From positions 1 through 52,884 of the forward strand of contig MVZQ01000001.1 in assembly GCA_002068435.1 (NCBI GenBank): DNA of 52,884 nucleotides, written 5' to 3'. Source of the DNA: Euryarchaeota archaeon ADurb.BinA087 (GTDB lineage: Archaea > Halobacteriota > Methanomicrobia > Methanomicrobiales > Methanospirillaceae). The number at the start of each line of letters is the position of its first letter. The stretch's first letter is position 1. Below, one piece after another: positions 1 to 52,884 of this stretch. Under the pieces are notes generated by a model, which was given only the letters and a program-made list of their open reading frames with translations, made no database searches and had not been told where the DNA came from. Both the position numbers and the translations under genes were made by a program.

Positions 1-366
1 GCTTGCCTCAAAGAGGAGGTCATCGAGCTCTTCTGAGGTGAAGAACCCGCACATGGCGCCGTAAAAGAAGGTGGCGCCGGACTTGGTCACTTTCTTCTTG
101 AACGAGTTCCGGGCCTGGTTGACTGCCTGGGGTGAGTAGGTCTCCTGCATGAACGGGACGAGTTCCGGCAGGTGCAGTCCGATAAAGGTCATCTCTGCCC
201 CGTTCCGTGTGCGGAAATCGGTGCAGAGGCGGGCGATCGCCCACTCGCGGGCAGTGATGTAGGTCCGCTTCCGCAGGAACTGGTTGACTTTCCGGTAGGT
301 GGCGCCATCCACCTTCCTGAATTTCCTGTACTTGTTGACATCGTCCTGACCGAACTGCTGCACCAT
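1..366 (-). CDS. DUF5806-type archaeal protein, partial (C-terminus beyond left edge)
   Basis: An open frame of 122 codons runs from ATG at 366 off the left edge with no stop. The protein begins MVQQFGQDDVNKYRKF and contains the runs VDGATYRKVNQFLRKRTYIT and AREWAIARLCTDFRT, then GATFFYGAMCGFFTSEELD. From memory this matches a conserved protein of haloarchaea and methanogens carried in Pfam as DUF5806. Its function is unknown, and no signal peptide or membrane segment is visible, so it is probably cytosolic. An A/T-rich box on the minus strand around 391-402 (cctataataaat) is a candidate TATA element that would give a short or absent leader. The family name is recalled, not searched; that the frame is coding is much surer than its name. 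Confidence 0.7.
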   Translation of the reverse strand, partial: MVQQFGQDDVNKYRKFRKVDGATYRKVNQFLRKRTYITAREWAIARLCTDFRTRNGAEMTFIGLHLPELVPFMQETYSPQAVNQARNSFKKKVTKSGATFFYGAMCGFFTSEELDDLLFEAS

Positions 367-564
367 CTGATCAGTACGTTAGGTGCACAGGATTTATTAT
401 AGGATGCGGGATTGGCGTGCTCAGGCACCCCTTTAGGATATAGCATCATGCGGTTTATTCTGTGGAACGCGCAATCAGTCATCAGCACAAATCAAAGAAA
501 AATTCTGCAGTATTTTCGAAAAATGAGATTGTTTTGGATTTTTTTTGGAAGAGCAGGGTGCTAT

Positions 565-640
565 TAAAAAATTACATGATCCCTTCAAGGGACACATGCA
601 TACGAGATGAAAATGCCGGAGGCATTTTCATATAAAAAAA
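565..640. repeat. Dispersed hairpin repeat, copy 1
   Basis: A 76-bp unit closely matches 40311-40388 and is related to 46803-46868. It contains a small stem (cccttcaaggg) and a perfect 11-bp inverted repeat, atgaaaatgcc / ggcattttcat, around a GGA loop. A-runs lie at both ends. All three copies sit between genes. Confidence 0.8.
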
Positions 641-1260
641 TGTATCCGGCTAGGATGCCTTGGTTTAAGCATGGGGCCATTGGTCTTCTCTTTCAGTCAT
701 TTGTTGATGGAATTCTCGAATCCGGCTCGGGCTGGAGTATTATGCTCTTCATTTCGCTGAAGAGACACTCGGGGATGGTGAGCATGCATTGCAAGGGGGT
801 TTGTATCATGATCGCTTGCCGTATATCTCAATGGTATCCATGCTGACGGGGATTTATTTCCCATTCGATTCCTCGAACCTGTCTCATCACATACCGGGGA
901 GGGAGGATTGTCCGGATTCATTTTGAACGGGATTCCGGGAGACTGATAGTGACTTTTTTCCGACAGCAGCGTTCATAGGATTCTCCCGTGACGACTGGTT
1001 ATCATAATTCCCTCACCAGGCTTATCCATTCTCTCCTCCTGCCGGCTCTTTTATGGAAGGTTCGAGATCCAATCAGACGCTGGCAGCATGATTTCCTGCC
1101 CTCCTTTTCCCTTCATCAATCATGGCAGAGTGCTGCCACGTTCGGGGTATAATACAATTTCCACCATGGATCTTACCCTCACATTATGTCTGCAAATGTG
1201 AGGCATCCGAATTCTAAAATTTCTTAAAAAATGAACTACTAGTGGCACATATCAAAGACA

Positions 1261-1600
1261 GAATCCTGTGCCTGATACCGCCCTATCGCATCTTGGAAGA
1301 GGTCACAGCGGCGGGGGTAAGCCACAAGCGCAAGTCCCGGGAGCGTCATAAGAGAAGCAAATATTCAAGACACGCCGAAGAGGGAATCCTGTGCCTGTTA
1401 TCCTCCTGTCCGCTCCTGGGGAGGCCACAGCGGCGGGGGTAAGCCACAAGCGCAAGTCCCAAGAGCATCATGAAGGAAGAATATTCACCACATGCAAAAG
1501 ACGGAATCTTATGCCTGACACCGTTGCATCGTGGGGGACGCTACCATTACGGGGTAAGCCGAAGGCGCAACTCCCGGGAGCGTCGTGAGAGACAGGCCAG
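1261..1600. repeat. Three tandem GC-rich units of about 120 bp, candidate structured RNA
   Basis: Units start at 1261, 1384 and 1504, giving spacings of 123 and 120 bp. Each begins with gaatcctgtgcctg or a close variant, then has a variable core, then a conserved block with ggggtaagcc and a gcgcaa-ctcccgggagcgtc-like end. The third unit is the most diverged and lacks part of the middle. In the first two units CTGTG near the start can pair with CACAG about 45 bases later. The GC-rich units stand out from A/T-rich flanks, as structured archaeal RNAs often do. I do not recognise an Rfam family. Confidence 0.6.
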
Positions 1601-2181
1601 GACCTTTTTGGCTCCGTGAAACCACGGTGGGTGCCATGATACCTCCATGGATAGGAGCACTCGCGTTTGATGAACGGAAAGTGGATGTATATCATTAGCC
1701 TTCATTGAGAAATACTGGAAGCGAAAATGGATGAGCATTCATTCATCCCCTCTGTTGGGACATTCTCCAGACTGAGAGATGTCTGATTTTTATTCATTTT
1801 TTCACCCTCTCAAAACAGGCCTTCTTTTCAATTTTTACCTCCCACCTATAAGGAGGCATTCAGATCTGCCAACAGAACGAATCTATGGGGCTTTCCTGAA
1901 TTTTCCGACGGCAGGGATCAGGCCTGGATCCCCAGATACAGCGCGTGGCATCATACCTGGTCTGACAAGGGTATCTTTCCCTGTTTTCAACCAATGGGAT
2001 GGGATTCATGAACTTTTTTATGGGATGATCTCCCTCCTTTCTTGAGTAAAATGAGCCTTGCACCAGGTGCCAGGGATGGGTACACTGAATTCTTCCCTGT
2101 TTTCCCGGAATCGGGGAATCATTGCGGCAAATGTGTATTCTGCGCAAAACTTTAATTATCAGTCTTTATAAAGAATAGAGC

Positions 2182-3144
2182 ATGGATGGGGGTTATTTTT
2201 CGGAATGGCTGGTGAGTTACCGTCACTACCTCCGGATGCGCAATTATTCCCCCCGGACCATCCAGAGCTACGAGCAGGTGGTCCGCCATTTTGCCTACTA
2301 TGTCTGGCTGCGGAGGAACAATCCCGAGAAGATCGAGCTCTTCTGGGAGGACTTCTCCAATGCCCGGCTGGACACGACCGTTGACGTGAAGCCGGTTCTA
2401 ATCACGGACTATTTCACGTTCATCAATACCCAGAAGCCCTACAAGGCGAAGACGACCCACCGGATCATCTCGACTTTGAGCTCGTTCTACCGGTTCCTCT
2501 ATTCACAGGGGGTGATCACGGCCAACCCGATGGTCGCGATCGAGCGGCCGAAGATCAAGGACCAGGAGCTCCGGTACCTGAAGCACAGCCAGGTGCTCCG
2601 GCTGATCGCCTCCATCGAGGATGACCGGGACCGGCTGATCGTCCGGACTATCTACGCCACCGGGGTCCGGGTCTCGGAGCTCTGCGGAATCAACATCGAG
2701 GATATCGATTTCGAGGACGAGATGATCAAGGTCCGGGGGAAGGGAGGCAAGATCCGGATCGTCTTCGTTGACCACGAGACCCTCGAGGAGATCTCCCGGT
2801 TCATCGGCAACCGGATCGAGGGGCCGCTCTTCCTGGGGCAGATGGGGCACCATATCTCTCCCCGGTCGGTCCAGCACATCTTCAGGAAGTATGCCCCGCA
2901 GGGGATCACCCCCCACAAGATCCGGCACAGCTACGCAAGCGAGCTCTACCGCCGGTCAAAGAACCTCCGGGTGGTCCAGGAGAACCTCGGGCACACCTCG
3001 ATCAAGACCACCGAGATCTACCTCCACACCGACCTTGATGAGCGGAGGAAGGTTTACCAGGAGTTCTTCCCGCTCGCCGAGCAGCCTGCTCCTGCCCCGA
3101 AACCGGTCAAAAAAGAGGAGAAGCCGGGAGCGGAGTCTCAGTAG
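2182..3144 (+). CDS. Tyrosine recombinase, XerA/XerD-like
   Basis: A 320-residue site-specific recombinase expected to cut and rejoin DNA through a tyrosine. Residues about 8-115 form the core-binding domain, and 130-290 the catalytic domain. The visible catalytic set is R163 (in ATGVRVSEL), K187 (RGKGGK), H245 and R248 (HKIRHSYAS), H271 (LGHTS) and nucleophile Y280 (TTEIYLH), so the enzyme looks intact. The last 20 residues are a Pro/Lys-rich tail. Length and motifs fit archaeal XerA, the chromosome-dimer resolvase, better than a viral integrase: there is no excisionase, phage gene or tRNA target beside it, and its codons are GC-rich like the rest. An integrase of an element outside the window cannot be excluded. 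An A/T-rich box at 2163-2170 lies close to the ATG, so the transcript may be nearly leaderless. Confidence 0.9.
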   Translation: MDGGYFSEWLVSYRHYLRMRNYSPRTIQSYEQVVRHFAYYVWLRRNNPEKIELFWEDFSNARLDTTVDVKPVLITDYFTFINTQKPYKAKTTHRIISTLSSFYRFLYSQGVITANPMVAIERPKIKDQELRYLKHSQVLRLIASIEDDRDRLIVRTIYATGVRVSELCGINIEDIDFEDEMIKVRGKGGKIRIVFVDHETLEEISRFIGNRIEGPLFLGQMGHHISPRSVQHIFRKYAPQGITPHKIRHSYASELYRRSKNLRVVQENLGHTSIKTTEIYLHTDLDERRKVYQEFFPLAEQPAPAPKPVKKEEKPGAESQ

Positions 3145-3916
3145 GAGGTGAATCCGGGGAGAAGCAGGGCGGGGAGGATCACTGGAGCATGCTCCGCTAT
3201 AGAATGCTGAGGATGCCCGGAATGCCCCTCCCTGAGAGGTACCTAAGCGGGGTACCGGTCTCTCCTCTCTGGAACAGAAAGGATCAGGAACAGGATTTTA
3301 TTGAGACCGAACCTGCTCAGGTCTTTGGAAACAGATCTCTTCATATTCTGCACGAAATTGAAAAATGTTTTCACATATCGCTCGCTTCCTTTCTCTCTCC
3401 CGTCGGGCTCTTCTGACAAATAAACCGCATAATGCTATACACAAAGATGAATCTTTTTTTCCTCAGTGCAGCATTTTGCATATTCCGATCGCGTTCCTAT
3501 GCGTTCGTATCCACTCACTCAAATATCCAGGACTGAATGGAACGGTCCCGATCTAAAACCTCATTATCATCGTTATTTTCAGAAAATAGTTTCAAATAAT
3601 CCTTTGAATCCGATGGCTATCACCGGCTCTCCTGAATAATAACCCGGGATTGCAGCCATCTGTATTGCCTCATCGCGGTAGTATGGGGGAGGACGAAGTG
3701 GGGGTATCTGCTTACCAATTCAGTCACGCCATCCGCCGCCGGGGCGTCCTTTGGGGGCGGCGGCGTGCATCGCATGCGGGGGGTGGTAACGGACAGCTCC
3801 CACAACAGGTAACCAGCCCCCACTTACCTGGAATCTGGGGGTATCCTCCCTACCAGAACGATGATCCCCTGAACGGGAGAGAATTTTTTTATCCATGGAT
3901 GGAAATCTCATGGATC
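3145..3916. other. Intergenic region with GC-rich hairpin
   Basis: No coding frame is convincing in these 770 bases. The first 500 are A/T-rich, with a palindromic ggtacc pair around 3239-3256. At 3733-3765 ccgccgcc faces gggcggcggcg, a very stable stem, inside a block of about 52 bp that recurs imperfectly at 4611-4663, on the other side of the lipoprotein gene. A T-run (3884-3890) just ahead of the next gene could be part of its promoter. Confidence 0.55.
3733..3785. repeat. GC-rich hairpin block, copy 1
   Basis: About 52 bp with a strong CCGCCGCC/GGCGGCGG stem, ending in gcatcgcatgcggggggtgg. A related block at 4611-4663 shares the order of elements and the string gcatcgcatg. The two blocks flank the lipoprotein gene at 3917. 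Confidence 0.5.
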
Positions 3917-4453
3917 ATGCAGAAACACCGGACGTTCCTCCTTCTCATCTGCCTTGTCGCAGCAGGTATCCTTCTTTCTGGATGCACTTCTCAAGATTCC
4001 ATCCCATCCACTTCCGTGCCGACACCAGAAGCGACCCAATCCTTCACCACCCCAACACAACCCTCCAGCGTACCCACCCCGGATTTTGTTGTGGTTAAAA
4101 AACAGGAGACGGTCCCCACTATCGCGACCTCCAAGCTGGTCCTCGGCTTGTATAGCATCTCGGGATGGAACTCCAGCAGTCCTCTCCTGCAACCTGGTGC
4201 CGGCAATGAGTACGTGGTGGTGGACTTCTCGCTCAAGAATGTCGGGGCTCTAGAAGGGTATGCCTATCGGCCGGAGGCTGTCAAGCTGATGGATTCCTCT
4301 GGCCAACAGTATACCTATCATGATGCATCCTACAGTCTCGTGAATGCGTTCCGGGAGAGCACCATCCCGATTAACGAGACACGCCGGGGGAGACTGGTGT
4401 TCGAAGTACCCATTTCCCCTGAGGGGACACAGTATAGTCTGATGATTGGGTAA
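3917..4453 (+). CDS. DUF4352-type lipoprotein
   Basis: A 178-residue predicted lipoprotein. The N-terminus MQKHRTFLLLICLVAAGILL is followed by the lipobox LLSGC, with the lipidated cysteine near residue 23. Next comes a Ser/Thr/Pro-rich tether to about residue 60. The C-terminal domain (about 75-178) has the DUF4352 pattern: an entry strand, then EYVVVDFSLKNVG, and later GQQYTYHD and a closing EVPISPEGTQYSLMI. This immunoglobulin-like fold is common on archaeal and Gram-positive surface lipoproteins and has no known enzyme activity. The frame is open further upstream, but the segment before 3899 is not protein-like. ATG 3899 (MEISWIM...) is an alternative start; 3917 gives the cleaner signal peptide. 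It is flanked by two related GC-rich blocks and followed by a stem and T-run terminator. Confidence 0.8.
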   Translation: MQKHRTFLLLICLVAAGILLSGCTSQDSIPSTSVPTPEATQSFTTPTQPSSVPTPDFVVVKKQETVPTIATSKLVLGLYSISGWNSSSPLLQPGAGNEYVVVDFSLKNVGALEGYAYRPEAVKLMDSSGQQYTYHDASYSLVNAFRESTIPINETRRGRLVFEVPISPEGTQYSLMIG

Positions 4454-4505
4454 AGATCCAGGGACTCTCCCTCCCGTTTGTTCGAGAAGCTTCCATGGCA
4501 TGTTC

Positions 4506-4549
4506 CCCCTGCATGAGCGTGTCCTCAGGGGAAATCCTGGACTTTTTTT
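4506..4549 (+). terminator. Stem and oligo-T terminator
   Basis: CCCCTG (4506-4511) can pair with CAGGGG (4526-4531), and seven T follow at 4543-4549, about 90 bases after the lipoprotein stop. Confidence 0.5.
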
Positions 4550-4610
4550 GGCATCCCCGCTGTTTTAGTGGGCAAATTGAATGGATATCAGCAGAGAATG
4601 GATCAATGAA

Positions 4611-4663
4611 CCGCCACCCGGGCGCTCTTCGGAAGCGGCTGCATGCATCGCATGAGGGGGATC
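4611..4663. repeat. GC-rich block, copy 2
   Basis: Imperfect relative of 3733-3785, sharing gggcg...ctt...cgg and the string gcatcgcatg followed by a G-run. It lies in the 350-base gap between the lipoprotein gene and the small gene at 4806, where I see no coding frame. Confidence 0.4.
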
Positions 4664-4805
4664 AAGGGCGGACCCCCATCTCCATACACTATATCCGGCC
4701 AATTAAAAGTGGCTCCCCTGGTCATTTCTTATTCCCCTCCCTGTTGATCCAACCGCAAATCATTATGGGATCCCACACCGTTTCTCTCACCATTGAGGAG
4801 AATCC

Positions 4806-5171
4806 ATGGAGCAGGTGATCAACGGCCTGAAGTACAATACCGCAACGGCAACCCTCGTAGCCTCATCGAAGGAGGGGGCAAAACACCTGTACCGGACCCG
4901 GAATGGCCGGTTCTTCCTCCATTATGCACATCCCGGCCAGAGCTCGGTAGCTCCCTATCTTGCTGCAATCCCGCTCTCCCGGGCAAAGAAGGAATACGGG
5001 GCGATGCCGCGGCAGTTCGTCCCCTGGGAGAAGGCATTCGGGAAGAGGTCAGGGAAGCGTAAACTGGCTGCACCGGTGCAATTCCCCGGAAAAAAGAGAT
5101 CGGTTTATTTGGGGGTATCGCTGGCGAGCTGCTGTCCCTGGCCTGCCATCCAGGCATCCTCGTTGGGATAA
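4806..5171 (+). CDS. Small conserved protein of unknown function
   Basis: A 121-residue protein with no signal peptide. The first 80 residues (INGLKYNTATATLVAS, LYRTRNGRFFLHY, IPLSRAKKEYGAM) resemble small bacterial and phage proteins that open with INGKRYDTETA and continue with a short beta-rich domain. Their function is not known to me. The ATG at 4806 has a good ribosome site, gaggaga, five bases upstream, which decides the start. The last 35 or so residues are of low quality and overlap the 3' end of the convergent lipoprotein gene by 67 bp, so the tail may be a read-through extension left by a lost stop codon. The coding call is fairly sure, the family is not. Confidence 0.6.
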   Translation: MEQVINGLKYNTATATLVASSKEGAKHLYRTRNGRFFLHYAHPGQSSVAPYLAAIPLSRAKKEYGAMPRQFVPWEKAFGKRSGKRKLAAPVQFPGKKRSVYLGVSLASCCPWPAIQASSLG

Positions 5172-5674
5172 TTATTCCGGATGTCTGCGGGATTCATCGT
5201 TGCTATCACGATGGATGATCCCTCTTCCAGGTAGACCTGGGGGGTCCATTCTTCAACCGGGAACTCCCGCCAGCCCCATGATCCGTCATCATTCCGGTAG
5301 ATGAGGTCCACCTTGTATTCCTTCGTTGCCGGGTTCGCATCGATGACGATCCACCCTTCGGTATCGGTGGTGGCATCACCGATGATATCCCCTTTCTTGA
5401 AATTCAGGGGGGTGCTCAGAGGGGGCACTTCGGGGCTGGCATCAGGGAACACGGGAGAAGTGTCATGAGGAGCGGCTGAGGAAGGAGTAAGAGAGGATCC
5501 TGAAGAGGAATCGGGAGGAGATCCCGGGGAAGTACCAGGGGAGGATCCTGAAGAAGAGGATGTCGGAGCTATCGACTGTTCCGATGAGCCCAGGTCCTGA
5601 GTGGTTGTCGTGCAGCCCGCGATGCACAATCCCACGATCAGGATGAGGGTTGCGGGGGCGATGAATGGCTTCAT
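5105..5674 (-). CDS. Ser/Pro-rich lipoprotein, unknown function
   Basis: A 189-residue predicted lipoprotein. MKPFIAPATLILIVGLCIAGC gives a clear signal peptide with lipobox IAGC. Residues about 30-100 are a low-complexity Ser/Gly/Pro linker with repeated SSGSS and SPGS groups. The C-terminal domain (about 103-180) has KGDIIGDATTDTEGWIVID, YRNDDGSWGWREFP and the closing VYLEEGSSIVIATM. I recognise similar domains only in methanogen lipoproteins and cannot assign a role. The frame is open 47 codons upstream, but the signal peptide fixes the start at 5674. It converges on and overlaps the gene at 4806. A run of six A at 5090-5095 on the plus strand would act as a T-run terminator for this gene. 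Confidence 0.75.
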   Translation of the reverse strand: MKPFIAPATLILIVGLCIAGCTTTTQDLGSSEQSIAPTSSSSGSSPGTSPGSPPDSSSGSSLTPSSAAPHDTSPVFPDASPEVPPLSTPLNFKKGDIIGDATTDTEGWIVIDANPATKEYKVDLIYRNDDGSWGWREFPVEEWTPQVYLEEGSSIVIATMNPADIRNNYPNEDAWMAGQGQQLASDTPK

Positions 5675-5845
5675 GATGTAATCATCATTTTCAGGGAAGG
5701 AAATAGTTGTTGCCACTGGGTTTTTGCGGACTGGCCAATTTTTTTTCGGAGAAATCGGTTCGTCCCCCATCAACCAGAATCCTGTTATAATCAGTCCGTA
5801 TGAACCGATAGGCACGGGTTGCGAAGAAAAGAAGTGAGGGGACTA

Positions 5846-8008
5846 TCAACCAATCCGGAATGTAACGGGTTTTACCGCACTCTGGCCATCCGGGTTTACA
5901 ATCGCGATATCCCAGTATCCTCTGCCTGCATCGGAAGGGATAGCAATAGTACAGGTCATCGTACTCCCCCCCGTCTGCACCACTTCATTGGTGCAGGCGA
6001 TGATTGATCCTGACTTCCGGAGTTCCGCGGAAGCGCCGGCCACGAAATTCGTACCGGTGATGGTATATGATTTTGTCGATCCCCGTTTTCCGGAACTGGG
6101 GCTTATTTTGGTTATTGCCGGCGCAGGGATGGTAGCGATGGTCAGCACTGCCGAACCTGATGTCCCAGTATTCGAATCAGACACCGTGATCAGGACGGTT
6201 CCTGGATCACGAACGGAATCGGACAGGATATGGGTGGAGATCTGAGTTGTATCAACGAAGACTGTGGGGTTCACACATTCAGCCCCGTTCCACAGGATAC
6301 TGCTTGAGGGAGTAAAGTCCGTACCGGTTACCACGAGATCGAATTCCCCAGCCCCCGCTGGAACGGTCGATGGTGAGATTGCAGTCAATACAGGTGGATT
6401 TGGTGCAGTGATCTCGAAACAATCCGTCAATGTTGCACTGGTTGCATCGGGATTGATCACCTTCAGATCATACCGGCCGGCAGATTTGCCCGTAAGGTCG
6501 AAATGAGCGGTCAGTTCGGTCGGAGATGCACAGAGCACTTCAGCAGCGGGGATCTCTTCAGGTCCGGCAAGTCTCACTTCAGCTGATGATGCGAATCCTG
6601 TCCCTGAGATCATGAGGCTGACTGGGGTATTGATATTGGCTGATCCAGGGGTAATTTCATTCAGGGTAAGTGGATCCTCCCCTGAAATGAGAAGAGCCTG
6701 GTATGCATTGATCCTTCCACCCGTTCCGATTTTCCCGTTCAATGATGTTTTTTCATCAACGCTGGCCATGATTGTCGATTTCGCTTCGCTGCAGGTTATT
6801 CCCGGATGGTAGGCATACAGGAGGCCGGCAAGGCCGGCAACGTGCGGGGTTGCCATGGAAGTACCTGAGAGGGTCCCATAACTGCCATTTGGAAGGGTGC
6901 TGTAGATTAATTCTCCAGGTGCTGCAATATCCACAGAATTTGTGCCATAGTTTGAGAATGATGCAAGGGTATCGGTCTTGGTAGAAGCAGCAACCGATAA
7001 AACCTGGGGAAAGGCATAAGAGGCCGGATAGAACGGAGTGGTATCGATATTCTTCGCATCGTTTCCTGCTGCACAGACAACGAGTCCATGTGAGCTGTTA
7101 ATCGCATTTGCGAGCGTGATGCTGTAATTTGCTCCACCCCAGGAATTGCTCATCACCGATGCTCCCATCTTATTTGCATAGAGGATCGCCTTCCCCGCAT
7201 CCGAAGCATAACCACTCCCTGCGTAGTTCATGAATTTGAGAGGCATGATCTTTACCTGCCACATCACTCCAGTGATCCCCTTTCCGTTGTTTCCTATCGC
7301 TCCAATTGTTCCTGCGCAGTGTGTCCCATGTCCGTTATCGTCAAAAGGATTGTTGTCGTTAAAGTAGAAGTCCCAGCCATGGATATCATCGATATATCCG
7401 TTATGGTCGTCATCAATACCATTCCCGGCTATTTCACCAGGATTGGTCCATATGTTTCCGGCGAGGTCGGGATGATTGTAATCCACCCCGGTATCGATCA
7501 CGGCAATGATGACCCCTTCCGAGCCGGTACAAAGATCCCAGGCCTCGGGTGCATCGACATCGGCATCCGGGGTTCCCCCTGTCTGTCCGGTGTTATGTAA
7601 TCCCCAGAGTTTTGAAAAAGAGGTCTCACCAGGGATTAGCGCATTGGTCACAACATAATTCGGTTCGGCATAAACAACATCGGGCTCCTGTTGATATTTC
7701 TCTTTTACCTCTTTTGGGTCATCACTGTTTGAGAGCTTCAGGAGGTAGGTATTGGGCAACCCCAGTTCTGAATAATCGAAGGTTATCTTATGGTTCTTTT
7801 TTGTTTCCTTGCCGTAGAACTTCTCTACTTTTCTTGCGATCTTTTCATCGGTCATCGGCCCTGAGAACTGGATCAGGATCTCCTCTGGTGCATATACCTG
7901 AGAGATCGATGGTTCAGTCTGTTTCTCCATTTCTTTTGCTGTGTCAGCAGTTACTGCAACAAAAAGGATGCCAAGTAGGAAGACGAGAACTACCAGTCGA
8001 AATTTCAT
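5846..8008 (-). CDS. Secreted subtilisin-family (S8) protease with three TIG domains
   Basis: A 720-residue secreted serine protease. A signal peptide (1-21) is followed by a fervidolysin-type propeptide (about 42-120, ending DVVYAEPNYV) that should inhibit and fold the enzyme before self-removal. The S8 domain spans about 135-440. The triad is visible: D172 in VIDTGVD, H227 in NGHGTH, S384 in GTSMATPHVAG, with oxyanion N316 in AAGN. Three IPT/TIG immunoglobulin-like domains follow at about 448-535, 537-625 and 627-720. They have the typical ITPGSAN, ISPSTVPAG and ISPSSGKRG starts and probably mediate binding. There is no C-terminal membrane anchor. The ribosome site aggtgg lies about seven bases before the ATG, and an A/T-rich box near 8086-8097 on the minus strand may be the TATA element. 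It is transcribed away from the lipoprotein gene at 8333. Confidence 0.93.
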   Translation of the reverse strand: MKFRLVVLVFLLGILFVAVTADTAKEMEKQTEPSISQVYAPEEILIQFSGPMTDEKIARKVEKFYGKETKKNHKITFDYSELGLPNTYLLKLSNSDDPKEVKEKYQQEPDVVYAEPNYVVTNALIPGETSFSKLWGLHNTGQTGGTPDADVDAPEAWDLCTGSEGVIIAVIDTGVDYNHPDLAGNIWTNPGEIAGNGIDDDHNGYIDDIHGWDFYFNDNNPFDDNGHGTHCAGTIGAIGNNGKGITGVMWQVKIMPLKFMNYAGSGYASDAGKAILYANKMGASVMSNSWGGANYSITLANAINSSHGLVVCAAGNDAKNIDTTPFYPASYAFPQVLSVAASTKTDTLASFSNYGTNSVDIAAPGELIYSTLPNGSYGTLSGTSMATPHVAGLAGLLYAYHPGITCSEAKSTIMASVDEKTSLNGKIGTGGRINAYQALLISGEDPLTLNEITPGSANINTPVSLMISGTGFASSAEVRLAGPEEIPAAEVLCASPTELTAHFDLTGKSAGRYDLKVINPDATSATLTDCFEITAPNPPVLTAISPSTVPAGAGEFDLVVTGTDFTPSSSILWNGAECVNPTVFVDTTQISTHILSDSVRDPGTVLITVSDSNTGTSGSAVLTIATIPAPAITKISPSSGKRGSTKSYTITGTNFVAGASAELRKSGSIIACTNEVVQTGGSTMTCTIAIPSDAGRGYWDIAIVNPDGQSAVKPVTFRIG

Positions 8009-8332
8009 AGAGATGCCACCTTACCTTCAGTTTACCCATCACTGTGAGCAAACAGAGTGCAGACCAGTATCGGTCCGATTTCTATACATTTATTCGTCTG
8101 ACGAAGGTTCAGTATCTCGATGAATACTGCTCAAATTTTCAAAAAAGACCAAAATTTAAGGATATTGATCCAATCGGGGAGCAAGTATTCAGTCAAGGAA
8201 AAGTGGCAGTCATGGTTTTATTAGTGATCTTGGCATAGACACATATCATTCCCTTCCTTTTCAAATAAATCCCTGCCAGAACTCGTTCATGCATCAAAAC
8301 CATTATGGCATAAACAAATGAGAGTGAGTCTC
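8009..8332. promoter_or_regulatory. Divergent intergenic region with promoters for both neighbours
   Basis: This 324-base A/T-rich gap separates the minus-strand protease from the plus-strand lipoprotein. Candidate TATA boxes are aataaatgtata on the minus strand (about 8085-8097) and caaataaat on the plus strand (8262-8270). No gene is seen. Confidence 0.45.
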
Positions 8333-8932
8333 ATGAAACGTCTCACCTCTCTCTTCATTGTATCAATTGTCCTCTCATTCATCTTCGTTGCCGGCTGTGC
8401 TCAATCATCTTACAGGGATAGTGAATTCATTAACGCTATCATCGAGGGAAATACCAATATCAATGAAATATTTGGTAATATAAGGGAACATCCGGATAAT
8501 TATTCGGAAATGAAAATCGATGGTCAGAATCTTTTCAATGAATCACGAATCCAATATGATCGAGTGCAGAATATTACGCCAATCTCTCCTGATCTTGAAC
8601 TAGCGAAGCAGTATTATCTCAATGCCATGTGGGAGTATGAACAAGGCGGGCGTTCACTGGTTGAGGGGGTTGAATCATACAATACTACTGGTAATTATAC
8701 ACTCACTACAGTCCTTTTCGAAAATGCATCTCGTAGTATGGCAAAAGGAGCACAGTATATTGGTGATACTGGTAATGTATTGCCGAAACGGTTCAAATCA
8801 AGTGCACAAAACGTGACAGCGATGAAATTCCCTGTTTCCCAGCAATCTCTGAAAGTATCAGACAATGCGAGTTCTCCGCTTTCCGATTACGAATTTATTA
8901 TCTTTGAATCGCCAGTGCAGAATGTATCATGA
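8333..8932 (+). CDS. Lipoprotein of unknown function
   Basis: A 199-residue predicted lipoprotein. MKRLTSLFIVSIVLSFIFVA leads to the lipobox VAGC. The mature part is mainly alpha-helical and rich in Asn, Ser and Glu, with several N-glycosylation sequons (NYS, NES, NTT, NYT, NAS, NVT, NVS). The pattern of a lipid tether followed by a helical bundle that begins with polar residues resembles small methanogen lipoproteins such as the one at 50981, but I see no clear sequence match. An upstream ATG at 8318 is possible; 8333 gives the standard signal peptide. Codon use is more A/T-rich than in neighbouring genes, which together with the A/T-rich flanks (8000-9340) could mean recent transfer. Confidence 0.75.
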   Translation: MKRLTSLFIVSIVLSFIFVAGCAQSSYRDSEFINAIIEGNTNINEIFGNIREHPDNYSEMKIDGQNLFNESRIQYDRVQNITPISPDLELAKQYYLNAMWEYEQGGRSLVEGVESYNTTGNYTLTTVLFENASRSMAKGAQYIGDTGNVLPKRFKSSAQNVTAMKFPVSQQSLKVSDNASSPLSDYEFIIFESPVQNVS

Positions 8933-9340
8933 AGGGCATAAGGAATACCTTCAATCGTGTGACGTTGCATGGAGCAGTGCCTTTTTTATAGAGCTGGTCA
9001 GTGAGAATTTGTTTATTATTATGCTCCCATCTCGCTGGCTCGTTCTCCCAAATTTTTTTAAATTATTTATCTGATCTTGCTGCAATTACAGTGAAGACGA
9101 ACTCTCTCTTTTGACGCGGTATGAGATATAATGTTTCAGACGAGAGTATTCTGTGGACCAGTATCCGAATCAAAACATTTTTCGTGAGTTGGCGAACTGC
9201 TTGGCATATATTTATTAGGGTATAAGCAGAGCGCATACTATTCATCGGGGGGTGAAGGTTAATCGTTCAGATTAATTTTCGTCCTGATTTCCTGGTGGTG
9301 TGTGCTGAAAATCACGTGAATTTCCGAGGTATGGTAGAGC
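8933..9340. other. A/T-rich intergenic region with promoter of the 9341 gene
   Basis: No convincing gene in these 408 bases. A T-run near 9053-9059 could end the lipoprotein transcript. A good TATA-like box, atatatttatta, lies at 9206-9217, and a G-rich ggggggtgaagg string at 9247-9258 resembles a ribosome site but is followed only by a seven-codon frame. Confidence 0.5.
9206..9217 (+). promoter_or_regulatory. Candidate TATA box for the 9341 gene
   Basis: The string atatatttatta in a purine/AT context would place transcription start near 9240, leaving a leader of about 100 bases. Confidence 0.45.
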
Positions 9341-12300
9341 ATGTCGTGTCGCAAGCTGACTCTTATTGGACTCTTGGTAGTTCTGTGTATTGTTGGTATC
9401 GCTTTTGCTGAAGATATCAATGATATCCCTGGCGCATCAACCAATGCGCCAGAAGTTGTATTGATTTCTGGAGAAAACGGAAACAGTCCCGTGGAAGTAA
9501 TTCCAGGAGACGGAGGGCCGGAAGGTGCTGGACCCCCCGATTCATTGGAACAACCTGTTGTTCTAATAGGTGGATCGGGTAGTAACCCTGAAGTGAAAGA
9601 TGCCCCTGTTTTATCGGAAGCGGCCCCCCCCGAAGAGGAAGTGGCGGTCCTTGTGAAATTCAAGGGATCGGCCGGTAAGGCAGACATTGATAAGGCTATC
9701 AATGAATGCGGTGGCAAGAAAGACCGGGAGATCCAGAAGATTGGCGTCCATGTTCTCAAGGTTCCGGCAAGTAAAGCAGCGTCGGTCGTTGAAAAGTACA
9801 AGGCCCAGGGGAATGTCGAGTACGCTTCCCTCCCGGTAAAATTCAAGGCCGCTGCAACTCCTGACGATACATATTATAGTGATCAATGGGCACTTCCTGC
9901 AATTGACTGGGATGTGGTATTCGGTAACATTCCAATATCAGGTTCAGCGACCATTGCGGTCTTGGATACTGGCGTTGATGCCACTCATCCGGACCTGGAT
10001 GGAAGGATTGATGCAACCTATGCAAAAAGTTACACCGGGAGCAGTGCCACAACAGATCCCAATGGGCACGGGACTGCTCTTGCCGGCATAGCTGCTGCTG
10101 AAGTCAATAATAATGAAGGTATAGCCGGCGTTGCCTATGGTTCCAATATCACGATTATGCCTGTCCAGGTGCTGGGATCCGATGGAACCGGGTCTGATGC
10201 GGATATTGTAGAAGGAGTGATATGGGCTGCTGATCATGGTGCCGATGTCATTTTAATGGGCTTCAGCAGTCCGGATTATTCTCCTACCCTCGCCAGCGCT
10301 GTCTCCTATGCCTGGAGCAAAGGGGTGGTCCTTATCGCTGCAACTGGTAACGAAGGTTCCGCTGCATCTACCTACCCGGCAGGAATGACCTATGTTCTCG
10401 GTGTAGCTTCGACTGATGTGTATGATACTCTTGCAGCAGATAGCAATACTGGGAGTGCCATGGTTGCTGCTCCAGGTGTCGCGATCTATACTACTGCCAT
10501 TGGGGGGGTATATCGAACAACCAGTGGAACTTCTGCCGCTGCTGCCAATGTAGCCGGACTTGCAGCCCTTCTGAATGCGAGTGGATACAATAATACCTAT
10601 ACCTTCGATCAAATCAGGGGTGCAGTCGATCCAATTGGAACGCTGCCTTTTGGTCGAATAAATGTTTCTAAAGCTATTGGATATGCCGTCACTCCACCAC
10701 CAACCCCTGTCCCAACTGAAACCCCCATGCCTACGGTAACACCAACGTATGTAATCGCAGAAAAATGGACTATAGAAGGCTGGACAAAGGAAAATCCGGG
10801 TGGTTGGACCACAGGACAAATCAAGGGATGGGCTGAAAGTGATTGTGTCGATTTCAGAGTTACTCTAAATCTCTCCAAGAATGATGCTAACATTACCTCA
10901 GGAACTACGGGAATAAAGTTTGAACATATGAGGAATGGATACATTGGATATGATAATCTTACCAGTTTCGTATTTGTCGATGAAACAGGAACACCTGGTA
11001 CGGTTATTCCCATCCCCGATGGAGCCATTACCTTTACAGGATTCACAGGTACCGATCCTGTGTTTGGAATTTACACGTGGGATTTCAGCAAATTACCGGT
11101 ATATAAGCAACATGATTATGCACTATACTTTTGTGCCGAACTGGGGGTTGAAGCCGGGGAAATCCCTGGTGGCTCATTGTCAATGGGATTAGTCAGTCCC
11201 ACGATGAATATCGGGATTAATCCCGGAGATCTTATTCAATATGATTCAATTACTATTGTCAAACATGCGTGTCCTGATGTCAGGGCGTTTGATTTTACCA
11301 GCGATATTCCTGGTAATACATCCTTCAGCCTCTCAGATTTAGAAGATAAGGTGATTCTGTTCCTAGGAGTTACTGCAACCTACCACATCACCGAAACACC
11401 TGTAGATGGCTGGACTACAAGTATTGCCATAACAGGTGATACCAGTGGCGGATCATCTTCGAGCGGCACTACGGCGACAATTGATCTGGATCCTGGTGAA
11501 GATATCACCGTTACCTATACCAACACAGCAATACCCAATATGACGGTTCTGAAAAAGATCATTTCTGAACAGGAATCGTATGCACCTGGTGACAAAATTA
11601 ATTACAGCTATGAAGTTCTCAACGAGGGTATCACAACACTCTCTGGTATCCAAGCCACTGATAATAAAACAGGAGCGATAGATCTTGACACAACAACACT
11701 TCTACCAGGAGAATCAGCTTACGGTTATGCCAATTATACCGTAAAACCTGGCGATCCGGCAGAGATCACGAATATTGTGACGGTTAATGCTACTGACAGT
11801 TGTGGTACATTCATCGAACGAACCGCTGATGCTACTGTTGGTATAGCTTCGAAAGTGACTATCACATGTCCTCCAGCGGTAACAATAGAATGCGATGATT
11901 CGCAAGATCCATATGAAAACAGCATTCTTGGAATACCTGAAGCTAACACCACCTGTAAAGATCCTAACAGTACGATTGTATTTTCCTATAGTGATGTGCG
12001 GACTGATGGAGACTGTCTACAAAACTATACCATTACAAGAACTTGGACTGCCTCAGACTACTGTGGAAAATCGGCTACGTGCGAACAGACCATCACGGTG
12101 CAAGATACTACCCCGCCCGTCCTTCCCGAGCTGCCGACCGGCGGCTACCTTGGCTGCAACACCCCGCCGAGCTGCACTGAAGGATTGAAGGCAACGGATA
12201 ATTGCGATAGTGATGTGCCTGTAACCTGCTCTGCGGGTACGATCCAGGAAAATAATTGTCTGCGGACTCAGGTCTTTACATATAGTGCAACAGATGACTG

Positions 12301-13855
12301 CGGTAACACGAACAGCAGTACGGTGACCTACACCTGGAAGGAAGACCTCGTTCCGCCGGTTCTGACCGTCCCGGACGACAGCGATCTTGGATGCAACCCG
12401 GAGGAGGAGGAAATACCGGAGACCATAACAGTCAGCGCCCTGGACAACTGTGACGGAGCACTCACCCCGTCAGTCACCTATGTCGATACCCAGGACGGCT
12501 GCATCTGGACCCGGAACTTCACCGTGACCTCGACTGACGAATGCCTGAACACGGCAACCGATTACGTTGAGATCACCTGGAAGGAAGACCTCGTTCCGCC
12601 GGTTCTGACCGTCCCGGACGACAGCGATCTTGGATGCAACCCGGAGGAGGAGGAAATACCGGAGACCATAACAGTCAGCGCCCTGGACAACTGTGACGGA
12701 GCACTCACCCCGTCAGTCACCTATGTCGATACCCAGGACGGCTGCATCTGGACCCGGAACTTCACCGTGACCTCGACTGACGAATGCCTGAACACGGCAA
12801 CCGATTACGTTGAGATCACCTGGAAGGAAGACACCACAGCGCCGGTTCTCACCTGTCCCCCAGATGCAACAGTACCCTGGGGAGACCCGACCGACCCGGC
12901 TCACACCGGAACTGCAACAGCAGACGACAACTGTGACGGTAGTGTCCCTGTGTCCTACACCGATGGAGCACCCACACCAAGCACTAGCGCTGACTGTTAC
13001 CAGTTCACCAGGACTTGGACAGCCACGGACGACTGCGGCAATGTAGCGACCTGCACTCAGATGATATATGTCAAATCGAGCACAATCTGCGGCATGAAAT
13101 GGTATGATGTAGATGTCGATGGAGTAAAGGATCCGCTGGAAGTCCCGGTGAAAGGGATTACGATTCAGCTCTATGACTCAGCTGGAAAGCTCATCGCATC
13201 TAAAGTCACCGGTACGGACGGAGGGTACTGCTTCAACCACCTGAAACTCGGTACCTACACCGTCAAGGAAGTCCTGCCAAGCGGTGCCACATGGATAGGA
13301 ATACCACCAACGAGCTTATCGGTCACGCTAGACACCTACTGTGTCGTCAGCGATGGCCATAACTTCGGAAATATCTGCCTGGGTGAAGGAAATGGCCGTA
13401 CGCTTGGATTCTGGTCCAATAAGAACGGACAGGCCCTGATTACACTCGAAATGCTTACCGGACTTAATGATTTACCATTGGAAAATGCAGCTGATATAGA
13501 TCGGGACTTTGTAAGCAAGACAGATTTCAGGAATTGGCTGCTTCGCGGAACAGCGTCCTCCAACATGGGGTACAAACTCTCGACTCAGCTGGCAGCGATG
13601 TATCTGAACGTGAATGCTCCGACCGGCAAGGGAAGGCCGAATGCAGTTGATCCTAACGCATATATCTATGCACCTGGCACCAAGAGTGCAAACACTTTCG
13701 GATTCGCAACGATCCAGCAGATCATGAATGAGGCTATAGATGCCTTGAATGAGTATCCGGTTAAGCCGACCCGTGCATACGAAGAAACATTAAGTAGAGC
13801 TTTGGACAGGGCGAACAATAATCTGAACTTTGTTCAGAGTAAACCCTGTACCTGA
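9341..13855 (+). CDS. Giant secreted S8 protease with SpaA-, DUF11-, HYR- and SdrD-B-like modules
   Basis: A 1504-residue multidomain protein. A signal peptide (1-24) is followed by a propeptide (about 100-165) and a subtilisin-type domain (about 180-445) with D209 (DTGVD), H243 (NGHGTA), N337 (TGNE) and S398. The serine motif reads GTSAAAANVAG, without the usual Pro-His after the serine. A Pro/Thr linker (451-468) leads to an unknown domain (about 470-640), a SpaA/prealbumin-like domain (about 645-730), a DUF11-like domain (about 732-830) and five cysteine-rich HYR-like repeats (about 838-1246). Two of these repeats are an exact 243-bp DNA duplication. An SdrD-B-like domain (about 1247-1345) precedes a C-terminal domain starting GRTLGFWSNKNG (1350-1504), which is shared with the N-terminus of the next gene. 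The start is set by the signal peptide; gaggta lies 11 bases upstream. There is no membrane anchor. It probably acts outside the cell as a processing or adhesive protease. Confidence 0.9.
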   Translation: MSCRKLTLIGLLVVLCIVGIAFAEDINDIPGASTNAPEVVLISGENGNSPVEVIPGDGGPEGAGPPDSLEQPVVLIGGSGSNPEVKDAPVLSEAAPPEEEVAVLVKFKGSAGKADIDKAINECGGKKDREIQKIGVHVLKVPASKAASVVEKYKAQGNVEYASLPVKFKAAATPDDTYYSDQWALPAIDWDVVFGNIPISGSATIAVLDTGVDATHPDLDGRIDATYAKSYTGSSATTDPNGHGTALAGIAAAEVNNNEGIAGVAYGSNITIMPVQVLGSDGTGSDADIVEGVIWAADHGADVILMGFSSPDYSPTLASAVSYAWSKGVVLIAATGNEGSAASTYPAGMTYVLGVASTDVYDTLAADSNTGSAMVAAPGVAIYTTAIGGVYRTTSGTSAAAANVAGLAALLNASGYNNTYTFDQIRGAVDPIGTLPFGRINVSKAIGYAVTPPPTPVPTETPMPTVTPTYVIAEKWTIEGWTKENPGGWTTGQIKGWAESDCVDFRVTLNLSKNDANITSGTTGIKFEHMRNGYIGYDNLTSFVFVDETGTPGTVIPIPDGAITFTGFTGTDPVFGIYTWDFSKLPVYKQHDYALYFCAELGVEAGEIPGGSLSMGLVSPTMNIGINPGDLIQYDSITIVKHACPDVRAFDFTSDIPGNTSFSLSDLEDKVILFLGVTATYHITETPVDGWTTSIAITGDTSGGSSSSGTTATIDLDPGEDITVTYTNTAIPNMTVLKKIISEQESYAPGDKINYSYEVLNEGITTLSGIQATDNKTGAIDLDTTTLLPGESAYGYANYTVKPGDPAEITNIVTVNATDSCGTFIERTADATVGIASKVTITCPPAVTIECDDSQDPYENSILGIPEANTTCKDPNSTIVFSYSDVRTDGDCLQNYTITRTWTASDYCGKSATCEQTITVQDTTPPVLPELPTGGYLGCNTPPSCTEGLKATDNCDSDVPVTCSAGTIQENNCLRTQVFTYSATDDCGNTNSSTVTYTWKEDLVPPVLTVPDDSDLGCNPEEEEIPETITVSALDNCDGALTPSVTYVDTQDGCIWTRNFTVTSTDECLNTATDYVEITWKEDLVPPVLTVPDDSDLGCNPEEEEIPETITVSALDNCDGALTPSVTYVDTQDGCIWTRNFTVTSTDECLNTATDYVEITWKEDTTAPVLTCPPDATVPWGDPTDPAHTGTATADDNCDGSVPVSYTDGAPTPSTSADCYQFTRTWTATDDCGNVATCTQMIYVKSSTICGMKWYDVDVDGVKDPLEVPVKGITIQLYDSAGKLIASKVTGTDGGYCFNHLKLGTYTVKEVLPSGATWIGIPPTSLSVTLDTYCVVSDGHNFGNICLGEGNGRTLGFWSNKNGQALITLEMLTGLNDLPLENAADIDRDFVSKTDFRNWLLRGTASSNMGYKLSTQLAAMYLNVNAPTGKGRPNAVDPNAYIYAPGTKSANTFGFATIQQIMNEAIDALNEYPVKPTRAYEETLSRALDRANNNLNFVQSKPCT
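12341..12826 (+). repeat. Exact 243-bp tandem duplication inside the 9341 gene
   Basis: 12341-12583 and 12584-12826 read as identical; each encodes an 81-residue HYR-like module with conserved cysteines. The reading frame is kept. Identity at silent sites points to a very recent duplication or active gene conversion. Confidence 0.9.
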
Positions 13856-13897
13856 TTTAGTTGGATCGTACAACCCTGCGGTCAGAAAAAATCCTCC

Positions 13898-13903
13898 TTT
13901 TTT
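13898..13903 (+). terminator. Oligo-T terminator
   Basis: Six T about 43 bases after the stop of the 9341 gene, and ahead of the TATA box of the next gene. Confidence 0.4.
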
Positions 13904-13917
13904 GCGGGGGAGAACAC

Positions 13918-13927
13918 TATATAAATC
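13918..13927 (+). promoter_or_regulatory. TATA box of the 13978 operon
   Basis: The string ctatataaat is close to the archaeal TATA consensus and predicts transcription start near 13950, leaving a leader of about 28 bases with a ggag ribosome site before ATG 13978. Confidence 0.65.
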
Positions 13928-13977
13928 ATTGAAGGGATGATTGTTAATTGCTCAATTCATTTTAATGGAGTAGAACA

Positions 13978-15873
13978 ATGGAGTCAAGACTAACAACAAA
14001 AATCACGATTCTGGGGCTCTTACTCGCCCTTCTCTTTCTTGTACTACCTGCTGTGGCAGCTAATGAGAACCTGTATACCGTAAAGGACTGGTCGGGATCG
14101 GAGGGGAAAGACCTCATCCAGGAGACTGACCTCGCACGGCTCTCCTATCTGAACCTGGTCGATGCCGGAGGACTTTCTTTTGATCCTGCCATGTCGCCAG
14201 CATGGCATTCAAGGTTGAAAGTCTGGCTGCTGCGAGCCGATGCATCATCCAACATGGCTTACCAGCTCTCAGGCCAGCTGGCAGCGATGGACCTGAATGT
14301 CAACATCCGGAACGTTGATGGAGCAACCTCAATTTATGCTCCCGGTACTCAGAGTGCAGATCAACTCGGGTATGCAACCATTCAAGCGGTCATGGCCGAG
14401 GCAGATACCGAGCTTGGGCTGCATCCCCTGACCATCGCTGGAAGTCCGGAGCGAGAGTACCAGGAAGCACTGAAACATGCCCTTGAACGGGCAAATGGCG
14501 GCAGTGCTGAGGCTGCAGATCTCATAGTTACGGGTGCAGCATCCACAATCGTAGCAGAAGAGGGAGAATTGAGCTACACCGCACCGGGGAGCATCAAAGC
14601 CTGTGGGGATGATGTGTTTGGCGAGGCCGACCCGCCAAATGATTCGGACTTCACCGCGATCGCTGCAGGGTCATTTCACAGCCTTGCCCTGCATTCAAGC
14701 GGTACGATCGAAGGCTTTGGCTGGGATGAGTATGGCCAGATTGCAGTTCCTGCAGGAACCTACAAGGCGATGGATGCTGGATTTGTCCACAGCATCGGGC
14801 TTCTCTCAACCGGTGCGCTGGCAGCCTGGGGTGACAACGAGAACAGCCAGATATCACCTCTGCCGTCAGGCACGTTTATTGCCGTAGGAGCAGGGGACGC
14901 ACACAGTGTTGCACTGCGATCGGACGGTACTATTGCCTGCTGGGGAGATAATGAGTATGGCCAGGTATCAGGTGCCCCGAGTGGAACATTTACTGCCATT
15001 GCTGCCGGGGGATCCCACAACCTCGCTTTAAGGTCCGATGGCTCGCTTGCCAGCTGGGGATATGATGCGTATAATCAGGTCTCTGCCACCCCATCTGGCA
15101 ATGACTTTGTCAGGATCGCTGCAGGTCCCTATCATAGCCTGGCCTTGCGATCGAACGGCACAATTGTCGCCTGGGGTGGAGACTTTACCGGACAGGTATC
15201 GGGGAAACCTTCAGGTACCAACTTTGTCGCCGTTTCGGCAGGACTGGAGCACAGCCTTGCACTCACCTCCACTGGGACGGTCGTAGGCTGGGGCTCTGAC
15301 TACGCAGGCCAGTATCCCATGCCGGCCGGAACCTACTCTGCCATCTCGGCCGGCGACTATTACAGTCTGGGAATAGTTGGGACTTCAATTACACCGGTAG
15401 CAGCGTTCAGCGCCAATAAAACAACCGGCATCGCTCCCATGACTGTCCAGTTTACCGATAATTCGCTTGGTGCCGGTACCCTGACCTACGCCTGGGACTT
15501 CAACAATGACGGGACACCTGACAGCACCGCGAAGAACCCGGTATACACCTTCCCGGCAGCAGGGACTTATACCATCAAAATGCGAGTAACCAGCTCGGGC
15601 GGTTCTTACGACGAGATCACCAAGGCGAATTACATCAAGGCCCAGGCAATCCTGACGATACCCGGCCAGGCTAATCCTCCGACCGATCCAGATTCTGACG
15701 GGCTGTATGAGGATATGAATGGTGGAGGGACCATTGGATTTGCCGATGTGGTCATATTCTTCAACAATGTCGAATGGATCAAGGCGAACGAACCGGTCTC
15801 GGCATTTGACTTCAGCGGGAATGGAGCAATAGGATTCGGCGATGTCGTATTGTTCTTCAATCAGGTGGGGTGA
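13978..15873 (+). CDS. Secreted RCC1-like propeller protein with PKD and dockerin-like modules
   Basis: A 631-residue secreted protein. A signal peptide (about 1-28) is followed by a domain (about 30-180) homologous to the C-terminus of the previous gene; shared strings include SSNM-Y-LS-QLAAM-LNVN and Y-APGT-SA. Residues about 205-465 are six to seven RCC1/ATS1-type propeller blades (AAGSFHSLAL, ALRSDGTI, WGDNEYGQ). Then come one PKD domain (about 471-555, WDFNNDG) and a C-terminal pair of dockerin-like calcium loops (563-631: DMNGGGTIGFAD and DFSGNGAIGFGD, with acidic or Asn residues at loop positions 1, 3, 5 and 12). It is the first gene of an operon with 15877, only three bases downstream. 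The propeller probably binds a protein or glycan partner; no enzyme motif is seen. Confidence 0.88.
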   Translation: MESRLTTKITILGLLLALLFLVLPAVAANENLYTVKDWSGSEGKDLIQETDLARLSYLNLVDAGGLSFDPAMSPAWHSRLKVWLLRADASSNMAYQLSGQLAAMDLNVNIRNVDGATSIYAPGTQSADQLGYATIQAVMAEADTELGLHPLTIAGSPEREYQEALKHALERANGGSAEAADLIVTGAASTIVAEEGELSYTAPGSIKACGDDVFGEADPPNDSDFTAIAAGSFHSLALHSSGTIEGFGWDEYGQIAVPAGTYKAMDAGFVHSIGLLSTGALAAWGDNENSQISPLPSGTFIAVGAGDAHSVALRSDGTIACWGDNEYGQVSGAPSGTFTAIAAGGSHNLALRSDGSLASWGYDAYNQVSATPSGNDFVRIAAGPYHSLALRSNGTIVAWGGDFTGQVSGKPSGTNFVAVSAGLEHSLALTSTGTVVGWGSDYAGQYPMPAGTYSAISAGDYYSLGIVGTSITPVAAFSANKTTGIAPMTVQFTDNSLGAGTLTYAWDFNNDGTPDSTAKNPVYTFPAAGTYTIKMRVTSSGGSYDEITKANYIKAQAILTIPGQANPPTDPDSDGLYEDMNGGGTIGFADVVIFFNNVEWIKANEPVSAFDFSGNGAIGFGDVVLFFNQVG

Positions 15874-15876
15874 GAT

Positions 15877-18800
15877 ATGGGTGACACCGGTCTAAAAAAA
15901 ACTCACTTTTTGATACTTTTGTTCGCATTCTTTTGCATTCTTGGTACCACCGCATCGGCAAGTAACCTGATCATCGGGAACGGACGGATTGATGCGATCG
16001 GTGGAACCGCTGCTTTTGATATTATCCTTGATTCAGCACCAAACGGTCTTGCCGGGTATAGTATCAATGTCGCAATTGGGAATCCTTCGGTCGCAACGAT
16101 TGCAGCTGCTACCTTTCCCGGATGGGTGACGAACAACGACATAATCCCTCCCCTGCCCGCATCCTCATGCAAATTGAAAGGATTGGATGGCGAAGAGCTG
16201 ATTCAGGATGGTGCAGGAAATATTGTACTTGCTACGGTTACCCTCCAGGGGCTGGAAGAAGGGGTGACCCCTGTCACTCTCAATGTGGTTCTGATGAGTG
16301 ATGACGATGATCTTGACATCAACCCGACCGTCGTTCCGGGCACCTTGATCGTTGAGCTGCCCCCTCTCGCCGATTTTTCGGCAAACACCACGTCCGGGTA
16401 TCCCCCGCTGACCGTCCAGTTCACCGACCTCTCGGCCGAAGAGCCAACGGAGTGGTCGTGGGATTTTACTTCCGATGGATCTATTGACAGCGATGAACAG
16501 AACCCCTCCTTCACGTACGAGTCGCCGGGAACCTACTCGGTCACCTTGACTGCTACCAATGATGGGGGAAGTGATACCGAAATAAAAGCCAATTATATCA
16601 CCGTTATAGTACCGCCGCCGGTAGCGAACTTCACTGCCAATACGACATCAGGTACAATGCCGCTGAAGGTGCAGTTCACGGACCTGTCGACCGGTTCGCC
16701 GACGAGCTGGTCCTGGGATTTCCAGAATGACGGGAGCACGGACAGCACTGTTCAGAATCCGGTATTCACCTATCCGGCAGCCGGGACGTATACGGTGAAT
16801 CTGACGGCAACCAATGCTGGTGGGAGTGATGAGGAGATCAAGAATAATTACATCACGGTAAACATACCGCCGCCGGTAGCGAACTTCACTGCCAATACGA
16901 CATCAGGTACAATGCCGCTGACGGTGCAGTTCACGGACCTGTCGACCGGTTCGCCGACGAGCTGGTCCTGGGATTTCCAGAATGACGGGAGCACGGACAG
17001 CACTGTTCAGAATCCGGTATTCACCTATCCGGCAGCCGGGACGTATACGGTGAATCTGACGGCAACCAATGCTGGTGGGAGTGATGAGGAGATCAAGAAT
17101 AATTACATCACGGTAAACATACCGCCGCCGGTAGCGAACTTCACCGCGAACACCACGTCCGGGTATGCCCCGCTGACGGTGCAGTTCACCGACCTGTCAA
17201 CCGGTTCCCCGACGAGTTGGACCTGGGACTTCCAGAATGATGGGAGCGCGGACAGCACGGTCCAGAACCCTATGTTCACCTATCCGGCAGCCGGGACGTA
17301 TACGGTGAATCTGACGGCAACCAATGCTGGCGGGAGTGATGAGGAGATCAAGAATAATTACATCACAGTAAACATACCACCGCCTGTCGCGAACTTCACG
17401 GCGAATACCACGTCCGGGTATGCCCCGCTGACGGTGCAGTTCACCGACCTGTCAACCGGTTCCCCGACGAGTTGGGCCTGGGACTTCCAGAATGATGGCA
17501 GCACGGACAGCACGGTCCAGAACCCTATGTTCACCTATCCGACCGCCGGCACCTACTCGGTGAAGCTGACCGCGAATAATGATGGAGGGGCTGATACTGA
17601 AACAAAATCCACCTACATCACGGTCACGGTCGCTCCGCCGGTGGCGAACTTCACCGCGAACACCACGTCCGGGTATGCCCCGCTGACGGTGCAGTTCACC
17701 GACCTGTCAACCGGTTCCCCGACGAGTTGGACCTGGGACTTCCAGAACGACGGGAGCACGGACAGCACGGTCCAGAACCCTTTGTTCACCTATCCTACCG
17801 CCGGCACCTACTCGGTGAAGCTGACCGCGACCAATGATGGAGGGGCTGATACTGAAACAAAATCCACCTACATCACGGTCACGGTCGCTCCGCCGGTAGC
17901 GAACTTCACCGCGAACACGACGTCGGGATATGCTCCGTTGACGGTGCAGTTCACGGACCTGTCGACCGGTTCGCCAACGAGTTGGGCCTGGGACTTCAAC
18001 AACGACGGGACAGTTGAAAAAACCGACCAAAATCCGGTGATTACCTTCCCGGCCGGAACGTATACGGTCAAGCTGACGGCGACCAATACCGGCGGGAGTG
18101 ATGCGGAGATCAAGAGCAATTACATCACGGTCACGATAGCTCCGCCGGTAGCAGATTTTACCGCCAATAAAACCTCAGGAACGGCCCCACTGACGGTGCA
18201 GTTCACCGACCTGTCAACCGGGTCCCCGACGAGTTGGGCCTGGGACTTCAACAACGACGGGACGGTAGACAAGACCGACCAGAATCCGAAGATCACCTTC
18301 CCTGCAGGCACGTATACCGTGAAGTTGACCGCAACCAATGTCGGCGGGAGTGATGCGGAAATCAAGACGAACTACATCACGGTTACTATTCCTCCCCCGG
18401 TCGCGAATTTTACCGCCAATAAAACGTCAGGCACCCTCCCCCTGACGGTGCAGTTCACGGACCTGTCGACCGGGACGCCGACGAGTTGGGCCTGGGATTT
18501 CCAGAATGATGGGAGTACTGACAGCACGGCCCAGAATCCAATGTTCACGTATCCGGCTGCCGGCACCTACACGGTAAATTTGACGGCAACAAACACTGGC
18601 GGGAGTGACGCGGAGGTCAAGACGAACTTTATCACGGTAAACATTCCTCCGCCGGTAGCGAACTTCACCGGGAACACGACGTCGGGATATGCTCCGTTGA
18701 CGGTGCAGTTCACGGACCTGTCGACCGGTTCCCCGACAAGTTGGGCGTGGGACTTCAACAATGACGGGACGGTAGACAAGACCGACCAGAACCCGGTGAT

Positions 18801-20145
18801 CACATTCCCGGCAGGTACCTACACGGTGAAGCTGACGGCAACCAATACCGGCGGGAGTGATGTGGAAATCAAGACGAATTACATCACGGTCACGGTCGCT
18901 CCCCCCGTTGCAGATTTTACCGCCAATAAAACCTCAGGAACAGCCCCACTGACGGTCCAGTTCACCGATCTTTCGACCGGTTCCCCGACGAGTTGGGCCT
19001 GGGACTTCAACAACGATGGGACGGTAGACAAGACCGAACAGAATCCGAAGATCACCTTCCCGGCCGGAACGTATACCGTCAAGCTGACGGTAATCAACGC
19101 CGGCGGGAGCGATTCAGAGATCAAGACGAACTACATTACGGTAACTATCCCTCCCCCTGTGGCAAATTTTACGGCCAATAAAACATCAGGAACTGCTCCG
19201 CTGACGGTACAGTTCACGGACCTGTCGACCGGGTCGCCGACGAGTTGGGCCTGGGACTTCCAGAATGACGGGAGCACGGACAACACCGTCCAAAACCCGG
19301 TATTCACTTACCTGGAGGCTGGTACCTATACGGTGAATCTGACGGCGACTAATGCCGGCGGGAGTGATGCGGAGATCAAGACGAACTATATTTCCGTCAC
19401 GGTAGCTCCGCCTGTCGCGAACTTTACGGCGAACATTACCTCGGGATATGCTCCGCTGACGGTGCAGTTCACGGACCTGTCGACCGGTTCACCGATGAGC
19501 TGGGCCTGGGATTTCCAGAATGACGGGAGCACAGACAGCACGGACCAGAACCCCGTCTTCACCTATCCGGCAGCCGGCACTTTCACGGTGAAGCTGACGG
19601 CAACCAATGATGGCGGGAGTGATCCCGAGATCAAGACGAACTACATCACCGTCACGGTAGCGGTTCCCCCTGAAGCAAAGTTCAGTGCAGACAAACAGAC
19701 GGGCATCGCCCCCCTGGAAGTCCAGTTCATGGACGAGTCGACTGGGAGTGGTCCACTCACCTATGCCTGGGACTTTAACAGTGATGGTACGGTTGAGAGT
19801 GAACTCCAGAATCCGCAGATAACGTTCCCCTCCGGGATATACACGGTCACGCTGACCGTGACCGGCCCGGGTGGGTCGGATTCAGAGACCATGACGGATT
19901 ATATCAGGAGCTACGCGATAATACCGCTGCCGGGCCAGGTCAAACTGCCTGCCGATCCTGATGGTGATGGTTTATTTGAGGATATCGATGGAAGCGGAAC
20001 GATAGGGTATGATGACGATTTCATCCCGTTCTTTGAGAATATTGAGTGGATGAGATCAAACGAACCAGTCCCAGCATTCGATTTCAGTGGTAACGGAGTC
20101 CTGGGATTCCATGATGCGGTATTATTCTTAAAGGAGGTCCGATGA
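15877..20145 (+). CDS. Giant surface protein: cohesin-like head, 14 PKD repeats, dockerin-like tail
   Basis: A 1422-residue secreted protein. The signal peptide ends near residue 28 (TTASAS). Residues about 29-163 form a cohesin-like beta-sandwich (IGNGRIDAIGGTAAFDIILD, LAGYSINVAI) also found in the genes at 20142, 24934 and 27361. Fourteen PKD domains follow to about residue 1355, each 84-86 residues with VQFTDLSTGSPTSW and WDFxNDG. Most units have a 255-bp DNA period, and units 2 and 3 appear to differ by a single base. The last 65 residues carry two dockerin-like calcium loops (DIDGSGTIGYDD, DFSGNGVLGFHD). PKD arrays usually act as spacers and as protein or glycan binders on methanogen surfaces. 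Start at 15877 is supported by gtggggtgaga just upstream and three-base spacing from the previous stop. The stop overlaps the next start (ATGA). Confidence 0.9.
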   Translation: MGDTGLKKTHFLILLFAFFCILGTTASASNLIIGNGRIDAIGGTAAFDIILDSAPNGLAGYSINVAIGNPSVATIAAATFPGWVTNNDIIPPLPASSCKLKGLDGEELIQDGAGNIVLATVTLQGLEEGVTPVTLNVVLMSDDDDLDINPTVVPGTLIVELPPLADFSANTTSGYPPLTVQFTDLSAEEPTEWSWDFTSDGSIDSDEQNPSFTYESPGTYSVTLTATNDGGSDTEIKANYITVIVPPPVANFTANTTSGTMPLKVQFTDLSTGSPTSWSWDFQNDGSTDSTVQNPVFTYPAAGTYTVNLTATNAGGSDEEIKNNYITVNIPPPVANFTANTTSGTMPLTVQFTDLSTGSPTSWSWDFQNDGSTDSTVQNPVFTYPAAGTYTVNLTATNAGGSDEEIKNNYITVNIPPPVANFTANTTSGYAPLTVQFTDLSTGSPTSWTWDFQNDGSADSTVQNPMFTYPAAGTYTVNLTATNAGGSDEEIKNNYITVNIPPPVANFTANTTSGYAPLTVQFTDLSTGSPTSWAWDFQNDGSTDSTVQNPMFTYPTAGTYSVKLTANNDGGADTETKSTYITVTVAPPVANFTANTTSGYAPLTVQFTDLSTGSPTSWTWDFQNDGSTDSTVQNPLFTYPTAGTYSVKLTATNDGGADTETKSTYITVTVAPPVANFTANTTSGYAPLTVQFTDLSTGSPTSWAWDFNNDGTVEKTDQNPVITFPAGTYTVKLTATNTGGSDAEIKSNYITVTIAPPVADFTANKTSGTAPLTVQFTDLSTGSPTSWAWDFNNDGTVDKTDQNPKITFPAGTYTVKLTATNVGGSDAEIKTNYITVTIPPPVANFTANKTSGTLPLTVQFTDLSTGTPTSWAWDFQNDGSTDSTAQNPMFTYPAAGTYTVNLTATNTGGSDAEVKTNFITVNIPPPVANFTGNTTSGYAPLTVQFTDLSTGSPTSWAWDFNNDGTVDKTDQNPVITFPAGTYTVKLTATNTGGSDVEIKTNYITVTVAPPVADFTANKTSGTAPLTVQFTDLSTGSPTSWAWDFNNDGTVDKTEQNPKITFPAGTYTVKLTVINAGGSDSEIKTNYITVTIPPPVANFTANKTSGTAPLTVQFTDLSTGSPTSWAWDFQNDGSTDNTVQNPVFTYLEAGTYTVNLTATNAGGSDAEIKTNYISVTVAPPVANFTANITSGYAPLTVQFTDLSTGSPMSWAWDFQNDGSTDSTDQNPVFTYPAAGTFTVKLTATNDGGSDPEIKTNYITVTVAVPPEAKFSADKQTGIAPLEVQFMDESTGSGPLTYAWDFNSDGTVESELQNPQITFPSGIYTVTLTVTGPGGSDSETMTDYIRSYAIIPLPGQVKLPADPDGDGLFEDIDGSGTIGYDDDFIPFFENIEWMRSNEPVPAFDFSGNGVLGFHDAVLFLKEVR
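16621..17130 (+). repeat. Near-identical pair of 255-bp PKD units
   Basis: 16621-16875 and 16876-17130 appear to differ only at one base (AAG versus ACG, Lys to Thr). Units at 17386 and 17641 are another close pair. The same period continues through the array to about 19670, with units two bases-triplets shorter where one residue is missing. Confidence 0.85.
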
Positions 20146-23100
20146 ACGTGCATAAAGGCAGAGAAGAACACATAGTGAGGAGTATACTCCTCTTAGTCAC
20201 GCTGGCATTTCTCGTGAGCGGGGCATCGGCCGTCGTACTCAGTATTGACAACGGTCAGGTAAATGCAATTGGCAGCTCAGCTGCTGTCAATATAACCCTT
20301 GATTCGGCACCGAACGGCCTTGCCGGATACAGTATCAACATAACCCTCGGCACATCGTCGGTTGCAACAATATCAGACACGTCATTTCCGGGCTGGGCAA
20401 CGAATACGGAAGTAATCCCAGACCCCCCTTCTTCATCCTGCAGGGTAAAAGCGCTGGACGGGGAAGAAAAAATCCAGGATGGATCGACAGAAGTAACGCT
20501 GGCGACTCTCACTCTCCAGGGACTTTCGGAAGGGGTAACTCCGGTCACCCTTACAGTGAATCTGATGAGCGATGATGATGACAACGATATCTTCCCGACC
20601 GTTATCTCCGGTTCATTCACGGTAAATACCTCCGGTGCCTTGAAAGCAGACTTTTATGCCAATTCCACATCGGGGAATGCCCCCCTTACTGTACAGTTCA
20701 CCGATCTATCCCTAGGTTCACCGACGAGTTGGGCCTGGGACTTCCAGAATGACGGGAGCACGGAAAGTACCCTTCAGAACCCGGTGTTCACCTATGCGGC
20801 AGCCGGTGCCTACACGGTGAAGTTGACTGCGACCAATGCCGGCGGAAGCGATGAAGAGATCAAGACGAACTATATCAACGTCACCACCGCTCCGCCCGAT
20901 GCGAATTTCACGGCTAATAAAACGTCAGGGAAAGCACCCCTGACGGTGCAGTTCACGGATCTCTCTCTCGGCTCACCAACGAGCTGGGCCTGGGACTTCC
21001 AGGATGATGGGAGCACGGACAGCACAGCCCAGAACCCGGTGTTTACCTACCCTGACGCCGGGTTATATACCGTCAGACTGACCGCGACCAATGCCGGCGG
21101 GAGCACTACCGAGACCAGGACCAATTACATCAGCGTCGCGGTTGCTCCCCCGGTTCCCGATTTCACCGCGAATAAAACGTCCGGGAATTATCCCCTGACG
21201 GTGCAGTTCACGGACCTGTCCACGGGTTCTCCTGCCACATGGGACTGGGATTTCCAGGACGATGGGACTGTCGACAGCCATGACAAGAACCCGGTGTTCA
21301 CCTACTCAACTCCCGGTAACTATTCCGTCAGGTTGATGGTGGGAAACGCTGGCGGGAGTGATTACCTGGTCAGGGAAGATTACATCACCGTCAGCTATAA
21401 TGCCCCTGTCGCGAACTTCACCGCGAATACCACCTCAGGGTACGTCCCGTTGACAGTACAGTTCACGGACCTGTCCACTGGCATACCCACGAGCTGGGCC
21501 TGGGACTTTGAGAATGACGGCAGCACCGACAGCACTGCGCAGAATCCGGAATACACCTACCCCTCTGTAGGGAACTATACGGTGAAGCTCACCGTCACCA
21601 ACCCGAGCGGGAGTACGTCTGAGATCAAGACCGATTATATCAGGGTCCTGCCACCCCCGCCCGTCGCGCAGTTCACCGCCAACAAGACCGCAGGCAACGC
21701 ACCGTTGACCGTGCAGTTCACGGATCTCTCGACCGGTTCACCGACGAGTTGGGCCTGGGACTTCCAGAATGATGGCAGCACAGACAGCACTGCGAAGAAT
21801 CCGGTCTTTCCGTACGCGACGCCAGGCCTGTATTCCGTGAAGCTCACGGCCACGAACGCAGGCGGGAGTGATCCAGAGATCAAGACCAACTATATCAACG
21901 TCACCACCGCTCCACCGGTCGCGAACTTCACGGCCAACAAGACAGCGGGGACCGCACCGTTGACGGTGCAGTTCACGGATCTCTCGACCGGTTCACCGAT
22001 GAGTTGGGCCTGGGACTTCCAGAATGATGGGACCACGGACAGCACTGTAAAGAACCCGGTCTTTACCTATGCGGCAGCCGGAACGTATACCGTGAAGCTG
22101 ACGGCGACTAATGCTGGCGGGAGTGATCCTGAGATCAAATCCAACTACATCACTGTCACCGTAGCTCCGCCGACAGCAAACTTCACGGCCAACAAGACCG
22201 CAGGGAACGCCCCGCTGACGGTGCAGTTCACGGACCAGTCGACCGGTTCACCAACGAGCTGGGCCTGGGACTTCCAGAATGATGGCAGCACTGACAGCAG
22301 TACGAAGAACCCGGTCTTTACGTATGCGACGCCAGGCCTGTATTCCGTGAAGCTCACGGCCACGAACGCCGGCGGGAGTGATCCAGAGATCAAGACCAAC
22401 TATATCAACGTCACCACCGCTCCACCGGTCGCGAACTTCACGGCCAACAAGACAGCGGGGACCGCACCATTGACGGTGCAGTTCACGGACCTTTCGACCG
22501 GGACGCCGACGAGCTGGGCCTGGGACTTCCAGAATGATGGGACCGTGGACAGCACTGTAAAGAACCCGGTCTTTACCTATGCGACACCGGGCTTGTATTC
22601 CGTGAAGCTCACAGCAACCAATACGGGGGGAAGTAATACCACGGTCAGGACCAACTACATCAACGTCACCACGGTGCCACCGGTGGCCAATTTCACGGCC
22701 AACAAAACATCCGGAGGCGCTCCCCTGACGGTGCAGTTCACGGATCTCTCGACCGGGTCACCGACAAGTTGGGCCTGGGATTTCCAGAATGACGGCAGCA
22801 CGGACAGCACTGTGAAGAACCCGGTCTTTACGTACGCGATGCCAGGCCTGTATTCCGTGAAGCTCTCGGCGGCCAACGCTGGCGGGAGTGATGTTGAGAT
22901 CAAGACCAGCTATATCAACGTCACCACGGTGCCACCGGTTGCGAATTTCAAGGCCAACAAAACAACCGGGGGCATCCCCCTGACCGTGCAGTTCACGGAC
23001 CTGTCTACCGGGTCACCGACGAGCTGGGCCTGGGACTTCCAGAACGACGGGACTACGGACAGCAGTGTTCAGAACCCGGCGTTCACCTACACGACACCCG

Positions 23101-24686
23101 GCACGTACACCGTGAATCTGACGGCGACGAACAGCAAGGGGAGTGACAGCGAGGTCAGGACCAATTATATCACGGTCAGTTCAGGACCATCCCTTGCAGT
23201 AACCACTCCCAACGGAGGGGAGATCTGGACACAGGGCTCCAGCCACAACCTCACGTGGACCTATTCCGGAGAACTGGGATCTTCGGTGAAGATCGAGATC
23301 CTGAAGGGGACCCCCCCTCTGGCAACGCTCGCCTCCAGTGCCTCGATCGGGACAGGTGGCTCCGGATCCTACCTGTTCACGTTCCCGTACTATACCCCGC
23401 TTGCGAATGATTATAAGATCCGGATCACCAGCAACGCCAATCCGGCGTATAGTGATACGAGCGATGCCGCCTTCTCGATCACATCAGCGATTACGGTAGC
23501 ATCTCCCAACGGCGGCGAGACCTGGCTGCCCAGCACCACCCAGACCCTTCGCTGGAACTACACCGATAGTCCCGGGGACACGGTCAGGATCGAGATACTC
23601 AGGAGTGGAGCAGCACTCGCAACGCTTGCTTCGAGTGCCCCTCTTGGGACAGGTGGATCGGGATCACTCAATTTCCCCTTCCCCTCCTACACTCCCCTCG
23701 GCACTGACTACCAGATCAAGGTCACCAGCAACACGTACCCTGCCTGCACCGATACGAGCGATGGCTATTTTGCGTTCAGCCTGCTCCCCTCAATCACGGT
23801 GACGGCACCAAACGGCGGGGAGACCTGGCCACAGAATTCAACCCAGACCATCCAGTGGAGCTACACGGAGGACCCGGGATCTCAGGTACTGATTGAGCTG
23901 CTCAGGGGCACTACCGTCCAGCAGGTAATTACCGCCGGGACCTCCCTTGGGTCGGGAGGATCCGGATCGTTCAGCTTTGCCGTCCCAACCAGCCTCCCCC
24001 TGGGAAGTGACTACAAGGTCCGGATCACCAGCACCAGCAATGCCTCGTATACCGATACGAGTGATGCCGCATTCACGGTCAGCGAGCCAACGTCAATACG
24101 GGTGGTAGCGCCTGAAGGAGGAGCTACCCTCTACCGGGGTGATCCCCTCGTGATGAACTGGTCGTATACCGGCACCCCGGGACCGACGGTGACTATCGAG
24201 GTGTTCAAAGGACCCCTGAAGATGGCCACGCTCCCGAACATCCCCGTCGGGTCGGGAGGGAATGGCACATTCAGTGTGAAGCAGATCCCCGCCGGTACAC
24301 CCGTTGGGGCTGATTACACGGTCACGGTCACGAGCACCCTCTCCCCGACCATCACCGATACCGGCGATGCCTTCGCGATCTCCGGTCCCACCATCCATGT
24401 AGCGTCTCCCAACGGGGGAGAAACCTTCCCGAGAGGAGGCCCTCTTGCCATGAGCTGGACGTATAAGGGCAACCCGGGTTCCACGGTAAATATCGAGGTG
24501 TATCGAGGAGAAAGCAGGTTGGCAACCCTCCAGAACATCCCCATCGGGACGGGTGGAGCCGGTTCGTACAGCGTGCCTGCCATCCCCATGAGTACTCCGG
24601 CAGATACGGTCTACCGGATCAAGGTAATAAGTACCCTCTACGCTGATTGCAGCGATATGAGTGATGGTACCTTCACGATCAGTTGA
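20142..24686 (+). CDS. Giant surface protein: cohesin-like head, 10 PKD and 5 NGGE domains
   Basis: A 1514-residue secreted protein. A signal peptide (1-30, ending VSGASA) is followed by the cohesin-like domain (about 31-165: SIDNGQVNAIGSSAAVNITL, LAGYSINITL). Ten PKD domains occupy about 168-1015. Five Kre9/KNH-like domains (about 1016-1514) follow; each starts with a strand such as TVASPNGGETW, continues LRWNYT-PG and IGTGGSGS, and ends DTSDxxF. There is no dockerin-like tail and no membrane anchor; the protein ends DMSDGTFTIS. The start codon overlaps the previous stop by four bases (ATGA), with aaaggaggt just upstream, so translation is probably coupled. The protein likely works with the products of 13978 and 15877 at the cell surface. 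DNA repeats of about 255 bp (PKD) suggest ongoing expansion. Confidence 0.9.
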   Translation: MNVHKGREEHIVRSILLLVTLAFLVSGASAVVLSIDNGQVNAIGSSAAVNITLDSAPNGLAGYSINITLGTSSVATISDTSFPGWATNTEVIPDPPSSSCRVKALDGEEKIQDGSTEVTLATLTLQGLSEGVTPVTLTVNLMSDDDDNDIFPTVISGSFTVNTSGALKADFYANSTSGNAPLTVQFTDLSLGSPTSWAWDFQNDGSTESTLQNPVFTYAAAGAYTVKLTATNAGGSDEEIKTNYINVTTAPPDANFTANKTSGKAPLTVQFTDLSLGSPTSWAWDFQDDGSTDSTAQNPVFTYPDAGLYTVRLTATNAGGSTTETRTNYISVAVAPPVPDFTANKTSGNYPLTVQFTDLSTGSPATWDWDFQDDGTVDSHDKNPVFTYSTPGNYSVRLMVGNAGGSDYLVREDYITVSYNAPVANFTANTTSGYVPLTVQFTDLSTGIPTSWAWDFENDGSTDSTAQNPEYTYPSVGNYTVKLTVTNPSGSTSEIKTDYIRVLPPPPVAQFTANKTAGNAPLTVQFTDLSTGSPTSWAWDFQNDGSTDSTAKNPVFPYATPGLYSVKLTATNAGGSDPEIKTNYINVTTAPPVANFTANKTAGTAPLTVQFTDLSTGSPMSWAWDFQNDGTTDSTVKNPVFTYAAAGTYTVKLTATNAGGSDPEIKSNYITVTVAPPTANFTANKTAGNAPLTVQFTDQSTGSPTSWAWDFQNDGSTDSSTKNPVFTYATPGLYSVKLTATNAGGSDPEIKTNYINVTTAPPVANFTANKTAGTAPLTVQFTDLSTGTPTSWAWDFQNDGTVDSTVKNPVFTYATPGLYSVKLTATNTGGSNTTVRTNYINVTTVPPVANFTANKTSGGAPLTVQFTDLSTGSPTSWAWDFQNDGSTDSTVKNPVFTYAMPGLYSVKLSAANAGGSDVEIKTSYINVTTVPPVANFKANKTTGGIPLTVQFTDLSTGSPTSWAWDFQNDGTTDSSVQNPAFTYTTPGTYTVNLTATNSKGSDSEVRTNYITVSSGPSLAVTTPNGGEIWTQGSSHNLTWTYSGELGSSVKIEILKGTPPLATLASSASIGTGGSGSYLFTFPYYTPLANDYKIRITSNANPAYSDTSDAAFSITSAITVASPNGGETWLPSTTQTLRWNYTDSPGDTVRIEILRSGAALATLASSAPLGTGGSGSLNFPFPSYTPLGTDYQIKVTSNTYPACTDTSDGYFAFSLLPSITVTAPNGGETWPQNSTQTIQWSYTEDPGSQVLIELLRGTTVQQVITAGTSLGSGGSGSFSFAVPTSLPLGSDYKVRITSTSNASYTDTSDAAFTVSEPTSIRVVAPEGGATLYRGDPLVMNWSYTGTPGPTVTIEVFKGPLKMATLPNIPVGSGGNGTFSVKQIPAGTPVGADYTVTVTSTLSPTITDTGDAFAISGPTIHVASPNGGETFPRGGPLAMSWTYKGNPGSTVNIEVYRGESRLATLQNIPIGTGGAGSYSVPAIPMSTPADTVYRIKVISTLYADCSDMSDGTFTIS

Positions 24687-24933
24687 GGATGATGAGGGGA
24701 TCAGAAAACATGTTCACGATCAATACCGCGTGATAAGAAGGAAGAAGTCCCTGTGGCGGGGTTCACAAGAGTATCGCCTGCCACTTTTTCGATCATCCCG
24801 GAAAAATGATAATCCGGTGGAGCAGAACCTGTGTAGTGAAAGGTCAGGGAAGAGCCCCTGGGACCTCCTCTCCCGCTGCACCCCACAAGCTCCCTTGTGA
24901 CCAGACAGATTCATAAAAAGGAACAGGATTGGA

Positions 24934-27174
24934 ATGAAACAGCTCACATTGGTGGCATTCGTGCTTTTGACGCTTACCTGCCTTGTAGTAGTGGCATCGG
25001 CAAATACCCTCAGTATTGGAGATGGACAGGTCGATGCAATCGGGGCTACGGCTTCCGTGAATATTACTCTCGATGTGGCACTGACCGGGCTCTCCGGGTA
25101 TAATATCAGTATCACTGTCGATGATCCAACAATCGCAACCATCGAGAGCGTCTCCTTCCCGTCATGGGCAGGACTGAAGAGCAATTCGACACTTCCTGCC
25201 GCATCGTGCTGGATCAAGGCGATTGACACCGCAGGGCATGTGCAGAACGGTGCCGCTGATATCCGGCTTGCGACCGTCACGCTCAAGGGATTGAAATCAG
25301 GGGTGACGCCTGTCACTATCGCCCCGGTCGGGTTAGGCGTCCAGGACGACGCTGATCTGACCTACGATCCCTCCCTTGACCCGGGCACGTTCACGGTGAA
25401 CGTCCCGGTCGCTCCCGTCGCAGCATTCTCTGCCAATTCCACCACGGGATTCATGCCGCTCACCGTAGCATTCACGGACGAATCTACCGGACCCCCGACC
25501 AGCTGGGCCTGGGACTTCCAGAATGACGGAATCACGGACAGCACAGCCCAAAACCCGGTATACACCTACGCAGCCCCCGGTACCTACTCAGTGAAACTGA
25601 CGGCAACCAATCTCTGGGGGAGTGATTCAAAGACCAGGTACAACTATATCACGGTCAAGGAAGTCCCGACTCTCACCATCACCAGTCCTGCTGGTGGCGA
25701 GGTCTGGCAGCAGGGTACTACCCATCTCCTCCAGTGGACCTTTACCGCTGACCCCGGACCAACGGTCCGGATCGAAGCACTCAGGGGGACTTCGGTTCTC
25801 GCGACCATCGCCCCCAGCTATCCTGTCGGATCCGGGGGCAGCGGCTCATACTCACTGAAATTCCCCTACAACACCCCGGTCGGGGATGATTACTATATCA
25901 AGGTCACCAGCACTGCCTATCCGGCAGTATGCAGTGATACCAGTAATGCACCGTTTACCGTCATTCCTGCCATCACCGTTGTTACCCCCAACGGCGGTGA
26001 AAACTGGCATCCGGAATCCACCGAGACCATCCGGTGGACCTATGCGGGCAATCCCGGATCGGCCGTGAAGGTCGAGATCCTCCGGGGATCAACGCCACTG
26101 GCCGTCCTCACCCCGAGCACTCCTATCGGGACGGAGGAAGCCGGGTCGTTCAATTTCACGTTCCCCTCCTACTCTCCCCCCGGGACTACCTACCGGATCA
26201 GGGTCACCAGCACCAGCTATCCCGGGTGCACTGATACCAGCGATGCCCCCTTCGCAATCAGCCTTCTCCCCTCGATCACGGTGGTAGCTCCCAATGGCGG
26301 GGAAGACTGGCCTGCAGGCTCACCCAACACGATCCGCTGGAGCTATATCGATAATCCAGGACCCGATGTGAAGATCGAGCTCCTGAAGGGAGAAGCGGTA
26401 CAGCAGGTCCTTGCTGCCAGTACCCCTATCGGATCCGGAGGGGTGGGATCCTACGCCCTGGCGATACCCGCCGGGCTTTCACCCGGGAGCGATTATAAGG
26501 TGAGGGTCACCAGCACCAGCAATGCCTCGTATAGCGACACCAGCGATGCCCCCTTCACGATCAGCGAGGTCCCCTCGCTTGCCATGGAATCCCCCAACGG
26601 CGGTGAGAACTGGACCCAGGGCTCCACCCAGACGCTCCGGTGGACCTATACCGGCAATCCTGGGTCGATGGTGAAGATCGAGGCGATCAAGGGGGCCAAG
26701 GTGCTGGCAACGGTCAGCTCCAGTTATCCTATCGGCACTGGCGGATCCGGTTCATTCGACCTGAGGTTCCCCTATAACACCCCCCTTGGGAACGATTACT
26801 GGATCAGGGTCACCAGCAACGAGTACCCGGTCTACAACGATACCAGCGACGCCCCCTTCACGGTGCTGCCCGCCATCACCGTCGCATCTCCGAACGGCGG
26901 AGAGATATGGGCGCAGGGATCGTACCAGACGCTCAGGTGGAATTATACCGGAAATCCCGGACCCACGGTGAAGATCGAAGCACTCCGGTCCGGAACCTTC
27001 CTAGCAACCATCTCCTCCAGCTATCCCATTGGATCGGGAGGATCAGGCAGCTTCAACCTGACGTTCCCCACCTATACTCCCCTGGGGAGTGACTACCAGA
27101 TACGGGTGACCAGCACCACGTATCCCGCCTGTACTGACACGAGCGATGCTCCATTCGAGATTGTACCATCATGA
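24934..27174 (+). CDS. Surface protein: cohesin-like head, one PKD and five NGGE domains
   Basis: A 746-residue secreted protein. The signal peptide (about 1-23, ending VVASA) precedes the cohesin-like domain (about 24-158: SIGDGQVDAIGATASVNITL, LSGYNISITV, ATVTLKGLKSGVTPV). One PKD domain (about 160-243) and five NGGE (Kre9/KNH-like) domains (about 246-746) follow, the last ending DTSDAPFEIVPS. An 86-bp stretch (25855-25940) is identical to 31699-31784 in another gene. The start is defined by the signal peptide; an A/T-rich box, attcataaaaa, sits about 24 bases upstream, which would give a nearly leaderless transcript. A 247-base gap separates it from 20142, so it is probably its own unit. 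Role: adhesion or matrix protein by inference only. Confidence 0.88.
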   Translation: MKQLTLVAFVLLTLTCLVVVASANTLSIGDGQVDAIGATASVNITLDVALTGLSGYNISITVDDPTIATIESVSFPSWAGLKSNSTLPAASCWIKAIDTAGHVQNGAADIRLATVTLKGLKSGVTPVTIAPVGLGVQDDADLTYDPSLDPGTFTVNVPVAPVAAFSANSTTGFMPLTVAFTDESTGPPTSWAWDFQNDGITDSTAQNPVYTYAAPGTYSVKLTATNLWGSDSKTRYNYITVKEVPTLTITSPAGGEVWQQGTTHLLQWTFTADPGPTVRIEALRGTSVLATIAPSYPVGSGGSGSYSLKFPYNTPVGDDYYIKVTSTAYPAVCSDTSNAPFTVIPAITVVTPNGGENWHPESTETIRWTYAGNPGSAVKVEILRGSTPLAVLTPSTPIGTEEAGSFNFTFPSYSPPGTTYRIRVTSTSYPGCTDTSDAPFAISLLPSITVVAPNGGEDWPAGSPNTIRWSYIDNPGPDVKIELLKGEAVQQVLAASTPIGSGGVGSYALAIPAGLSPGSDYKVRVTSTSNASYSDTSDAPFTISEVPSLAMESPNGGENWTQGSTQTLRWTYTGNPGSMVKIEAIKGAKVLATVSSSYPIGTGGSGSFDLRFPYNTPLGNDYWIRVTSNEYPVYNDTSDAPFTVLPAITVASPNGGEIWAQGSYQTLRWNYTGNPGPTVKIEALRSGTFLATISSSYPIGSGGSGSFNLTFPTYTPLGSDYQIRVTSTTYPACTDTSDAPFEIVPS

Positions 27175-27222
27175 TTGGGGAGCATGAACGCGGGGGCTAT
27201 CGGCCCGGAGGCGGAGCACTCC

Positions 27223-27229
27223 TTTTTTT
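27223..27229 (+). terminator. Oligo-T terminator
   Basis: Seven T about 50 bases after the stop of the 24934 gene. Confidence 0.5.
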
Positions 27230-27360
27230 CACCATCCTGAGAGGAACCTCGGACCCGGACCGCCTTTTGTTCAGGAGGATACCGGAATAAATTACCGGGG
27301 ATTTGCACGAACAACACTGGTTTTATGGGTATCGGTGAATCTTCTGAGGTGAGGTGAAGA

Positions 27361-28059
27361 ATGAGGAGCAGGAAATGTTCGTCAGTTCCATGGGCAGCAG
27401 GTATCCTGGTAGCGCTGGTATTCCTCGGTCAGGGGGTGTCGGCAGCAGTGATCAGTATTGGAAACGGGGAGATTATGGGAAGAGGAGAGAGCACCTCCCT
27501 CGACCTGACGCTCGATGCTGCCCCGACCGGCCTTGCCGGGTACAGCATCAATGTGACGATCGGAGATCCGTCAATTGCTCGCATCACCAACGTAACCTTC
27601 CCGGAATGGGCCTCGCTCACGGATGTGACCCCGTCTCTCCCCGGTTCTGCCTTCCGGTTGAAAGCGACGGATCCGAACAGCCAGGTGCAGGAGGGTGCCA
27701 CGAACATCACCCTGGCAACCCTTCTTATCCAGGGGTTAGGGGAGGGGGAAACCCCTGTCATCCTGACCCTGAACTTGATGAACGATGAAAATGACAACGT
27801 GATACGTCCCTCTCTTCTCCCTGGCATGCTGTCAGTTCATGACCAGGGGATCTCCTCCTCGGCCGCGGGGGCTCCTCCCCCTCTCACGCCACTGCCATCC
27901 CTGACGGAGGGGGGAACCGGAGAAACAGGGGGAGGGATCACCCCTTCCCTTCCTGGCAGCGGGGCTTCTTCCCCGGAATCAGGATCTCCCCCTCTCACGT
28001 CACTGCCATCCCTGACAGAGGGCGTGAGCGATGACCTGTTCGCGATCAGTGCCGCCTGA
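27361..28059 (+). CDS. Small secreted cohesin-like protein with Pro/Ser tail
   Basis: A 232-residue protein consisting of a signal peptide (about 1-28), one cohesin-like domain (about 29-160: SIGNGEIMGRGESTSLDLTL, LAGYSINVTIGDPSIA) and a Pro/Ser/Gly-rich tail. The tail contains a repeated group, PPLTPLPSLTEG and PPLTSLPSLTEG. It has no PKD or NGGE modules. Yet its last residues, SDDLFAISAA, match the closing motif of NGGE domains (SDxxFxIS), which suggests loss of an internal block by recombination. The ribosome site gaggtg lies five to ten bases before ATG 27361. A T-run follows at 28106-28111. If the head is a true cohesin, this is a single-module soluble form. Confidence 0.82.
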   Translation: MRSRKCSSVPWAAGILVALVFLGQGVSAAVISIGNGEIMGRGESTSLDLTLDAAPTGLAGYSINVTIGDPSIARITNVTFPEWASLTDVTPSLPGSAFRLKATDPNSQVQEGATNITLATLLIQGLGEGETPVILTLNLMNDENDNVIRPSLLPGMLSVHDQGISSSAAGAPPPLTPLPSLTEGGTGETGGGITPSLPGSGASSPESGSPPLTSLPSLTEGVSDDLFAISAA

Positions 28060-28105
28060 CAGACAAAACCAGAAGAGGATATATCAGGAGCCTGCCTTCC
28101 CCACC

Positions 28106-28111
28106 TTTTTT
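28106..28111 (+). terminator. Oligo-T terminator
   Basis: Six T about 47 bases after the stop of the 27361 gene. Confidence 0.4.
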
Positions 28112-28569
28112 ATGACGCTTCCTGCAAGGAGGAGCAGCCGATAACATAGGACTGATGCAGAGCGAACATCGCTCTTCTACACAGGATGGTGCCGTAAGTG
28201 CAGGGCATGGACGTAGAATCAGCCTGCTGGGAACGCCCGGGACCGGGATGGTGCCATAGTTGCAGTGTATGGACCCTGCATTGAACCCTGGGAGAAGGGG
28301 GGTCATCCTCCATCAGTACCGGGGAAGCGATGGGCGCTCTCCGGGTCAGGAGTTCAGAAAAATGAATGACCGCTGTAGAGGTTCTACAGTGGCATTTTCG
28401 TATAGTGGCAGTATCTTTGGTATCGCTGCATGAACATGTGGAGTGCTGGTTGTTCACCTATTGGTGGTAACCCTTTCTGAACAACGTATGCACGGGGAAA
28501 CCCTCCATCAGATCTCCGATCCAGGCATTGAACGAACGCACCTTGTGACTTCTTTCTCCTTACCTAGTT

Positions 28570-28700
28570 CTCAACTGTACGAAGGCATCTTGCACCCGGC
28601 CGTAATGGTGAGGTAGTACCAATACCCGGGGGGTTCGCCTCCGGGTAATCAGGGGCAGCCCCCTTCATACCAAAGGCGCTTCTTGCACTCGCAGTATTTA
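28570..28700. ncRNA. Candidate structured RNA
   Basis: At 28625-28649 uacccgg/ccgggua with further GG/CC pairs closes a guucg loop. A second short stem, aggggcagccccct, follows directly. Two related strings, aaggcatcttgcac and aaggcgcttcttgcac, flank the pair. The strand and ends are not known, and no Rfam family is recognised. Confidence 0.3.
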
Positions 28701-28939
28701 TATTCCCTTGATGGTGCCGGTTCAATACCGGGATTACACGATCAGGAGGATGTTTTGAAAGAGATGGTGAAGGGACATTGAATGCGGCTGAATCGAGCCA
28801 CCTTCACTCCATCTCCGCATCGGTTCAGTCAGATGTAGTTTTTCAGGTACAGGAATCATAGTCCGTTCTACCACCAGGGAGTCTTTCCTTCCTGCACGTA
28901 TTCCGGGGATCGTCTGCCAGGTTTTGCAGGGGACTAAAG

Positions 28940-28948
28940 TATTTTATA
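28940..28948 (+). promoter_or_regulatory. Candidate TATA box for the 29170 gene
   Basis: The string tattttata, following a purine-rich ggactaaag. It implies a leader of about 200 bases if used for the gene at 29170. Confidence 0.4.
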
Positions 28949-29169
28949 CCTCGTGTGATAACACGACCATGATCCCATTAAGGCGGGATCGGTTTTTTTC
29001 GGTACCGAGATTCCCCCTCGTGGGTATCAGGATTACTGCAGATTCATCCAATTCCTTTCCACAGGGGGGTTGCGCGGGAAGGAGGGTCTGGTGTATCCAG
29101 GTGCATCAGGAAAGCCAGCCTGCGACCGGAACGGAACCGTGTGGACTATTGGATCCGGAGGCTGGGGAG

Positions 29170-32100
29170 ATGAGAGACATCCAAAAAAGGGACCGCATCC
29201 TGCACCGCTGGTCATTGCTTGCTCTCGGGATGCTTGTGTGTGGGATTCTGACCATAGGAAGCGTTCTTCCCGCAGAAGTGGGGGGAGACCGTGCTCTGCT
29301 GACGGGAACGCCCGTCCCTGCCGGGAGCGTACCTGACGAGGTCTGGGAGATCGTAGCTCCCGATGGTATCTCATCATATAGCATTGGAGAGATAGAGGCG
29401 GCAAACCAGAATATCGCCTATGCGATCATCGACAAGACGGAGGGGACCGTTCTGAAAACCACCAATTACGGCGACAGCTGGTCCCTGATTGACCTGCATC
29501 ATCCTGATCCTACCAAGACTTTCGGCTCGACCCAGCAGGTATCGGTGGTTGATCCCGACACGGTCTGGGTCGGCAGCGTCCATAGCCCCGCTGTCGGGAT
29601 AGCAATCACATCGGATGGCGGTGGAGATTGGGCGTATGCTGGTGCCATCTCCTACCAGTATGCCCTTGAGGCCACGAATGACACCCACGGATGGATCGGC
29701 GGGTATTTTGCCGGTGGGGGAGGTGGATGGGTCTATGAGACCTTCACGGGAGGAGGCAATGCTTCACACTGGATCCACAAGGTCGCCAATGCCGGGCCGA
29801 TCCATGACATTTCATATGCTGGTCCCGGGGCGGTATGGGCGGTCGGTGAAGGGGGATACCATGGCTGGATCTGGCACGAGAATGGGACTGCCTGGGAGGA
29901 CCAGACGCCCTCCCCGTATCCCCCCGTCCTGAAGGGCTGCTGTGCGGTAGACAACATGACGGCCTGGGCAGTCGGCGGCAACAAGATATACAGGACCACT
30001 GACGGCGGTACAACCTGGGTGAATTTCACCGCACCGGCAGGGAGCGGAAGCCTGGAGGATGTGACCGCGCTCGATTCCCAGACCGCCATGGCCGCCGGGG
30101 CACTGGGGACCATCATCAAGACCACCGATGGTGGGACTACCTGGACCACGATGTACACAGGGACCAAAGAGAACCTGAGAAGTATTGACCAGGTGGATGC
30201 CACGCACGCCTGGGCATGCGGGGCCAAAGGCACCGTCCTCCGGCTGACTCCGACCAACACCCGGGTGGGCAGTGACGTCACCGTGAAGCTGGGAACGGAT
30301 GGTTCTGTCACTTTTCCCTCGGTTACTTCGGCAGGGAACACCATCAGGACGGTGACGGGTCCCGTGTATTTCGATAATTTTTTCACCATCGGGAATTGTA
30401 TCGACATCCAGACCACCGCGGCCTATACCGGCCCCGTTGAGGTGAGGATGCCCTACAATCCGGATCACCTTTCAGGAGGATATGAGGACAAGGTACGTCT
30501 CCTCCACAACGTGAGCGGGACCTGGGTGGACGTGACGACCAATGTCGATACGGTGAACAACATGGTGACCGGTCACGTGAGTTCCTTGTCAGGATTCGTG
30601 CTCGCCTATCCCGTCCCGGACGTCACAGGTATCACCCCGAACACCGGTGTCAGGGGCTCCACCATAACGGTGCAGGTGGCAGGTTCCAACTTCTGGGGCC
30701 CTCCAACCCTGAAACTGACGAAGTATGGCGATACGGGTGAGATGGTAATTAATGCTACGATTCTCACCTCCAGCTCCACCCTTCTTTCCTGCAGCCTGTC
30801 CATTCCGGCAGACGCCGTCCTGGGTACCTGGACGGTCCTGGTTGAGAATCCGGATGGGTTTGGGGATACCATCTACCCCGGGGGTTTCACTATCACTTCC
30901 GGACCCTCGATCACGGTCGGATCCCCCAATGGCGGAGAGACGTTCTTTACCGAATCTCCTCTCCCCATGCATTGGACGTATGCAGGAAACCCGGGAACCA
31001 CGGTGAATATTGAGGTAGTGCGGGGGACAGCCATCCTGAAGACGCTCACCGGCATTCCCATCGGTTCGGCCGGATCCGGCTCCTTCAGTGTCACGATTCC
31101 CTCCTCCACTCCGCTGGACACCAATTACCGGATCCGGGTCACCAGTACCAGCAATCCATCGATTACCGATACGAGTGATGGTCCCTTTGGGATCAGTGCC
31201 TCATCCATCACCGTGGTGTCACCCAATGGTGGTGAGACCTGGGAGCAGGGTTCTACCCATCTTCTCACGTGGAACTATGCCGGCACGCCCGGGTCGCTGG
31301 TGAAGATCGAGGCGCTCCGTTCGGGATCAGCACTCGCGACCATCGCCTCCAGTCACCCGATCGGATCAGGGGGATCAGGCTCCTACAGCCTGACATTCCC
31401 CTCCTATACGCCGCTTGGAACTGACTACCAGATCCGGGTCACCAGCACCATTAATCCCTCCTTTACCGATACGAGCAATGCCTTCTTTTCGATCGTTCCT
31501 GACAGCAGTTCTTCCATAACGGTGGTCTCTCCAAACGGCGGTGAGAACTGGACCCAGGGGACCACCCAGACTCTGTGCTGGAATTACACGGGCAATCCGG
31601 GATCCATGGTACGGATCGAAGCTCTCAGGGGGGAGACCGTGCTGGCAACCGTAACCTCGGAGTATCCTATCGGATCGGGGGGTTCCGGTTCCTACGACCT
31701 GAAATTCCCCTACAACACCCCGGTCGGGGATGATTACTATATCAAGGTCACCAGCACTGCCTATCCGGCAGTATGCAGTGATACAAGCGATCATCCCTTC
31801 ACGATCCTCCCGGCAATTACCGTCGACACTCCCAACGGCGGTGAGAACTATGCCCTCAACTCCCTCCTCTCCATGAACTGGACCTATACCGGGAATCCCG
31901 GTCCAACGGTCATGATCGAGGTGTTCAAGGGTGCTGCCCTCCTGAAGACGCTCACTGGCATTCCCATCGGCCCGGCTGGATCCGGATCGCTGCAGGTGAC
32001 GATTCCCAATACCACCCCTGTTGGACCTGATTACACGATCCGGGTCACCAGCACCAGTTATCCTGCCTGCCGTGATACCAGTGACGCCAGGTTCTCGATC

Positions 32101-32388
32101 GGTGCGATGGCAGCCACCTTCCAGGGAATCCTCGTTGAGATGCAATCGCTTTCGGGCGGGGGATACTTCATCGTGAACATAACGACGGTCCTCGATGATG
32201 CGGGAGGGATCCTCCATCCGGGAGACCAGGTTACCATCCGGTATGCATCAGGTCTTCCCCCTGAGTACCAGCAGGATTATGAGATCGATCCCGGCCTGGA
32301 GGCAGGGGATACGGTCGAAGTATTCTGCACGATCTTTGGTGCCGATCTCGTCCTCCGCGACGGGAATTATGTGAAAGGAGTAGTATAG
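29170..32388 (+). CDS. Secreted YCF48/BNR-like propeller protein with TIG and four NGGE domains
   Basis: A 1072-residue secreted protein. The signal segment (about 1-38) is followed by a beta-propeller (about 45-362) with Asp-box/YCF48-type repeats such as TTNYGDSW, TTDGGTTWVNF and TTDGGTTWTTM. A linker domain (about 365-478) leads to a TIG-like domain (about 480-575, ITPNTGVRGSTITV), then four NGGE domains (about 579-978). The C-terminal domain (980-1072), AMAATFQG... to LRDGNYVKG, is almost the same as the C-terminus of the 47129 protein and may be an OB-like fold. The frame is open 82 codons upstream, but ATG 29170 directly precedes the signal peptide and has ggctggggag before it. An 86-bp tract (31699-31784) is identical to the 24934 gene. 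No enzyme residues are seen; it is probably a binding protein. Confidence 0.87.
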   Translation: MRDIQKRDRILHRWSLLALGMLVCGILTIGSVLPAEVGGDRALLTGTPVPAGSVPDEVWEIVAPDGISSYSIGEIEAANQNIAYAIIDKTEGTVLKTTNYGDSWSLIDLHHPDPTKTFGSTQQVSVVDPDTVWVGSVHSPAVGIAITSDGGGDWAYAGAISYQYALEATNDTHGWIGGYFAGGGGGWVYETFTGGGNASHWIHKVANAGPIHDISYAGPGAVWAVGEGGYHGWIWHENGTAWEDQTPSPYPPVLKGCCAVDNMTAWAVGGNKIYRTTDGGTTWVNFTAPAGSGSLEDVTALDSQTAMAAGALGTIIKTTDGGTTWTTMYTGTKENLRSIDQVDATHAWACGAKGTVLRLTPTNTRVGSDVTVKLGTDGSVTFPSVTSAGNTIRTVTGPVYFDNFFTIGNCIDIQTTAAYTGPVEVRMPYNPDHLSGGYEDKVRLLHNVSGTWVDVTTNVDTVNNMVTGHVSSLSGFVLAYPVPDVTGITPNTGVRGSTITVQVAGSNFWGPPTLKLTKYGDTGEMVINATILTSSSTLLSCSLSIPADAVLGTWTVLVENPDGFGDTIYPGGFTITSGPSITVGSPNGGETFFTESPLPMHWTYAGNPGTTVNIEVVRGTAILKTLTGIPIGSAGSGSFSVTIPSSTPLDTNYRIRVTSTSNPSITDTSDGPFGISASSITVVSPNGGETWEQGSTHLLTWNYAGTPGSLVKIEALRSGSALATIASSHPIGSGGSGSYSLTFPSYTPLGTDYQIRVTSTINPSFTDTSNAFFSIVPDSSSSITVVSPNGGENWTQGTTQTLCWNYTGNPGSMVRIEALRGETVLATVTSEYPIGSGGSGSYDLKFPYNTPVGDDYYIKVTSTAYPAVCSDTSDHPFTILPAITVDTPNGGENYALNSLLSMNWTYTGNPGPTVMIEVFKGAALLKTLTGIPIGPAGSGSLQVTIPNTTPVGPDYTIRVTSTSYPACRDTSDARFSIGAMAATFQGILVEMQSLSGGGYFIVNITTVLDDAGGILHPGDQVTIRYASGLPPEYQQDYEIDPGLEAGDTVEVFCTIFGADLVLRDGNYVKGVV

Positions 32389-32783
32389 GCGCGGGGCTTC
32401 ACCCCCCTGTTCTTTTTTTCATACCCGACTGGTGGTCGAACAGATCCCCTCGGGTAATTGCCGGAGTACCTCTTGAAGAACTCCTTGTAGGGCGGGGAGT
32501 CTCCCCTGCTGCCCTCTGATCCGGGACGATCTCTCCTGAGAGATGAAAATCACAACGCTCATATCGGCTGACTTCCAGAACGATCATTCTGGTGAGAGGG
32601 GGCCGGGTTCCATCAGCGGTATTCCATCCTGTTTGTCTGGTGATATCAGCCGATCAACATGCCAGCATCATCCGGGATTACCTCTCATACATACAAGACA
32701 GAGCGGGCTTTTCACCGATAATGGGGACTGTGAAAGGGCCGGTTTTGAAAGGTTTCTCTCAATAATTTTGTGTGGTAGCAAGT
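32389..32783. other. Intergenic region
   Basis: No gene seen. Holds a T-run terminator (32413-32419) and two short inverted repeats: gggga/tcccc (32493-32505) and atctct/agagat (32529-32544). No clear TATA box is seen for the 32784 gene. Confidence 0.45.
32413..32419 (+). terminator. Oligo-T terminator
   Basis: Seven T 25 bases after the stop of the 29170 gene. Confidence 0.5.
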
Positions 32784-35756
32784 ATGAATCAGACGATAAA
32801 GAGGGTAACGCATATCGTACTCTGCGGACTTGTCCTTCTGGTAATGACGGGGCCGGTGGGGGCAGAAGAGAATGGTCTTTTGGGAACGACTGGTTCGGTT
32901 GAGCGAATCAGTACTGTGTATAGTGGTGGAATGGCGAATGGTATCCACTCCGCTCTCCCCCTTAATGACTTCGATGCCTGGAAGAAGAACCTCACTGCCG
33001 ACGAGAAGAAATTACCGTCAGCAATCCTCGTTCTCACTTCCCCACCTGATAAGGTACCAAAGGGCTTCGATATCCAAAAAGTGAAGAAGGGGATGAACAC
33101 ACAGAACCAGCTCAGGAAAAAAGGGGAAAGTGACCTCGTCCATGTATATATCCAGGTCGAACCGGGCTATTCTACCAGTATGCTTGATCCCGTGGTGACC
33201 GAGGTCGTCGCCAGGGATGAAGCCCATCACAGGATTGCGGCATGGATTGATCTCTCCAAAAGTCGTGGTATCAGCAAGATGAAGGGAGTTCAGCTGATCA
33301 CTCTCGTCTCTCCCCCCCGATCCAGCACGGGTTCTGTGACCACGGAAGGGGATGCAATCCTCCACTCAGACCTTGTCCGGGGAGGAGGAAGTCCCACGGG
33401 TGAGGGGATCAAGGTCGGGGTCATCTCTGATGGGATCAACTCCCTTGCAGATGCCGTTGTGACGGGCGACCTTCCCGCCGATGTCCAGGTGCTCTCTGAT
33501 GACTATATCGGGGATGAGGGAACCGCCCTCAGCGAAATTATCCATGACATAGCCCCGAACGCTTCTCTGGCCTTTGCCGATTGGGCAGACGATGAGATCT
33601 CTTTTGCGCAGCATATGCAGGACCTGGCCGATGCCGGGTGTGACGTTATCGTGGATGACATCATCTATTTCAGCGAACCGGCATTTGAGGACGGGGTCAT
33701 CGCAGAGAAGGCAGACGAACTGTATGCCAGCAATGTGCTCATGGTATCTTCGGCAGGCAATGAAGCGTACGGCCATTCCATCGGTCCGTACACTCCCCTT
33801 GAAGAGACCACGTGGCATGATTTCAGCAGCGTCGGTGATGCATCTATCGCTCCGACGCCGGACAATCCCTATCTCTATGCGAAAGTTGAACCTGGCCAGT
33901 ATCTCATCGCGGTCCTGCAATGGGACGATAAATGGGGAGATTCAGGGAATGATTACGACCTCTATCTGGTCAACCTGTCGAATGAAGAGGAGGAGTTTCT
34001 GGATTACAGCATCAATGCCCAGACCGGATTCCAGAATCCCTTCGAGATAACGTATTTTGGAAATGACGGTAATGAACCGGTCGACGTCGGAATTCTGGTC
34101 GATAAATGGAATGGCGATGTAAAGACGCTCGATGTGTACCTGTTTGGGACGTACGACATCTACACGAACAACCTGGTCCCCGCCAGTTCGATATACGGGC
34201 ATGCATGTTCAGAAGGGACGATGGGGGTTGGTGCAGTTCCGGTATCCGATCCCGACACCATCGAATGGTATTCATCACATGGCCCCCGGCCCATCTCCTA
34301 TCCCAGTGTCGAAACCAGGGAGAAACCTGACATCACGGCAACCGATGGGGTCCTGATATCCGGTGCCGGTGACTTCGGGTACTGGGACGGCTCGAACTAC
34401 CGGTTCTATGGGACAAGTGCAGCGGCGCCGCATGTCGCAGGGATCGGAGCACTGCTCTGGAGTATTGATCCTACGGGTCTGAGTGCTTCCCGCATAAGGG
34501 AAGCGATGACCAGCACCGCTGATGATCTCGGAGCTGCGGGATATGACTTCGTGTACGGGTACGGCAGGGTCAATGCATCTGCTGCCTATCAGACCCTCCC
34601 CCAGCCCCCGACTGCAGATTTCCTGGCAACCCCAACATCGGGAACGGCACCCCTGCAGGTCTTCTTCACGGACCAGTCCACGGGTTCACCGGCCAGCTGG
34701 GCCTGGGATTTCGATAATGACGGGATCACCGACAATACTACCCGGAATGCGTCGTTCACGTACCAGACCCCAGGCTCGTTTACGGTGAATCTGACGGTGA
34801 CCAACACCGCCGGATCAGATAGCGAGGTCAGAACCGGGTATATCATTGCCAGCGAGGGCATCACCGTAGTGGCACCGAATGGCGGCGAGACCTTTTACCT
34901 CGGGGGGCTCCTCCCCATGAAGTGGACGTATACGAATAGCACCGGCTCTTCGGTGAACATCGAAGTGTTCAGGAACGGAACCCTCTTCAGGGTTATCCCA
35001 AGTGTCCCCATCGGATCAGGGGGATCCGGATCGTACAATGTGACGATTCCATCCTCCACACCTCCTGGAACTGACTATACCATCCGGGTTGTCAGCGCCA
35101 GCACTCCTTCCTACTTTGATACGAGCGATGGATCGTTCTCCATCTCTGTTCCGACGATAACGGTGATGGCTCCGGACGGCGGTGAGCACTTCACGCTGGG
35201 CAACCCGTTGCCCTTCAGCTGGACCTTTACCGGCAATCCCGGACCCACGGTGAATATCGACGTGCTCCGGGGCCCAGCGATCCTGAAAACACTCGTGGGA
35301 ATCCCCGCGGGTTCGGGCGGATTCGGTTCCTATACTATATCGACGATCCCCTACAACACGCCGCTGGGGGGGAATTTCACGATCCGGGTCACCAGCACCA
35401 CCTACGTCAGTTGCACCGATGCGAGTAATGGGGAATTTTCGATCTCCGGTCCCACGATAACCGTTCAGGCACCGGACGGTGGCGAGGTGTATCCTCTTGG
35501 ATCTCCCCTCCTAATGAACTGGACCTATACCGGCAACCCCGGCCCGACGGTTAATATTGACGTGCTCAAGGGGAACATCGTCCTGAAAACGCTCCCGAAT
35601 GTCCCGATCGGATCGGGAGGGTCCGGGTCGTTCATGGTGCCGGCGATTCCCTCGTATACCCCGCTAGGCGGCGATTATACGATCCGGGTCACGAGCACGA
35701 ATTATGGTCCCTGCACCGACACGAGCAATGGGAATTTCACCATCAGTGCAGCGTGA
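32784..35756 (+). CDS. Secreted S8/S53-like peptidase with Glu at the His position, PKD and NGGE domains
   Basis: A 990-residue secreted protein. A signal peptide (about 1-27) and a propeptide-like region (about 30-200) precede the peptidase domain (about 206-603). It has D216 (VISDGI), N326 (SSAGNEA) and S545 (GTSAAAPHVAG). Where subtilisins have the catalytic His of HGTH, this protein has E245 (GDEGTALSEIIHDIAP). The same pattern occurs in a group of uncharacterised S53-like peptidases and suggests Ser-Glu-Asp or altered chemistry. Between N326 and S545 lies a large insert with a PPC-like strand, DYDLYLVN. One PKD domain (about 605-690) and three NGGE domains (about 690-990) follow, ending DTSNGNFTISAA. 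GTG 32772 is possible, but ATG 32784 starts the signal peptide. Confidence 0.87.
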   Translation: MNQTIKRVTHIVLCGLVLLVMTGPVGAEENGLLGTTGSVERISTVYSGGMANGIHSALPLNDFDAWKKNLTADEKKLPSAILVLTSPPDKVPKGFDIQKVKKGMNTQNQLRKKGESDLVHVYIQVEPGYSTSMLDPVVTEVVARDEAHHRIAAWIDLSKSRGISKMKGVQLITLVSPPRSSTGSVTTEGDAILHSDLVRGGGSPTGEGIKVGVISDGINSLADAVVTGDLPADVQVLSDDYIGDEGTALSEIIHDIAPNASLAFADWADDEISFAQHMQDLADAGCDVIVDDIIYFSEPAFEDGVIAEKADELYASNVLMVSSAGNEAYGHSIGPYTPLEETTWHDFSSVGDASIAPTPDNPYLYAKVEPGQYLIAVLQWDDKWGDSGNDYDLYLVNLSNEEEEFLDYSINAQTGFQNPFEITYFGNDGNEPVDVGILVDKWNGDVKTLDVYLFGTYDIYTNNLVPASSIYGHACSEGTMGVGAVPVSDPDTIEWYSSHGPRPISYPSVETREKPDITATDGVLISGAGDFGYWDGSNYRFYGTSAAAPHVAGIGALLWSIDPTGLSASRIREAMTSTADDLGAAGYDFVYGYGRVNASAAYQTLPQPPTADFLATPTSGTAPLQVFFTDQSTGSPASWAWDFDNDGITDNTTRNASFTYQTPGSFTVNLTVTNTAGSDSEVRTGYIIASEGITVVAPNGGETFYLGGLLPMKWTYTNSTGSSVNIEVFRNGTLFRVIPSVPIGSGGSGSYNVTIPSSTPPGTDYTIRVVSASTPSYFDTSDGSFSISVPTITVMAPDGGEHFTLGNPLPFSWTFTGNPGPTVNIDVLRGPAILKTLVGIPAGSGGFGSYTISTIPYNTPLGGNFTIRVTSTTYVSCTDASNGEFSISGPTITVQAPDGGEVYPLGSPLLMNWTYTGNPGPTVNIDVLKGNIVLKTLPNVPIGSGGSGSFMVPAIPSYTPLGGDYTIRVTSTNYGPCTDTSNGNFTISAA

Positions 35757-35826
35757 GTGAAATGACGACAGAAAAGAATAGTGAAAAGGAAAATTACCTC
35801 TTCTTTTTCTTGACGAGGGATTAAAA

Positions 35827-35892
35827 ACCAGTACGAGTGCTCTTGGCTGAACTGATACGAGCAACGGGTACTTTACCGTGAGTCCTGCATGA
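35827..35892 (+). pseudogene. Fossil 3' end of an NGGE-domain gene
   Basis: Read in frame, this gives TSTSALG, a stop (TGA), then TDTSNGYFTVSPA and a final stop. That is the conserved end of NGGE domains in the neighbouring genes, with the usual Cys codon TGC before TDTS changed to TGA. No open frame leads into it. It is a decayed fragment of a lost or recombined module gene. Confidence 0.7.
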
Positions 35893-35931
35893 TTTGAAGG
35901 AGGGTCCGTGGTTCCGCGCGAGTGAGGTTCT

Positions 35932-35952
35932 CACCACTTTTTTTCAATGGTG
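35932..35952 (+). terminator. Inverted repeat around a T-run
   Basis: The strings caccact and aatggtg flank seven T; five base pairs (cacca/tggtg) are perfect. It lies 40 bases after the fossil stop and may have been its terminator, or may serve the 32784 gene. Confidence 0.4.
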
Positions 35953-36179
35953 CGGGGAGTCCGACTGTTGGGGGACTCCGGGTTTCCAGAACGTTTTATA
36001 AGGGGATCGTTGTTTTATCATGACACAAAAAATCCGATAAGACCTTGTTCTCCTCCTCGCCGGATAAGATCGATAGCTTAATCTGATACCATTATAAGTA
36101 TTGGCGATGGTAGATCTGGGCGAACCAGATTCAACCGTTGGATCCTCGTAAGATCCCAGCACCGTAGGGGATGTTTTCC

Positions 36180-39100
36180 ATGACTCACGATCATCTCAAA
36201 TATCTAGCCTTAGCTCTGGTTGTGGCATTGCTCATCCTGCCTCTCGCAGGAGTTGCTTCAGATCTGAGTGGACATAGCAGTGCTCCTGCAATGCGGGAGA
36301 AGGACACAGGAATCGAGGTATTGAGAATTCCGGAAGAGCATCCGGGTGACGAGGCCGTCGAAAAAGCGCCATATGTGGCACCTTTGAGTTCCCCATCCGC
36401 GATGCTTTCGTTACCTCGGGACCCTCCATCTGGGGGAGCAGTACCATCAGACAAGGATGAACGGGATCTGCAGAAAGCAATGATGGATCAACCAGTGGTT
36501 CCCGTGAACGGCAGCGCACTCGCATTGCCGGATCTTGTTGATGACGGGGATTACTGGAACTATCCCAATAAGACCCTGGTGCGGTGGGATGAGCCGCTGC
36601 AGATCAACTGTGATGTCAGGAACATCGGGACGGTGAATTCCGGGGGATTCTATGTTGACTATTACCTCTCCTTGGACAACACGATTACTATCGAAGATTA
36701 CCTGCTGGGGTATGTATATATCAGCAATGTTGCCCCGTACTCATACGCTGATGCAAACCTCCTGATCGACTCGTTCCATAGATATGTACCGCCAGGAATG
36801 TATTATATCGGGTATTGGTATGATTCATTTTCTAATGTCGTCGAGTCTGATGAGACGAATAACATCGCCGTCGACAGCACCCAACTCACCGTTGCATACC
36901 CGAACAAGCCGGATCTCCTGGATGACGGAATACATGATGGGATCGAGGGATTGTATTTCTTCCTGAACAAGTCTTCGTACTACCCGAACGAGCTTTTCGA
37001 AGTGCACAGTGATGTGGCAAACCGCGGCCCGGTAGATTCAGGGAGTTTTTACGTTGATTATTACCTGTCAACGGACCGTATCATCACCACCAGCGATTAT
37101 TGGATCGGGTATGACTATCTCTCCTCCGTTCCGGCAGGATACTGGGGGGACTCCGACTATTATGGATCAATTCCCGGCTCGATACCGGCAGGGACGTATT
37201 ATCTGGGGTGTATTATCGACGATCCTCCATCTGTCAACGAGTTCGATGAGACCAACAACAAGGCGGTAGACGACAGCACCTACACCATTCAGGGCTCAAT
37301 TGATGTCACTGCACCGAACGGCAACCAGAACTGGACGCCAGGCAGTGCCCACACGATAACCTGGACCCAGGCGGGTCTCACCGGTACAAACGTCCGGATC
37401 CTGCTGATGAAAGATTATGGCTACAATATCGCCCAGATCATCACGAGTTCGGTCTCGGCAACGAGCGGATCGTACACCTGGACTGTCCCGATGACGCTTG
37501 CTGGTGGAACCGACTACTGGGTGAAGATTGAGTCCCTGAGCTATCCCGGCGTATATGGAGATATGTTTAACGGATGGATAACCATCCCGAATCTTGTTCC
37601 GACGATCACGGCCATCAGCCCCACCACGAAGAATTCCGGAGACCCTGGCTTCACGCTCAACCTCACCGGCACCAACTTCAATCCGAGCAGCAGGATACGG
37701 TGGAACGGTGCGGATCGGACGACGACCTACGTTACGGCGACATACATGTCGGCCGTAATCCCTGCAAGTGACATCGCATCGGCGGGAACGGCTACGGTGA
37801 CGGTCTTCAACCCGGCGCCCGGTGGCGGCACCTCGAATGGGGTGACGTTCACGATAAGTCCAAGATCCCTTACTGTCACTGCACCGGATGGCAACCAGAA
37901 CTGGATACCAGGCAGTGCCCACACGATAACCTGGTCCCAGGCAGGTCTTACCGGAACAAACGTCCGGATCCTGCTGATGAAAGACTATGGCTACAATATC
38001 GCCCAGATCATCACGAGTTCAGTCTCAGCAACGAGCGGATCGTACACCTGGACTGTCCCGATGACGCTTGCTGGTGGAACCGACTACTGGGTGAAGATGG
38101 AGTCTCTGAGCTATCCCGGAGTATACGGGGATATGTACAGCGGATGGATAACCATCCCGAATCTCGTTCCGACGATCACGACCATCAGCCCCACAACAAA
38201 GAATGCAGGAGATCCCGCGTTCACGCTCACCGTGACCGGCACGAACTTCAACCCGAGCAGCAAGGTGCGGTGGAATGGTGCCAATCGGACCACCACCTAC
38301 GTCTCGCCGACCCAGGTGAGTGCGTCGATCCTGAATACCGATATCGCTGCTCCCGGGACGGCAAGTGTCACGGTATTCAACCCGGCGCCCGGTGGCGGCA
38401 CCTCGGCAGCCAAGACCTTCACGATCAACAACCCTGTCCCGACGATCACGGCTATCAGCCCCACCACGAAGAATTCCGGAGACCCTGGCTTCACGCTCAA
38501 CCTCACTGGTACCAACTTCATCCCGAGCAGCAGGATACGGTGGAACGGTGCGGATCGGACGACGACCTACGTTACGGCGACATACATGTCGGCCGTAATC
38601 CCTGCAAGTGACATCGCATCGGCGGGAACGGCTACGGTGACGGTCTTCAACCCGGCGCCCGGTGGCGGCACCTCGAATGGGGTGACGTTCACGATAAGTC
38701 CGCCCTCCAACCCGGTGCCAACCCTTACCAGTATCAGCCCAAGCTCGAAGGCCGCGGGGGATCCGGCATTTACCCTGACGGTTACGGGCACCGGCTTCTC
38801 TGGCGGGAGCAAGGTGCGGTGGAATGGTGCCAACCGGACGACGACCTACGTCTCGGGGACATCCCTGACAGCCGCGATCCCTGCAAGTGACATCGCATCG
38901 GCGGGAACGGCAACGGTGACGGTCTTCAACCCGGCGCCCGGTGGCGGCACCTCGAATGGGGTGACGTTCACGATAAGTCCGCCCTCCAACCCGGTGCCAA
39001 CCCTTACCAGTATCAGCCCAAGCTCGAAGGCCGCGGGGGATCCGGCATTTACCCTGACGGTTACGGGCACCGGCTTCTCTGGCGGGAGCAAGGTGCGGTG

Positions 39101-40163
39101 GAATGGTGCCAACCGGACGACGACCTACGTCTCGGGGACATCCCTGACAGCCGCGATCCCGGCAAGTGACATCGCATCGGTGGGAACGGCGATGGTGACG
39201 GTCTTCAACCCGGCGCCGGGAGGAGGCACCTCGGCAGCCAGGACCTTCACCATCTCGGGTCCAACCATTACGGTCCTGGCACCAAATGGGGGTGAGACCT
39301 ACCACCTGGGAGGTCCCCTTTCCATGAGCTGGAGTTACAGCGGGAACCCGGGTTCTGCCGTCAATATTGAAGTGCTCAGGGAGGAAACCATCCTGAAAGT
39401 GATCCCCGGCATCCCCATTGGTTCGGGAGGATTGGGATCGTTCAGCGTGACAATCCCGGCTTCGACTTCTTATGTGGGTTATTACCGGATCCGGGTCACC
39501 AGTGCCAGCGATCCGACATATTCCGACACGAGCAATGGGCCGTTTACCATCGCCAGCCCGACACTCACTGTCACCATGCCGAACGGTGGTGAGAATTTCC
39601 CGTTGGGAGCCCCTCTCCCCATGAGCTGGACCTATAAGGGTAATCCCGGAGCCACCGTCAACATTGAAGTGCTACGAAGCGGGGCAGTCCTGAAGACGCT
39701 CACCGGCATCCCCACAGGGTCGGGAGGATCTGGTTCATACAGTGTACCTATGATCCCATATGGTACACCCCTGGGAAGTGATTACACCATCCGAATCACC
39801 AGTCCGACGTACGCCAATTGCACCGACACGAGCAACGGACCCTTCACGATCTCCGGTCCGACAATTACCGTCACCGCACCAAATGGTGGTGAGACCTACC
39901 ATGTGGGGTCTCCCCTCCCGATGAGCTGGACCTATACGGGCAATCCCGGAGCCACCGTCAACATTGAAGTGCTGCGGAGCGGGGCGGTCCTGAAGACGCT
40001 CACCGGCATCCCCACAGGGGCGGGAGGATCAGGTTCCTACAACGTGTCGATGATCCCCTACAGTACACCTCTGGCCTCAGATTACCAGATCCGGGTCACA
40101 AGTAGCAGTGTCGGGTCGTGCACCGATTCAAGCAATGGATACTTTACCATCGCTCCGGCATGA
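36180..40163 (+). CDS. Surface protein with CARDB, TIG and NGGE-type domains
   Basis: A 1327-residue secreted protein. A signal peptide (about 1-25, PLAGVAS) and a variable segment precede two CARDB-type domains (about 117-237 and 240-370: [39 protein letters not shown]), folds that typically assist adhesion. Next are two NGNQNW-type Kre9/KNH-like domains (about 372-465, 562-655) alternating with TIG domains. There are five TIG domains in all (about 468-560, 658-750, 752-840, 845-935, 938-1030; [10 protein letters not shown] and [10 protein letters not shown] starts). Three NGGE domains (about 1030-1327) end [15 protein letters not shown] copies with 570-bp (37320/37890) and 279-bp (38709/38988) spacing show recent module doubling. 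ATG 36171 is an alternative; taggggat nine bases before 36180 favours the latter. Enzyme motifs are absent. Confidence 0.88.
38709..39266 (+). repeat. Two near-identical 279-bp TIG units
   Basis: The units start at 38709 and 38988 (93 codons) and differ at only a few bases before the end of the second. A string including ggcgcccggtggcggcacct recurs three times in the gene (about 37815, 38388 or 38652, and 38933). Confidence 0.8.
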
Positions 40164-40195
40164 TAAAAGCAGTGGAGTAGAGCGAGGTAGCATCA

Positions 40196-40223
40196 GAGGG
40201 GAGCTCTTCCCCTCACCTTTTTT
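40196..40223 (+). terminator. Stem-loop plus oligo-T terminator
   Basis: GAGGGGA (40196-40202) pairs with TCCCCTC (40208-40214), and six T follow at 40218-40223, about 33 bases after the stop of the 36180 gene. Confidence 0.65.
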
Positions 40224-40310
40224 GAATGTCAGGGAAAAGCCGGGATACTCCTGTGGTATTCCTGTCCGGATCACTCTCAATCGGGGGTGTTTTATCCTCC
40301 GCACTGTCAA

Positions 40311-40388
40311 TAAAAAAATTACATGATTCCTTCGAGGGACACATGCGTACGAGATGAAATGCCGGAGGCATTTTCATATTAAAAAAAA
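40311..40388. repeat. Dispersed hairpin repeat, copy 2
   Basis: Matches 565-640 over its whole length with a handful of changes (cccttcaaggg becomes tccttcgaggg). The main hairpin is kept as atgaaatgcc / ggcattttcat around GGA, with one unpaired T. A-runs at both ends. Confidence 0.8.
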
Positions 40389-40581
40389 GAGGATTTCGCC
40401 GTTTCTCTGGTCTCTTATCGGATGGCGAACATACCTGCCGCTTTGGAAGGGAAGGAACCTCTCTCCGATGTGGCAATCCTCCCCGTCAGGGACGGTGGTG
40501 GTAAATGTGCAGGGAGAGCCGCACCCACAATACTCCCTTTCGGCTACCCCCTCACTCAAACATTTAAACGATGAGCAGATC

Positions 40582-40637
40582 ACAAAGTACAGGCATATTC
40601 ACAAAGTACAGGCATATTCACAAAGTACCGCATATCC
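40582..40637 (+). repeat. Three tandem 19-bp repeats upstream of the papain-type gene
   Basis: 40582-40600 and 40601-40619 are both acaaagtacaggcatattc; a third, altered copy follows at 40620-40637. They lie 12 bases after a TATA-like box (40561-40569) and about 115 bases before the start of the 40751 gene, so they would be in its leader or at its initiation site. Confidence 0.85.
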
Positions 40638-40750
40638 TCTGCTCTGAAATGAACGATGCGTCATTACGAGCTTGATCGCATCTCCCGGCTCCGGCGTACC
40701 GGCCATGCGGGCTTTCACTATACCAGGAAATAATGGTCGAGGGAAAACGA

Positions 40751-43159
40751 ATGAAGACAAGGTATCGGGTGATGGCACTCGTGCTTATCTCCACACTCTT
40801 CCTTTGTGTGGCACTGACCCCGTGCGTATCCGCGGAGAGCGGTGAAGAATCCGGGAGCATTCCGCATGAGAAGAAGAGCCTGGAAGAGGTGAAGGACCAC
40901 ATCAGGAAGCAGGGGCTCCACTGGACTGCGAAAGAGACCTCCCTCTCCACTCTCACCCCTGGAGAAACCCTCACGAAGACGGGCGGCAACAAGATCGATC
41001 CGGGAACAAAGGTCAGCCCTGCCGAACCCGGGAAAGCGATCGTCCCTGTCGTGCCCGGGGGGGCTCTTCCTGCCTCCTTCGACTGGCGGGTGAATCCGGG
41101 CAACTATGTCACGCCTGTCAGGGACCAGGGATGCGGGGACTGCTGGGCGTTTGCCTCCGCTGCAGCACTTGAATCAAAAGTGAAGATCGTGAAAGGGGAT
41201 GCGACCTACCCGGTCAATCTCTCCGAACAGCAGATCAAGTGCTTCGGGCATGGCACCTGCACGCCGTGGGACCTGGTAAGTACGTTCAATTTCCTGACAT
41301 CGACGGGGACTCCCTACGAGGCATGTTTTCCCTACGTGGCGGGCACGGAATCCGGCCATCCCGCATGTGACCTGGCCCGGTGCCCCTGCTGGGACCAGGC
41401 CAGTCTCACGAAGGTGACCGAGTATCTCTTTCTCTCCCTGCAACCAGGATACTCCAACTCCCTTACGAGCGACCAGCTGAAGACTGCTATCATGCAGTAC
41501 GGACCGGTGCCGGTGTACATGATGGTCTACGATGATTTCATGTATTACTACGCGGGAGGAGTCTACCAGCATACCCCGGCGTCATACCCTGTGGGAGGCC
41601 ATTTTGTCACGATCATCGGCTGGGACGATGCCGACCAGGCCTGGATCTGCAAGAACAGCTGGGGGACAGGCTGGGGGGAGGATCCCTACGGGAGATCCGG
41701 CGAGCGGGGCTCCTTCCGGATCGCCTATGCGGAACCGCCCATCGATTTCGGGTACAATGTCATCGTCATCACTACCATCTCCGGACCTGCGGATAACACC
41801 GATCCTATCGCAGAGGCAGGGGGTCCGTATTACGGATCCGTGGATGTTCCGGTCAATCTCACCGGGTCGGGATCGGATACCGTTGGCGACTGCATCGTTG
41901 CCAGCGCCTGGGACCTCGATGATAACGGAGTGTTCGAAACGGCAGCACCAGCGGGAGTGATAACCCATACCTGGCTGGATGATTTCATCGGCACGATATG
42001 GTTCAGGGTCAGGGACAGCTTCGGTGCGGTGTCCACCGATGCTGCGCCGGTCACAATCGGATCTTTAACCCCCTCCATCACCGTCGAGGAACCGAACGGC
42101 GGTGAAACCTATTCCCCGGGCTCTCTCCTCCCCCTGCGGTGGAGATACACCGGCATCCCCGGGTCAACGGTGAGGATCGAAGCATTCCGGGGGCAAACGG
42201 TCATTGCCGTCCTTCAGGAGATTCCCCTTGGGGCAGGAGGATCCGGGTCCCATACGGTGACAATCCCTGCATCCCTCCCTGCCGGGAGCGATTATTCCAT
42301 CAGGATTACGAGCATCAGCAACCCTGCATATTCCGACTGGAGCAATGGATCGTTTGCCATCGTCCCTCCCACGATCACCGTGGTGACGCCCAACGATGGC
42401 GGGGATTATGCCATGGGGGAGGTCCTCCCCATCAGCTGGAACTATACCGGCACCCCGGGACCCACGGTCAGGATCGACCTGATAAGGGAGAACACCGTTC
42501 TGGAATCGGTCGGGGGTATCCCTGTCGGGCCAGGCGGGTCGGGATTCTTTGAAGGAACGCTCCCGTACCGCATCCCTGCCGGGGATGAGTACCGCATCCG
42601 GGTCACCAGCACGGGGTATCCCGGTTGCAGCGATACGAGCGATACCCCGTTCACGGTCCGGTCCGCTCTTACTGTCACCGAGCCTGACGGGGGGGAGATC
42701 TGGCCACCGGGATCCTTCCAGACTATCCGGTGGAACTACCATCGAGATCCCGGGTCATCTGTCCTGATCGAGGCGCTCCGGGGCACTTCGGTCATTGCGC
42801 GGGTGTCGGGAATTCCCATCGGGTCCGGTGGAAATGGATCCTACCCCCTGACGGTCCCGGCTGCTACTCTCCCTGGGGGTGAGTACCGGATCCGGGTTAC
42901 CAGCACCCGCTATCCCACCTGCACGGATATCAGCAATTCGGAATTCACCGTCGGCAATCCGGCTCAGACGGCCTGTACTGCCGACTGGCAGTGTGTGGCG
43001 GCACAGTGCTGCCATGCCACGGGGTGCATCAATGCCCTCTTCCAGCCCGACTGCACCGGGATTGCCTGCACGCTCGAATGTAGCGGCCCTCTGGATTGTG
43101 GTGCCGGGCACTGCGGCTGCGTCAACGGGACGTGCACCGTCATCCCCGGGCCGGCATGA
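40751..43159 (+). CDS. Secreted papain-family (C1A) cysteine peptidase with PKD-like, NGGE and Cys-rich domains
   Basis: An 802-residue secreted peptidase. A signal peptide (1-28) and a short propeptide precede the C1A domain (about 107-340). The catalytic set is complete: Q126 and C131 (RDQGCGDCWAF), H284 (GGHFVTIIGWDD) and N302 (CKNSWGTGWGE). A PKD-like domain follows (about 350-440, DPIAEAGGPY and AWDLDDNG), then three NGGE domains (about 445-735). The C-terminus is a cysteine-rich unit of about 65 residues (ADWQCVAAQCCHATGC, ECSGPLDCGAGHCGC), a motif I recall from other methanogen C1A proteins. ATG 40751 has gaggg eight bases upstream and starts the signal peptide; ATG 40733 is in frame but weaker. 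Likely role: extracellular protein degradation or processing of surface proteins. Confidence 0.92.
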   Translation: MKTRYRVMALVLISTLFLCVALTPCVSAESGEESGSIPHEKKSLEEVKDHIRKQGLHWTAKETSLSTLTPGETLTKTGGNKIDPGTKVSPAEPGKAIVPVVPGGALPASFDWRVNPGNYVTPVRDQGCGDCWAFASAAALESKVKIVKGDATYPVNLSEQQIKCFGHGTCTPWDLVSTFNFLTSTGTPYEACFPYVAGTESGHPACDLARCPCWDQASLTKVTEYLFLSLQPGYSNSLTSDQLKTAIMQYGPVPVYMMVYDDFMYYYAGGVYQHTPASYPVGGHFVTIIGWDDADQAWICKNSWGTGWGEDPYGRSGERGSFRIAYAEPPIDFGYNVIVITTISGPADNTDPIAEAGGPYYGSVDVPVNLTGSGSDTVGDCIVASAWDLDDNGVFETAAPAGVITHTWLDDFIGTIWFRVRDSFGAVSTDAAPVTIGSLTPSITVEEPNGGETYSPGSLLPLRWRYTGIPGSTVRIEAFRGQTVIAVLQEIPLGAGGSGSHTVTIPASLPAGSDYSIRITSISNPAYSDWSNGSFAIVPPTITVVTPNDGGDYAMGEVLPISWNYTGTPGPTVRIDLIRENTVLESVGGIPVGPGGSGFFEGTLPYRIPAGDEYRIRVTSTGYPGCSDTSDTPFTVRSALTVTEPDGGEIWPPGSFQTIRWNYHRDPGSSVLIEALRGTSVIARVSGIPIGSGGNGSYPLTVPAATLPGGEYRIRVTSTRYPTCTDISNSEFTVGNPAQTACTADWQCVAAQCCHATGCINALFQPDCTGIACTLECSGPLDCGAGHCGCVNGTCTVIPGPA

Positions 43160-43417
43160 GAACAGGCGAGACCGGCGCCCCCCTTTTCTCTCGTGATTAC
43201 AGGGCACTGTTTTTTAGGGGACCATCCGATTCCGGGTGATATCCTTGCCCACCCAGCCTCTCTCCGGCATCCTGCTCCGGCTTGAGGACGATAGTCCTTG
43301 GGGGGGGTGGAGGTTCATCTGGTGAACCCGGGTGGGCAGGAGGGGTTAACCCGGAGGATCCAAAAAAATATTGCCAGGCCGTCCCATTGAATCACCGTGA
43401 ATCCTGGAGGGGAAGCG

Positions 43418-44131
43418 ATGAAAAACTCAAGATACATCAGGGGAGTGGCAGCCGTGGTACTCATCATAGTGCTTCTGGCGGTGCCGGGTATGGCGGAGAA
43501 CCGATCAACCGATAGCGGTGAAGCACGACTCACGCAGGAGGGGAGTGCGACGAAGTTCGTGTCGCCTGACCGAACGACCGGCACCGGGGCGGCGCCCGTG
43601 GGCAGGGGAGGGTCCTGTAGTCCCGACACCCAAAGTCCCCTTCTCCCGGGTACCGTTTCCTTCCGGGAGTATGATACCATTTTCATCCATGGCATGAATG
43701 CAGTGCCGGATGCGCCCGATCCTGATATCGACACGATCGACCTCTACGGAGAGGGTCTTGACCTGATCCTCGTGGGGAAAAATTCGTCCCTGTATCCCGA
43801 CGCCGTCATCTATTGCCCGCTGCCCAGCTATGAAAAGAAGACCGGGGGGATGCAGCCGATGGCCAGGTACATCGCGGTACAATATGCATCAGGGCTGGAC
43901 GCCTCCTTCTCCCCGGAAGTGTACAAGGTGGAGGTGTTCAACGGGTGCTCACCGGTGAAAACGCTCTTCACCACGTTCTCCAACGATGGGAGCTGTTCGG
44001 TCCAGATCCTTGACCTGGGGGGCTGGTATGCCTTCAACCGGGGAATGAATATCGCCATCTCCCTCAGAAACGTGGTACCTTCCGCTGAGGGTTTCTTTAT
44101 CACGGGGTATGGTGCCCGGTTTGAGTGGTAA
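43418..44131 (+). CDS. Secreted protein, ARFEW-terminal family, paralogue 1
   Basis: A 237-residue secreted protein with a signal peptide (about 1-26, VPGMA). Residues about 27-75 are variable; the rest is shared with the genes at 50034 and 51721. Conserved marks are YDTIFIHG, CPLPSYEKKTGG, PMARYIAVQYASG, VFNG, DLGGWYAFNRGMN and the terminal GYGARFEW. It looks like one beta-rich domain of about 160 residues, with two cysteines in the body that may pair. I do not recognise the family or a catalytic motif. ggagggga lies five to twelve bases before ATG 43418, which decides the start over 43397. A T-run (44159-44165) ends the unit. Confidence 0.8.
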   Translation: MKNSRYIRGVAAVVLIIVLLAVPGMAENRSTDSGEARLTQEGSATKFVSPDRTTGTGAAPVGRGGSCSPDTQSPLLPGTVSFREYDTIFIHGMNAVPDAPDPDIDTIDLYGEGLDLILVGKNSSLYPDAVIYCPLPSYEKKTGGMQPMARYIAVQYASGLDASFSPEVYKVEVFNGCSPVKTLFTTFSNDGSCSVQILDLGGWYAFNRGMNIAISLRNVVPSAEGFFITGYGARFEW

Positions 44132-44593
44132 CCTCGTGACTACGAAAGGAAGCTCTCCATTTTTTTAAGGGACCGCCTCTTGTTCTGACCGGAACTGCCA
44201 GGGTACATTTCCTTGTTTTCAGGGCTGCGACCCACCAACCGATACACGGAATGAAGCATCGGTTGAGATGTTTTACCGTTCCCACCTGGTGATAGGGTGG
44301 ATTTGTTCAATACGATGGACTGGAATGGGGTGAAACAGCTAAAAAATTCGACTCAATGAACCACGGTGAACAGGTCCTGTCATTTCAGGATCAATGGTTG
44401 ATCCTATCAGCAGATGAGATCCCCGGCATGCCGGTGGGATGTGGCTGGATAAGGTTCCCGGTAGGAGTGACAGAGCTGTTACCCTCCTATCGTGCCAGTA
44501 GGACAAACCTTTATTTCCCGTGTTGATAAGGTAGGACTGTTTTGCATGGGTCAGGGATCCGGCAACGTTGGAAACAACGGGGGGTTGATATGA
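44132..44593. other. Intergenic region with conserved leader of the 44594 gene
   Basis: No gene seen. Contains the T-run terminator (44159-44165), a TATA box (44508-44516) and a leader (44540-44596) nearly identical to that of the 47129 gene. Confidence 0.6.
44159..44165 (+). terminator. Oligo-T terminator
   Basis: Seven T 28 bases after the stop of the 43418 gene. Confidence 0.5.
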
Positions 44594-44596
44594 ATG
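44508..44596 (+). promoter_or_regulatory. TATA box and conserved leader of the 44594 gene
   Basis: TATA-like cctttattt (44508-44516) precedes a leader, 44540-44596, that matches 47076-47131 at all but about four positions. It includes gggtcagggatccggcaac, a small stem cgttg/caacg closed by a GAAA loop, and ggggttgat just before the start codon as a likely ribosome site. Confidence 0.65.
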
Positions 44597-46681
44597 AAAC
44601 ACATGACACAGGTTCTGTTCATTGGCATGATCGTCTGCCTGTTCGCGATGGTCGTGCCGGTTGCGGCATTGAATGAGGGAACGATTGCCTTTTGCTCTGA
44701 AAGGGATGGTATCTGGGAGATCTACACGATGAACCCTGACGGGTCCGGCCAGGTCCGCCTTACGACCAATACGGAATATGATTTTTACCCTGCCTGGTCA
44801 CCGGACGGATCAAGAATTGCCTATATGACAGATTGGATGACTGGGTTGGAAGGCGATAATGTGAGGGAGATTTATGTGATGAAGGCAGATGGGACCGACC
44901 CTGTCCGCCTCACCAATAATACCGCAGATGATTTATTTCCCGCATGGTCTCCAGACGGCTCGAAGATAGCCTTTACTTCTGACAGGGATGGCAATTATGA
45001 AATCTATACGATGAACGCCGATGGGACCAACCAAACCCGTATTACCAGTAACGTTGGCACACAGCCATCATGGTCTCCGGATGGCTCGAAGATCGCGTTT
45101 ATCTCCAACAGGGATGGCTATGTTGACATCTATACGATGAACGCCGATGGGACCAACCCAATCCGCATTACCAATGATGTATACACTAATTCAAGGCCAT
45201 CATGGTCACCCGACGGATCGAAGATCGTTTTTGCCAGTTCATGGAGTGGCGGATCAGGAATCTACCTGATGAACGCAGACGGGACTAACATGATCCCACT
45301 CAATGTCAGTGTATGGCTTGTCTATGATAAACAGCCATCATGGTCACCAGACGGTTCGAAGATAACGTTTACCTCCGACAGGGATGGCAATGACGAAATC
45401 TACACGATGAACGCAGATGGGACCAACCCGATCCGGCTCACCACTACTGAGGCACGGGAGGGGGCATCCGCATGGTCATGCGTCGATTCCATCAAAGTGA
45501 CCGTGCCAAATGGTGGCGAGACTTTCTACCAGGGCTCGAGCCTGCCTATGAACTGGACGTATACCGGCAACCTCGGGACCAAGGTAGATATCGCGGTGAT
45601 CAAGGGGGGATCCGTTGTGAAAGTTCTTGCGGGCATCCCGATCGGCTCATTAGGATCCGGATCATACAGCGTTCCGATCCCTCCCGGTACCTTACCGGCG
45701 AATAATTACCAGATCCGGGTCACGAGTGCCAGCAACCCGGCATTCACGGATACCAGCGATGCTCCCTTCACGATCTCCGGACCGGCCATCACTGTGACGG
45801 CACCAGACGGCGGGGAGATTTTTTTCCTGGGATCGTCCCTCCCCATGAACTGGATCTATCAGGGAGACGCGGGACCGAAGGTGGATATCGCGGTACTGAA
45901 GGGGGGGGTTACCCTGAAAACCATCCCGGGTATCCCCATAGGAACGGGGGGATCCGGATCGTACAGCGTGCTGATCCCAGCCATCACCCCCCTGGGATCT
46001 GATTACACGATCGAGGTGACCAGCAGCAGTTATCCCGCATGCACCGATACGAGTAATGGTCCTTTCACGATCGGGGTTGACGGCAGTTCCTCGATCACGG
46101 TGGTGGCTCCGAATGGTACCGAGAACTGGGTACAGGGGTCGTTCCGGTCCTTCCAATGGGCTTATACCGGATCTCCCGGATCCGCGGTGAATATTGAGGT
46201 ACTCAATGGTGCTGCCGTCATGGCTGTGATCCCCGGCATCCCCATCGGGACAGCTGGCAGTGGGGAATTCCCCCTGAAGGTCCCGTACTCCACCCCGGTT
46301 GGCACGAATTACACGATCCGGGTCACCAGCACCAGTATCCCTGCGTATACTGATACGAGCGATGGTCCGTTCACGATCAGTTCTGCAATAACCGTGGTGT
46401 CTACTGGCGGCGGTGAGAGTTATGCGATCGGGTCCGATCTCCCGATAAACTGGACGTATACCGGTAATCCCGGGCTAACGGTGAACATCGACGTGTTGAA
46501 AAACATGACCGTCCTGAAGACGCTCACGGGCATCCCCATAGGGCCGGGTGGTTCCGGATCTCTCTCTGTGCCAATTCCCGCCGCCACGCCCCTGGGATCT
46601 GATTACCAGATCCGGGTGACCAGCGCGAGCTTTGCCGCCTGCACCGACACGAGCGATGGGTTCTTTGGCATCAGTGCATAG
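44594..46681 (+). CDS. Secreted TolB-type six-bladed propeller protein with four NGGE domains
   Basis: A 695-residue secreted protein. The signal peptide (1-26, VVPVAA) is followed by six PD40/TolB-type blades (about 28-296) with the repeated pattern EIYTMNADGTN...RLT and PAWSPDGSKIAF. Such propellers bind proteins or sugars and have no catalytic role here. Four NGGE domains follow (about 298-695), ending DTSDGFFGISA. It is a close paralogue of 47129, but lacks that protein's C-terminal extra domain. The 3' end and the following 60 bases recur as a fossil at 49680. ggggttgat lies about 4-13 bases upstream of the ATG. Confidence 0.9.
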   Translation: MKHMTQVLFIGMIVCLFAMVVPVAALNEGTIAFCSERDGIWEIYTMNPDGSGQVRLTTNTEYDFYPAWSPDGSRIAYMTDWMTGLEGDNVREIYVMKADGTDPVRLTNNTADDLFPAWSPDGSKIAFTSDRDGNYEIYTMNADGTNQTRITSNVGTQPSWSPDGSKIAFISNRDGYVDIYTMNADGTNPIRITNDVYTNSRPSWSPDGSKIVFASSWSGGSGIYLMNADGTNMIPLNVSVWLVYDKQPSWSPDGSKITFTSDRDGNDEIYTMNADGTNPIRLTTTEAREGASAWSCVDSIKVTVPNGGETFYQGSSLPMNWTYTGNLGTKVDIAVIKGGSVVKVLAGIPIGSLGSGSYSVPIPPGTLPANNYQIRVTSASNPAFTDTSDAPFTISGPAITVTAPDGGEIFFLGSSLPMNWIYQGDAGPKVDIAVLKGGVTLKTIPGIPIGTGGSGSYSVLIPAITPLGSDYTIEVTSSSYPACTDTSNGPFTIGVDGSSSITVVAPNGTENWVQGSFRSFQWAYTGSPGSAVNIEVLNGAAVMAVIPGIPIGTAGSGEFPLKVPYSTPVGTNYTIRVTSTSIPAYTDTSDGPFTISSAITVVSTGGGESYAIGSDLPINWTYTGNPGLTVNIDVLKNMTVLKTLTGIPIGPGGSGSLSVPIPAATPLGSDYQIRVTSASFAACTDTSDGFFGISA

Positions 46682-47128
46682 GGAGGAGAGAGGTAGGTCA
46701 GGGAGATGAACCAGTGATTCTGGCGGAGGGCATCTTCCCCTCCGGAAAGAGGGATACCGGGTTCTCCCTAAGGATCCAGCCTCTCTTCCCGGCGAATAAC
46801 ACCGCATGATTCCCTTCCGGAACGGAAGCATACCGGATGAAAATTCCGGAGGCGTTTTCAGGTAAAACAAGGTCTCCCTTCTGTGAACGATGCTTCCGGA
46901 TCGCTATTCATCGGTCTTCCGGGATGCGTTGTCTGAAGTCTCTCTCAGCAGAGCAGATCCTCCACCTGCGCCGGGGAAGTGACCCGGCCTGCTCTTGCAC
47001 GCTTCAACGGCGCTTTACCATCCAGGCGTACCGTCATTACAAACATTTATTCTCTGAATCGACAAGGAAGGAGTATTTTGTATGGGTCAGGGATCCGGCA
47101 ACCTTGGAAACAACGGGGGTTGATGTGA
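46682..47128. other. Intergenic region with dispersed repeat and promoter
   Basis: No gene seen. It has a stem, ggaggg-catc-ttcccctcc (46716-46743), with no T-run, a diverged copy of the hairpin repeat (46803-46868), and the TATA box and leader of the 47129 gene. Confidence 0.55.
46803..46868. repeat. Dispersed hairpin repeat, diverged copy 3
   Basis: Aligns with 565-640: gcatgattcccttccgg...cataccggatgaaaa-ttccggaggcgttttca. The CCGGAGG core and most of the hairpin remain, but the stem has a wobble and a mismatch. Confidence 0.55.
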
Positions 47129-47131
47129 ATG
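47044..47131 (+). promoter_or_regulatory. TATA box and conserved leader of the 47129 gene
   Basis: TATA-like catttattc (47044-47052) and a leader (47076-47131) almost identical to 44540-44596, including gggttgatg before the start. The stem beside the GAAA string has one mismatch here (ccttg/caacgg). Confidence 0.65.
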
Positions 47132-49507
47132 GAACATATGGTACGTATTCTGGGTATCGGCATGATCGTCTGTCTGATCGCGATGGTTGTGCCGGTTGCG
47201 GCATTGAATGAGGGAAAGATCCTCTTTCCCTCAGAAACTGAAGGCAATTGGGATATCTATGTAATAAACCCGGATGGAACCAATCGGGTTAGGCTCCTCT
47301 CTACTCCGGTAAATGAGTGGTCCCCTGCATGGTCTCCCGATGGTTCAAGGATCGTCTTTGAGTCGGGTGGTCATGGGTCCCTGTATGATCTTTACACGAT
47401 GAACGCTGATGGAACGGACGTGGTCCGTCTCACATTTACGGAGGAAGATGAAATGGGTCCCTCGTGGTCTCCGGACGGCGGAATGATCATTTTTTGCACG
47501 AACAGGGATGGGGATCCTGACAATTATGAGATCTACACCATGAACGCAGACGGGACCAACCAGACCCGCCTGACCAACACTCCGGAATTTAGTGATATTG
47601 ATTGCTCGTGGTCCCCAAATGGTGAAAAGATCCTTTTTAGCTCGGGAGGGGGGGACAACAATTTTGACCTCTACACAATGAACACAGATGGGACGAACGT
47701 AGTCCGCCTCACTGATAATCCGACATCTGACGATATGGCTTCGTGGTCTCCGGACGGATCGAAGATCGTTTTTGAGTCGGCCGAACCCGGGGATTGTGAG
47801 ATCTACACGATGAACGCAGACGGGACCAACCAGACTCCCCTCACCAGTGATCCAGCAAGAGATTACGAACCCGGATGGTCTCCCGATGGGTCGAAGATCG
47901 TTTTTGTCTCCACCAGGGATGGAAATCAGGAGCTCTACACGATGAATGCAGACGGGACCAACCAGACCCGGCTTACCGATACTCCGTTAAATTACGAAGC
48001 CAAGGCTTCGTGGAAGTATGGCTCATCAATCACCGTGACAGGGCCGAACGGTGGCGAGACCTTCTATCATGGCTCTCCCCTTCTTATGAACTGGTCGTAC
48101 CAGGGATATCCGGGAGCAAAGGTGGATATCGCGGTGCTGAAGGGGGATACTGTCCTGAAAGTCCTCGCTGGCATCCCGATCGGCTCATCAGGATCCGGTT
48201 CCTACAACGTGCCGATCATCCCTCCCAGTACCCCGCCGGGGAATAATTATAAGATCCAGATCACGAGTGCCAGCAGCCTGGCATACACCGATAGAAGTGA
48301 TGCAACCTTCACGATCTCCGGGCCGACCATCACTGTGACGGTACCAGACGGCGGGGAGACTTTTTACCTGGGATCGTCCCTCCCCATGAACTGGACGTAT
48401 CACGGAGACCCGGGACCGAAGGTGGATATCGCTGTACTGAAGGGGGGGTCTACCCTGAAAACTATCCCGGGTATCCCCATAGGAACGGGGGGATCCGGGT
48501 CCTACAGCGTGCTGATCCCTGCCATCACCCCCCTGGGATCTGATTATACGATCAAGGTCACCAGTAGCAGTATTCCCGCATGTAATGATACGAGCAACAG
48601 CAGCTTCGCGATCGGCGTTGATCCTGGGTCCTCGATCACGGTGGTGTCTCCGAACGGCGGTGAGAAATGGACCCAGGGATCAAACCAGACCATCAGCTGG
48701 ACCTACACTGGAAGTCCTGGATCTACCGTGACGATCGAGGCGCTGCTCGGTGAAACTGTGCTGGCAACGGTTGCCTCCGGGTATCCCATCGGATCGGGGG
48801 GAATAGGTACTTACAACCTGACATTCCCCTTCAACACCCCCGTGGGATCGGAGTACTGGTTCCGGGTCACCAGCACCAGTATCCCTGCATATACCGATAC
48901 GAGCGATTCGGCATTCTCGATCCTTCCTGCCATCACCGTCGATACTCCGAATGGCGGTGAGAACTATGCCCTCAACTCCACCCTCACCATGAACTGGACT
49001 TTTTCCGGGAACCCCGGCTCCACGGTGACAATCGAGGTGTTCAAGGGCGTGACCCTCCTGAAAACGCTCACCGGCATTCCCATCGGCACGGGGGGATCCG
49101 GGTCGTTGCCTGTGACGATTCCGCCAACAACTCCGGTAGGACCCGATTACACGATCCGGGTAACCAGCACGAGTTATCCTGCCTGCCGCGATACGAGCGA
49201 TGCCGCATTCTCGATCGGGGCGATGGCAGCCACGTTCCAGGGGGCACTCATTGACGTTCAATCGCTCGCGGGTGGGGGCTACTTTGTGGTTAACATCACG
49301 ACCGTCCTCGATGATGCGGGAGGGGTCCTCCATCCGGGAGACCAGGTGACCATCACGTACGCGTCCGGACTCCCCCCCGAATACCAGCAGGACTACGAGA
49401 TCGACCCCGATCTCGAGGCTGGGGATTCGGTGGAAGTGTTCTGCACGATATTTGGTACCAGTTTCGTACTCCGCGACGGGAATTATGTAAGGGGGCTATC
49501 AGCCTGA
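47129..49507 (+). CDS. Secreted TolB-type propeller protein with four NGGE domains and a C-terminal OB-like domain
   Basis: A 792-residue secreted protein, closely related to 44594 through the signal peptide (1-26) and six TolB/PD40 blades (about 28-295; LYTMNADGTN, WSPDGSKIVF). Four NGGE domains span about 297-695. Unlike 44594 it ends with a domain of about 95 residues (AMAATFQGALIDVQSL, VLHPGDQVTITYASGLP, VLRDGNYVRG) shared with 29170. The last NGGE domain also resembles the last of 29170 (DTPNGGENYALNS), so the entire 3' part was probably exchanged between the two genes. Start ATG 47129 is supported by the signal peptide and gggttgat upstream. A stem and T-run terminator follows at 49558. 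Confidence 0.9.
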   Translation: MEHMVRILGIGMIVCLIAMVVPVAALNEGKILFPSETEGNWDIYVINPDGTNRVRLLSTPVNEWSPAWSPDGSRIVFESGGHGSLYDLYTMNADGTDVVRLTFTEEDEMGPSWSPDGGMIIFCTNRDGDPDNYEIYTMNADGTNQTRLTNTPEFSDIDCSWSPNGEKILFSSGGGDNNFDLYTMNTDGTNVVRLTDNPTSDDMASWSPDGSKIVFESAEPGDCEIYTMNADGTNQTPLTSDPARDYEPGWSPDGSKIVFVSTRDGNQELYTMNADGTNQTRLTDTPLNYEAKASWKYGSSITVTGPNGGETFYHGSPLLMNWSYQGYPGAKVDIAVLKGDTVLKVLAGIPIGSSGSGSYNVPIIPPSTPPGNNYKIQITSASSLAYTDRSDATFTISGPTITVTVPDGGETFYLGSSLPMNWTYHGDPGPKVDIAVLKGGSTLKTIPGIPIGTGGSGSYSVLIPAITPLGSDYTIKVTSSSIPACNDTSNSSFAIGVDPGSSITVVSPNGGEKWTQGSNQTISWTYTGSPGSTVTIEALLGETVLATVASGYPIGSGGIGTYNLTFPFNTPVGSEYWFRVTSTSIPAYTDTSDSAFSILPAITVDTPNGGENYALNSTLTMNWTFSGNPGSTVTIEVFKGVTLLKTLTGIPIGTGGSGSLPVTIPPTTPVGPDYTIRVTSTSYPACRDTSDAAFSIGAMAATFQGALIDVQSLAGGGYFVVNITTVLDDAGGVLHPGDQVTITYASGLPPEYQQDYEIDPDLEAGDSVEVFCTIFGTSFVLRDGNYVRGLSA

Positions 49508-49557
49508 TCAGTGATGAGCATGGATTCATGATGCTCGCTCCTGCATCGTGGTTGTGA

Positions 49558-49580
49558 GGGGGGAACTCTGCCCCCCTTTT
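49558..49580 (+). terminator. G/C stem plus T terminator
   Basis: GGGGGG (49558-49563) faces CCCCCC (49571-49576) across a 7-base loop and is followed by four T, 50 bases after the stop of the 47129 gene. Confidence 0.6.
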
Positions 49581-49679
49581 GCAGGAGGGTATCCAGGAGA
49601 AGGGCGCCTGGAACGTGTGGTCTCTTTTCGGGCAGCCCTGGTGTGCTGACCATGATGTGAATGCTCATAAGCCCCGGGA

Positions 49680-49805
49680 AGCTTTGCCGCCTGCACCAAC
49701 ACGAGCGATGGGTTCTTTGGCATCAGTGCGTAGGAAGGAGAGCGGAAGGTCAGGGATATAAAAAAAGGAATTCTGGCAGAGGGGGATCTTCCTCCCCATT
49801 TTTTT
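49680..49805 (+). pseudogene. Fossil copy of the 3' end of the 44594 gene with its terminator
   Basis: 49680-49736 encodes SFAACTNTSDGFFGISA and a stop in an alternative frame with no upstream coding. It differs from 46628-46683 at only a few bases. The match continues past the stop (ggagag...ggtcaggga, then attctggc-gaggg-atcttcc). Here a seven-T run (49799-49805) follows the stem, which the 46682 copy lacks. Confidence 0.85.
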
Positions 49806-49859
49806 GTAATGGTGCCAGACAGCGTACTCCTCAAAGGGTTCAGCGATTCCTGTTCATGA

Positions 49860-49918
49860 AGTGTATCCCGAGAAAAGTTTTTATTCCAGATTCGATGATG
49901 TGGGGATTGGGATACACT
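49860..49918 (+). promoter_or_regulatory. TATA box inside a 10-bp inverted repeat, upstream of the 50034 gene
   Basis: agtgtatccc (49860-49869) and gggatacact (49909-49918) are perfect reverse complements, 39 bases apart, with the TATA-like tttttatt (49878-49885) between them. Transcription would start near 49910. A regulator could bind both arms, or the leader could fold back on itself. Confidence 0.5.
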
Positions 49919-50033
49919 GAGAGCACGGGTGGGGTTGATGATGTATACGATACAAACACTATGATGTTTTTTTCTCTCTCTGATTGATCCGCCCCTGTCT
50001 TTCGGCTGTATCTGTTATCACGAGGTGTCCGAT

Positions 50034-50723
50034 ATGAAACGCATGATGGTACTGGTACTCGGAGTACTCATTCTGATGCTCTGTATCATGCCAGGGATGG
50101 CAAAGAATCCTGGGGATACGGAGGAGGACAGGTACATCCAGGGAGCGAATGAAGCAGTTGCTGCGTATCCAAATCGAGCCACTGCCGGGCCGGAACTTGT
50201 CGCAGAAAGGGGTGGGATCGACACGCAGAGTCCTGTCCTGGATGGCAGTGCGTATACGAATTATGACACCATCTTCGTCCATGGCATTAATGTCGTGCCC
50301 GATGTGCCAAATTCCGATATCAGTGTGATTGATCTCACTGAGTCAGGCTTAATCACAACCCTGATCGGGAAGACCTCCTCCTGGTATCCCTACACTCCGA
50401 TCTATTGCCCTCTTCCCAGTTACCAGCTGAAGACGGGTGGGATCCAACCAAAAGTCAGATATATCGCGGTTGAGTATGCATCGGGGTTTGGCGGGTACTT
50501 CACTCCAGAGGTGTATTGGGTAACCGTTTACAATGGACACTCCTTTGTCACCAGTTTCCCCATGACCTTCTCAAACAACGGCGGGTATTCGGTTCAGGTT
50601 ATTGACCTGGGTGGATGGTACTCGTTCAATCGTGGATTGAATCTCATTCTCTGGGTCAGAAATACGGCACCATCTGCCCAGGGGTTCTGTGTAGCAGCGT
50701 ATGGAGCCAGGTTTGAATGGTAA
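50034..50723 (+). CDS. Secreted protein, ARFEW-terminal family, paralogue 2
   Basis: A 229-residue secreted protein. A signal peptide (about 1-23, MPGMA) is followed by about 50 variable residues, then the shared domain: YDTIFVHGINVVPD, YCPLPSYQLKTGG, RYIAVEYASGFG, DLGGWYSFNRGLN and the terminal YGARFEW. It is closer to 43418 than to 51721. The role is unknown; no enzyme motif is seen. gaggtg lies six bases before ATG 50034; a GTG at 50025 is in frame but would add only three residues. The promoter has the inverted repeat at 49860. A run of eight T (50746-50753) ends the transcript. Confidence 0.82.
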   Translation: MKRMMVLVLGVLILMLCIMPGMAKNPGDTEEDRYIQGANEAVAAYPNRATAGPELVAERGGIDTQSPVLDGSAYTNYDTIFVHGINVVPDVPNSDISVIDLTESGLITTLIGKTSSWYPYTPIYCPLPSYQLKTGGIQPKVRYIAVEYASGFGGYFTPEVYWVTVYNGHSFVTSFPMTFSNNGGYSVQVIDLGGWYSFNRGLNLILWVRNTAPSAQGFCVAAYGARFEW

Positions 50724-50745
50724 CCTCCTGATTCGGGGCCATCCA

Positions 50746-50753
50746 TTTTTTTT
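50746..50753 (+). terminator. Oligo-T terminator
   Basis: Eight T 23 bases after the stop of the 50034 gene. Confidence 0.55.
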
Positions 50754-50948
50754 GCAATGCAATGATCTCGCAATGGCGCACACGGCGCTGTTCTCCTTCA
50801 TCAAAGCGTACGATGAGAGGGTATCATGAGTCCGATAAGGGTGCGAGTACGGTTGTTTTCAGAGAATCAGGAGAGCGGAGGTCCAGTGGTGTCACCATTG
50901 GGTGGGAAATAGTTTCCCTGTGAGATCGTGCTGAGGGAATAAAAAAAA

Positions 50949-50957
50949 GTATATCAT
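50949..50957 (+). promoter_or_regulatory. TATA box placing transcription start at the 50981 ATG
   Basis: gtatatcat follows eight A. The normal archaeal TATA-to-start distance of 25-28 bases puts transcription start at or next to ATG 50981, so the mRNA is probably leaderless; no ribosome site precedes it. Confidence 0.5.
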
Positions 50958-50980
50958 TTTTGGGAACCATGCCTTCGATC

Positions 50981-51421
50981 ATGAAGGAAAGAATACCAAT
51001 ACTGCTCCTGGCCGTTGTACTCGTCCTCTCCTGCGGATGCACCTCGATGGGTGACCCCGATGCACAATTCCGGGATGCCTGGAACGAGTCGGAAGCGGCA
51101 CTCCAACCGCTTGTCACGAACCTCACGACTATGGCAGAGGGGCAGGATTTTGAGGGGCTGGCGGTTGCAGTGGAAGCTGTGATACCAACCATCGAGGAAC
51201 ACCAGGCAACGATCGCAAGGATTCGTGTCTCTGAAACGTATACCCTCGAAAAAGAGCGGTACCTGGAAGGCCTGAAGGAGCTCCGGAGTGTCGGTGTCCA
51301 GCTGAGGGATATTGACGAAAAATCCATGATCGACCAGGCAATTGATCTCTATATCGCTCAACAACACCTCGAGACGGCCCGGGCAGCCATGGACGAAGTC
51401 AGAAGCATGATGCAGGGATAG
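50981..51421 (+). CDS. Small helical lipoprotein
   Basis: A 146-residue predicted lipoprotein. MKERIPILLLAVVLVL leads to the lipobox SCGC. The mature chain is almost entirely helical with heptad-like spacing (WNESEAALQPLVTNLTTMAEG, IDQAIDLYIAQQHLETAR) and suggests a small coiled-coil or helical bundle. I know similar unassigned lipoproteins in methanogens but no function. ATG 50969 is also possible; the position of the TATA box and the signal peptide favour 50981. It is monocistronic, with a T-run at 51425-51432 just after the stop. Confidence 0.78.
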   Translation: MKERIPILLLAVVLVLSCGCTSMGDPDAQFRDAWNESEAALQPLVTNLTTMAEGQDFEGLAVAVEAVIPTIEEHQATIARIRVSETYTLEKERYLEGLKELRSVGVQLRDIDEKSMIDQAIDLYIAQQHLETARAAMDEVRSMMQG

Positions 51422-51424
51422 CTC

Positions 51425-51432
51425 TTTTTTTT
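51425..51432 (+). terminator. Oligo-T terminator
   Basis: Eight T within 12 bases of the stop of the 50981 gene. Confidence 0.55.
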
Positions 51433-51570
51433 GAACCATATCCTCGAGGAGCTGTTCGAAAAGGGGAAGAACCCCCTCAAGGGAGGGGAAGAATTCGGGG
51501 GCATACCCGGGACCTGTCCGGGCAGGGGAAGGAGGGGATCATGTCCCCACCGTGCGGACGCACGGCAAGG

Positions 51571-51622
51571 TTTTTATTTTCCCATCCATGATGGAGTAGT
51601 ACGATACAACGATGGGGGGTGG
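51571..51622 (+). promoter_or_regulatory. TATA box and G-rich leader of the 51721 gene
   Basis: tttttatttt (51571-51580) is a TATA-like element; ggggggttgatg (51611-51622) repeats the G-rich leader motif seen near 44580, 47110 and 49930. The gene's own ribosome site, gagagg, is closer to the ATG. Confidence 0.45.
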
Positions 51623-51720
51623 GGGGTTGATGCATATCCTTATTCAGATCCTCGATAATCGAACAATTCAGGAAATTCCACCTTTTCTGTTGCCTTGTAT
51701 CGGCAGACGAGAGGTACACA

Positions 51721-52380
51721 ATGAAACACATACGGATAGTGGTACTTGGCGCATTCATCGCCCTGCTCTGTATCACGGCCGCAATGGCTACGCCGCCGCT
51801 TCCTGATGCGGCTGCAGCGGACTCAGAACAAAGATCTGCAACGACCGCAGCATCGCTGGCTGGCCTGGGGGTATGTGGGAGTGAACCCCCAAGCCCGGTC
51901 CTCGATGGGGGTGCTTTCACCAATTATGATACCATCTTCTATCATGGAGCCGCTGCCGATGCAAATGGGATCCCGAACTCAGATATCTTTCTTGAGGCCG
52001 ACTATGTCGACGGGCATTTTATGTACCTTTCTGCCGGGGGTGGAGGATATGCCCCCTCTGCCTTTATCAATTGTCCCTTCGCGAGTTATGAATCGAAGCA
52101 GGGGGGGATCAGACCCCAGGTCAGATATCTTGGTTTATTGTACCGGACAACTGGTGCAGTAATCGATTACGTGTTGATTTACAACGGGTGTACCCTGGTC
52201 ACCTCCGTGAATTTTGATCCTCCATTAACCAATTCCGGCGACTGTACGGTCAGGGTTATTGATCTGGGAGGCTGGTATCCTTTCAATCGCGGATTGAATA
52301 TGGTCGTTCACGTCCGAAATCCGGAAACTTTTCAGAGCGGATTGATCATCGGAGGGTATGCAGCCAGGTTCGAGTGGTAG
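51721..52380 (+). CDS. Secreted protein, ARFEW-terminal family, paralogue 3
   Basis: A 219-residue secreted protein and the most divergent of the three. After a signal peptide (about 1-23, ITAAMA) come YDTIFYHG, INCPFASYESKQGG, QVRYLGLLY, IYNG, DLGGWYPFNRGLN and the terminal GGYAARFEW. The middle part carries a Gly-rich loop (LSAGGGGYAP) absent from the other two. Cysteines in NCPF, YNGC and GDC could form a disulfide. The family is unrecognised and the role unknown. gagagg lies seven to twelve bases before ATG 51721. A T-run (52409-52414) follows. Confidence 0.82.
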   Translation: MKHIRIVVLGAFIALLCITAAMATPPLPDAAAADSEQRSATTAASLAGLGVCGSEPPSPVLDGGAFTNYDTIFYHGAAADANGIPNSDIFLEADYVDGHFMYLSAGGGGYAPSAFINCPFASYESKQGGIRPQVRYLGLLYRTTGAVIDYVLIYNGCTLVTSVNFDPPLTNSGDCTVRVIDLGGWYPFNRGLNMVVHVRNPETFQSGLIIGGYAARFEW

Positions 52381-52682
52381 CTGCCGGGTGATTCCCGATC
52401 CGGTATTCTTTTTTCATGAACGCGCCCCCGGCACATTCATCATGAATACATGGATTCCCCGATGCTGAATCAGGTGATTTTTATGAATCTGTCTCTGGCA
52501 TTGTCATTCGGTATGCCTGGTTTGCGCAGGGAATAAGGTGATTTTTTGGGATCCCCTCTTCGAAACGATACGGCTCCATTCACTGGCGTCAATGTCCGGG
52601 GTGTCGTGCCATGGCATGGGAAGCTGCTGCTCACCATTGCTCCCAGGTCCGTGCTCCCTCCTTCACGGGGCTTCTCGCCCCA
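52381..52682. other. Intergenic region at the right end
   Basis: No gene seen in these 302 bases. It has a T-run (52409-52414) for the 51721 gene and a stem ggggc/gcccc (52667-52681) that abuts the stop codon of the minus-strand gene at the edge. Confidence 0.5.
52409..52414 (+). terminator. Oligo-T terminator
   Basis: Six T 28 bases after the stop of the 51721 gene. Confidence 0.45.
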
Positions 52683-52884
52683 TCAGGTACGGTGCTGACT
52701 GGTCACCCGGTACCCGGCCGATGCGAGCCTTTCCAGGATCCGCTGCTGGTGAGCCGGTCCCCGGGTCTCTATCCCGAGGTTCACGCGGATGAGGTGCAGG
52801 AGAAGGTCAGGGGAGCCCCGCTCCTGCTCAACACGGCTGATCGTACCCCCTTCCTCGGCGATCAGGGTGAGGAGTGCCGGGAGG
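52683..52884 (-). CDS. Threonine dehydratase-like protein, C-terminal ACT region, partial
   Basis: A minus-strand frame open from the right edge ends at TGA 52683-52685 and gives about 66 residues: LPALLTLIAEEGGTISRVEQ, then a charged stretch, LLLHLIRVNLGIETRGPAHQ and a closing helix and strand ending GYRVTSQHRT. The pattern of IAE-G-I then LETRG then GY is that of the ACT regulatory domain at the end of catabolic/biosynthetic threonine ammonia-lyases (IlvA/TdcB type). The enzyme makes 2-oxobutanoate from threonine; the catalytic part lies outside the window. Another ACT-domain protein with the same ending is possible. Confidence 0.7.
   Translation of the reverse strand, partial: LPALLTLIAEEGGTISRVEQERGSPDLLLHLIRVNLGIETRGPAHQQRILERLASAGYRVTSQHRT

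Follow-up and report, generated by a model that had tools for sequence, protein, structure and literature searches.

Do the surface-protein genes of this archaeon encode a cohesin–dockerin assembly, in which C-terminal modules (tails) of some proteins would dock on N-terminal modules (heads) of others? A sequence-only reading of the window (the whole 52,884-nucleotide stretch analysed) had proposed this for five neighbouring open reading frames, named here by their first coordinate. All five (5/5) are present, with the following features.

13978..15873, + strand: putative cargo protein, 631 aa; signal-like N-terminus, ~140-aa domain, RCC1 propeller, PKD, predicted C-terminal dockerin
14776..15312, + strand: RCC1-type beta-propeller of 13978, residues 267-445 (RCC1-like model); PF13540 E=9.9e-53, PF25390 E=3.4e-43
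15661..15867, + strand: predicted dockerin tail of 13978, residues 562-630; repeats F-A-F-N / F-G-F-N at positions 10-11-17-18
15712..15747, + strand: calcium-type loop 1 of the 13978 tail, DMNGGGTIGFAD (sequence reading and alignment; position 5 is Gly)
15808..15843, + strand: calcium-type loop 2 of the 13978 tail, DFSGNGAIGFGD (sequence reading and alignment)
15877..20145, + strand: putative scaffold rod 15877, 1422 aa; predicted N-terminal cohesin, 14 PKD repeats, predicted C-terminal dockerin with different recognition residues
15961..16365, + strand: predicted cohesin head of 15877 (alignment, AlphaFold, Foldseek)
19930..20139, + strand: predicted dockerin tail of 15877 (alignment, tail tree)
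20142..24686, + strand: putative rod 20142, 1514 aa; predicted N-terminal cohesin, 10 PKD, Kre9/KNH-type Ig repeats
20232..20636, + strand: predicted cohesin head of 20142 (alignment)
24934..27174, + strand: putative rod 24934, 746 aa; predicted N-terminal cohesin, one PKD, ~5 Kre9/KNH-type Ig repeats
25003..25410, + strand: predicted cohesin head of 24934 (alignment)
27361..28059, + strand: short protein 27361, 232 aa; predicted cohesin and a Pro/Gly/Ser-rich tail
27445..27849, + strand: predicted cohesin head of 27361 (alignment)

The first three genes are tightly packed, with a 3-nt gap between 13978 and 15877 and a 4-nt overlap between 15877 and 20142. Elsewhere in the same genome we found two heads (C27, C19) and three tails (C2, C20, C19), giving a genome total of six heads and five tails. 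The proposal that 13978 is a cargo protein carrying a propeller fits its architecture, an RCC1-type propeller (PF13540) with a C-terminal dockerin. Membrane and signal segments were called by hydropathy alone. By sequence and hydropathy, the 27361 protein has neither a dockerin nor a C-terminal membrane segment, and no surface anchor for the locus was found in the window, the genome being 76% complete. NCBIfam gave only repeat-type matches on the cluster and no family for the heads.

The surroundings are also rich in surface proteins. The N-terminal part of 13978 (38-173) shares an unnamed domain with the C-terminus (1358-1492) of the subtilase at 9341-13855 (43% identity, E=8e-25); this ~140-residue domain had no Pfam match. 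From 28924 to 49507 of the window the surface-protein cluster goes on without heads or tails, with Kre9/KNH-type Ig repeats joined to a subtilase, CARDB repeats, a papain protease and two WD40/PD40 propellers. A tyrosine recombinase of the phage integrase family lies at 2182-3144, near the start of the surface cluster, which may be a mobile island.

Identity of the heads and tails

The heads of 15877, 20142, 24934 and 27361 align over their full length as one domain of ~135 residues, at 42-56% identity to the 15877 head and with 39 columns invariant among the four, which upholds the claim that four genes start with the same domain. A Pfam scan of the window heads matched no family, their scores falling below the PF00963 (cohesin) cut-off, and PF00963 had zero matches in the whole genome. 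Heads of this kind were found in 54 of the 150 genomes of the order, and 67 of them were aligned. Scanned singly, these 67 relatives matched PF00963 more often than any other Pfam family (13/67 at E<=1, best E=1.5e-5). AlphaFold modelling on the 67-head alignment returned a pLDDT of 98.1 and a pTM of 0.90, and a Foldseek search of the PDB with the head model listed 50 matches, all of them cohesin structures (best E=1.2e-8), 2xdh included. Sequence identity to known cohesins is only 9-18%, and the head profile found weak cohesin matches alone among PDB sequences (E about 1), so sequence by itself does not settle what the head is. A conserved-peptide scan of named genomes, made with the four-row alignment, found three distant loci only. 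Run on 12 relatives, PF00963 detected no more than two loci in any genome and passed over nearly all of the present heads; the class is therefore missed by standard annotation. We conclude that the window heads are, as judged from the modelled structure, a divergent cohesin-fold family and not PF00963 members by cut-off. In the head tree, context labels cluster; its deep forks are not resolved, and for this reason we make no claim on the order of origin.

At their C-termini, 13978 and 15877 likewise share one domain, of ~70 residues and 58-61% identical. Each copy comprises two 12-residue loops with Asp at positions 1 and 12 and Asn, Asp or Ser at position 3. The dockerin calcium spacing that had been read here (1, 3, 5, 12) stands for positions 1, 3 and 12 and is weaker than described at position 5, which in loop 1 is Gly in 13978 and Ser in 15877; loop 1 of the 13978 tail has no side-chain ligand there. 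Across the aligned tails, Asp 1 and 12 are practically invariant in both repeats, positions 3 and 5 are mostly Asn or Asp, and a conserved acidic DxDxDG stretch immediately precedes loop 1. PF00404 (Dockerin_1) matched 51 of 55 tail relatives at E<=1 (best 3.2e-8); a window tail scored E=0.077 and 13.7 bits, under the curated cut-off of 22.9. The tail profile reached the solved dockerins 5lxv_B and 2y3n_B, and EF-hand proteins as well. In nearly all surveyed proteins the tail occupies the extreme C-terminus. On these alignments and profile matches, we identify the window tails as predicted dockerins.

At positions 10, 11, 17 and 18, and also 7 and 9, the two repeats of a tail are more alike than randomly paired repeats; the other variable positions show hardly any such excess. 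When each genome contributed a single tail, just 8 of the 2380 four-position sets matched the symmetry of 10/11/17/18. We take position 18 to be a member of the cohesin-recognition set. For dockerins, a part in cohesin recognition is documented at positions 10 and 11 (PMC8063739) and predicted at position 17 (PMC5590126). The cargo tails of the genome read F-[AGQ]-F-[NTQ] at 10-11-17-18 in both repeats and the C19 tail reads Y-N-F-K in both; the repeats therefore change together. At G000:C19:23730-25346, neighbouring genes carry a tail and a head of different clades. This C19 pair is probably a second specificity in the genome.

Association of heads and tails across genomes

Among the 150 genomes of the order, 44 (in 19 genera) carry both head and tail, 10 a head only, 2 a tail only and 94 neither (Fisher p=1e-25, genomes being counted individually and uncorrected for relatedness). 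PKD domains, the control for richness in surface proteins, occur in 141/150. At the level of the phylum (295 genomes, counted in the same way), 53 have both, 23 heads only and 10 tails only (p=6e-30). Tails were fused directly behind a head in 19/79; such fusions inflate the co-occurrence, yet they count as association themselves. In 22 of the 76 cases, the gene with the C-terminal tail had, no more than 300 nt downstream and in the same orientation, a separate gene with an N-terminal head; this rate is biased upward because the loci were chosen for heads or tails. In the window, this order of tail gene and head gene occurs twice in succession. At loci L081-L089, L095, L098, L100, L106, L109 and L111, a head stands a few residues before a C-terminal tail. 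Heads so placed in relatives perhaps have a role like that of an X module.

The 13978 tail and the 15877 head lie in one frame, with a stop codon and a signal peptide between them. We modelled an artificial tail–linker–head chain of 237 residues, in which the stop was read as Gly, on a largely unpaired alignment (one chain, no control). AlphaFold gave a pTM of 0.80 with a disordered linker; were the domains placed independently, we estimate that the pTM would be roughly the share of the larger domain, 135/237. The model suggests that the 13978 tail docks on the 15877 head in the read-through chain, though AlphaFold's prior exposure to many cohesin–dockerin complexes weakens this evidence. A fold search with the fused model re-finds cohesin only, because the search aligns single chains.

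Fold, family profiles, co-occurrence, the order of the genes and the symmetry of the repeats all support the proposal of cohesin-like heads and dockerin-like tails in one surface locus. The locus is, with high probability, a cohesin–dockerin surface assembly in which 13978 is cargo on cohesin rods and the 15877 dockerin leads into a second tier. Its basis is in the observed folds and families of the modules, their co-occurrence and the gene order; we infer physical binding, calcium dependence, the tail–head partners and the anchor of the assembly. The secreted propeller protein 13978 would use its C-terminal, calcium-dependent dockerin to dock on the cohesin at the N-terminus of each PKD/Ig rod (15877, 20142 and 24934) and of the short 27361 protein. 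The rods would hold exchangeable cargo (the 13978 propeller and the C2 and C20 tail proteins) away from the cell, and since the dockerin repeats are nearly symmetrical, binding in either of two orientations is possible. The 15877 dockerin would probably plug its rod into a different cohesin, for instance a membrane-anchored one as in relatives, and the outcome would be a two-tier scaffold rather than a homopolymer.

Tiers and alternative readings

The sequence-only reading had instead suggested that 15877 polymerises head to tail, its own tail on its own kind of head, with 27361 as a cap. Both modules are indeed on one chain, the head being up to 62% identical to those of its neighbours and the tail 58-61% identical to the cargo tail, so that a self-fit is possible. 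However, the 15877 tail reads Y-D-F-E / F-H-L-K at 10-11-17-18 (sequence reading), differs from the three cargo tails of the genome at 11, 17 and 18, carries a one-residue insertion and sits on a long branch of the tree. Because its recognition residues differ from those of the cargo tails, we consider a second tier likelier and self-polymerisation unlikely. Relatives with clear scaffolds point the same way: at the three-tier loci of G101, G005 and G073, the C-terminal tail of the scaffold falls in a separate clade (97), and beside the scaffold is a membrane-anchored head that also forms its own clade (99) and co-segregates with this tail. The cargo tails and the N-terminal heads of G101 are separate clades, and in congeners there are short heads that end in a membrane segment (hydropathy). 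By analogy with cellulosomes, the loci of these three genomes look like two orthogonal pairings.

Still less probable is a system of cell–cell contact rather than self-assembly, with heads that take up dockerins from other organisms or tails that bind cohesins on partner cells. For ANME archaea and the bacteria associated with them, cohesin–dockerin systems have been proposed to act in consortia (PMC10553843, PMC9012536), but here many species have tail and head genes side by side in the same genome, and in the tree the tails group according to genome, which is what tails matched to a local head would show. An additional cell–cell role beside self-assembly may be compatible with both observations. 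Finally, a reading of the tails as EF-hand caps with a structural or sorting role and of the heads as plain Ig-like adhesin tips, found together merely as surface-protein parts, seems to us very improbable: the tails match EF-hand models no less well than Dockerin_1 and the window head has no Pfam family, but the fold matches listed for the head are cohesins throughout, head and tail track each other although PKD is in nearly all of the 150 genomes, and the repeat symmetry is concentrated at cohesin-recognition positions.

The cargo of a cohesin–dockerin assembly can be compared across genomes. G069 has 42 tails, on NHL, SBBP and kelch propellers, CBM6/35, NosD/beta-helix, papain and PKD proteins, and the tail-bearing proteins of other genomes are similar; the cargo is thus mostly propeller or binding proteins. 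A distant relative, G165 (loci L170-L186), has 70 tails and about 15 heads, some in tandem, with many of the tails on GH5, GH9, GH10 and GH43 enzymes. Its content suggests what we take to be a cellulolytic halophile, and from the domain assignments its set is possibly an archaeal cellulosome. The tails of G165 appear asymmetrical between repeats. Glycoside hydrolase cargo, which defines a cellulosome, was found only in G165; in the window the two tail proteins carry an RCC1 propeller and PKD repeats. Open papers on cellulolytic halophiles call the dockerin substrate-binding and do not name any cohesin (PMC10963439, PMC13260240).

Relation to known systems

That archaeal cohesin and dockerin modules occur outside cellulosomes, as the sequence-only reading stated, was already known from Archaeoglobus and ANME archaea. 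The non-cellulosomal cohesin of Archaeoglobus fulgidus (2xdh) has the same fold as our head model (Foldseek E=7e-8, TM 0.74), in a genome that has a dockerin and no cellulase system. It differs in sequence (~14% identity), and here there are several heads per genome on PKD/Ig rods, propeller cargo, and an order of tail gene and head gene that recurs across an archaeal order. In ANME, the accessible text of two papers describes scaffoldin-like archaeal proteins with a dockerin and several cohesins (Chadwick 2022, PMC9012536; Timmers 2017, PMC5244752) and, as here, cargo that is non-cellulosic. The ANME systems were found with standard domain models, whereas PF00963 does not see the heads of the window, a class widespread in the order and in other families of the phylum; nor does that text include the conserved tail-then-head gene pair that recurs here. 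With the bacterial type I cellulosome the locus shares the same two modules, a two-repeat dockerin with symmetrical recognition positions and, in relatives, a tiered scaffold with membrane-anchored cohesins. Unlike it, the tail proteins of the window have no glycoside hydrolase, each rod has one cohesin on a PKD/Ig stalk, and an extra DxDxDG motif precedes loop 1.

The open literature, to which our search was mostly confined, gave no account of the head class or of its pairing in the order, and an order-wide, Pfam-invisible cohesin–dockerin class appears to be undescribed. We put at an even chance the wider proposition that these modules form a general archaeal surface toolkit with two orthogonal tiers, across the methanogens of the order and other families of the phylum, with a true cellulosome in G165; such a toolkit would have escaped notice because its cohesins score too low for the standard profile. 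The proposed assembly would show how an archaeal cell could display a variety of proteins on shared surface rods. It would offer a partner, missing so far, to those archaeal "type I dockerin" proteins which part of the literature treats as substrate-binding, and would provide many naturally paired modules for the study of recognition codes and for archaeal surface engineering.
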